Source: Bdellovibrionia bacterium
GTDB lineage: Bacteria > Bdellovibrionota > Bdellovibrionia > Bdellovibrionales > UBA1609
Assembly (NCBI GenBank): GCA_030432925.1
Contig: JAUILT010000027.1
Coordinates: forward strand, 1-34,783
DNA: 34,783 nucleotides
Direction: 5' to 3'
Positions 1 to 34,783 of this stretch are shown here, one piece after another (the stretch's first letter is position 1; each line of letters opens with the position of its first letter). The position numbers and the translations under genes were made by a program. The notes under the pieces are model-generated. The model was not told the origin of the DNA and did no database searches. It saw nothing but the letters and a program-made list of their open reading frames with translations.

Positions 1-1798
1 CCACGGACTGTTCCACATTGGATTTATCTACTGCCATCAAATCGCCAAACTCTTCTACCACAATACAAATATACGGCTGGGGTGTATAATAATAGGATTC
101 TAGCTTAGCAACACCTTCCAATTCTTCATTGACCCGCGCATGCTCTTCTATTTTTTCCTTAGAAAGCTTTTCCATTTTTGCGTTGAACTCTTCAATACCT
201 CGAGCACCAAACTTGGACATAGACCGATATCGTTTTTCCATTTCCTTAATCGCCCACCTTAATGCCCCCACAGCTTTTTTGGGTTCGCGGACAGGAGGCA
301 TGATCAGGTGGGGCAAATTGTTAAATGCTGCCAAATCCACCTGTTTTGGATCCACTAAAATCAATTTTAGAGTTTTAGGAGAGTGGCGAAATAATAGACC
401 TGTCAAAACAGAAACAACAAATACAGATTTTCCAGAGCCCGTGGTGCCGGCGACCAGTAGGTGAGGCATCTTTCTCAAATCCACAATTTTAGGCTCACCA
501 TCAGCCTGACGTCCCAATGCCAAGGGCAACTTGATATTCTCCCCCCAAAATGGTTCATGCTCCAAAACATCTTTTAGAAAAACTGTATCACGTGCTGAGT
601 TGGAGGTTTCAATACCTACAACATCTCGCCCTGGAATAGGGGCTATAATTCGAACAGACTCACTGCTAAGAGCCAAAGACAAGTCATCTGCAAGGTCCAC
701 AATTTTGGAAATTTTCACATCTGCAGCCGGTTTGAACTCAAACATAGTTACCGCAGGGCCTGGCTTAATGCCCACAACCTCGCCTCGTACAGAAAACTGT
801 GCCAACTTATCTACCAACAATCGGGATTTGGCTTTGATTTCTTTTTCGTCAAGCTTTGTACCCACGGAAGGAGGGTCCTCCAACAAATGAATTTCTGGCA
901 TGTTCCAGTTTTCAATACGAGTAGGAATTTTGACTTTCTTTTTAACAGGCCCCTGCTTTTGAGACCTTGAAAAAAAACCTTTAATATCAACAGCCGTCTC
1001 ACTGTCTTTGTCAGAGACCCTCTCTTCTCCTGAATCCATAGGGAGAAAACTCCTGTTGATGCTTTGGGGTCTTCTGTCTTTCAACATAAATTTTCTTTCC
1101 GACTCCTCAGCAGTACACGTTGAGGCCAAAGAAAGACCGGAATTAAACGCTAAACTGCGCTTTTCTGGGATAAGTCTAGAAAAGGTGTCTTTCAAAAGGA
1201 CCAAAAACTTGGATACTCCTGAACCCACTGAAATCTGAGTTAACCGCCCCTTTGAAGCGGAGATACCAGCTATAGGCCATTTAAAAAGCTCTTTAAGAGT
1301 TTTTTCTGTATAAAAAACCAAAAGCACAGTTGCTGTTGTCCACAAAATGACTGCCACCCCCACAAAGTTGAAAACTTTTGTGAGGCCCTGTGAAATCATG
1401 TGACCAACCATGCCCCCCATCAGGATCTGACCATAAAAAACCTTGGCCCCCGGTTGATGTAGCCCTAGAAGGGCCGCCGTCGTCAAAATTAAAAGAGCTG
1501 CCCACAACAAACGAAGTTTTTCAAACTTCTTCAACTGTCCACAAAATGCCAAGTGGCTCATACGAAAACAAGCTAATACTAAAACCCATGCCGACACGCC
1601 AAGCCCTTGATACAACAGGTCCGCTAGAAATGAGCCAAAATAGCCACAATAATTCTGAGCATTTATATTGTTTGTAAGAGAGTTAAAGGAAGGATCTGCC
1701 GGACTATAGCTGTAAAGAGCCAGGCCAATAAACATGCCTGTGGCCCCCCAGATAAGTCCTCCAATATCCCTACGAAATCGCTGCAACAGATGATTCAT
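1..1798 (-). CDS. ftsK: DNA translocase FtsK, 5' part (3' end beyond left edge)
   Basis: FtsK/SpoIIIE family translocase, a membrane-anchored hexameric motor that pumps chromosome ends through the division septum. The frame opens at ATG 1798 (MNHLLQRFRRDIGG) and stays open to the left edge, giving about 599 residues without the C-terminus. The first ~180 residues hold several hydrophobic segments (for example around LIWGATGMFIGLALYSY and VGVAVILWTTATVLLVF), as expected for the 4-TM anchor. A short linker follows, then the alpha/beta motor with Walker A GTTGSGKS encoded near 435-460. The Walker B region near 35-60 reads CIVVEEFGDLMAV, where the family usually has VDEFADLM. The gamma domain lies outside the window. 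It is divergent from queE, with about 100 bases between the starts. No strong ribosome site is visible at 1798. Family assignment is firm; the exact start is likely. Confidence 0.93.
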   Translation of the reverse strand, partial: MNHLLQRFRRDIGGLIWGATGMFIGLALYSYSPADPSFNSLTNNINAQNYCGYFGSFLADLLYQGLGVSAWVLVLACFRMSHLAFCGQLKKFEKLRLLWAALLILTTAALLGLHQPGAKVFYGQILMGGMVGHMISQGLTKVFNFVGVAVILWTTATVLLVFYTEKTLKELFKWPIAGISASKGRLTQISVGSGVSKFLVLLKDTFSRLIPEKRSLAFNSGLSLASTCTAEESERKFMLKDRRPQSINRSFLPMDSGEERVSDKDSETAVDIKGFFSRSQKQGPVKKKVKIPTRIENWNMPEIHLLEDPPSVGTKLDEKEIKAKSRLLVDKLAQFSVRGEVVGIKPGPAVTMFEFKPAADVKISKIVDLADDLSLALSSESVRIIAPIPGRDVVGIETSNSARDTVFLKDVLEHEPFWGENIKLPLALGRQADGEPKIVDLRKMPHLLVAGTTGSGKSVFVVSVLTGLLFRHSPKTLKLILVDPKQVDLAAFNNLPHLIMPPVREPKKAVGALRWAIKEMEKRYRSMSKFGARGIEEFNAKMEKLSKEKIEEHARVNEELEGVAKLESYYYTPQPYICIVVEEFGDLMAVDKSNVEQSV

Positions 1799-1901
1799 TT
1801 CAACAGTTTATGGCAGCCTCAACAGATTGAAAAGTCTGGATTTTTTGAGATTTATGAATTATAAAAAGCCCTACAAAGGTCGTGCTTTGAGTGCTCTTTC
1901 A

Positions 1902-2555
1902 ATGAGTGAGGTTGAGTTGATTAAAGTGAATGAAATTTTTTTTAGCATACAGGGTGAATCCTCTTGGGTCGGCCACCCAACAGTATTCGTCAGAACATCT
2001 GGCTGTCACCTGCGATGCACCTACTGCGACACGACTTATGCCTACTATGAAGGGCAACTCATGGGAGTTGAAGACATCTTACTGCAAGTACAACGATATC
2101 AGACAAAATACGTTTGTATCACTGGAGGTGAACCATTGTTACAAAAGGATGTCTTCTTGCTCGCTGAAAAGCTCTGTACTGATGAATACTTTGTTAGTGT
2201 AGAAACAAGCGGAGATCTTGACTGCACACGCCTGGATCCGCGAGTTAAAAAGATCATTGATGTGAAAACTCCTGACAGCGGAGCCCCTCATGCTTTTTGT
2301 AAAGCCAACCTGAATTTAGCTGATGTCAATAATGAATTTAAATTTGTCATCTGCTCCGAAAAGGACTTTGAGTGGGCTGAAAATTTTTGTGTAGAAAACG
2401 GTCTATTCAAAAAAACCAACGTTTTATACAGTCCATCGTACAGCGTTATCAGTGAAAAATGGCTTGCAAAAAAAATTCTTTCTTCTGCCTCAACTGCTCG
2501 CTTGCAATTACAGCTGCATAAGTATATTTGGTCTCCTACTGAACGGGGAGTGTAA
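1902..2555 (+). CDS. queE: 7-carboxy-7-deazaguanine synthase (radical SAM)
   Basis: QueE converts 6-carboxytetrahydropterin to 7-carboxy-7-deazaguanine, on the route to queuosine in tRNA. The N-terminus shows VNEIFFSIQGESSWVG, the usual QueE opening. It is followed by the radical SAM cluster motif CHLRCTYC (Cys35, Cys39, Cys42, spacing Cx3Cx2C) and the SAM-binding CITGGEPLL. The length of about 217 residues from this start fits the family. The frame is open further upstream, with a TTG at 1827 and an ATG at 1854, but homologues begin close to the VNEIF motif, so ATG 1902 is preferred. Ribosome-site evidence is weak for all candidates. No other queuosine gene is next to it; it precedes a Fis-like gene and dnaB on the same strand. 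Confidence 0.92.
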   Translation: MSEVELIKVNEIFFSIQGESSWVGHPTVFVRTSGCHLRCTYCDTTYAYYEGQLMGVEDILLQVQRYQTKYVCITGGEPLLQKDVFLLAEKLCTDEYFVSVETSGDLDCTRLDPRVKKIIDVKTPDSGAPHAFCKANLNLADVNNEFKFVICSEKDFEWAENFCVENGLFKKTNVLYSPSYSVISEKWLAKKILSSASTARLQLQLHKYIWSPTERGV

Positions 2556-2627
2556 ATAAAATTGCTCATTGACATTCCTTTAAGATAATGAAAAAAAACC
2601 GGTTCTTAATTTCTTACATCGGGGGGT

Positions 2628-2945
2628 ATGGGGCGTATGACTCCTAATCTGAATAACTCTGATAATTTATTTGTTGCCAACCTTCAGACGGTCAGTCTGG
2701 AAAACCTTGTTAAGAGCAAACTAGAAGTTTTGTTCCAACAAAAAGATGATGCTCAAGTTGAGCTGAATGGCTTGCATAAAGTTGTTATTGAGCAGGTAGA
2801 AAAACCTCTCATCGAACTGGCCTTGGCCAATTATAATGGCAACCAGGTACGCACTGCTAAAATGTTGGGAATCAACCGCAATACCTTGAAGAAGAAAATT
2901 GATACATATAAAATCCCTGTTCGAAGCTCCCAGATGACAATTTAG
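2628..2945 (+). CDS. Small Fis-type helix-turn-helix DNA-binding protein
   Basis: A 105-residue protein whose C-terminal half is a Fis/NtrC-type HTH (HTH_8-like). The segment from EKPLIELALANYNGNQVRTA through KMLGINRNTLKKKI carries the NQVRTAKMLGINRNTLKKKI pattern typical of Fis and of the C-termini of sigma54 activators. The N-terminal ~55 residues are not recognisable. No AAA+ or receiver domain is present, so this is a stand-alone DNA-binding unit, plausibly a nucleoid-associated or local regulator. ATG 2628 sits just after a GGGGGG run; ATG 2637 is an alternative start. It lies between queE and dnaB on the same strand. A 9-bp perfect inverted repeat (CAAAGCTTT) follows the stop. Confidence 0.8.
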   Translation: MGRMTPNLNNSDNLFVANLQTVSLENLVKSKLEVLFQQKDDAQVELNGLHKVVIEQVEKPLIELALANYNGNQVRTAKMLGINRNTLKKKIDTYKIPVRSSQMTI

Positions 2946-2955
2946 TAGGTTTTCT

Positions 2956-2983
2956 CAAAGCTTTTTTTGTTAGGAAAGCTTTG
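2956..2983 (+). other. Perfect 9-bp hairpin downstream of the Fis-like gene
   Basis: CAAAGCTTT (2956-2964) and AAAGCTTTG (2975-2983) are perfect inverted repeats with a T-rich 10-base loop. No T-tract follows on the plus strand, so it is not a standard intrinsic terminator. It could be an mRNA 3' stabiliser or part of the dnaB leader. Confidence 0.4.
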
Positions 2984-2997
2984 GTCAGGGGAGGCTC

Positions 2998-3039
2998 ATG
3001 AACAGGTTAAAAGGTGACTCAAGTTCCAAACTATACTGA
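2998..3039 (+). CDS. Possible 13-codon leader ORF upstream of dnaB
   Basis: An ATG at 2998 is preceded by AGGGGAGG, one of the best ribosome-site matches in the window, although the spacing is short (3 bases). It reads MNRLKGDSSSKLY and stops at TGA 3037-3039, inside a degenerate copy of the dispersed repeat. The peptide matches nothing I recognise. It could be a translated leader of dnaB or chance. Low confidence. Confidence 0.2.
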   Translation: MNRLKGDSSSKLY

Positions 3040-3050
3040 TCTAGTTTAAG
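3032..3050 (+). repeat. Degenerate copy of dispersed GATCCGG-TTTGAA repeat
   Basis: TATACTGATCTAGTTTAAG resembles the left arm and spacer of the better copies (TATACCGATCCGG then TTTGAA), with several mismatches. The right arm is not recognisable. It lies between the Fis-like gene and dnaB. It may be a decayed member or chance similarity. Confidence 0.3.
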
Positions 3051-3055
3051 CATCA

Positions 3056-3104
3056 GCGGGTGGTCTGTGTCTGCTCATCACTAGTTAAGGCCCGCACAGT
3101 TTTT
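3056..3104 (+). terminator. Possible weak terminator or attenuator before dnaB
   Basis: GCGGG (3056-3060) can pair with CCCGC (3091-3095). TTTTT follows at 3100-3104 and another T-run at 3109-3114. The loop is long (30 bases) and the stem short, so support is modest. It would end the upstream transcript or act in the dnaB leader. Confidence 0.3.
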
Positions 3105-3135
3105 AAAATTTTTTCTATGGTTTAATGGAGTTTTC

Positions 3136-4590
3136 ATGAATCAGAAGGTGCCACCTCATAATCTTGAGGCCGAACAGGCTGTCTTGGGTGGTTTGCTTAT
3201 TGAAGCTGAGGCTTGGGATGAAGTTGTAGATATCATCAGTGAAAGCGATTTCTATAGCCCCGCACACAGACAGATCTTTTCTGCAATGAAGGAACTCCAC
3301 AAAAAAAATAGTATTGTAGACCTTATCACCATCAATGATTACCTATTACAAAGCCAGCAACTCGATGCCGTTGGTGGCGTTCCTTACCTCAATGAAATTT
3401 TGGAGGCAACGACATCCACCGCAGGAATTACAGGCTACGCCAAAATTGTCAAAGAAAGGGCTCTGCTTCGTCAGGTCATACAAATGAGCCAATCCACCAT
3501 TGAAGAGGCCTTTTCATCTATAGAAGATGTCGATTCATTTTTGGATCGTGTTGAAGCCAAAATCTTTCAAGTTGCTGAGCAGAAAAATACGACAGGTCTA
3601 ATAGATGCCAGTGAGTTAGTAAAAGCATCTCTTCAAAAAATTGAAGAACTCTACACAAATAAAGCGACCATCACCGGAATACCTACTGGATTTAATGATA
3701 TGGATGACATGACAGCAGGGTTTCAGCCTGGAGAAATGATCATTCTTGCTGCTCGTCCCTCTATGGGAAAAACAGCCTTTGGGCTGAATGTGGCTTTGCA
3801 CGCCGCTATGAAAGAAAAAAAGAATGTGGCATTCTTTTCTGTGGAAATGGGAAAAGAATCTATAATGACCCGCTGCCTCGCAAGCTCTGCAAAGGTTCGG
3901 CTATCAGATATCAGGATTGGCCATTTGGACGATAAGGCCTGGCCGCGATTAATTAATACTGCAGCTACATTAAGTGATTCAGGTTTATTTATAGATGACA
4001 CTGCAGGAATCAGCCCTTTTGAAATTCGTGCTAAATGCCGTCGAATGAAAAAAAGCCATGGCTTAGACATGATTATGATTGATTACCTTCAACTGATGTC
4101 TATGAAAGAGCGATATGATTCAAGGGAACGAGAGGTTTCTGAAATTTCCAAGCTTCTTAAATCTATTGCCAAAGAGCTGAAAGTTCCCGTTATTGCCCTG
4201 GCCCAGTTAAACCGAGGGGTAGAGGGGCGAACCGATAAACGCCCTATGCTCTCAGACCTTCGAGAATCTGGGTCTATTGAGCAAGATGCTGATGTGATTA
4301 TGATGATCTTTCGAGAAGATTATTATGATCGTGAGAATCCAGACATTAAAGGCATTGCAGAAATTATTATTGGTAAACAACGAAACGGTCCTACTGGAAC
4401 CGTAAAACTGCGCTGGATTCCTGAATATGGGTTATTTGACAACCATATCCCAGTACCTGGGGCTCCTATGCCTGAAGCTCCTCCCCCAGGACCTCCTCAT
4501 CCAGGAGGATCAGCACCTTCAACCCCAGGGGGAAGTGCTGCTGCACCTAACTCAGCTGGGCCGCCGAACCTTGCCCCTGGTGGCCCCTAA
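3136..4590 (+). CDS. dnaB: Replicative DNA helicase DnaB with Pro/Gly-rich C-terminal tail
   Basis: Hexameric helicase that unwinds DNA at the replication fork. The N-terminal domain begins KVPPHNLEAEQAVLGGLL, the classic DnaB opening. The RecA-like motor follows, with Walker A ARPSMGKT (about residues 206-213), Walker B MIMIDYLQLM, and the ALAQLNRGVE and LRESGSIEQDAD motifs. The conserved core ends near GLFDNHI at about residue 438. Beyond it lies a ~45-residue tail almost entirely of Pro, Gly, Ala and Ser (PEAPPPGPPHPGG and similar), absent from E. coli DnaB (471 aa). ATG 3136 has GGAG at good spacing. A good terminator follows at 4649-4680, so dnaB probably ends its transcript. The function is certain; the tail is the odd feature. 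Confidence 0.97.
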   Translation: MNQKVPPHNLEAEQAVLGGLLIEAEAWDEVVDIISESDFYSPAHRQIFSAMKELHKKNSIVDLITINDYLLQSQQLDAVGGVPYLNEILEATTSTAGITGYAKIVKERALLRQVIQMSQSTIEEAFSSIEDVDSFLDRVEAKIFQVAEQKNTTGLIDASELVKASLQKIEELYTNKATITGIPTGFNDMDDMTAGFQPGEMIILAARPSMGKTAFGLNVALHAAMKEKKNVAFFSVEMGKESIMTRCLASSAKVRLSDIRIGHLDDKAWPRLINTAATLSDSGLFIDDTAGISPFEIRAKCRRMKKSHGLDMIMIDYLQLMSMKERYDSREREVSEISKLLKSIAKELKVPVIALAQLNRGVEGRTDKRPMLSDLRESGSIEQDADVIMMIFREDYYDRENPDIKGIAEIIIGKQRNGPTGTVKLRWIPEYGLFDNHIPVPGAPMPEAPPPGPPHPGGSAPSTPGGSAAAPNSAGPPNLAPGGP

Positions 4591-4616
4591 AGAACCACAG
4601 GCCGTTCACTCACATA

Positions 4617-4637
4617 TATAATTAATCCAGTTTGATT
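4617..4637 (+). repeat. Degenerate copy of dispersed repeat after dnaB
   Basis: TATAATTAATCCAGTTTGATT keeps the ATCCAGTTTGA core seen in the copy at 16620 (ATCCAGTTTGAATTTTCCG). No matching second arm is visible. It lies 27 bases after the dnaB stop. It is a weak member. Confidence 0.3.
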
Positions 4638-4648
4638 CGCTTAGTCGC

Positions 4649-4680
4649 AAAACGGTGCATCGTACTTTTTTGCACCTTTT
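4649..4680 (+). terminator. Intrinsic terminator of dnaB
   Basis: GGTGCA (4654-4659) pairs with TGCACC (4671-4676). An upstream AAAA and a downstream TTTT (4677-4680) can extend the stem around one unpaired C. The loop is T-rich. It lies about 60 bases after the dnaB stop codon. Confidence 0.7.
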
Positions 4681-4742
4681 GTCTAGTTCTGGGATTCTAC
4701 CTTGTGAATCTAGCTAACCGATTGCTTGAATAAGGGTGTCCG

Positions 4743-5000
4743 ATGAATAAAGAGCACTCCATGGAGTTGGAAGGCTCGGTCCCAAATACCCATGGAGGGG
4801 AAATGAAAGGACATAAGCTGATTCAAGAGGTGTGCTCCCACACAGATGTTCCCAATGACTTACTGAACGCTGAGCTTAAGTTCCTCATTAAAAAGAAAAA
4901 TTTCAATGAGGAACACCTGACACTCGATCAGCTCCGAGAACTCCTGGCCGAATATCTTCAGGATATACTTTTAGAAGCCAAAAAAGATCTCGCGGTTTAA
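4743..5000 (+). CDS. Small hypothetical protein, 85 aa
   Basis: Unrecognised soluble protein. The first ~20 residues look flexible (NKEHSMELEGSVPNTHGG). The rest is predicted mostly helical and charged, including LLNAELKFLIKKKNFNEEHL and a C-terminal helix QLRELLAEYLQDILLEAKKD. It has no membrane segment or signal peptide and no clear motif. AAGGGTG lies 4 bases before ATG 4743, an acceptable ribosome site. The next start, Met7, would shorten it slightly. It follows the dnaB terminator and converges with the pilin-like gene ending at 5007, with only 6 bases between the stops. Real coding is likely from the ribosome site and codon pattern, but no function is offered. Confidence 0.65.
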   Translation: MNKEHSMELEGSVPNTHGGEMKGHKLIQEVCSHTDVPNDLLNAELKFLIKKKNFNEEHLTLDQLRELLAEYLQDILLEAKKDLAV

Positions 5001-5006
5001 AGCTGC

Positions 5007-5849
5007 TTAGGGGCCCACTGGATGGATTATCGCCACCATTTGCCAAACCCATTGCTCATTAATGGCAGGATCACAGTCAGCAAACCCATCGGCATTGAGG
5101 TCTGGTCGAAGACACACTTTTAAGGTAAAGCACTCTGGACGCCGTGAATTGACTGCAGCAGGGCCTCCGTTATCTTTACATCTCATACACTCTTCTGATG
5201 GCAGATCTCCACTGCCACAGGTTTTATTGAGATTAGGACTCTTGGTCAATGTTGGTGCTCCTGTCAAAGGTGGCAGTGCATCTGACTCTGGGTAAGCAAC
5301 GGCACGGTTAGAAAGACCTTCAGCCAAAGCCACCATGGCTTTTCCGTAAGAGTATGTGAAATCGTTGATGGGTTTTAGCAGCGGCCTCACGTAAGGCTCA
5401 TACCATGCCGGTTCATCATAGGCTGTTATTTCAATAATATTTCGGCCAGGTCCACCAGAGCCCGCCGCCCGAACACAGAGCACCGCAGGGTCCACAAATG
5501 GGTTAGAAACACACAGACCGTCGGCCTTAATCGTCAAATCCGGTACACACAAATCATGAATTTCTGTTGGATAATCCGCATCCTCGGCAGCACAGTTTGC
5601 GAGAGCATTACTCTTATACCCATGGTGAACCTCACGCGCACGATACAGAGTTTGTGCCACCTGCTGCAGCACATTGATTCCATTAATCACTCGTTTCGCT
5701 TGTTTTACTTCGTGGGTCAAAAGTAAAAAATAATTACTGGCATATAAAGAATAAGATGTCAGCAGAACAGAAATCAAACTGATCATAATAATAACAGCAA
5801 ATCCCTCCTGGTTGTTTACTGGCCTTTTAAAAAGTTTTATTACGTTCAT
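5007..5849 (-). CDS. Minor pilin/pseudopilin-like protein lacking Glu5, with calcium-loop-like motif
   Basis: A 280-residue protein with a prepilin-like N-terminus: a basic leader (NVIKLFKRPVNNQEG) followed by FAVIIMISLISVLLTSYSLY, a single hydrophobic helix. Cleavage after the Gly would leave Phe1, but position 5 is Ile rather than the usual Glu, as in GspK/PilX-type minor subunits. The ectodomain has many Cys residues, suggesting disulfides. Near the C-terminus, DLNADGFADCDP resembles a DxNxDGxxD calcium-binding loop. The ATG at 5849 directly abuts the TGA of the upstream prepilin gene, so the two are co-translated. It probably acts as a minor subunit of a type IV pilus or type II secretion-like pseudopilus in the envelope. 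The assignment to PilX or GspK is not certain. Confidence 0.7.
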   Translation of the reverse strand: MNVIKLFKRPVNNQEGFAVIIMISLISVLLTSYSLYASNYFLLLTHEVKQAKRVINGINVLQQVAQTLYRAREVHHGYKSNALANCAAEDADYPTEIHDLCVPDLTIKADGLCVSNPFVDPAVLCVRAAGSGGPGRNIIEITAYDEPAWYEPYVRPLLKPINDFTYSYGKAMVALAEGLSNRAVAYPESDALPPLTGAPTLTKSPNLNKTCGSGDLPSEECMRCKDNGGPAAVNSRRPECFTLKVCLRPDLNADGFADCDPAINEQWVWQMVAIIHPVGP

Positions 5850-6740
5850 TCAGTTACTCCATACATCAGGAATAATGGGCCGAAATACATGTAAAAAACC
5901 TAAAGGACGGCTCTCAATCCACTCATTTCCCGCGCCGAAATTATCTCTTGTTCCAATATTATTATTGACCATAATAATTCTTACAGACCTCTCAAGGTCC
6001 ACATATCCTGAGCCTCCTGTACAACCGGCTGTTGCAGCAACAATATCTGCTGTTGGGCACCAACGCTTTGGAAGGTTGGACGCCATATGGTACCTCAGCT
6101 TGTAACTCATTAAGACTGAGATCAGTCTGCTATCCGAATAGCCACCAGCCACAGCATGGTCCACATTATTTTTAATCTGTTTATCAAGAGAAAACTCAAC
6201 AATTCCTCCCACCCATTGATCAGAGTAGTCTGGCGACATAACACCATTGGGATCATCACCAGAGGCATCAATAAAAACGACTCCAGACGTTGTTGCCGAA
6301 GGTGCACGGACCACAATAGATGTTGGTACCAAGAGAGATCGGCGGGAGCTCTGAGGCCCAGAAGTCACTGGTTCCTTCCACTCTCTTAAAAATAAAGCTA
6401 CATTTTGCCAATCACCTGGCCAATCTGCCAGTTGAGTATGGTTAAAGTTTGCAGTGAACCGACCTTTTCCATCGTCCGGTCCACTGACAACTCCACCATT
6501 CACCAAATTGCGATTGCCGACAGCTCCGAGGTTGTTTCCTTGCATTTTTATTGCCGGAGTGACGTATTTTCTGAGCATGATTTCAAGACGAAGAGCCTCT
6601 CCCTGAGCCACCAAACGACGTTTGACGCCCTCAAACTCTACAACAGCCCACACCATAAGAGAGGACAAAGCCAGTGTAACAACAGCCGTCACACCTGATG
6701 CCACTGTCAACTCTGCTAAAGTGAACCCCTTATTGCCCAT
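5850..6740 (-). CDS. PilW-like minor prepilin
   Basis: A 296-residue protein that starts MGNKGFTLAELTVASGV, a canonical class III prepilin signal. It has a five-residue leader ending in Gly, then Phe1 and Glu5, followed by a hydrophobic helix (TAVVTLALSSLMVWAVVEF). This is processed and N-methylated by PilD in known systems. The large globular remainder (about 260 residues) fits PilW-type or GspJ-type minor pilins, which prime pilus assembly. The gene follows rplI by 94 bases and directly precedes the Glu5-less partner at 5007-5849. The pairing of one Glu5 and one non-Glu5 subunit matches minor pilin or pseudopilin tip complexes. Prepilin nature is firm; the exact subunit name is inference. 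Confidence 0.8.
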   Translation of the reverse strand: MGNKGFTLAELTVASGVTAVVTLALSSLMVWAVVEFEGVKRRLVAQGEALRLEIMLRKYVTPAIKMQGNNLGAVGNRNLVNGGVVSGPDDGKGRFTANFNHTQLADWPGDWQNVALFLREWKEPVTSGPQSSRRSLLVPTSIVVRAPSATTSGVVFIDASGDDPNGVMSPDYSDQWVGGIVEFSLDKQIKNNVDHAVAGGYSDSRLISVLMSYKLRYHMASNLPKRWCPTADIVAATAGCTGGSGYVDLERSVRIIMVNNNIGTRDNFGAGNEWIESRPLGFLHVFRPIIPDVWSN

Positions 6741-6774
6741 ATCAACATTATCGGCCTAAGTGACTCAAACGATA

Positions 6775-6817
6775 AGACAAAAAACTAAGAAATGACACCT
6801 TCAGATATAAAAGTGTC
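6775..6817 (-). terminator. Possible terminator after rplI
   Basis: On the minus strand, GACACTT (6817-6811) pairs with AAGGTGTC (6801-6794) with one bulged base. T-rich sequence follows (ATTTCTTAGTTTTTT, down to about 6779). It lies between rplI and the prepilin gene, so it may limit read-through. The stem is short. Confidence 0.45.
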
Positions 6818-6834
6818 GTGTTTCAAACTGAGAA

Positions 6835-7278
6835 CTATTTTCGCTCCACAACTAAGGTGATCTCGGTCTCTAAGCCCTCACCCAAATTAACTGTCGCTTT
6901 ATGTTGACCAAGAACTTTGATTTGCTCTGCAATGACAATATCTCTTTTGTCGACAGAAAAACCCTGTTGTTCTAACTCATTGGACACATCAAAGTGAGTG
7001 ACTGATCCAAAGATTTTCTCTGTCTCTCCAGCCTCTACCTGAAAGGTCAACGTCACTCCCGAAAGCTTTTCAATCAACTCTTTGCGCTTGCTTTGAGCCT
7101 TTTTCTTTTTAGCTTCAGCTACTTGTTGGAGGTGCTTCCACTCAGCCACTTTTTTTTCAGTCGCTTCCATAGCCAACTTTCTAGGAAATAAAAAGTTACG
7201 AGCATAACCGTTGCTAACATTTACTAAGTCTCCCACTTTACCCAGGTCTTTTACATCGTCTTGCAAAATTACTTTCAT
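6835..7278 (-). CDS. rplI: 50S ribosomal protein L9
   Basis: L9 binds 23S rRNA in the large subunit. The N-terminal domain is clear: [19 protein letters not shown] followed by [17 protein letters not shown], the family signature with GYARNFL. A long Lys/Ala-rich connecting helix follows ([20 protein letters not shown]), then the C-terminal domain ([16 protein letters not shown]). The length of 147 residues is normal. It starts 22 bases downstream of the DUF2232-like membrane gene. The three-gene order rpsF, membrane protein, rplI suggests one transcript, possibly continuing into the prepilin genes. Confidence 0.98.
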
Positions 7279-7300
7279 GACTGCCTCTCTCTATATATAT

Positions 7301-8209
7301 TTATTTTCTAAAAATTTCTCTCTTCACTTCTTTTTGAGCGCTCTTTTTCCACCTGTTTCTAAACTCAAGCCAAAAATCTGCTATACCGACCATACAAACC
7401 ACTATTAAAAGTTGTGTGACCAAAATAAAGTAAGCCAAAATCTGCCAAAATAATCCTAAACGAATTTTTGCAAACCCTGATGAAATGACAGCCAAGCCCT
7501 GGAAAAAATAAAGGGCCATAGTTATATATAAAACATTGGCCGAGATGATTGCTAATGGCTCATAACCATGCTGTAAAAATGCTCCCAGTACAGATACCAA
7601 AAACACCCATAAGAAAAAATCAGCCACTTTGAATGACTTCAAACTGCGCCTTTTTACTGGTTGAGCTTGAACCAATTTTAATACCTGACTCTCAAACAAA
7701 ACTGCCATATATAGGGCCAACATCATCAAAATCACCAATACGGCAGGGGTTTGAAACAGCAAGTCCTCAGCTGTTATCGTTGTTTCCGGTTGAAATTTTG
7801 TGAGCTGACTCATTGGAGTTTCCATAAAACCCAAAAGAGTCTGATACCAACCATTACCATGACTAGCGATCCAAAAGGCCACACCCGCAGCACCGACTAA
7901 TACTCCAATTGAAATAGCCCAAAAAGCAGACCATCCCTCAGAGAGCTCCATGTCCTCCAGTTCACTGTAGGTCCCAACAATCAAAAACATACAGGCAAAG
8001 GCAATAGATAAAGAGCTCTGGCCGGAAACAATCAGGAGTGTTGTAGATAGAGCTCCCAACATCCAGTAAATTTTGGAACCGGCAAAAGTCTTCAACCCAC
8101 GCAGTACAGATCCTCCAAAAAAAGCCAGTAACGCTGTCATGACGACAGACCAGACTGTCATCAATGTGATAACAATTGGCTTTGGCATTTTCAGGGGAGT
8201 TTGGCTCAT
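7301..8209 (-). CDS. DUF2232-like (YybS-type) multi-pass membrane protein
   Basis: A 302-residue hydrophobic protein with about eight predicted membrane segments (for example PIVITLMTVWSVVMTALLAF, IYWMLGALSTTLLIVSG, AFWAISIGVLVGAAGVAFWI and LGLFWQILAYFILVTQLLIV). The position between rpsF and rplI and the overall layout match DUF2232/YybS proteins, which often sit in this ribosomal cluster. Their molecular role is not established. A short soluble loop (QAQPVKRRSLKSFKV) separates the N- and C-terminal halves. It ends with a basic cytoplasmic tail. It begins 15 bases after the rpsF stop. Assignment is by context and topology rather than by a specific motif. Confidence 0.75.
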   Translation of the reverse strand: MSQTPLKMPKPIVITLMTVWSVVMTALLAFFGGSVLRGLKTFAGSKIYWMLGALSTTLLIVSGQSSLSIAFACMFLIVGTYSELEDMELSEGWSAFWAISIGVLVGAAGVAFWIASHGNGWYQTLLGFMETPMSQLTKFQPETTITAEDLLFQTPAVLVILMMLALYMAVLFESQVLKLVQAQPVKRRSLKSFKVADFFLWVFLVSVLGAFLQHGYEPLAIISANVLYITMALYFFQGLAVISSGFAKIRLGLFWQILAYFILVTQLLIVVCMVGIADFWLEFRNRWKKSAQKEVKREIFRK

Positions 8210-8224
8210 GAAAACCGGCTCCTC

Positions 8225-8671
8225 TTAGGACTTAGACTGTCTTCTGGCCTGAGCTGCTGCTCTTCTGGCTTTGAACTTCTCTTCTCTCTCTTTTTCCCGC
8301 TTCATTGTCTCTTCAAGAGCCCCTTTAAACCCCTCTAAATACTTAGTAATAGAAACACGGTCATCCAGTCGAGTGTGGTTAAAACGAAGAACTTTGTCAT
8401 TCAAACGCATAGTTCTTTCCAGCTCCTTAATGGAGTCCCCTTCAGCCTCAAATGTGGAGTGAAAGTAAACCCCACGAGTCAGCTTGCCAATAGGATTAGC
8501 TAGCTTTCTTTTTCCCCAAGTATCCAAACTGTGAATTGTTCCCTTGAAGCTATCAATGATTCCTTTATTTTTTTGGAAAAAAGTTTTTTGATCCTCTTCA
8601 GAAGAGTCTGGGTGAAGAATAATAACAGCTTCGTACTTACGTACAGGTATTGAAGATTGCACTTCTAGCAT
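8225..8671 (-). CDS. rpsF: 30S ribosomal protein S6
   Basis: S6 binds 16S rRNA together with S18. The fold signature is visible: VRKYEAVIILHPD at the start, WGKRKLANPIGKLTRGVYF in the middle, and LNDKVLRFNHTRLD. At 148 residues it is longer than the E. coli core, mainly through a basic C-terminal tail of Lys, Arg, Glu and Ala (from about residue 118). AAGGAAG lies upstream of ATG 8671 with slightly long spacing. rpsR (S18) does not follow, which is unusual because S6 and S18 bind as a pair; a membrane protein gene follows 15 bases downstream instead. Confidence 0.97.
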   Translation of the reverse strand: MLEVQSSIPVRKYEAVIILHPDSSEEDQKTFFQKNKGIIDSFKGTIHSLDTWGKRKLANPIGKLTRGVYFHSTFEAEGDSIKELERTMRLNDKVLRFNHTRLDDRVSITKYLEGFKGALEETMKREKEREEKFKARRAAAQARRQSKS

Positions 8672-8769
8672 ATGTCATGCTTCCTTTCGGTTATAACCCC
8701 TTGAAACAAGGAGTAAGGATTGATGAATTTTAAAGCACATTGTCTACCACGAGCCTGACACTGGGACAA

Positions 8770-8814
8770 GGTCTATACCGATCCGGCTTGAATTTTCCGG
8801 ATCAGTTATAGACC
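8770..8814. repeat. Dispersed palindromic repeat, full copy A
   Basis: The left arm GGTCTATACCGATCCGG (8770-8786) and right arm CCGGATCAGTTATAGACC (8797-8814) are inverted repeats with one inserted and one changed base. The spacer between them is CTTGAATTTT. The copy lies between the divergent starts of rpsF and the FHA gene, close upstream of the FHA promoter. It has no T-tract and no terminating role is expected there. Confidence 0.85.
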
Positions 8815-8848
8815 TTCAAAATTCCTGTGAAAACTATAGTTTTGAGGA

Positions 8849-8854
8849 TATAAT
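8849..8854 (+). promoter_or_regulatory. Consensus -10 box of FHA gene, possibly leaderless
   Basis: A perfect TATAAT ends 7 bases before ATG 8862. With usual spacing, transcription would start at or within a base or two of the start codon, predicting a leaderless mRNA. A partial -35 (GTGAAA, 8827-8832) lies 16 bases upstream. No good ribosome site sits at a normal distance. Confidence 0.5.
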
Positions 8855-8861
8855 AGAGATT

Positions 8862-9926
8862 ATGGCTACTTACATCATTGTTACCGATGGCCCAATGAAG
8901 GGCGAACGGTTTGAAATCAAAGGTGGAGAGAGAGTCGGGCGCGATCAGGGGGAGATTGTGCTCAATGATCCCAAAGTATCTCACCTACATGCTTTAATTA
9001 AAAAGTCCCTACTCGGACAGCTGACGCTGGCTGATCAAAAATCAAAGAATGGGATTATTTTTGAAGGAAAACAGGTAGATAGAGTCAAGCTCAATGATGG
9101 TGTGGAGTTTCGGATTGGTGCCAACTCCTTTAAAGTTGAGACTGCTACCAAAGACGACAAAACTCACACAAAAGTAATTCTTTCTGGAGATCTTGATGAA
9201 ACAGCTCTTGAGGCGCCTTTTTTATTGGAGCAAAGCACTGATGAGTTGTCAGCAAGTCCTGAACTCAGCGAAAATGAAGATACATTTCTCTACAGCCCTC
9301 ACCTTATAGACTCAAAAGAAGAATCTGAAATCATTGAAACGGCCAGTATCATTGACTCAGAAAAAACTGAAAATGATGAAGGTAATACTGAATCAAAAAA
9401 AGAGGAGTTTTTTGATCTTGAGAAAGACAATATCTCTTCTCTTTCTCTTAAAGAGCTGACAACCAAGGGAAAAACTGAATCAAAACTTTCCTTTAGAACT
9501 CTGGATCAGCAATCTGATGAAGAAAGTCCCGGCCTCTTTGAAGAAGAAAAAAAAACATGGAGCCGTGTTTTGGAGAGGCATTCTCGAAAAAGTTTAAAAG
9601 TTGCTATGGATCACCCTCAGAATATTGAAGCCCTAAAGCCCCGAGTAAAATTGACATTCTTTAGAGGAACTCAGGCTGAAACTGAATGGGAATTAGGTTA
9701 TGGCCCTCGAACGGCGGGAAGCGCATCTACGGACCTTCCTATTTGGGAGCCAGCAGCCCCTCAAGGAGACTGTTTTGTTATATCCCCTTCGGAGTCGGGT
9801 CCACGATTTTCTACAAAGTTTCCAAATGTTGTAAAAATCAATGGGCAGTCTGTTGAAGAGGTAACACTAACATCTGGTGATGTCATTTCAATTGCTGAAA
9901 CAGAAATAGAGGTAGAATTGTTTTAA
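8862..9926 (+). CDS. FHA-domain protein with acidic linker
   Basis: A 354-residue protein. Residues ~1-95 form an FHA domain, a phosphothreonine-binding module. It shows VGRDQGEIVLNDPKVSHLHA (Arg27, Ser40, His43) and DQKSKNGIIFEG (Asn63), the conserved contacts of the fold. Residues ~100-245 are acidic and probably disordered, rich in Glu, Asp and Ser, with several Ser/Thr that could be phosphorylated. The last ~100 residues (KLTFFRGTQAETEWELGYGP onward, ending VTLTSGDVISIAETEIEVEL) look like a second, degenerate beta-rich FHA-like domain. No signal peptide or membrane segment is seen. The stop overlaps the ATG of the hydrolase by one base, so the pair is co-translated. It likely acts in Ser/Thr kinase signalling, but no kinase is in the window. 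Confidence 0.88.
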   Translation: MATYIIVTDGPMKGERFEIKGGERVGRDQGEIVLNDPKVSHLHALIKKSLLGQLTLADQKSKNGIIFEGKQVDRVKLNDGVEFRIGANSFKVETATKDDKTHTKVILSGDLDETALEAPFLLEQSTDELSASPELSENEDTFLYSPHLIDSKEESEIIETASIIDSEKTENDEGNTESKKEEFFDLEKDNISSLSLKELTTKGKTESKLSFRTLDQQSDEESPGLFEEEKKTWSRVLERHSRKSLKVAMDHPQNIEALKPRVKLTFFRGTQAETEWELGYGPRTAGSASTDLPIWEPAAPQGDCFVISPSESGPRFSTKFPNVVKINGQSVEEVTLTSGDVISIAETEIEVELF

Positions 9927-10813
9927 TGGAAAAGATTCTCAAACAGACCGGAACTTTTAAAAGCTTTGATGGAACTCGTATTTACTATGAAGTTCGTGGT
10001 GAAGGAAAACCCATTGTTCTTTGTTATGGAATTGGTTGTCTTATTAATCACTGGACCCATCAAATCAATCACTTCTCAAAAACACATAAAGTAATAGCAT
10101 TTGACTACCGGGCTCATCACAAATCATCGATCCCTCAAGACCAGAACCAGCTGACACTTGATGCCCATGCTCAAGATATCAAAGCCCTTTTAAATCACCT
10201 AGATATTGAGAAGGCCTGTATGATGGGTCACAGTTGGGGCGTACAGGTTCTTGTGAGAACTTATGACATGTTTCCCGAAAGTTTTGCTAATACCGTTTTC
10301 ATTAATGGCTTTGTGAAAAATCCCATTGTCGGCATGTTTGGCAATGATATAGCCGGTTCGTTTTTTCAAGTTTTCAAATCCGGCTATAATCAATTGCCAG
10401 AAACGCTCAAGTATTTATGGAAGAAAGGGGTTAATAATCCTCTCGCCATTCAACTCAGTGCCCTTGCCGGTGGATTTAATCTCAATTTAACTTCGCTTAA
10501 AGATGTAGAGATTTATGCTCGAGGCCTTACGACCATGGATCTCAATGCTTTTATTAGCTGTTTCGAGATGATGATGAATTACAATGGGGAACCAGTATTA
10601 GATAGAATTCAAGTACCCGCATTAATCATTGGTGGAAAAAAAGACGCTGTGACTCCTCAAGAGCACCAAGAGGAGATTCATGTGCGCATCAAAGGCAGTC
10701 AGTTTTTAATGATTCCCTATGGATCTCATTGCACTCAGTTGGATATGCCTGAGTTTGTGAACACTAAAATTGATAATTTTCTCATTAAAAATAATTATAC
10801 CGATCCGGTTTGA
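9926..10813 (+). CDS. Alpha/beta hydrolase fold protein
   Basis: A 295-residue single-domain alpha/beta hydrolase. The nucleophile elbow is GHSWGV with Ser103; the acid is probably Asp240 in GGKKDAVTP; the base is His268 in PYGSHCTQ. The oxyanion-region segment CYGIGCLINHW replaces the more common HG. The substrate cannot be told; esterases, haloperoxidase-like enzymes and lipases share this pattern. No signal peptide is seen, so it is probably cytoplasmic. It overlaps the FHA gene by one base and is likely translationally coupled to it. Its last codons (Tyr-Thr-Asp-Pro-Val-stop) lie inside a copy of the dispersed repeat, so the natural C-terminus was probably reset by insertion of the repeat. 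Confidence 0.9.
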   Translation: MEKILKQTGTFKSFDGTRIYYEVRGEGKPIVLCYGIGCLINHWTHQINHFSKTHKVIAFDYRAHHKSSIPQDQNQLTLDAHAQDIKALLNHLDIEKACMMGHSWGVQVLVRTYDMFPESFANTVFINGFVKNPIVGMFGNDIAGSFFQVFKSGYNQLPETLKYLWKKGVNNPLAIQLSALAGGFNLNLTSLKDVEIYARGLTTMDLNAFISCFEMMMNYNGEPVLDRIQVPALIIGGKKDAVTPQEHQEEIHVRIKGSQFLMIPYGSHCTQLDMPEFVNTKIDNFLIKNNYTDPV

Positions 10814-10818
10814 AGTTT
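10796..10818 (+). repeat. Dispersed repeat, half copy B
   Basis: TATACCGATCCGG, then TTTGAAGTTT, matches the left arm and spacer of the full copies. The second arm is lost; unrelated GC-rich hairpin sequence follows. The first 18 bases (10796-10813) are coding and provide the hydrolase stop codon TGA from the conserved TTTGAA. Confidence 0.75.
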
Positions 10819-10851
10819 GGCTTAGGCCCACTCACTGGCAGGCCACAGCCA
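10818..10851. terminator. Hairpin between convergent hydrolase and protease genes
   Basis: TGGCTTAGGCC (10818-10828) pairs with GGCCACAGCCA (10841-10851) with two mismatches, around a 12-base loop. AT-rich sequence (TAATTTATT) follows on the plus strand. The position between two convergent stops supports a bidirectional terminator, although the T-tract is imperfect. Confidence 0.4.
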
Positions 10852-10872
10852 TAATTTATTGAAATATAATAC

Positions 10873-12516
10873 TTACTGATAAGCAACCGCTTGAACGTCA
10901 AATCCGTATTTATTCACACTGCTATCTGAGGTAAAACGAAGAGTGATTGTATCTCCTTCAAATACTGGGGAGAAAGAGTCATCAAAGCTTCCACTCATTT
11001 CACCAACCACTTCCATAGCTGCATCCAAAAACTGAACTTTGTCGTAACTTCTTTCTGTCTCAAAGCGACTGAAGTATATAGAAATCCGCGAAGCTCCAGG
11101 CACACTCACTGTCCACTCCTGAGAAAATGCATCCGTATAAGGATGTGGAGTAGAGATATTGTGCGTATTTTTATCCCAATTGAAGGGGTCATTCGGGTCT
11201 GCTGGAGCCGGTGTATCTGTTAAAGCATGATAAGCGCTTACGATACCGCCAGAAGCCACTTTGGAACGAATCGCACTCACTGGAGATGTTCTTCCAACAA
11301 TTCTTCGTTTCAAATCAGCCATAGAAATTCCAGGTACATGAGATAAAACCAGTGCAGCAACACCTGAAACGTGAGGTGTTGCCATGGAAGTTCCGGACCA
11401 GGACTTGTAGCCATCAGGGGTTGTGGAAAGAATTCCTACACCTGGAGCAGCCACATGAACTGTATTTCGTCCATAAGACGAAAAGCTTGCTAATCGTCCA
11501 TCACTATCAATGGCGGCCACGGAAATAATATTATCTACATCGTATGAAGCAGGGTAAGAGGGGTCTCGATCATTATTGGATTTAGAATTTCCAGCAGCAG
11601 CTGTAAATAGTATTCCAGCGTCTCTAGCTCTTTCAATAGAGGCCTTTAACTCTTCAGAAAAGCCGCCGCCTCCCCAAGAGTTGCTCATTACGTTCACTCC
11701 CATAAGAGTTGCATAATCAATAGATTTTATAGCATTAGCCAGAGTTCCGCTTCCGCTTCCTGTCAAGAATTTGATGCCCATAATCCTAACATCCCAAGCA
11801 ACACCGACAATACCTTTGCCGTCATTTCCCTTAGCACCAATGGTTCCGGAGCAGTGAGACCCATGTCCATGATCATCCATGGGGTCACCATCACCGTTGG
11901 CAAAATCATAACCATAGATATCATCAACAAAACCGTTTCCATCGTCATCCACACCGGCTTGACCGTTGAGTTCTGCATCGTTCGTCCACATATTGGGAGC
12001 AAGGTCTTCAATCGTGTGATCCACACCTGTATCAATCACAGCGATCACTACGTCACGACTTCCTGTTTCAAGTTCCCAACCTCTTTGAACATCTACATCT
12101 ATGCCTTCTCTACTTGTTACTTGGCTCGTTAAGTTAGACCCTGTGTTGATTAAGCCCCAAAGTTGGTCCAGCATAGGATCGTTGGGCAGAGCTTGAGTTC
12201 CACCATTGATGTCATATATATAGTTAGGCTCGGCGTTAGCTACCATTGGGTGACTCTCTAATGACTGAATAACAAACGACTCTCTCTCCAGTGCATTTTT
12301 TCTAACCAACACAGCCTTTGAAGCAGGGCTAATCTTTTCTACAACCTCTACGCCCAATGATTGACTGAGCTGTTGAACGCTCATTACTGAATGTGTATCT
12401 TTTAATTTTACGACGTATTCACCAGGTACAGCTTGAACACCCTTCTCTGCAATGGCAGACACTGAGAACACCAATGCTGTCGCAGCAATCACTTGTGTCA
12501 CTCTTCCTTGAAACAT
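10873..12516 (-). CDS. Secreted subtilisin-like serine protease (S8) with I9 propeptide
   Basis: A 547-residue preproprotease. Residues 1-~23 are a Sec signal peptide. Residues ~30-100 are an inhibitor I9-type propeptide (GEYVVKLKDTHSV, ending ANAEPNYIYD). The catalytic domain shows Asp162 (AVIDTGVDHT), His218 (HGHGSHCSGTIG), oxyanion Asn310 (TAAAGN) and Ser377 (SGTSMATPHVSG), so the triad is complete. The insertion VDDDGNGFVDD (about 189-199) looks like a calcium loop. After ~residue 430 comes a beta-rich C-terminal domain of about 105 residues, CUB-like in pattern (SYDKVQFLDA, GDTITLRFTSDSSVNKYGFD). TAGGAGT gives a good ribosome site before ATG 12516. The enzyme is exported and calcium dependent by family; in a predator it could degrade prey protein (inference). 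Confidence 0.95.
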   Translation of the reverse strand: MFQGRVTQVIAATALVFSVSAIAEKGVQAVPGEYVVKLKDTHSVMSVQQLSQSLGVEVVEKISPASKAVLVRKNALERESFVIQSLESHPMVANAEPNYIYDINGGTQALPNDPMLDQLWGLINTGSNLTSQVTSREGIDVDVQRGWELETGSRDVVIAVIDTGVDHTIEDLAPNMWTNDAELNGQAGVDDDGNGFVDDIYGYDFANGDGDPMDDHGHGSHCSGTIGAKGNDGKGIVGVAWDVRIMGIKFLTGSGSGTLANAIKSIDYATLMGVNVMSNSWGGGGFSEELKASIERARDAGILFTAAAGNSKSNNDRDPSYPASYDVDNIISVAAIDSDGRLASFSSYGRNTVHVAAPGVGILSTTPDGYKSWSGTSMATPHVSGVAALVLSHVPGISMADLKRRIVGRTSPVSAIRSKVASGGIVSAYHALTDTPAPADPNDPFNWDKNTHNISTPHPYTDAFSQEWTVSVPGASRISIYFSRFETERSYDKVQFLDAAMEVVGEMSGSFDDSFSPVFEGDTITLRFTSDSSVNKYGFDVQAVAYQ

Positions 12517-12615
12517 AGTTGACTCCTATAGCCCATCCTTGAGCGTTAGTTTTTGTTTAGTTCCAAAATGGTACCAAGAAATGTCAGGAATTCGAAAAGA
12601 ATTGAACTGGAGAGA

Positions 12616-12646
12616 GGTCTAGAAATTCAAACGGGATCGGTATACG
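12616..12646 (-). repeat. Dispersed repeat, shortened copy C on minus strand
   Basis: Read on the minus strand it is CGTATACCGATCCCG, then TTTGAATTT, then CTAGACC. It keeps the left arm, spacer and the outer end of the right arm (TAGACC as in copy A), with the middle of the right arm missing. This looks like an internal deletion of a full copy. It lies between the protease start and a small upstream gene. Confidence 0.75.
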
Positions 12647-12660
12647 TTTTTTAAACGCTT

Positions 12661-12861
12661 CTAACGGGCTTTTTTGTATTCTGTGGGGCCCAAGTCAAAG
12701 CTCAGCTGAGTATCAGTGAGAGGTGTTTTAACAGGCACAACTTCACCCTTGTCACCCTCTTTGAGGGACTGACACAAGCTTTTAAGGAAGGCCTCTTTTG
12801 TGGACTCTGGGGCTTGCTTATTAAAAGCCAGATCTTTGAGAATATCCTCTGCTTTGCGCAT
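12661..12861 (-). CDS. Small hypothetical protein, 66 aa
   Basis: A short, charged, mainly helical protein. It begins MRKAEDILKDLAFNKQAPES and ends FDLGPTEYKKAR. The opening resembles the N-terminus of DUF721-type proteins, but it is too short for the whole family domain, so I do not assign it. ATG 12861 is preferred because AGAGG lies about 7 bases upstream. The same frame is open to an earlier ATG at 12933, which would add 24 residues of poor composition. It sits upstream of the protease on the same strand, separated by about 145 bases containing repeat copy C. No function is offered. Confidence 0.55.
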   Translation of the reverse strand: MRKAEDILKDLAFNKQAPESTKEAFLKSLCQSLKEGDKGEVVPVKTPLTDTQLSFDLGPTEYKKAR

Positions 12862-13032
12862 TGCGAAACCTCTGAGTTTGTTGACGCGAAACCTAAAATA
12901 AAAGGCCTCGTGCTTGTTCGGAAGTTTGTGCAAATCAATGAAGGATTCCTAAGGAGCATTCCCATGGCTGTCATAATAAAGACACATAATTAGGTGCATC
13001 ATGGTTCAAATTCGCCCATTTTTTTATAGGAA

Positions 13033-13041
13033 TGTGGATAA
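13033..13041 (-). promoter_or_regulatory. Single perfect DnaA box-like 9-mer
   Basis: TGTGGATAA is the reverse complement of the DnaA box TTATCCACA. It lies in the non-coding stretch between the sdhB stop and the small gene at 12661-12861. A related ATAACTC occurs at 13038-13044 and again at 13060-13066, 22 bases apart. One 9-mer may be chance. Confidence 0.3.
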
Positions 13042-13118
13042 CTCTGTGAATTTGTGTCTATAACTCACAAAATATTGAAGAGTTTCTTAGGTAAACACTA
13101 GATATAGAAACAGATAAT

Positions 13119-13892
13119 TTAAGATCTGTCCTTCAAACTTGCTTTTAAAAAGTCCTTATTCATTTGAGCAATATTCTCAAGACTGATCTCTTTAGGGCAA
13201 GCTGCCGAGCAGGCACCCGTATTTGTGCAAGCACCAAACCCCTCTTGATCCATCTGCTGAACCATGTTGCGAGCCCTTTCATCTCTTTCTGCCTGCCCCT
13301 GAGGTACCAAACCCAAGTGAGTGATCTTGGCTGATACAAATAGGTTAGCAGAAGCATTTTTACAAACGGCCACACATGCCCCACACCCTATACAGGCTGC
13401 TGAAGCAAAAGCTTCATCCGCGTCTACCTTTGGAACTGGCAAAGCGTTGGCATCCTGGGCATTTCCGGTATTTACAGAGATAAATCCACCGGCCTGTATA
13501 ATTCTGTCAAAGGCTGACCGGTCAACAACCAAGTCTCTAACCACAGGAAAAGCTCTGGCCCGAAAAGGCTCTATAACCACGGTCTGTCCATCCTGAAATC
13601 GTCTCATGTGGAGCTGACAAGTTGTGGTTGCTGTATCCGGGCCATGGGGATTGCCGTTAATGACCATAGAACAAGCACCACAAATTCCCTCACGACAGTC
13701 GTGATCAAATTCTACAGGACTTTTGCCAGCCTTTACCAGGTCTTCATTCACCACATCCATCATTTCAAGAAAGGACATATCTGTGGAAACGCTTTTGGCT
13801 TCATGCTCGATAAAATGGCCCTTGTCATCTGGACCATTTTGTTTCCAAATTTTTAGCTTTAGGTTGATAGTTTTTTCGGATGTGCCACCCAT
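13119..13892 (-). CDS. sdhB: Succinate dehydrogenase/fumarate reductase iron-sulfur subunit
   Basis: A 257-residue electron-transfer subunit of complex II, peripheral on the inner membrane. The [2Fe-2S] cluster ligands are CREGICGAC (Cys66, Cys71, Cys74) and Cys92. The [4Fe-4S] motif is [11 protein letters not shown] (Cys167, 170, 173, 177). The [3Fe-4S] ligands are Cys222, Cys228 and Cys232 (CTNTGAC, AACPKEI). All three cluster sets are intact. It passes electrons from the flavoprotein to the quinone site. It is the last gene of the C-A-B operon, 11 bases after sdhA. Confidence 0.97.
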
Positions 13893-13903
13893 GCCAATCT
13901 CCG

Positions 13904-15838
13904 TTATTTATAACTTCTTTGAGTTGGTTGAACGTATTCAAAATCAAGTTCTTCTTTGTGTCTTTGCCATTCTATTTTATTGCCACCATTGTCAGCAGTG
14001 CTTTCCCAGGCAGCAACATGGGTAAAGTTCTCATCATCCCTTTTAGCTTCGTTTTCAGGAGTTTGGTGTTCTTCGCGAAAGTGGCCCCCACAGGACTCCT
14101 CTCTAGTAAGAGCATCCATGGCCATTAGCTCTCCGAGTTCCAAAAAGTCAGCCACCCGACCTGCTTTTTCAACCTCTGCATTTTTGTAATTGGCCTCTCC
14201 AACAATCTTTCCATCCACCCAAAATTTTTCACGAAGTGTCTGAATTTTTTCAATCGCCTCTTTAAGGCCAGAGGCTGTTCTAGACATACCCACGTGATTC
14301 CACATGATGTTTCCAAGTTCTCGATGAATCTCATCCACTGTGGTGGAACCATTCATTGCGACAATTTTATCTAGGCGATGTCTTACAGTACTTTCTGCCT
14401 CTTTGAAGGCCTCATGATCAACTGTCACGTCCTCTATGGTATTGGAAGCAATATAGTTGCCAATTGTGTAAGGAATCACAAAGTAACCATCCGCTAATCC
14501 TTGCATCAATGCCGAAGCACCCAATCGGTTAGCTCCATGGTCCGAAAAGTTAGCCTCTCCCAAGACATGCAGCCCCGGCAAGTTGCTTTGCAAGTTATAA
14601 TCCACCCACAACCCACCCATGGTGTAGTGAACTGCTGGATAGATTCTCATAGGAACTTTATATGGATTTTCATCTGTGATTTTTTCGTACATTTGAAACA
14701 AGTTTCCGTACTTTTCAGAAATGGCTTTTTCGCCATCCCTTTTAATAGCACTAAGAAAATCTAAATAAACTGCCTCACCTGTGGGACCAACGCCACGTCC
14801 TTCGTCTACTCGGAATTTGGCCTGCCTTGAAGCCACATCCCTTGGAACCAGGTTTCCAAAACTGGGATAAATTCTTTCTAGATAGTAATCTCGTTCCTCT
14901 TCCGGAATATCATTAGGACGTCGATGGTCACCTTTTTCTTTTGGAACCCAAACCCGTCCGTCATTTCTAAGGGACTCTGACATCAGCGTTAATTTAGACT
15001 GGTAATCACCACTTCTTGGAATACACGTGGGATGAATCTGTGTGAAACAAGGGTTCGCAAAATAAGCCCCTTTCTTGTGAGCCCTCCAACTGGCTGTCAC
15101 ATTACAGTTCATGGCATTTGTAGAAAGAAAATAAACGTTTCCATACCCCCCCGTCGCCAGGCAAACCGCATCGGCCAGGTGACGTTCAATTTTACCAGTT
15201 GTCACATCTCTGGTAATAATCCCACGAGCCTTACCATTAACAACCACCAAATCGAGCATCTCCTTGCGTGTATGCAAATCCACTTTTCCAAGCCCCACCT
15301 GACGACTCAAGGCTGAGTAGGCACCAATCAAAAGCTGCTGACCTGTTTGTCCTCTGGCATAAAAAGTTCTTGAAACCTGAGCCCCACCAAAAGATCGGTT
15401 GGCCAACAGCCCACCATAGTCCCTGGCAAATGGAACCCCCTGAGCCACACATTGATCAATGATATTGTTGGAAATCTGAGCCAGTCGATAAACGTTACTT
15501 TCTCTTGCGCGAAAATCACCACCTTTAACCGTGTCATAAAACAATCTATATATGGAATCACCATCATTGGGATAATTTTTAGCCGCATTGATACCGCCTT
15601 GGGCAGCAATGGAGTGAGAACGTCGAGGTGAGTCCAAAATAGTAAAGGCTTTCACCTTATATCCCAACTCTGCCATACTGGCTGAAGCCGAAGCACCGGC
15701 AAGGCCCGTTCCCACCACAATTACGGAGTGCTTTCTTTTATTTGCAGGGTTCACAAGCTTCATGGAAAACTTGTGATTGTCCCAGCGGGATTGAATATCT
15801 CCAGCAGGGCAGTTTGAATTAAGAGTTCCGTTCGACAT
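13904..15838 (-). CDS. sdhA: Succinate dehydrogenase/fumarate reductase flavoprotein subunit
   Basis: A 644-residue catalytic subunit of complex II that oxidises succinate to fumarate in the TCA cycle. It shows the dinucleotide-binding [20 protein letters not shown] and the covalent-FAD histidine region [23 protein letters not shown] lies in the substrate domain, and [16 protein letters not shown] carries the conserved active-site Arg. The length and the ~40-residue N-terminal segment before the FAD motif match B. subtilis/epsilon-type enzymes better than the E. coli one. It sits 3 bases after the sdhC stop and 11 before sdhB. The enzyme could also work as a fumarate reductase; the sequence alone does not decide direction. 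Confidence 0.97.
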
Positions 15839-15841
15839 CTG

Positions 15842-16513
15842 TTACCCCTTATAAATAAAAAACACGTAAAGTGGTTGAGCGATAAATCCACCAGCCACAA
15901 TGAAAGCATAAAGGCAGCTGATTTTTTTAATCATGGGTGTATACTTGGGATGATTGAACCCAAGTGTTTGAAAGGCCGACCCCACACCATGACTCAAATG
16001 AAGTCCAAGTATCAGCAAAGCAATGATATAGCCAACCAGATAGCCAGGTTGGGCAAATACCTCCACTACCAACCTGTGAAGATCTCGCACGGGCTCTCCA
16101 TCATATATGACTTCGTAGTAATTTCCGAACTTGAAAGTAAATAAATGAAGAATCACAAAGACAAAAATAATCAGCCCCTGGGCCCACATGGTTTTGGTCA
16201 CAGCGGAGGTCGCCTTATCTCCAGAGGATGCCATGGCGTACTTTTGTGGACGCGCCTGACGATTAACAAAGGTCAATAGAACAGCCTTAACTACATGAGC
16301 CAAAAACAACGCTATCAACCCCATCTCTGCTAGATAAATCAAGGGGTTAGTGACCAAAGCATGCCCATAGAGGTTATACATTTTAGGGTCTACAAGAATA
16401 AGAAGGTTTCCGGCCATGTGAGAAAGTACAAACAGGGACAGGCCGAGACCCGTGACTCCCACAAGGGACTTGCTTCCAATGGTTGATTTTACCAAACGTA
16501 GTAAACTGCTCAT
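15842..16513 (-). CDS. sdhC: Succinate dehydrogenase cytochrome b558 subunit (diheme type)
   Basis: Membrane anchor of complex II, 223 residues from the chosen start, with five hydrophobic helices. This is the single-polypeptide anchor of B. subtilis/Wolinella type, replacing separate SdhC and SdhD. Candidate heme-ligand histidines are visible in LSHMAGN, LYGHALVTNP, LFLAHVVKA, ILHLFTF and LHLSHGVGSAF. ATG 16513 (MSSLLRLVKSTIGSKSLVG) is chosen because family members start here and AAGGA lies about 10 bases upstream. An in-frame ATG at 16558 would add 15 residues but has no ribosome site. First gene of the sdhCAB operon, divergent from etfB. Confidence 0.92.
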   Translation of the reverse strand: MSSLLRLVKSTIGSKSLVGVTGLGLSLFVLSHMAGNLLILVDPKMYNLYGHALVTNPLIYLAEMGLIALFLAHVVKAVLLTFVNRQARPQKYAMASSGDKATSAVTKTMWAQGLIIFVFVILHLFTFKFGNYYEVIYDGEPVRDLHRLVVEVFAQPGYLVGYIIALLILGLHLSHGVGSAFQTLGFNHPKYTPMIKKISCLYAFIVAGGFIAQPLYVFFIYKG

Positions 16514-16619
16514 AACAACAGTGTCCTTATCTGCTTCAAAAGTTGTGTTGAGGTCCATTAGTTTATACGACCCAGGACTTACGGTCTATACCCAAAGCAA
16601 GTGAGTTTTCTTGAATTTT

Positions 16620-16662
16620 GTACCCATCCAGTTTGAATTTTCCGAATTTTTGGGATTGGATG
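16620..16662 (+). repeat. Dispersed repeat, diverged copy D
   Basis: GTACCCATCCAG, then TTTGAATTTTCCG, preserves the core and spacer of copy A. CATCCA (16625-16630) and TGGATG (16657-16662) are inverted 6-base arms, so some symmetry is kept although the rest of the right half has drifted. It lies in the sdhC/etfB divergent region. Confidence 0.65.
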
Positions 16663-16783
16663 AGAAACGGATCTGAGAATATTTTTAAGCAAACAGTCTG
16701 AGGTGGAGCCAAAATTCAATACAACCAGATTTGCCGGGCCGCGTGAATTTTTGCACTGTCTGTGAACCGCAGCCGTCCTCAAG

Positions 16784-16812
16784 TTGATTTCTTGTAACGT
16801 TTTGACTATATA
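16784..16812 (+). promoter_or_regulatory. Sigma70-type promoter of the etfB operon
   Basis: TTGATT (16784-16789) and TATATA (16807-16812) are separated by 17 bases, close to consensus. The start codon follows 30 bases downstream, with GGAGAG as ribosome site. It probably drives etfBA and possibly the longer downstream chain. Confidence 0.6.
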
Positions 16813-16842
16813 ACGTCTTTCCTTTCAACCGCGGAGAGATAA

Positions 16843-17619
16843 ATGCGAATCTTTGTTTGTGTGAAGCAGGTCCCGGACACTGAAACTAAAATCAAGATTA
16901 ACAGTGATGGCAATGGTATTGACGAATCCAGCATCAAATGGATCGTCAACCCCTACGATGAGTTTGCCATTGAGGAAGCTCTCAAGCTCAAAGAGTCTGC
17001 AGGAGAAATACGGGTAACAGCTATCAGTATTGGCCCCAAAAAAAGAGTGACTGATGCCCTGAGAACAGCCATGGCTATGGGCGCAGATGATGGAATTGTT
17101 ATTGATTCTGAAGACTCACTGGACCCTTATCTGACTGCAAAAGCCCTTTCTGAAGCTTTAAAGAAAGAAGATAGCTGCGATTTTATTTTTACCGGAAAGC
17201 TGGCCATTGATGACAATGCCAGTAGTGTGAGTCAATATCTTGCGGAGTTTATGGGAATCCCGCATGTGACAGTTGTGTCCTCTTTCAAGGGAAGCGGTGG
17301 CTCTTACACTGCAGAGAGAGAAGTGGAAGGGGGGACAAAAGAGGTTTATTCCATTTCAGGTCCAGCGGTGATCGCTGCCAACAAGGGGCTGAATACACCA
17401 AGATATGCCTCTTTACCAGGAATCATGAAGGCCAAGAAAAAGCCATTGAAAGAACTCACTTTAGGAGATCTGGGCCTTTCTGGTGCGGATAGTAAAGTGA
17501 CTTTCTCTAATTTTGAGCTGCCACCAGAAAAACCTCCTGTAAAATTTATTGAAGGCGAACCTGCTGAGCAGGCAAAGGAGCTAGTAAAACTACTCAGAGA
17601 AGAAGCAAAAGTGCTTTAA
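16843..17619 (+). CDS. etfB: Electron transfer flavoprotein beta subunit
   Basis: A 258-residue EtfB. The opening MRIFVCVKQVPDTETKIKIN and the WIVNPYDEFAIEEALKLKE segment are family signatures. GADDGIVI and the DDNASSVSQYLAEFMGIPHV region form the nucleotide-binding side. With EtfA it forms a cytoplasmic heterodimer that carries electrons from acyl-CoA and other dehydrogenases to the quinone pool through ETF-quinone oxidoreductase. The ribosome site GGAGAG precedes ATG 16843. The gene is followed by etfA after 15 bases. The recognition loop PRYASLPGIMKAKKK is present. Confidence 0.97.
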   Translation: MRIFVCVKQVPDTETKIKINSDGNGIDESSIKWIVNPYDEFAIEEALKLKESAGEIRVTAISIGPKKRVTDALRTAMAMGADDGIVIDSEDSLDPYLTAKALSEALKKEDSCDFIFTGKLAIDDNASSVSQYLAEFMGIPHVTVVSSFKGSGGSYTAEREVEGGTKEVYSISGPAVIAANKGLNTPRYASLPGIMKAKKKPLKELTLGDLGLSGADSKVTFSNFELPPEKPPVKFIEGEPAEQAKELVKLLREEAKVL

Positions 17620-17634
17620 GAAAAGGATTATGAC

Positions 17635-18600
17635 ATGGCCAAGACGTTTATATTTTGTGAATTCAATAACGGAAAAATCAAAAAGGGCAGCCTTGAACTT
17701 CTAACAGCTGCAAAAGCTGCTGGTGCCGAAATCACAGCACTTTTGATAGGACCGGGCTCTACTGAGGCAGCCCCTGAGGCTGGCCATTATGGAGCATCCG
17801 CTACTTTTGTCTGCGATAGCGAGTCTTTGAAAAATTATAACCCCATGGCATGGTCAAAAGTCGTTAGCCAAACTATTAAAAACAGTGGATGCACTGTCTT
17901 TTTGGCAACATCCTCAATGACTGCAAAAGACCTGTTTCCTCGAGTTGCTGCCCAATTGGAAACAGGAATTGCCAGTGATTGTACAGACCTTGAGTTCAAC
18001 GGCGATACACCTATTGCAAAAAAGCCCCTTTATGCGGGTAAATGCAAGGCCCAAGTCAACTTTGCCAACTCTCCTATTCAGATGATACTTATGCGCCCCA
18101 ACCAGTTGCCTATTGGAGAGCCCGATACCGGAGGCCATTGTGAAATCAAAACTCTTTCCGCACCAGAAATAGACGATAGACTCAAAATAACTGACGTCAA
18201 AAAAGGCAATACTGATAAAGTGGACTTGACGGAGGCCAATGTTATAGTTTCTGGGGGGCGGGGAATGAAGGACGCCGATAATTTCAAACTTCTTGATGAA
18301 TTGGCTGAAACCCTTGAAGCCACAGTCGGTGCATCGAGAGCTGTCGCCGATGCCGGCTGGGTTCCTCATAGCATGCAAGTCGGTCAAACAGGCAAAACCG
18401 TGGCACCAAGCCTTTATATAGCCTGTGGAATTTCTGGAGCTATTCAACATCTGGCTGGAATGAGTGGTAGTAAAGTGATCGTTGCCATAAATCAGGATAA
18501 GGATGCTCCCATTTTTGCCAAATCTAACTATGGTATTGTAGGCGACCTGTTTGAAGTTGTTCCAAAACTCAACGAGGAACTGAAAAGCGTCCTTAACTAA
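17635..18600 (+). CDS. etfA: Electron transfer flavoprotein alpha subunit
   Basis: A 321-residue EtfA, the FAD-binding partner of EtfB. The C-terminal FAD domain has VSGGRGMKDADNF, GASRAVADAGWVPHSMQVGQ, TGKTVAPSLYIACGISGAIQ and AINQDKDAPIFAKSNYGIVG, the conserved series of the family. The N-terminal domain (residues 1-~190) is more variable, as usual. GTVAPSLYIA-type contacts to FAD appear intact. The stop overlaps the ATG of the acyltransferase gene by one base, indicating translational coupling. Confidence 0.97.
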   Translation: MAKTFIFCEFNNGKIKKGSLELLTAAKAAGAEITALLIGPGSTEAAPEAGHYGASATFVCDSESLKNYNPMAWSKVVSQTIKNSGCTVFLATSSMTAKDLFPRVAAQLETGIASDCTDLEFNGDTPIAKKPLYAGKCKAQVNFANSPIQMILMRPNQLPIGEPDTGGHCEIKTLSAPEIDDRLKITDVKKGNTDKVDLTEANVIVSGGRGMKDADNFKLLDELAETLEATVGASRAVADAGWVPHSMQVGQTGKTVAPSLYIACGISGAIQHLAGMSGSKVIVAINQDKDAPIFAKSNYGIVGDLFEVVPKLNEELKSVLN

Positions 18601-19259
18601 TGTTCAGAAAATACCTGCTACCTGTCCTTGTCTATTGGTTATATCGGCTGTTATTCATGACATGGCGAAAAACTATTGTGGAGGAGGAACCTCTCCGTAG
18701 AGCTATTGAAAACAACCAACCCATCATATTTGCTCATTGGCATGGCCATGAGTTAGCTATTACTTTTTTAGTTTCTAAATACAAATTGGCAACAATGACA
18801 TCTGTCAGTAAAGACGGTCAGTTGATTGATTATGTCATTCGCAGACTTGGGGGAGCCACCTCCAAGGGATCTTCTTCTAAGGGGGCCATTTCAGCACTTA
18901 AAGGCCTAATAAGGCTTATGAAAAAAGGACATCCTGCCAGTATGGCTGTGGATGGTCCAAGAGGTCCTATCTACCAGGTCAAACCTGGGGTTTTTGAGCT
19001 TTCCAGACTGGCCCAGGCTCAAATTTTTCCAGTGGGTGTGGCCGTTGGAAACCCCCTCGTTTTTGAAAAATCATGGAATAAAGCTATTCTGCCCAAGCCT
19101 TTTTCAAAAGTGGCTGTCTGTTATGGGGAACCTATCTCGACTTTAGACAAGTCCAAAAACCCCAAAGACATTAAAATGGCCAATGATTTAAAACAGCGCA
19201 TTTCTGATGCTTGCCAGCAAGCTTCCAAACTCATTGCTACACAAAAACCCGAGTGCTAA
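18600..19259 (+). CDS. DUF374 lysophospholipid acyltransferase family protein
   Basis: A 219-residue protein related to lipid A and lysophospholipid acyltransferases. It has an N-terminal hydrophobic segment (LLPVLVYWLYRLLFM). IIFAHWHGHE takes the place of the HxxxxD catalytic region. MAVDGPRGPIYQVKPGVFELS is typical of DUF374, as is IFPVGVAVGNP. It probably acts at the inner membrane on lipid or lipid A precursors. The acyl donor and acceptor are unknown. It starts on the last base of the etfA stop codon and is followed after 34 bases by a parvulin gene. The context, before envelope chaperones, suits an envelope role. Confidence 0.85.
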   Translation: MFRKYLLPVLVYWLYRLLFMTWRKTIVEEEPLRRAIENNQPIIFAHWHGHELAITFLVSKYKLATMTSVSKDGQLIDYVIRRLGGATSKGSSSKGAISALKGLIRLMKKGHPASMAVDGPRGPIYQVKPGVFELSRLAQAQIFPVGVAVGNPLVFEKSWNKAILPKPFSKVAVCYGEPISTLDKSKNPKDIKMANDLKQRISDACQQASKLIATQKPEC

Positions 19260-19293
19260 CCTTAAAGGCAATGCGCATCAAAGGGTTGTTATT

Positions 19294-20112
19294 ATGAGAA
19301 AAATTTTATTTTACCTGATTTTTTCGAGTATCTTCACCTTCACCGTTCAAGCACAGACTATCGTTGCGACTGTAGGAACCAAAAAAATCACTCTCAAAGA
19401 ATTCAATGAAAAATATGATGAAGTGAAAAAAAACACCATCAATGCTCCTGAACCAAAGCTTTTTTTAGAAGACCTGATTCGTTATGAAATGGGACTTCAA
19501 GAAGCAAAAAAAAGACGACTTGATAAAGACCCCATTGTCAGGGAGCGTTTCAATCAGGAACTTTACAAAGCCCTACTTGAAAAACAAATTGGTGATGAAG
19601 TTTCTAAAATTAAAATATCTGAAAAAGAAATGCAGGCTTACTACAAAAAAAATCCTGAACTGCGCCTCAGCCATATTCTGATTGAATTTAAACCAAATGC
19701 TTCTACAAAAGAGGTGAACGAAGCTAAAAAACGGGCCGAAGAGCTTTACGCCGAAGTTAAAAAAAGTAAGAGGCCTTTTGAAGATTTGGTGAAGTTGTAC
19801 TCCGACGACTCTCTCAGTAAAAACACTGGTGGCGATATTCAATATCAATCTCGAGTTACCATTGTTCCCCCAATTTATGAAGCTGCATTAAAAATGAAAG
19901 TGGGGTCTATCCGCGGAATCATTAGAACTCAATATGGATTTCATATTATTAAATTAACAGGAAAGAGAAGTTACCAACAGGCCAATAAAAGGCAACTCAG
20001 AGCCGCTGTATTTGACTTTAAAAGAAAGCGCATTTTTGATAAGTATTTTTCTGCGCTCTCCAAGAAATATAAGGTTCAGAGAAATCAGCAGGCTTTAAAG
20101 AAAGTGAAGTAA
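19294..20112 (+). CDS. Periplasmic parvulin-type peptidyl-prolyl isomerase
   Basis: A 272-residue SurA/PpiC-type protein. Residues 1-~20 are a Sec signal peptide (RKILFYLIFSSIFTFTVQA). An N-terminal helical chaperone region follows (KKITLKEFNEKYDEVKKNT). The parvulin domain covers about residues 125-225, with LRLSHILIEF, FEDLVKLYSDD, GGDIQY and QYGFHIIKLTGKR. Both conserved histidines are present, so isomerase activity is plausible. ATG 19294 is chosen over an earlier in-frame ATG at 19207 because it gives a proper signal peptide and has AAAGGG upstream. First of three tandem parvulin genes. Confidence 0.9.
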   Translation: MRKILFYLIFSSIFTFTVQAQTIVATVGTKKITLKEFNEKYDEVKKNTINAPEPKLFLEDLIRYEMGLQEAKKRRLDKDPIVRERFNQELYKALLEKQIGDEVSKIKISEKEMQAYYKKNPELRLSHILIEFKPNASTKEVNEAKKRAEELYAEVKKSKRPFEDLVKLYSDDSLSKNTGGDIQYQSRVTIVPPIYEAALKMKVGSIRGIIRTQYGFHIIKLTGKRSYQQANKRQLRAAVFDFKRKRIFDKYFSALSKKYKVQRNQQALKKVK

Positions 20113-20124
20113 AAGGATCCATCT

Positions 20125-21135
20125 GTGTCACTTTTAGAAGTTCGTGTTCACAGCACTTACTCTGTCGTAAGATGTGCAGGGTTTTTTATTTTTCTACTTG
20201 TTTTTACATCTTGCTCACCACAATGTACACCTGGAACACAATCTCTATCTAATAGAGTAGTTATTCAAGTGGATGACTCTGAAATGTCAGCTCAAGAGTT
20301 TGCTTCACGCCTTGCTGAACGATTAAAAAATTATGATGCTCTTGCTGTCAAAGAGGATCGAATTCTCTCCAAAGCCAAACAAGACATTGTTCGAGATTTT
20401 ATTTTAAAGGTGCTTACCGAAAACTGGGCTCAATCAAACCAAGTTATTTTGCGAAAAGAGGATATTGATGCTCAAATCAATGACATCCGTAATCAGTATC
20501 CTGATGATTTGACTTTTCGACAAAAACTCATTGAAGAAAATCTCACTTACGAAGAATGGCTAGAAAAAATGAAGTTCAGTCTTCTGCAAAATCTTGTTAT
20601 GAAAAAACTCATTGAAGATACTAAACCTCCTGAACAGAGTGAGTTAAAGGCTTACTATGAATCTAACAAGGATCTTTTTAAAAAAGCTCGACAAGTAAAA
20701 CTCCGTCAAATTGTTTTAAAAAATGAAAATGATGCAAAATCTATACGATCAGAAATCCACAAAAAGAAAAAACAAATGGAAGATCTAGCTCCTAAGTTTT
20801 CTATTGCCCCTGAAGGGCTTAATAAGGGAGAGTTAGGCTGGGTTGAGGAGGGAACTCTTGAAGTCTTTGACAAAGTCTTTGACCAACCAACAGGTTATTT
20901 AAGCGGTGTGTTAAAAAGCCCCTATGGTTACCATATCATCAAAGTTTTGGATAAAAGAAATGCTATGACAGTAAAGTTTGAAGATGTAAAAGACAAAATA
21001 TACAAAGTTTTCATACAGAACCGTGAGCAAGCAGCTTATTCCAAATGGTTGGAAAACGAAATCAGAAAGGCTAAGGTTATGAAAGACGAAGCCTTTATTG
21101 AAAATATAAAAATTGAAACTCGGGACGAATATTGA
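20125..21135 (+). CDS. Parvulin-like lipoprotein, active-site His apparently lost
   Basis: A 336-residue SurA-like lipoprotein starting at GTG 20125, preceded by AAAGGA. The hydrophobic N-terminus ends LLVFTSC with Cys30 as probable lipidation site (approximate lipobox). A SurA-N-like helical region spans about 45-175 (AQEFASRLAERLKNYD, EEWLEKMKFSLLQNLV). The parvulin fold at ~190-285 keeps GELGWVEEG and SPYGYHIIKVLDKR. Its first strand reads KLRQIVLK, where active parvulins have HIL. This suggests a chaperone without isomerase activity. The stop TGA overlaps the TTG start of the next gene by two bases. Confidence 0.85.
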   Translation: MSLLEVRVHSTYSVVRCAGFFIFLLVFTSCSPQCTPGTQSLSNRVVIQVDDSEMSAQEFASRLAERLKNYDALAVKEDRILSKAKQDIVRDFILKVLTENWAQSNQVILRKEDIDAQINDIRNQYPDDLTFRQKLIEENLTYEEWLEKMKFSLLQNLVMKKLIEDTKPPEQSELKAYYESNKDLFKKARQVKLRQIVLKNENDAKSIRSEIHKKKKQMEDLAPKFSIAPEGLNKGELGWVEEGTLEVFDKVFDQPTGYLSGVLKSPYGYHIIKVLDKRNAMTVKFEDVKDKIYKVFIQNREQAAYSKWLENEIRKAKVMKDEAFIENIKIETRDEY

Positions 21136-22085
21136 AACAGCTTATTTTAATTTTATTCTTAATAACAATACCTACAGTAACTCAAGCAGAAATTGTGGAA
21201 AAAATCGTGGCTATTGTGAATGATTCGATCGTCACTCTTTCTGACATTAATACATTCAAGAAAAAAGTACGGTCTGAGGGTCTCATTGATAGCGCTATTT
21301 TAAAAAACAAAAACCCAAAGGAAATGATCAAGGATCGTAATGCTATTATTGAACATCTTATCGACGAACAGGTCATTGATTCAGAAATTCGACGCCTAGG
21401 TATTGCTGTTACTATTGAAAAAGTAGAAGAAGAGATTCGATCTGTAACTAAAAGAAATGGTCTCAGTAGAGAGCAACTAAAGTCTGCATTGGGAGCTAGA
21501 GGAATAAAATTTTCAGACTACCAAGACTTTATCAAAACATCTTTGGAGCGCCAGTCTTTAATCGATCGCGAAGTTTCATCAAAAATAAAAATCTCTGACG
21601 AAGATATTTCAAACTTCTATTTATCTAAAAATAAAGGCGCAAGTGGGCAAATTTTTGAGTACAAACTCGCTCATATACTCATTCAAGATAATGTCAGTGG
21701 TGGTGTCTCTGCAAAAAAACGAATGCTTAATATTGTGAATAAATTAGAATCCGGAAATGAATCTTTTGAAAAACTCGCCTCTCAATATTCAGAAGATCCC
21801 AACTTTTCACAAGGCGGGCTCTTAGGTAGTTTTAAAGCTGGTGAAATGGTCAAAGAGTTTGAAAAAGGAATTGCCAATTTAGATGCAGGACAAACGTCAG
21901 GGGTGATTAAAACTCAATTTGGTTACCATGTAATTAAGGTTTTAAAGAAAACTCTTATTTCGGATCCTGCCATGGAATCACAAAAACAACAGATTCATGC
22001 CGTTCTCTATTCTCAGGCATTCAACCGTCAATTTCGAAAATGGCTAGATCGAAAGCGAGATGAAGCTTTTGTAAAAATTAATTGA
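21132..22085 (+). CDS. surA: SurA-type periplasmic chaperone/isomerase
   Basis: A 317-residue protein. It starts at TTG 21132; no other start leaves a signal peptide (KQLILILFLITIPTVTQA). The SurA N-domain is clear: EKIVAIVNDSIVTLSDI, then VEEEIRSVTKRNGLSREQL. One parvulin domain follows (YKLAHILIQD, FEKLASQYSEDPNFSQGG, LGSFKAGEMV, QFGYHVIKVLKK), against two in E. coli SurA. It helps outer-membrane proteins reach BamA in known systems. It overlaps both neighbours, so it is co-translated with the lipoprotein gene and pdxA. A shorter single-domain SurA is common outside gammaproteobacteria. Confidence 0.9.
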   Translation: MKQLILILFLITIPTVTQAEIVEKIVAIVNDSIVTLSDINTFKKKVRSEGLIDSAILKNKNPKEMIKDRNAIIEHLIDEQVIDSEIRRLGIAVTIEKVEEEIRSVTKRNGLSREQLKSALGARGIKFSDYQDFIKTSLERQSLIDREVSSKIKISDEDISNFYLSKNKGASGQIFEYKLAHILIQDNVSGGVSAKKRMLNIVNKLESGNESFEKLASQYSEDPNFSQGGLLGSFKAGEMVKEFEKGIANLDAGQTSGVIKTQFGYHVIKVLKKTLISDPAMESQKQQIHAVLYSQAFNRQFRKWLDRKRDEAFVKIN

Positions 22086-22090
22086 AATCC

Positions 22091-23023
22091 ATGAATCCTG
22101 TAAAACAAATTCTGATTACGACGGGTGATATTAATGGTATAGGGCAGGAAATTACTCTTAAAGCCCTTAAAGAGCTTTCTATCAAAAAAAATACTCGGAT
22201 TGTTATATTTAGTTCCAATAAAAATCAATGGCCCAAAAAAGTTGGCTTCTATAAGTTATACCATTTTTCTTCAGATAGAAATCTTCAGATAGAAAGTCTC
22301 AAACCTAATGAAGTCGCTGTTATTTCTATGTCGGGAGATTCTCATAAATGGGTTGAAACTGCAGCTCAAAGAGCTCTAAAGTACTCTCATCATGGAGTGG
22401 CTTTAGTCAATGCACCTATGTCCAAAGATAAAAAAGGGCATGGACATACTGAAATACTAAAATATGTTACAGGAAATCAAAAACTCTATATGGGTTTTCT
22501 CGGAAATTATTTTAATGTCTGCCTGGCAACCACACATATTCCTGTGGACAGTGTGTTTAGCCAACTCAGTGCAAAAGCCATTAGAAATTCTTTTCGAGCA
22601 GCATTAAAACTTCATGAACTGGGGGGAGGATATCAAAAATTAAGAGTTCTTGGGTTGAACCCTCATTCCGGAGAAAATGGAGCCATTTCTCATCAAGATC
22701 AAAAAATTATAAGAAACCTGCCTTCTGAAGCCAAACCATTGTTAGTGCCAGATACAGCTTTTATTAACCATAAAAAATCTGATACTTACCTAGCGTGGTA
22801 TCATGATCAGGGGCTTATTCCTTTTAAAATAGTCCATGGCTTCTCCCACGGAATTCAAGTGACTCTTGGGTTACCCTTTATTAGAACTAGTGTGGATCAT
22901 GGTACAGCAAAAGATATCTTTGGCAAAGGGGTGGCCGACCATAGGTCTTTGTTATTAGCCCTAAAGAAAGGGCATCAACTAATGATCAAATTTGAAAATA
23001 CAATCATTCCATCTCAGGAGTAA
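22091..23023 (+). CDS. pdxA: 4-hydroxythreonine-4-phosphate dehydrogenase
   Basis: PdxA acts in pyridoxal phosphate synthesis (DXP-dependent route). The core motifs are GHTEIL (metal His), LGLNPHSGENG, WYHDQGLIPFK and IRTSVDHGTAKDIFGKG, all characteristic. The N-terminal motif reads TTGDINGIGQEI, where most PdxA have GDPAGIGPE. At about 310 residues it is slightly short for the family. TTG 22082, overlapping the surA stop, would add three residues (MKS); ATG 22091 is used here without strong ribosome-site support. The surA-pdxA pairing is widespread, known from E. coli. Confidence 0.93.
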   Translation: MNPVKQILITTGDINGIGQEITLKALKELSIKKNTRIVIFSSNKNQWPKKVGFYKLYHFSSDRNLQIESLKPNEVAVISMSGDSHKWVETAAQRALKYSHHGVALVNAPMSKDKKGHGHTEILKYVTGNQKLYMGFLGNYFNVCLATTHIPVDSVFSQLSAKAIRNSFRAALKLHELGGGYQKLRVLGLNPHSGENGAISHQDQKIIRNLPSEAKPLLVPDTAFINHKKSDTYLAWYHDQGLIPFKIVHGFSHGIQVTLGLPFIRTSVDHGTAKDIFGKGVADHRSLLLALKKGHQLMIKFENTIIPSQE

Positions 23024-23025
23024 AA

Positions 23026-24393
23026 ATGAGCTACGAACCAGTAATTTTCAGGGAATATGATATTCGCGGTGTCTGGAATAAACAATTTGATGCTGATTTT
23101 GCCAGACTATTGGGGCGAGCCCATGTAACTTTTCTTAAAAAAGAAAGAGGTATAGAAAATCCAAGTTTATCTATTGGCCACGATGCCCGACTATCTAGCC
23201 CAGAAATTGTTCAGGCCCTATCTCAAGGTGTACGAGAGTCTGGTGGAAACGTTAAGCTGTTAGGTCTAGTTACCTCACCTATTAGTTATTTTACTACGTT
23301 CACTTTGAACATAGATGGTGCCTTCATGGTCACTGGTAGCCATAATCCCCCTGAGTTCAATGGTTTTAAAATTTCTGCCGGCAAATCCACTATTTTTGGA
23401 GAAGACATCCAAAAATTAAAAGTTATTATTGAAAATAACGATTTCTTTTTAGGTAGTGGTACAGAAGAAAAAATTGATATCTTTCCCTCTTATATCAAAA
23501 GATATAAAAATGAATTCTCAGAACTCAAAGATATTCCTATAGTTTTAGATTGTGGAAATGGTGCTGCTGGTTGTGTCGTACGGGAGCTTTTTGAGGCCTG
23601 TGGATTAAGTCCTACAATTCTATTTGAACAACCTGATGGAACTTTTCCTAATCACCATCCAGATCCAACCGTTGAAGAAAACCTTGGTGATCTAAAAAAA
23701 GCCGTAAAAAAACACAAGGCACAGGTTGGCATTGGATTTGACGGAGATGCTGATAGAATTGGTATCGTTGATGAAAAAGGAAATATGGTCTATGGCGATG
23801 AATTAATGTGCCTGTGCTCCACCGAAGTTTTAAAAGAAGCTGAAAACAAAACTATTATTGGTGATGTCAAATGCTCTGACAGAATGTTTGATTTTATTGG
23901 TAAGGCCGGCGGCAACCCTATTATGTGGAAGACTGGACATAGTCTCATTAAACAAAAAATTAAAGATGAGAATGCACCTTTTGGTGGTGAAATGAGTGGT
24001 CATATTTTTTTTGCTGACAGAAACTATGGATATGATGATGCACTTTACGCAGCATTAAGAGTGGTTGAGATTCTTGTAAAAACAGGAAAAAAAGTTTCTG
24101 AACTTCTCGAAGCATTACCGCCAGCTTACAATACGCCAGAACTAAGGATTGATACAACTGAAGAAAAGAAACACCAAATTGTTTCTCAACTCAAAGAGAA
24201 ATTCTTAAAGCCCTCTGATAATTATAAGGTGAATCTTATTGATGGAATTCGTGTCAGCTTTCCAAATGGTTGGGCTCTGGCGAGAGCATCTAACACTCAA
24301 CCCGTTCTCGTCTTGAGGTTTGAAGCTGATTCTCAGGACAATCTCAATTCCATCCGAAAGCAATTTGAGGATATTGTAAACCCCATGTTGTAA
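23026..24393 (+). CDS. Phosphomannomutase/phosphoglucomutase
   Basis: A 455-residue alpha-D-phosphohexomutase that interconverts hexose 1- and 6-phosphates for polysaccharide and LPS precursors. The phosphoserine is Ser105 in VTGSHNPPEFNGFK. The metal loop is GFDGDADRIG (Asp239, Asp241, Asp243). The sugar-binding GGEMSGH is at about 320-326, and the phosphate-binding RASNTQPVLVLR lies near the C-terminus. The start FREYDIRGVW is typical of AlgC/ManB-type enzymes, which act on both mannose and glucose phosphates. It begins 2 bases after the pdxA stop and probably ends this operon; repeat copy E follows directly after its stop. Confidence 0.93.
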   Translation: MSYEPVIFREYDIRGVWNKQFDADFARLLGRAHVTFLKKERGIENPSLSIGHDARLSSPEIVQALSQGVRESGGNVKLLGLVTSPISYFTTFTLNIDGAFMVTGSHNPPEFNGFKISAGKSTIFGEDIQKLKVIIENNDFFLGSGTEEKIDIFPSYIKRYKNEFSELKDIPIVLDCGNGAAGCVVRELFEACGLSPTILFEQPDGTFPNHHPDPTVEENLGDLKKAVKKHKAQVGIGFDGDADRIGIVDEKGNMVYGDELMCLCSTEVLKEAENKTIIGDVKCSDRMFDFIGKAGGNPIMWKTGHSLIKQKIKDENAPFGGEMSGHIFFADRNYGYDDALYAALRVVEILVKTGKKVSELLEALPPAYNTPELRIDTTEEKKHQIVSQLKEKFLKPSDNYKVNLIDGIRVSFPNGWALARASNTQPVLVLRFEADSQDNLNSIRKQFEDIVNPML

Positions 24394-24431
24394 GTATACC
24401 AATTCGGTTTGAACTTTCTGGATTGGTATAC
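24394..24431. repeat. Dispersed palindromic repeat, full copy E
   Basis: GTATACCAATTCGG (24394-24407) and CTGGATTGGTATAC (24418-24431) are inverted repeats with 12 of 14 pairs matched, around the conserved spacer TTTGAACTTT. It begins right after the TAA of the phosphohexomutase gene. No T-tract follows. Arm changes relative to copy A occur on both sides (AT for GA), which looks like compensatory change preserving pairing. Confidence 0.85.
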
Positions 24432-24571
24432 CTTAGACTCTATTCTCAAATAGGATTAAAAGCGAGTTCCTAAGAGAAAAGGTGTAAAAAACAAAGTCAA
24501 GCGGGTATTCCTTTCAATAAACTGCTAAAAATATGGAATCGATTCTACGAGGTCTGTATACTCCGTAGTCG

Positions 24572-25993
24572 ATGATCCCACTTTTTAAGACCCTTTTCTT
24601 ACTCCTTCTTTTAGTTATCGCAAATTCTGGATTTGCTAAGGATCGCCCATCAAAAATCAAAGAATTTGAGAACCGTTTAGACATAATAGAAGCTCTCTAT
24701 GGAGATCTCATTTTTGAAAAATTCGGAGCACCCTTAAAGATAAACAAAATGTGGAATGTGCGTCAGGTTTTCTTCCAAGCTGACGTTGATGAGGCAGGGG
24801 AGCCCAATATTTACTTAGGAGGTGGAGCCCTCATCCTCCCAAAATACACTCCAGACGTATTTACGTTAATCGTATGCCACGAAATAGGTCATCTCATTGG
24901 TGGAGCCCCTTATAAAACAGAACATCACTATTCATCGAGTGTCGAAGGACAAGCAGATTTTTTTGCTGCTAGCTGTACTTCAAAAGTATTTGAAAATAAA
25001 CGTATAATAAAAACTAAACCGCAATCCATTACGGACAGAGAAACTGATGAATTTTGCTCTCACCGTGATATCAAAATCGGTACTAATGATTCCTGTATGA
25101 GAATCATTCATGTTTTATCAAATCTGTTTTCTGACAATTTAAAAAAATCTGGAGATTTAAATTCTATATTAAATATGGAATTTCCAAAAATAGAACACAC
25201 ATTAAATCAACGACCATCAACAGTATGTCAGATTTATACATTCTTAGCTGCTCTTTCTGGTCTTGAACGCCCTTCTTGTTGGTATAAAAAGGAGGTCCGA
25301 ATTTTTGGAAATACTCCTATGCGAGAATTTCCCACTTTAGACTCAGATGCTCAAAAAGTTTGGAATTTTTGGGATCAACGTCTTTCTCTACCTTCTGGTC
25401 TCACCCCTCCTGAAATTTATTTCTACTCATTTCAACGTCATATTCAAACTAATGAGTTTACACAGTGGCAGTCCCATTGGCTTTTAGGAAATACAGATAT
25501 CTGGTCTGATTGGGCCGATTTAAAAAATAAGAATGGTCAATCAATGGAAATAACCAGAGAGTGGATTGTTAAAAATGTTTCTAGTATATTTCCTTTCCCC
25601 AAAACATTTTTAGCATTTCATTACGATAGAACTAATCGTATTCAAATGAACCCAGAAAGAACCATGCTATCTACTTATCAAAATGATCCCTATGGAATAA
25701 AAAGAGATTTTTTAGGCGCAGGTTACTACAGTATGGGCCATGAGATGCTCCATTATGCGCTTCAAGAGAAAGTTTCCATTCCGACAAAACTACATCATTG
25801 TCTTTTTGTGACACCTCATCCAGAAACTGGAAGAATGTTAATAGATGATATGGCTCAATTTCTTGTAGATGAAAAATTAAGTGCCACTTCTATGATAAAA
25901 ATGGGTCCTAGCAGCGAAACTAAAATGGATCCTTGTAAAAGGATGAATTCTGACGAGATAAGTCTCATTCAAAAAACTCTTAAATCTCTATAA
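24572..25993 (+). CDS. Secreted putative metalloprotease with two HExxH motifs
   Basis: A 473-residue protein with a Sec signal peptide (residues 1-~22, ending NSGFA). The first zinc-binding-like motif is CHEIGHLIGG (His103, Glu104, His107), followed by SVEGQADFFAASC, where Glu125 could be the third ligand, as in gluzincin-type HEXXH...E proteins. A second HExxH, GHEMLHYAL (His390-His394), appears in the C-terminal half, followed by LIDDMAQFLVDE (425-434). Several Cys pairs fit an exported fold. The two halves may be two protease-like domains, one perhaps inactive. The family is not recognised. No strong ribosome site is seen before ATG 24572. It converges with the pseudo-receiver gene, one base between stops. 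Confidence 0.75.
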   Translation: MIPLFKTLFLLLLLVIANSGFAKDRPSKIKEFENRLDIIEALYGDLIFEKFGAPLKINKMWNVRQVFFQADVDEAGEPNIYLGGGALILPKYTPDVFTLIVCHEIGHLIGGAPYKTEHHYSSSVEGQADFFAASCTSKVFENKRIIKTKPQSITDRETDEFCSHRDIKIGTNDSCMRIIHVLSNLFSDNLKKSGDLNSILNMEFPKIEHTLNQRPSTVCQIYTFLAALSGLERPSCWYKKEVRIFGNTPMREFPTLDSDAQKVWNFWDQRLSLPSGLTPPEIYFYSFQRHIQTNEFTQWQSHWLLGNTDIWSDWADLKNKNGQSMEITREWIVKNVSSIFPFPKTFLAFHYDRTNRIQMNPERTMLSTYQNDPYGIKRDFLGAGYYSMGHEMLHYALQEKVSIPTKLHHCLFVTPHPETGRMLIDDMAQFLVDEKLSATSMIKMGPSSETKMDPCKRMNSDEISLIQKTLKSL

Positions 25994-25994
25994 T

Positions 25995-28025
25995 TCATGC
26001 CGCTTCATCAGAAGAGTCTTCACTATCATTTTTTTCTGATTTGACCTTAGTTATTAATTCATAAACAAGAATTTCAGCAACATACTGTTTAAATTTTTCA
26101 AATTCATTCTTATTTATATGGAGACCTGATGCTCCTCCCTCTTTAGATATAAGTTTTTCTTTTTGTCTAGGAAGAATCTTAGATCCTGCATTTAAATATT
26201 TATAAAAGCGATCATTCTTTTTTAAATATATATACGAATTAACATTAATAGGAAATTGGGTGGATAAATGTACTGCACTTATTCTTGCCATATCAGAAGA
26301 TTTATCAGAATCCTGTAAATGAGGAATCCTACTTTTCGTAGGAACAAATGTAACCGCTATCTCTTCTGGTCCAGATTGTTCAAAAATAGTGAAGTTTTCT
26401 ATTTTTTTCGAAAATTGGTCTAAATCAAAATTTTCAGTTTCTACAAAAAATGATTTTTGACAGTGAACATTTATTCCTTGTGAGGCAAGTTGTTTTTCAA
26501 CGGCCTCAGAAAGGACTTTTAGAAAATCAATATCAGGCTTAAGGTCAACTCTACCTCTTCCAACAAGAAAGTATCCATGAATTTTTTGTGAATCTACTGG
26601 AATAACCCCAACTTTTTCAATTTCTTTAATTTCAATTCGTACATTTGGATCAGGATTTTTACAGCTTTCCTTTAGTGCTCTATGAACACTCTCTTTAAAC
26701 TTATCCTCTTCTTCACTTAAAATTTTTCCTTCGGCAACAATACTTTCAGAAAAATTTTTTTTATTTTTTGTATTCCCTATGCTATCAAGTGTTTCTTTAT
26801 TAGAAATTTTATTTACTCCATATTCCTCATTTTCTCCTGACATCTTTTTATTTATTTTCTCTGAAGAGTTTTGATTAAATTTCTTTTTTTGTTTTTCTTC
26901 AGCAGATAATATATCTTCATCTCTTTGTTTCTTTTTTTCTTCCATTTCAGAAATGTGTACATTATTTTTAGATTTTTCTCCATGTTGAATGTCAAAACGA
27001 GGCTTTGATTTTTTTCCTTCAGAAATTAGTGGGTCATCTGCATCTGGCTGAAATTTATTTCTTTTTTGATTTATTTCAAAAGTAGCTCCAGGTCTGTTTT
27101 TTTGATTTTTAATAGGAATATCTTCTTCATCTTTTTGTTTTTGCCAAGGAAAGGCTTTCTTTTTAGATTCTACTCGAGCTTTTTTTGCGCTTTTTTCCTC
27201 TTCTGTCATTTGAGAACCAGAATTTTTTAGTACATTTTGATAATAAGAACTTTCGCTCTCTTTTAATTCTGAATCTTCACGATTCATATGATCTTTTTTC
27301 TTCTCTGAAGGAGTTAATTTTTCAGTATGATTATCCTGTTTTTTAATTGGATCAAGGTCTTCTCCTGAACTGAGCTTTCGTAACATTTCTGCTGCTGAAA
27401 GGTTCATATTAGATTTCTTTTCTTTTTCTTGAATATCTTTGAGCTTGGTTCTTACTGATCCAGATAATGGAGCTTTACGACTATCAGAACTTTCACCTGC
27501 AATTTTAATTGTAGATTTTGACTTACTCCCTTTCACTTGTATGGTGTTATCTTCATCTTTGCCAGATTTTTTTGCCGAGCCTGAAATGGATTGAATTTCC
27601 TGTGGATTATAAATTCCATCCAAAGTCTGTCGGATAAATCTATGAAGACTTGGTCCACTAGGAAATCCAGTAAATTTATATTTAAAACGAGATTTATTAA
27701 GTTTATTGATGGATATAGCTCCACCATCTTCAGTAAACCCTATACAAATGGTATTAAGAGTTTGAGCTAAAAGTATAGGAAGCCTAGATACATTTGGATT
27801 GGGGTGATCGACACTAATCATTACAATATCTGGCGACTCTTTAACAATTGTTGCAATAGCTTTAGATATGCTTCCAGCACAACTTGTTGGCCAACCTCTT
27901 CTTGTTAGAAACTGAACTGAGTTATTTAAGGAATCAGGATTTTTAGCAATAATAAATATATTAACTTCCAATTGATCAATATCAACTGGTTCCTGTTTGT
28001 TCTGTTTTTGATCATCAGAACTCAT
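25995..28025 (-). CDS. Pseudo-receiver protein with long charged linker and C-terminal domain
   Basis: A 676-residue cytoplasmic-looking protein in three parts. Residues ~20-138 resemble a response-regulator receiver, but the phosphate-accepting Asp is replaced: PDIVMISVDHP has Ser71 where PDLVLLDxxMP has Asp, and the acidic pocket is missing. Residues ~145-435 are a low-complexity linker very rich in Lys, Glu, Ser and Asn, probably disordered. The C-terminal ~240 residues are folded, with IEIKEIEKVGVIPVDSQKIH and a tail FPINVNSYIYLKKNDRFYKY. The tail recalls the N-terminal region of some HD-GYP proteins (weak). The DNA is very AT-rich compared with the left half of the window. Function is unknown; a scaffold or signalling role is inference. 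GGGAATGGA precedes ATG 28025. Confidence 0.8.
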   Translation of the reverse strand: MSSDDQKQNKQEPVDIDQLEVNIFIIAKNPDSLNNSVQFLTRRGWPTSCAGSISKAIATIVKESPDIVMISVDHPNPNVSRLPILLAQTLNTICIGFTEDGGAISINKLNKSRFKYKFTGFPSGPSLHRFIRQTLDGIYNPQEIQSISGSAKKSGKDEDNTIQVKGSKSKSTIKIAGESSDSRKAPLSGSVRTKLKDIQEKEKKSNMNLSAAEMLRKLSSGEDLDPIKKQDNHTEKLTPSEKKKDHMNREDSELKESESSYYQNVLKNSGSQMTEEEKSAKKARVESKKKAFPWQKQKDEEDIPIKNQKNRPGATFEINQKRNKFQPDADDPLISEGKKSKPRFDIQHGEKSKNNVHISEMEEKKKQRDEDILSAEEKQKKKFNQNSSEKINKKMSGENEEYGVNKISNKETLDSIGNTKNKKNFSESIVAEGKILSEEEDKFKESVHRALKESCKNPDPNVRIEIKEIEKVGVIPVDSQKIHGYFLVGRGRVDLKPDIDFLKVLSEAVEKQLASQGINVHCQKSFFVETENFDLDQFSKKIENFTIFEQSGPEEIAVTFVPTKSRIPHLQDSDKSSDMARISAVHLSTQFPINVNSYIYLKKNDRFYKYLNAGSKILPRQKEKLISKEGGASGLHINKNEFEKFKQYVAEILVYELITKVKSEKNDSEDSSDEAA

Positions 28026-28147
28026 TCCATTCCCATCTATCCATTAAGACGAAATCAATCACTCTGGGTATAGATTTATCGGAAAATCCTGAATAATTAA
28101 TGAGTTAACACTAACTTTATAGACTCGACTCAAGAAGAGTGCACAAT

Positions 28148-28181
28148 AAAAAAGCGCCGTTTGTTTTGTCGGCGCTTTTTT
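28148..28181 (-). terminator. Strong terminator downstream of atpE
   Basis: AAAAAAGCGCCG (28148-28159) and CGGCGCTTTTTT (28170-28181) form a perfect 12-bp stem with a 10-base loop. T-runs flank both sides, so it works in either direction. It lies 35 bases after the atpE stop and ends the gyrB-to-atpE transcript. Confidence 0.92.
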
Positions 28182-28215
28182 ATCCCAGCCTGGTATGCAA
28201 AACTGGTCTAAAGAA

Positions 28216-28512
28216 TTAACCCAGCTTTCCAAGAAGTAGAAAAGCAATCACAAGAGAGAAAATCACTAGTGATTCAATAAAAACAAGACCAAGAATCATA
28301 GGAACAAACATGTTATTGCTGGCTTGTGGGTTCCTTGCCAATCCATCCATAGCAGCAGAACCAATTTTTCCTTGAGCCAGTGTACCACCAATAGCAGCAA
28401 TACCAATGGCCAGTGCTGTAGCCAGAGCAATATTACCTTGATCTCCACCACCCATTTGTGCAAAAGCAGGCGTAGCTAGTAGAGCAATAAATGCCAGTGT
28501 AAATTTTCTCAT
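28216..28512 (-). CDS. atpE: F0F1 ATP synthase subunit c with N-terminal signal-like extension
   Basis: A 98-residue c subunit; the ring of these turns with ion flow. Two transmembrane helices are clear: IALATALAIGIAAIGGTLAQ and FVPMILGLVFIESLVIFSLV. The ion-binding carboxylate is Glu80 in FIESL; Gln47 (LAQGK) and Ser81 are also present. The loop DGLARNPQA is conserved. The first 18 residues (RKFTLAFIALLATPAFA) look like a cleavable signal peptide, absent from E. coli AtpE. ATG 28512 has GGGAGA at good spacing; an in-frame start at 28545 would overlap atpB and is unlikely. Last gene of the chain, followed by a strong terminator. Confidence 0.96.
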   Translation of the reverse strand: MRKFTLAFIALLATPAFAQMGGGDQGNIALATALAIGIAAIGGTLAQGKIGSAAMDGLARNPQASNNMFVPMILGLVFIESLVIFSLVIAFLLLGKLG

Positions 28513-28534
28513 TAATTTTCTCCCGTTGTTATAA

Positions 28535-29230
28535 TTAGTGATCATGTGAAATTGCCATTGATATATAAATCATGGTTAGCAAAGTGAATACAAATGCCTG
28601 CATAGTACACACAAACATTCCTAGTCCATAAAAAACGGCAGGAACTGGAACCCACCAAGGGACTAAATCAAGAAAAACTGAAAGAACAGTATGGTCACCC
28701 AACATATTTCCGTAAAGACGTAAACCTAAACTAAACGGCCTCATTAAATGAGAAATAAGTTCAAGCACCAACATCATAGGCCCAATGAACATAACAGGGC
28801 CCCAGAACTGTTTCACATAACCTATACCATGTTCTTTAATCCCATGAATGTTGTAAACAATAAAAGTAAATAAACCAATACCGATAGTTGTATTCAAATT
28901 ATCCGTGGCAGGCGTCATACCTGGAATTAAGCCCACGAGGTTATTAATCCATATATAGAAAAATAGTGATGCAAACAAAGGTGCATATTTGCGTCCACTT
29001 TCTCCCATAACCAGATCTGTTAGGCCAATGATGAATTCAACAAAAACCTCAAAAAATCCCTTCACAGAAAACTTTCCAGCAGGAACAACTGCAGACTCAC
29101 CATTACCCAAAGCCAGTCGACCCAATAACGAAAGGATAATAAGAAATCCACCAACAGCTACAGCTGTAACAACTGGAATGGCATGGTGATCAACACCAGG
29201 AATAAGTTGAGTCCAATTAAAGTGCACCAT
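28535..29230 (-). CDS. atpB: F0F1 ATP synthase subunit a
   Basis: Subunit a forms the stationary half-channels next to the c ring. It is about 231 residues with five or six membrane helices. The essential Arg lies in LRLYGNMLGDHTVL, and the neighbouring helix has ELISHLMRPFSLG. The C-terminal MQAFVFTLLTMIYIS is conserved. ATG 29230 is preferred over a TTG at 29236 because AAAGG lies about 9 bases upstream. It starts 12 bases after the atpI stop and ends 22 bases before atpE. It has no signal peptide. Confidence 0.97.
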   Translation of the reverse strand: MVHFNWTQLIPGVDHHAIPVVTAVAVGGFLIILSLLGRLALGNGESAVVPAGKFSVKGFFEVFVEFIIGLTDLVMGESGRKYAPLFASLFFYIWINNLVGLIPGMTPATDNLNTTIGIGLFTFIVYNIHGIKEHGIGYVKQFWGPVMFIGPMMLVLELISHLMRPFSLGLRLYGNMLGDHTVLSVFLDLVPWWVPVPAVFYGLGMFVCTMQAFVFTLLTMIYISMAISHDH

Positions 29231-29242
29231 CAGCAAAAGCCT

Positions 29243-29599
29243 TTACATGTTTTTTACTTTTAAAACCCAAAATATTGATCCTGGGATAAAGCTCAGGAAA
29301 CCTATCAAAAAACCAGCCTTATGAACCTGTGTTGAATTCATGGCAAAGTACAGAATAATTCCTAAAATTGCGTACTTAAATACAATGACACCTCCGGTAA
29401 TGGCAACCGATTTTTTCTTTAAAAAGCCTTTGGCAGCTATATCCATCAGCCAAAAAATCAAAATCCCAAATAAACCTCCAAAAAGGCATGATAGCGCAGC
29501 GCGTATATCATAATAAACCCATGAAATAGCAGTAAATAGCAAAATATAGGTCGATGTGAATTGATAAAAGCCTTTAGTCTTTGGGAGTTGCACTGTCAC
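29243..29599 (-). CDS. atpI: ATP synthase subunit I (AtpI)
   Basis: A 118-residue protein with four predicted membrane helices (TSTYILLFTAISWVYY, ALSCLFGGLFGILIFWLMD, VIVFKYAILGIILYFAM and GFLIGFLSFIPGSIFWVLKV). This size and layout, directly before atpB, fit AtpI, an assembly factor for the c ring. The start is GTG 29599, which lies inside the preceding atpZ-like gene, overlapping it by 26 bases, so translation is coupled. Sequence identity to AtpI is low in this family, so position carries much of the call. Confidence 0.75.
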   Translation of the reverse strand: MTVQLPKTKGFYQFTSTYILLFTAISWVYYDIRAALSCLFGGLFGILIFWLMDIAAKGFLKKKSVAITGGVIVFKYAILGIILYFAMNSTQVHKAGFLIGFLSFIPGSIFWVLKVKNM

Positions 29600-29822
29600 T
29601 CACATCTTGCATAAATTTCTTAGCTATGGCGATGATATGCCATACCCAAACACCAAATGAGGCAAGAACAAGAAATATCACCGAATAGCCTGGCCAGCCT
29701 GTGAGTTTATCAACTTCACGTCCAACAATAACAGAGCCTATCATCATACCAATAATTTCCATTCCCAAACCGGCAAAAACTAAACCTTTTCCAGTTTTAT
29801 TTTCAGAGCCATTTTTATTCAT
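29574..29822 (-). CDS. AtpZ/AtpI-type small F0 accessory protein
   Basis: An 82-residue protein with two membrane helices (FAGLGMEIIGMMIGSVIVG and YSVIFLVLASFGVWVWHIIA). The GLGMEIIGMMIGSVIVGREVDK pattern, with Gly and Glu in the first helix, is the hallmark of the PF09527-type ATPase gene1/AtpZ family. In known cases AtpZ with AtpI forms a Mg2+/Ca2+ transport or assembly unit. Its stop region overlaps the GTG start of atpI by 26 bases, and its ATG overlaps the TPR lipoprotein stop by 4 bases, so these three genes are tightly coupled. Confidence 0.82.
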   Translation of the reverse strand: MNKNGSENKTGKGLVFAGLGMEIIGMMIGSVIVGREVDKLTGWPGYSVIFLVLASFGVWVWHIIAIAKKFMQDVSDSATPKD

Positions 29823-30631
29823 CTCTTTAGACCTTTTGCTCCCGGCTGATTTTCAGCCCTTTCTTTTAACCTCTTGATTTTGAGTTCAATAAATTCCTGA
29901 GTAGGATAGCTCTCTTTTATAGACTCAAGAATTTCTATAGCTTTTTTAAAATCTTTTTTTTCCTCATGAGCCACAGAAAGATTGATTCCCACATTTTCGG
30001 ACTGAGCTTTTTTGGGGTTTGAAGTCATTAACTCTTTAAAAACTTTAATAGCATTGTCTACTTTTTTAGTCGTAAGAAAAATATTAGCTTTAAACAATTT
30101 GAGATCAAAAACTTTGTCTTTATCAGGATTTTCTTCAAGTAAAGTATTTACTTCTACGAGACTCTGATAAAAATTGTTTACTTGAAAATGACTTTTAGCA
30201 ATTCGAGTTCTAAAAAAATAGTTATCTTCTTTGGTATGAGGTAATTTCAAAAGTCGACCGTACTCAATAATTGCTTGAGGATAATTACCAATTTTTTCAA
30301 AATAAATATCAGCTATTTTTTTTTGACTGTTAAATCTTTCTTTTGAGTCCTCTGAATACACAACTAGATATTTATAAAAAGCTATGGCCTTATTGAAGTT
30401 TTTTATCTCTAATAAAGCTATCCTAGCGGCATTTCTGGCAGAGATAACAGCCATATCAGAGTCAGGGTCTCTTTTTATAATACGACTGTAATGCTCAAGT
30501 GCTGATTTGAAATCTCCGGTTTTTTCATTACTCCTTGCCCGACTATATTCCACATCTTGGTAAGAAAGAGAACAGGAGGAAAAAATAAAAAGACCTAACA
30601 ATACTAGACTATTTTTCTTCACTGTCTTCAT
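29819..30631 (-). CDS. TPR-repeat lipoprotein
   Basis: A 270-residue lipoprotein. The signal ends LFIFSSC with Cys20 as the likely lipidated residue. The rest is all helical with tetratricopeptide-like repeats: GDFKSALEHYSRIIKRDPDS, KNFNKAIAFYKYLVVYSEDS, GNYPQAIIEYGRLLKLPHT, KVDNAIKVFKELMTSNPKK and KDFKKAIEILESIKESYPT. This resembles YfiO/BamD-like and general periplasmic TPR scaffolds. The start at 30631 overlaps the gyrA 3' end by 23 bases and its stop overlaps the atpZ-like start by 4 bases. Whether it serves the ATP synthase or the envelope is unknown. The fold and the lipoprotein nature are likely. Confidence 0.85.
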   Translation of the reverse strand: MKTVKKNSLVLLGLFIFSSCSLSYQDVEYSRARSNEKTGDFKSALEHYSRIIKRDPDSDMAVISARNAARIALLEIKNFNKAIAFYKYLVVYSEDSKERFNSQKKIADIYFEKIGNYPQAIIEYGRLLKLPHTKEDNYFFRTRIAKSHFQVNNFYQSLVEVNTLLEENPDKDKVFDLKLFKANIFLTTKKVDNAIKVFKELMTSNPKKAQSENVGINLSVAHEEKKDFKKAIEILESIKESYPTQEFIELKIKRLKERAENQPGAKGLKR

Positions 30632-33056
30632 CTATGAGAGCTAAATCTGTTACATACTCTCCAGATTTTAGATTGATCAAACGTACACCTTGAGTATTTC
30701 TACCCATGACAGAGATATCTGAACATTTCATTCTAATGGATTGCCCCTGATTGGTCATAATCAATACTTGCTGTGAATCATCCACAAAACGAGCACAAAC
30801 TACTTGACCCACTTTGTCTGTAGTTTTTTGTGTAATAATTCCGACCCCACCACGACTCTGACGTCGATATTCAGTCATAGAAGTTCGTTTTCCATAACCA
30901 TTAGCTGTCACAATTAAAATAGTTGACTCACTATCCTTAGAAATCACTTCCATTCCGATAACTTTATCATCTTTACCAAGAGTAATGCCTTTGACTCCAC
31001 GAGCCGTACGCCCCATAGCTCTGACATCATTTTCATCAAAGCGAATGGACATGCCTTCGCTTGTGACAATAAATACATCACACTTTCCTGTACTGATTTT
31101 ACTGTCTTGTAGATTATCTTCCATTTCAATAGTCAAAGCGATCAAACCAGAAAGCCTGGGTTTTTTGAAGCTATCCAACTTTGTCTTTTTGATAATTCCT
31201 TTTTCCGTTAGCATGACTACATAACCTGCTTCATCAAAGTTACTCACTGGCAAAATAGCACGAACCTTTTCACCACTAGATAGTTGAATAACATTTTGAA
31301 TGGCCTTACCACGTGATGTCCGGCTTCCCATGGGTAGTTGGTGAACCTTAGTCCAATAAACCTTTCCACGATCAGAGAAGGACAGAATTGTATCGAGAGT
31401 TTCTGCAGAAAAAACTCTCCAAATAAAATCCTCCTCTCTAGCACCAGCCCCTTTAAGGCCTTTTCCTCCACGTTTTTGAACTCTGTATTGGTCTAAAGGC
31501 ATACGCTTGATGTAACCAGCCATACTCATGGATACAACCATCTCTTCTTTGGCGATGAGATCTTCATCAACCAACTCTTCTGTACTAGCCTCAATTTTTG
31601 TACGTCTTGGATCTGCGTATTTATCTTTAACTGTCTGCAATTCCTCAACTATAATTTTATAAATTTCAGAAACATTAGCTAAAACATTTTTCAACCATTG
31701 AATTTTTTCCATGACTTCTTTGAGTTCATTTTCAATTTTTTCTCGTTCTAGCCCTGTCAACCTTTGTAAACGCATTTCCAAAATAGCCTGGGCTTGCTTT
31801 TCTGTAAACTCAAATTGATTCATCAAGTTTTTCTTAGCAATGGCTGTCTCGTTGGATGCACGTATAGTGGCTATCACCTGATCAATAGAGTCTAGTGCTT
31901 TTTTCAAGCCCTCTAGAATATGTGCACGGGCCTCCGCCTTTTTTAGTTCAAATATACAACGCCGGGTAACCACGTCTTTTCTATGAGCAATAAAAGACTC
32001 CAGCATTGACTTTAAATCAAAAGTTCTTGGCTGCATGCTGGAGTCTAATGCCAACATGATGATTCCATAGCTCACTTGAAGTTGGGTGTACTTATACAAA
32101 CGATTGAGAATCACTTGAGCATTTTCATTTTTCTTTAGATTAATGACAATTCTCATTCCTTCACGTGAAGACTCATCTCGAATATCAGAAATCCCTTCTA
32201 CTTTTTTGTCTTTTACTAGATTGGCTACACTTTCGATAAGTTTAGCTTTGTTCACCTGATAAGGAATCTCTGTGACGATAATATCTTCTCTGTCTTTTCT
32301 AGGAACAATTTCAGTAACGGCTTTAAGTGTAATAACTCCTCGCCCTTTTTTATACGCCTGAATAATTCCATTGGTTCCAGCAATAGTTCCTGCCGTTGGG
32401 AAGTCCGGACCTGGAATATATTTAATAAGTTCGTCGAGAGTCAGTTTTGGATTTTTAATCATGGCAATACAGCCATCAATAACTTCGCCTAAATTGTGCG
32501 GTGGAATATTTGTTGCCATACCTACAGCAATTCCAGAACTTCCATTAACTAAAAGGTTTGGAAATTTTGCTGGCAGGACTGTTGGAATCAATAAAGAATC
32601 ATCATAGTTCCATTGAAAGCTGACCGTATCTTTTTCAATATCTTCAAGAAGTTCTTCCGCCAGACGAGTCATTCTCACTTCTGTGTATCGAGCAGCAGCA
32701 GGAGAATCTCCATCAATGGAGCCAAAGTTACCCTGTCCATCAATCAATGGATTTCTCATGGAAAAATCCTGAGCCATTCTGACCATTGTGTCATAGGCCG
32801 CAGCATCCCCATGCGGATGATATTTACCAATCACATCCCCTACAACACGAGCTGATTTTTTGTAAGGCTTGTCATGGGTGTTATTTAAGTCATGCATGGC
32901 ATACAAAACCCGCTTGTGAACTGGTTTTAACCCATCTCTAACGTCTGGAAGTGCACGACCAACAATCACGCTCATGGAGTACTGAAGGTAAGCTTCTCGC
33001 ATCTCCTGATTAATATCTACTTCTGTGATTCCTTTATTTGGGTCTACCGGATCCAT
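30609..33056 (-). CDS. gyrA: DNA gyrase subunit A
   Basis: An 815-residue type II topoisomerase subunit that cuts and rejoins DNA to introduce negative supercoils. The catalytic Tyr is Tyr124 in AARYTEVRM. The quinolone-region motif GKYHPHGDAAAYDTMVRMAQ has Ala85 at the E. coli Ser83 position and Asp89 at Asp87. GyrA-box QKRGGKG in the C-terminal beta-pinwheel marks gyrase rather than topoisomerase IV. Six pinwheel blades with repeated KKTxLxxF-like strands follow. An acidic tail (LALIDEDSEEK) ends the protein. It starts 16 bases after gyrB and overlaps the next gene by 23 bases. Confidence 0.98.
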   Translation of the reverse strand: MDPVDPNKGITEVDINQEMREAYLQYSMSVIVGRALPDVRDGLKPVHKRVLYAMHDLNNTHDKPYKKSARVVGDVIGKYHPHGDAAAYDTMVRMAQDFSMRNPLIDGQGNFGSIDGDSPAAARYTEVRMTRLAEELLEDIEKDTVSFQWNYDDSLLIPTVLPAKFPNLLVNGSSGIAVGMATNIPPHNLGEVIDGCIAMIKNPKLTLDELIKYIPGPDFPTAGTIAGTNGIIQAYKKGRGVITLKAVTEIVPRKDREDIIVTEIPYQVNKAKLIESVANLVKDKKVEGISDIRDESSREGMRIVINLKKNENAQVILNRLYKYTQLQVSYGIIMLALDSSMQPRTFDLKSMLESFIAHRKDVVTRRCIFELKKAEARAHILEGLKKALDSIDQVIATIRASNETAIAKKNLMNQFEFTEKQAQAILEMRLQRLTGLEREKIENELKEVMEKIQWLKNVLANVSEIYKIIVEELQTVKDKYADPRRTKIEASTEELVDEDLIAKEEMVVSMSMAGYIKRMPLDQYRVQKRGGKGLKGAGAREEDFIWRVFSAETLDTILSFSDRGKVYWTKVHQLPMGSRTSRGKAIQNVIQLSSGEKVRAILPVSNFDEAGYVVMLTEKGIIKKTKLDSFKKPRLSGLIALTIEMEDNLQDSKISTGKCDVFIVTSEGMSIRFDENDVRAMGRTARGVKGITLGKDDKVIGMEVISKDSESTILIVTANGYGKRTSMTEYRRQSRGGVGIITQKTTDKVGQVVCARFVDDSQQVLIMTNQGQSIRMKCSDISVMGRNTQGVRLINLKSGEYVTDLALIDEDSEEK

Positions 33057-33072
33057 ACTTGATTACCTCTAA

Positions 33073-34783
<1,711 letters not shown>

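Follow-up and report, generated by a model that had tools for sequence, protein, structure and literature searches.

The intergenic palindromic repeat of the window (the whole stretch of 34,783 nucleotides that was analysed) very probably represents a family of IS630/Tc1-mariner-type miniature inverted-repeat transposable elements (MITEs) that are non-autonomous; the host is an uncultured member of the Bdellovibrionota. The initial annotation had left the repeat unclassified, naming as candidates an element of REP-like or MITE-like character and a target that a DNA-binding protein would bind at many sites. The MITE description is borne out by the paired terminal inverted repeats (TIRs), a cognate IS630 gene and a TA-duplicated empty site, and the family can be placed in a known kind, the IS630-type MITEs, like RUP and Correia. 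In the scenario that we propose, the transposase of an IS630 insertion sequence (IS) with the same ends would have recognized the TIR (TATACCGATCCGGTTTGAATTTT) and excised the element, which would have been inserted into T-rich DNA between genes, with a TA dinucleotide as the target, duplicated in the process. The parent MITE would have been an element of about 186 bp forming nearly one perfect hairpin, central deletions at the hairpin tip would have generated a series of shorter two-ended forms ending in a 36-bp palindrome, and subsequent erosion would have produced the many single ends.

Members of the family in the window

The window contains five clear copies of the TIR, all of which had been recognized in the initial annotation. 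With a 23-column profile, they scored 38.3 bits (8774, plus strand), 34.6 bits (10796, plus), 33.4 bits (12622, minus), 29.9 bits (16619, plus) and 30.2 bits (24395, plus); in random windows matched for dinucleotide composition, scores of at least 11 bits arose 0.05 times per window. Among the weaker relatives proposed earlier, the sequence at 3032..3054 (plus; 15.0 bits) is a plausible remnant, a degraded single MITE end, but those at 4617 (−10.6 bits) and 28064 (−8.4 bits) were no better than background and were rejected as members.

The two copies previously described as full, with an inverted second arm, correspond to palindromes of 36 or 37 bp. The copy at 8774..8810 (plus) belongs to the minimal 36-bp class and consists of the left TIR and a 13-nt right arm with one extra T, giving 37 nt; it entered the DNA that separates rpsF from an FHA-domain gene and carries a TA target-site duplication (8774-8775 and 8809-8810). 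The copy at 24395..24430 (plus) is a complete 36-bp palindromic MITE; it follows a phosphoglucomutase/phosphomannomutase gene (23026-24393), 2 nt past the stop codon. At 16619..16705 (plus), in the sdhC/etfB intergenic region, lies a truncated long MITE, one end of a 186-bp element, with the TIR followed by GGGATTG..GAGAATATTTTTAA; positions 16621-16705 (about 85 bp) align to positions 100-184 of the 186-bp element with 80% identity. The remaining two copies are single MITE ends: one at 12622..12644 (minus), upstream of a subtilisin-like protease gene (10873-12516, minus), and one at 10796..10818 (plus), formed by the TIR alone, which provides an alpha/beta-hydrolase ORF (9926-10813) with its last codons and stop (..YTDPV*). 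This arrangement recurs in the genome: where the TIR lies in forward orientation after a gene, it closes the reading frame with its TGA, and at least five genes, the hydrolase included, end in this way, so MITE ends supply the stop codons of several host genes. The window contains no transposase, as had been noted before.

Two further ORFs of the window, at 24572-25993 and 25995-28025 (minus), encode a secreted-looking protein of 473 aa without a Pfam match and an adjoining long, charged product of 676 aa.

Genome-wide anatomy and size classes

The genome to which the window belongs (G000; 3.04 Mb in 172 contigs) contains 113 sites with no more than three mismatches to the 22-mer end, whereas the reversed 22-mer used as a control gave no match in the same genome. 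The repeat observed in the initial annotation is real. Alignment of the sites with their surroundings showed that the arm and the spacer constitute a single conserved unit of about 23 nt, occurring as a TIR. The spacer TTTGAATTTT is the inner half of this TIR, which accounts for its conservation despite its not being palindromic.

The two-ended elements, short and non-coding as expected of MITEs and bounded by these TIRs, comprise 13 copies of 47 to 186 bp (sizes of 186, 154, 139, 95, 85, 84, 69, 64, 49 and 47 bp) and a further 22 or so that measure 36 to 38 bp, the 36-bp forms dominating the class. The 186-bp element (G000:C162:14319-14504) forms a single uninterrupted hairpin when folded (−77.5 kcal/mol, z −9.6). 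The shorter forms match both of its ends and lack the middle, retaining positions 1-83 and 132-186, 1-51 and 145-186, 1-39 and 163-186, or 1-12 and 163-186. Since the smaller forms map to the two ends of the 186-bp element, the 36-bp palindrome corresponds to one complete TIR joined to the 13 outermost nucleotides of its partner.

We infer that the 36-bp form was derived by deletion. Just inside the TIR some long copies read TTTTCCGGATTTTTGGG, with CCGGATCGGTATA at the opposite end, and if such copies lost the stretch from one CCGGAT word to the other, exactly the 36-bp form would result. It is also conceivable, but rather unlikely, that the 36-bp palindrome is itself competent for transposition and multiplied as such, instead of arising by independent deletions of the 186-bp MITE; it would then rank with the smallest mobile DNA elements on record. 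Bearing on a private ancestor of the 36-bp copies, a variant right arm, CAGTATA, was found both in some of these copies and at some ends of long elements.

About 70 further genomic sites are single ends, cut off from 11 nt inward, and interior-only pieces of the element are also present in the genome. Many of the single ends stop at about 20-25 nt, and a 20-nt 'solo TIR' was considered as a functional unit; this possibility was discarded, as a search with an 11-mer revealed stops anywhere from 11 nt upwards. Single ends of any length from 11 nt, together with interior-only pieces, can be explained by erosion, with no need for a special solo-TIR unit.

Pairing of the arms

It could be argued that the selected unit is a hairpin acting as a structured RNA element or a terminator. 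The 36-bp copies do fold, with predicted transcript hairpins of about −14 to −15 kcal/mol and z values of about −4 to −5. However, most copies have one arm, the hairpin being restricted to the 36-bp copies; the copies occur in both orientations; and no consistent downstream T run was found in the aligned copies, in agreement with the earlier argument against a terminator based on the absence of a T-tract. No match to Rfam 15 exceeded the gathering threshold in the window. In 19 aligned palindromes, 84.2% of the cells were paired, as against 82.3% in shuffles, and double-change cells, at 11 versus 5.5, were barely above the shuffles. The initial annotation had reported that the arms change together in one copy (copy E), consistent with selection for pairing: one of these changes is indeed a G-C to A-U double change, but the other two are G-U wobbles. 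This excess is too weak, among related sequences, for selection for pairing to be claimed, and an RNA element or terminator appears a most improbable explanation of the family.

The target site

The congeners G001 and G002 have no copy of the repeat and have kept the rpsF region. The window reads CTGGGACAAGGTC-TA-TACCGATCC...CAGTTA-TA-GACCTTCAAAATTCC at this site, whereas the empty sites read CTGGGACAAGGTC-TA-AGACTTCCAAAAT in G002 and CTAGGACAAGGCC-TA-AACCCTCAAAATTCC in G001. In short form, the empty sequences GGTC-TA-AGAC (G002) and GGCC-TA-AACC (G001) are to be compared with the filled sequence GGTC-TA-[33 nt]-TA-GACC of the window, the gap having been placed by reading the raw sequences and by a match with the joined flanks. 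The TA is single in both congeners and doubled in the window genome, demonstrating a TA target-site duplication for this one copy (8774). Such a duplication is expected of IS630/Tc1-mariner transposition. For the other four window copies, the intergenic flanks were too diverged for an empty site to be read, and a search with joined flanks for paralogous empty sites within the genome revealed none evident among the matches listed. The flanks outside the TIR favor T (60% at position −1 and 47% at −2). Bacterial MITEs are known for 5'-TA termini and target duplication, and RUP, with IS630-Spn1, for TA targets (PMC2229807).

The empty site bears directly on the possibility that the repeat is a multi-site operator or a nucleoid-protein site, scattered by selection rather than by transposition. 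The highly conserved, asymmetric 22-nt core could be read in this way, and so could the intergenic placement: the copies avoid genes, 8 of 106 lying inside a predicted gene in DNA of which about 67% is coding, according to crude gene calls. Nevertheless, an operator does not predict an empty site with a TA duplication, interiors that vary between paired ends or congeners devoid of copies, and the position and orientation of the copies relative to genes are inconsistent. The DNA-binding-protein branch of the initial annotation is therefore very unlikely as an account of the family; a fixed operator is not needed, and it would leave the size ladder and the empty site unexplained.

If the insert at 8774 is taken out, AAGGTC-TA-GACCTT remains, a palindrome of 14 bp that lies upstream of rpsF and of which the two congeners preserve a part. 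The MITE landed in the central TA of this palindrome (window 8768-8816) and may thereby have split an operator.

The IS630 transposase

At G000:C154:30380, a TIR with one mismatch in 22 extends over the stop codon of an IS630-family transposase ORF of 295 codons, so that the MITEs share their TIR with an insertion sequence of this family; beyond the TIR, the MITE interiors are unlike the IS. The ORF matches NCBIfam NF033545 (208 bits, cut-off 100) and the Pfam domains DDE_3 and HTH_33, and it is the sole IS630 transposase above the cut-off in the genome. The residues of the DDE motif are kept (ADST, LDNAP, NPIER), but about 47 N-terminal residues are missing with respect to an intact relative of 337 aa (G069), and the left TIR is also absent. 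In the intact G069 IS, the TIR likewise overlaps the stop codon, with the same geometry. The truncation of the C154 copy and the dissimilar MITE interiors count against the proposed scenario, as do the single readable empty site and the genome G031, rich in the TIR but with no transposase found above the cut-off. We infer that the C154 transposase, or an intact sister since lost or unassembled, moved the copies in trans; the ends of an intact IS of this lineage would include TATACCGATCC. As most copies are single-ended and diverged and the transposase is truncated, the family is probably dead in G000.

The size of the 36-bp palindromes, their number and their intergenic position would also suit REP/REPIN-like palindromes mobilized by a RAYT (Y1 tyrosine transposase), and the genome has one weak Y1_Tnp-like match. 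This match, however, does not reach the family cut-off, and its contig (C6) has none of the listed TIR sites; the search for a REP-associated tyrosine transposase proposed in the initial annotation yielded no match to Pfam PF01797 (Y1_Tnp) over the cut-off in G000. REPs are defined with a GTAG/CGTC motif (PMC3733652). In the aligned copies, no unpaired GTAG or CGTC was found at the palindrome end and no conserved tetranucleotide beside the arms. The longer elements with the same TIR, the duplicated TA and the presence of an IS630 gene are instead as expected from DDE transposition, and the REP-like part of the earlier description is thus scarcely credible. Y1_Tnp (RAYT-like) transposases over the family cut-off were observed in two relatives, G001 (C312 and C65) and G031 (C72).

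Relatives of the IS630 transposase were found in another Bdellovibrionota family, with 45-63% identity over long matches and TIRs such as TATAGTGATCCCGGTTTAAATTTCC. The TIR of these ISs (G069, G130, G065 and G164) is close to that of the window genome, but, unlike the MITEs, they are of autonomous size, at about 1.1 kb, and the four genomes yielded no MITE that carries the window-genome TIR in high copy number. A more distant IS630 relative (38% identity), with perfect 67-bp inverted repeats ATATACCCGTTCCACTTTGAAATTAGGATCCGTCATTGCGAGC...., was identified in a metagenome-assembled genome of Gammaproteobacteria (L103:2429-3964).

Distribution in the phylum

A survey of 369 Bdellovibrionota genomes found the TIR in abundance in four species, all of one family: G000 (113 copies), G031 (163), G260 (172) and G015 (15). 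The other genomes, congeners of G000 and of G031 among them, have 0-2 copies, with none in the congeners of G000 and in most relatives. A high copy number combined with a sporadic occurrence between relatives, as in MITEs, is observed here, and such bursts are typical of mobile elements rather than of a conserved regulator. In G031, the same TIRs bound intact MITEs of 215-234 bp with different interiors, and internally deleted forms (92-128 bp) and nested insertions are also present; no IS630 transposase above the cut-off was identified in this genome. The TIR pattern gave no match in viral contigs.

G031 was also seen to hold a second family of intact MITEs (L079, L240, L243 and L257; about 222-227 bp), with the same TIR, a long internal palindrome (GGGGTCAAAAGTTCAAACATGCGTTTTGCC...) and nested copies. 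In addition, a contig end of G038 (L060; C17:1-122) and a G000 sequence (L024; C106), from different families, share 122 bp including the exact TIR with 98.4% identity, an identity attributable to mis-assembly, mis-binning or recent transfer.

Relation to known elements

The family resembles RUP, associated with IS630-Spn1, in its approximately 100 intergenic copies per genome, in TIRs like those of a resident IS630 and in its insertion at TA (PMC2229807, PMC3049150). RUP is nevertheless a simple element of 107 bp, whereas the window-genome family forms a ladder from 186 to 36 bp, and the resident IS of the window genome is truncated; RUP also belongs to a different phylum, and the likeness drawn here is one of features. 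Correia/NEMIS elements of Neisseria have TIRs of about 24 bp, 5'-TA termini, more than 100 copies, size forms differing by an internal segment and hairpin transcripts (PMC2229807, PMC10969869), but their common forms are of about 107 and 155 bp and not, as in the two-ended class described here, of 36 bp. REP/BIME and REPIN sequences are likewise short, high-copy intergenic palindromes; the present family differs from them in its lack of a GTAG/CGTC tag and of a RAYT over the cut-off, and in its TA-duplicating insertion.

Our literature search retrieved no paper naming both Bdellovibrionota and miniature inverted-repeat transposable elements, and the result is a defined IS630/MITE pair in this phylum. 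A 36-bp palindrome with the appearance of a REP can be what is left of a MITE at the end of its shrinkage. Short intergenic palindromes should therefore be checked for longer two-ended relatives and for empty sites before they are labeled as REPs or operators.

Follow-up and report, generated by a model that had tools for sequence, protein, structure and literature searches.

A probable gene fusion of two zincin-like families in a predicted exported protein of a Bdellovibrionia bacterium

The gene and its chromosomal surroundings

The stretch of DNA analyzed here (the window; 34,783 nucleotides of contig JAUILT010000027.1, assembly GCA_030432925.1, from a Bdellovibrionia bacterium) contains an open reading frame with an ATG start, which encodes a protein of 473 amino acids. 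Within its own genome (a 3.04-Mb assembly in 172 contigs, 96% complete) this protein is present as a single copy, and its N-terminus, MIPLFKTLFLLLLLVIANSGFA, resembles a signal peptide as judged by eye. Searches of Pfam, NCBIfam and the PDB sequences with the whole protein yielded nothing above noise, so that the earlier statement that no known family can be assigned holds for the window protein itself. Similarly, a contig scan with this protein as single query gave no relative. The features of the gene are the following:

24572..25993, plus strand: 473-residue open reading frame, predicted exported two-domain zincin-like protein
24572..24637, plus strand: probable signal peptide, residues 1-22 (by eye: K, a Leu-rich stretch and GFA)
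24653..25291, plus strand: N domain, residues ~28-240, gluzincin-like, of an order-wide secreted family (profile searches)
24878..24892, plus strand: HEIGH, residues 103-107, putative first site (H103, E104, G106 and H107 invariant in 23/23 rows; model residues 84-88)
24944..24958, plus strand: EGQAD, residues 125-129, with E125 as probable third zinc ligand and a conserved D129 (both invariant in 23/23 rows; E125 is model residue 106)
25277..25291, plus strand: CWYKK, residues 236-240, closing the N domain at the fusion junction (R233, P234, C236 and W237 invariant in 23/23 rows)
25292..25990, plus strand: C domain, residues 241-473, of a rare second zincin-like family (profile searches)
25739..25753, plus strand: HEMLH, residues 390-394, putative second site (H390, E391 and H394 invariant in 8/8 rows; model residues 155-159)
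25793..25801, plus strand: HHC, residues 408-410, with H408 or H409 as candidate third ligand and C410 as possible disulfide partner of C455 (invariant in 8/8 rows; model residues 173-175)
25844..25849, plus strand: D425-D426, acidic pair, present and unconserved (columns LDSAGSKD and ADAQAAPS in eight C rows)
25934..25936, plus strand: C455, invariant cysteine of the C domain (8/8 rows)

The two HExxH motifs, E125 within SVEGQAD (residues 123-129) and the acidic pair are thus found where the preliminary description had placed them. When the protein's own residues were shuffled 20,000 times, at least one HExxH arose in 512 shuffles and two or more in six. Stronger evidence than this chance control is provided by conservation, as each HExxH is invariant within its own family.

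The gene stands between pgm (23026-24393, plus strand) and a convergent gene (25995-28025) for a protein of 676 amino acids, which has no Pfam match, a Lys/Glu-rich middle and a GC3 of only 0.16, and which lies beside pgm in several relatives. Matches to pgm and to the 676-residue gene adjoin in eight of the 23 related genomes searched. The gap between them measures 8-143 bases in six of these eight and holds another gene in the other two, namely that for a 254-residue protein without Pfam match (G002) and that for a 555-residue subtilase (G006); in the window it measures 1,604 bases. The congener G001 has 92 bases at the place of the window gene, and in three genomes (G037, G038, G039) both matches lie on one contig, about 4-6 kb apart. 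The near-empty gap in relatives suggests that the two-zincin gene was inserted in this lineage or, alternatively, was lost in the others. The boundary of pgm and the 676-residue gene (24394-25994 in the window; L188:236-1903) carries the two-zincin gene in the window and the subtilase in G006 and is nearly empty in most relatives seen, and it is possible that it represents an insertion spot for exported proteases. Elsewhere in the window, a subtilase (Peptidase_S8) with a fervidolysin-like prodomain and a CUB domain is encoded at 10873-12516, and three genes for PPIC/SurA-like prolyl isomerases follow each other at 19207-22085.

Two families and their junction

A search with the whole protein against 58 related genomes gave matches in 34 of them, and almost all of these, apart from the window itself, fell within residues 4-251. 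On the C side, G015 gave two strong matches and G035 one, all three at residues 236-469, and G020 gave a weak one at 364-436. N-only matches lay in open frames of about 210-460 amino acids and C-only matches in frames of 241-308 amino acids. Profiles of the two halves separate cleanly into two distinct families, which supports the earlier suggestion of two peptidase-like domains. Both were modelled with AlphaFold2 apart from each other, the N domain from 23 and the C domain from seven rows; a combined full-length alignment was left unused for modelling, as the ends of N-family rows were misplaced onto the C domain. Both predicted models are compact and confident, and in both the invariant HExxH is located on a helix. 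For the C domain (pLDDT 86.8, pTM 0.87) HEMLH lies in helix 148-166, which is followed by helix 170-178 with H408-H409; for the N domain (pLDDT 83.2, pTM 0.84) HEIGH lies in helix 75-90, while E125 opens helix 106-121.

The C family is rare. Profile searches found it in five of 140 genomes of the order and, at E 0.01, in six of 368 genomes of the phylum. A wider profile reached 13 of the 368 at E 0.1, comprising the same six strong and seven doubtful matches; the latter (E 0.015-0.096) were not counted, six of them lying in open frames of 25-56 amino acids, most with stops. The bacterial records are L061 and L063 (RHO3_bin_33), L062 (RHO2_bin_34), L064 (Jr-03apr18-63), L065 (nzgw168) and L066 (HKST-UBA12), assigned to Bdellovibrionales, Bdellovibrionaceae or Oligoflexia, and an eighth member is located on a phage contig (L139). 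Three of the C-bearing genomes are indicated to be G015, G035 and G020, from the window's own taxonomic family. The C-type frame of G130, seemingly the genome of L062, is interrupted by one TGA. N genes are also present in two of five C-bearing genomes checked. Around the lone C genes (six loci, plus the window) no neighbour was common to several loci, with two isolated pairs only. Following E391, no Glu or Asp is conserved in seven or more of the eight C rows, and H408 and H409 are conserved instead. The acidic pair D425-D426, previously brought up as acidic residues behind the second motif, is a poor candidate for a metal ligand as it is not conserved, and the invariant H408-H409 appear better suited.

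Neither model reached E 0.001 in a Foldseek search against the PDB (best E for the C model: 0.8), and VIA-align was used as a second look at Foldseek's list. For the C model its best row was ERAP1 (Z 8.0, rmsd 4.3, 148-151 residues aligned), and M30 lugdulysin (Z 7.1) and collagenase G (Z 6.0) were also among the rows, which were mostly zincins. The rows of the N model, again mostly zincins, had M13 and M48 types on top (Z 9.2 down to 7.2), led by an M13-like Haemonchus glycoprotein, neprilysin and PepO (Z 9.2-8.6, rmsd 3.7-4.7) and followed by BepA (Z 7.6), although Z values of 8-9 may indicate no more than a shared general arrangement.

It appears somewhat unlikely, yet would be compatible with a two-domain protein, that the C domain derives, as an exported branch, from the SprT-like fold and not from a gluzincin line. 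When the eight-row C profile was compared by hhalign with three SprT-like proteins of relatives, a probability of 58% was obtained (E 9.9e-5 for this single comparison), with the HExxH and the following His aligned, whereas the N profile as control gave 5%. Two of the three SprT-like rows have their next His 13-14 residues after HExxH, and H408/H409 follow at 14/15. On the other hand, none of five C members matched the SprT-like model PF10263 in Pfam at E 1, and there was no match to PF10263 in the protein's own genome at E 0.001. SprT is also absent from the VIA-align rows of the C model, which excludes nothing.

The N family is widespread, unnamed and secreted-looking, with proteins of mostly 240-340 amino acids. 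An alignment of 23 rows (the window and 22 rows from 21 of 27 phage loci) has as invariants, among others, H103, E104, G106, H107, G111, P113, E125, G126, D129, C219 and the C-terminal R-P-x-C-W, which lone N proteins carry as an RPxCWY motif near their C-terminal end. The resulting pattern is HExxH-x17-E-x3-D, and the earlier proposal of E125 as third ligand of the first site is well in line with this spacing and with the invariance of the residue. One candidate from the N profile, a 629-residue open reading frame in a C-bearing genome (L032:15016-16905), contained HEVLH but none of the N-family motifs and was dropped.

In an N tree of 65 rows (the window, 42 bacterial rows and 22 from phage contigs; L049, L050, L078, L080, L087, L090, L091 and L093 were left out as copies or, among the last six, which are from phage, partial sequences, and L032 as off the family), the window has by far the longest branch, 3.2 compared to a median of 0.39, and no supported neighbour. 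Moreover, it lacks the near-invariant family residues N67, R88, H214, Q218, R220 and D222 (23-row alignment) as well as the family cysteine at 230 together with its loop. The long branch and the lost residues suggest that the window's N domain may function differently or no longer function at all, though its putative catalytic residues are kept. Only one half might then be an active protease, with the N domain a decayed zincin or one repurposed for binding or folding. We consider this unlikely, as the retention of H103, E104, H107, E125 and D129 and of the cysteines 102, 135, 162, 175, 219 and 236 would not be expected if the N domain were decaying freely.

The window protein is most likely a gene fusion of two families that otherwise occur as separate proteins: N and C are joined in this protein only, and the C family is elsewhere always found without an N domain. 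At the junction the N domain ends with RPSCWYKK and the C domain starts with EVRIFGN. In L064, a lone C protein, this sequence comes after a signal-like stretch (..TWNAQAVTLLGN). The start of the C half hence corresponds to that of lone C proteins after removal of their signal peptide, and no further signal peptide is present. The GC contents of the N and C halves are 0.361 and 0.358 and their GC3 values 0.28 and 0.26, nearly equal to the values of the neighbouring pgm (GC3 0.28). As the fusion was seen in one genome only, which is split into 172 contigs, and as the congener is nearly empty at the same place, an assembly artefact of a fragmented genome has to be considered. It is, however, very improbable: no stop interrupts the frame across the junction, which separates two complete domains, a second signal peptide is missing from the start of the C half, and this position together with the matching GC and GC3 favours a true fusion over a misjoin. 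That both motifs form one shared metal site, as the preliminary description had also proposed, or stem from an internal duplication would fit with two zincin-like halves in one chain, but is extremely unlikely, since each half occurs alone with its complete motif set and the halves show no detectable homology (hhalign of the N against the C profile: probability 1.7%), for which reason duplication was rejected.

Phage relatives and the proposed role

The N family is present on 27 IMG/VR contigs. The phage nature of two contigs is marked by PHROG amidase matches and that of a third by a major head protein; the others are phage according to the IMG/VR classing. On the N tree the phage label needs six changes, at least three of them by starred branches, which suggests that exchange between phages and bacteria took place more than once or that some labels are wrong. 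Amidase_2 was found in ten of 28 phage records searched (27 with N, one with C), and 17 of the 27 N-type records gave no such match. Seven of the ten have it on the strand of the N gene and 159-1,364 bases upstream of that gene, two have it at a distance of 30-51 kb, and L076 has it at the opposite contig end; L076 also encodes a papain-like C1 protease and two zincins in tandem. Six of the seven close cases have a papain-like C1 protease between Amidase_2 and the N gene, so that an Amidase_2 endolysin, a papain-like C1 protease and an N-type zincin form a co-directional cassette (L067, L068, L074, L086, L087 and L089, at about 1850-4720 of the locus). Under crude uniform placement, the chance of seven close placements in ten is 5e-10, or 4e-7 for five in eight without two near copies, values which overstate independence because the contigs are related. 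The C-type phage gene (L139:9956-10420) encodes a compact protein of 154 amino acids with a signal-like N-terminus and is located 2.3 kb downstream of an M15/PHROG endolysin, between it and a minor tail protein. Searches of a phage collection with the window protein and with the phage C protein, and of plasmids with the latter, gave no match. One N-type zincin from a phage contig (L083:3839-5086, 416 amino acids, without Pfam match over its whole length) continues beyond a proline-rich linker with an additional C-terminal part; judged by eye, this tail resembles a CAP/SCP domain. A literature search on phage lysis cassettes that pair a zinc metalloprotease with an endolysin found none, which does not imply absence from print.

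Taken together, the product of the window gene is probably an exported protein that acts on envelope proteins and in which gene fusion has brought together two independent zinc-protease domains of the zincin type. The ligand geometry at both putative zinc sites is inferred. In the N domain zinc would be bound by H103, H107 and E125 with E104 activating the water, and in the C domain it would be bound by H390, H394 and either H408 or H409 with E391 in the activating role. The conserved cysteines would pair as disulfides outside the cytoplasm. The weakest step concerns the target, which might be proteins of the cell envelope, be it that of prey, of competitors or the cell's own. The idea rests on export and on the phage neighbours, as some phage N relatives lie in cassettes of amidase, papain-like protease and zincin and the phage C relative lies behind an endolysin; such neighbours tell nothing direct about the chromosomal protein. 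To our knowledge, no activity or metal binding is known for any member of either family.

More tentatively, and with less confidence than in the two-domain reading as such, the C domain could found an unnamed exported zincin family (HExxH-x13/14-H, HHC and two invariant cysteines) in relatives of predatory bacteria and in a phage. The window protein would then be a two-headed envelope protease, in which this domain is fused to a zincin with phage cousins in an amidase/papain-like protease/zincin lysis cassette. If the C family is a His-ligand zincin, the zincin tribe gains a type. Two zincin-like families are described for which the searched libraries gave no match in the window protein, and in the phage cassettes a cell-wall amidase stands together with proteases of two kinds.

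Comparison with known zincins

The N domain resembles the gluzincins of the M13 (neprilysin, PepO) and M48 (BepA) types in its HExxH-x17-E-x3-D pattern, in the combination of a motif helix with a Glu helix and in the M13 types coming first in the fold comparison. The glutamate of M13 and M48 peptidases does not follow close behind HExxH, unlike that of the N domain. Further differences are that no family model matches the window protein and that the domain has six family cysteines and the C-terminal RPxCWY. The Peptidase_M48 model of Pfam is touched by five of 16 N members (best E 7.5e-5), with no match for the window protein. Compared to the gluzincin motif HEXXHX(8,28)E, as worded in PMC9266454, E125 follows after 17 residues and hence within the range of 8-28, whereas the C domain has no conserved Glu after its HExxH in the eight rows. 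The metzincin motif HExxHxxGxxH, as it appears in a reference title, is present in neither half (HEIGHLIGGAP and HEMLHYALQEK).

The C domain shares with SprT-like proteins and SPRTN (PF10263), the latter of which acts on proteins crosslinked to DNA (PMC7782752), an HExxH followed by a His at similar distance and a weak profile similarity, but differs by being predicted as exported, by its HHC motif and by the lack of a Pfam match. M1 aminopeptidase catalytic domains (ERAP1, ERAP2, APN) make up most of the top VIA-align rows for the C model (Z 8.0-6, rmsd 3.2-5.8); here the differences are the missing conserved Glu after HExxH and an identity of about 10%. A literature search on proteins with two HExxH motifs found none, which again does not imply that there are none in print. 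Two-domain ACE (M2) contains two HExxH sites in one chain, which originate from duplication. The halves of the window protein, in contrast, are not detectably homologous, and the protein represents a defined case of two unrelated predicted zinc sites in one exported chain.
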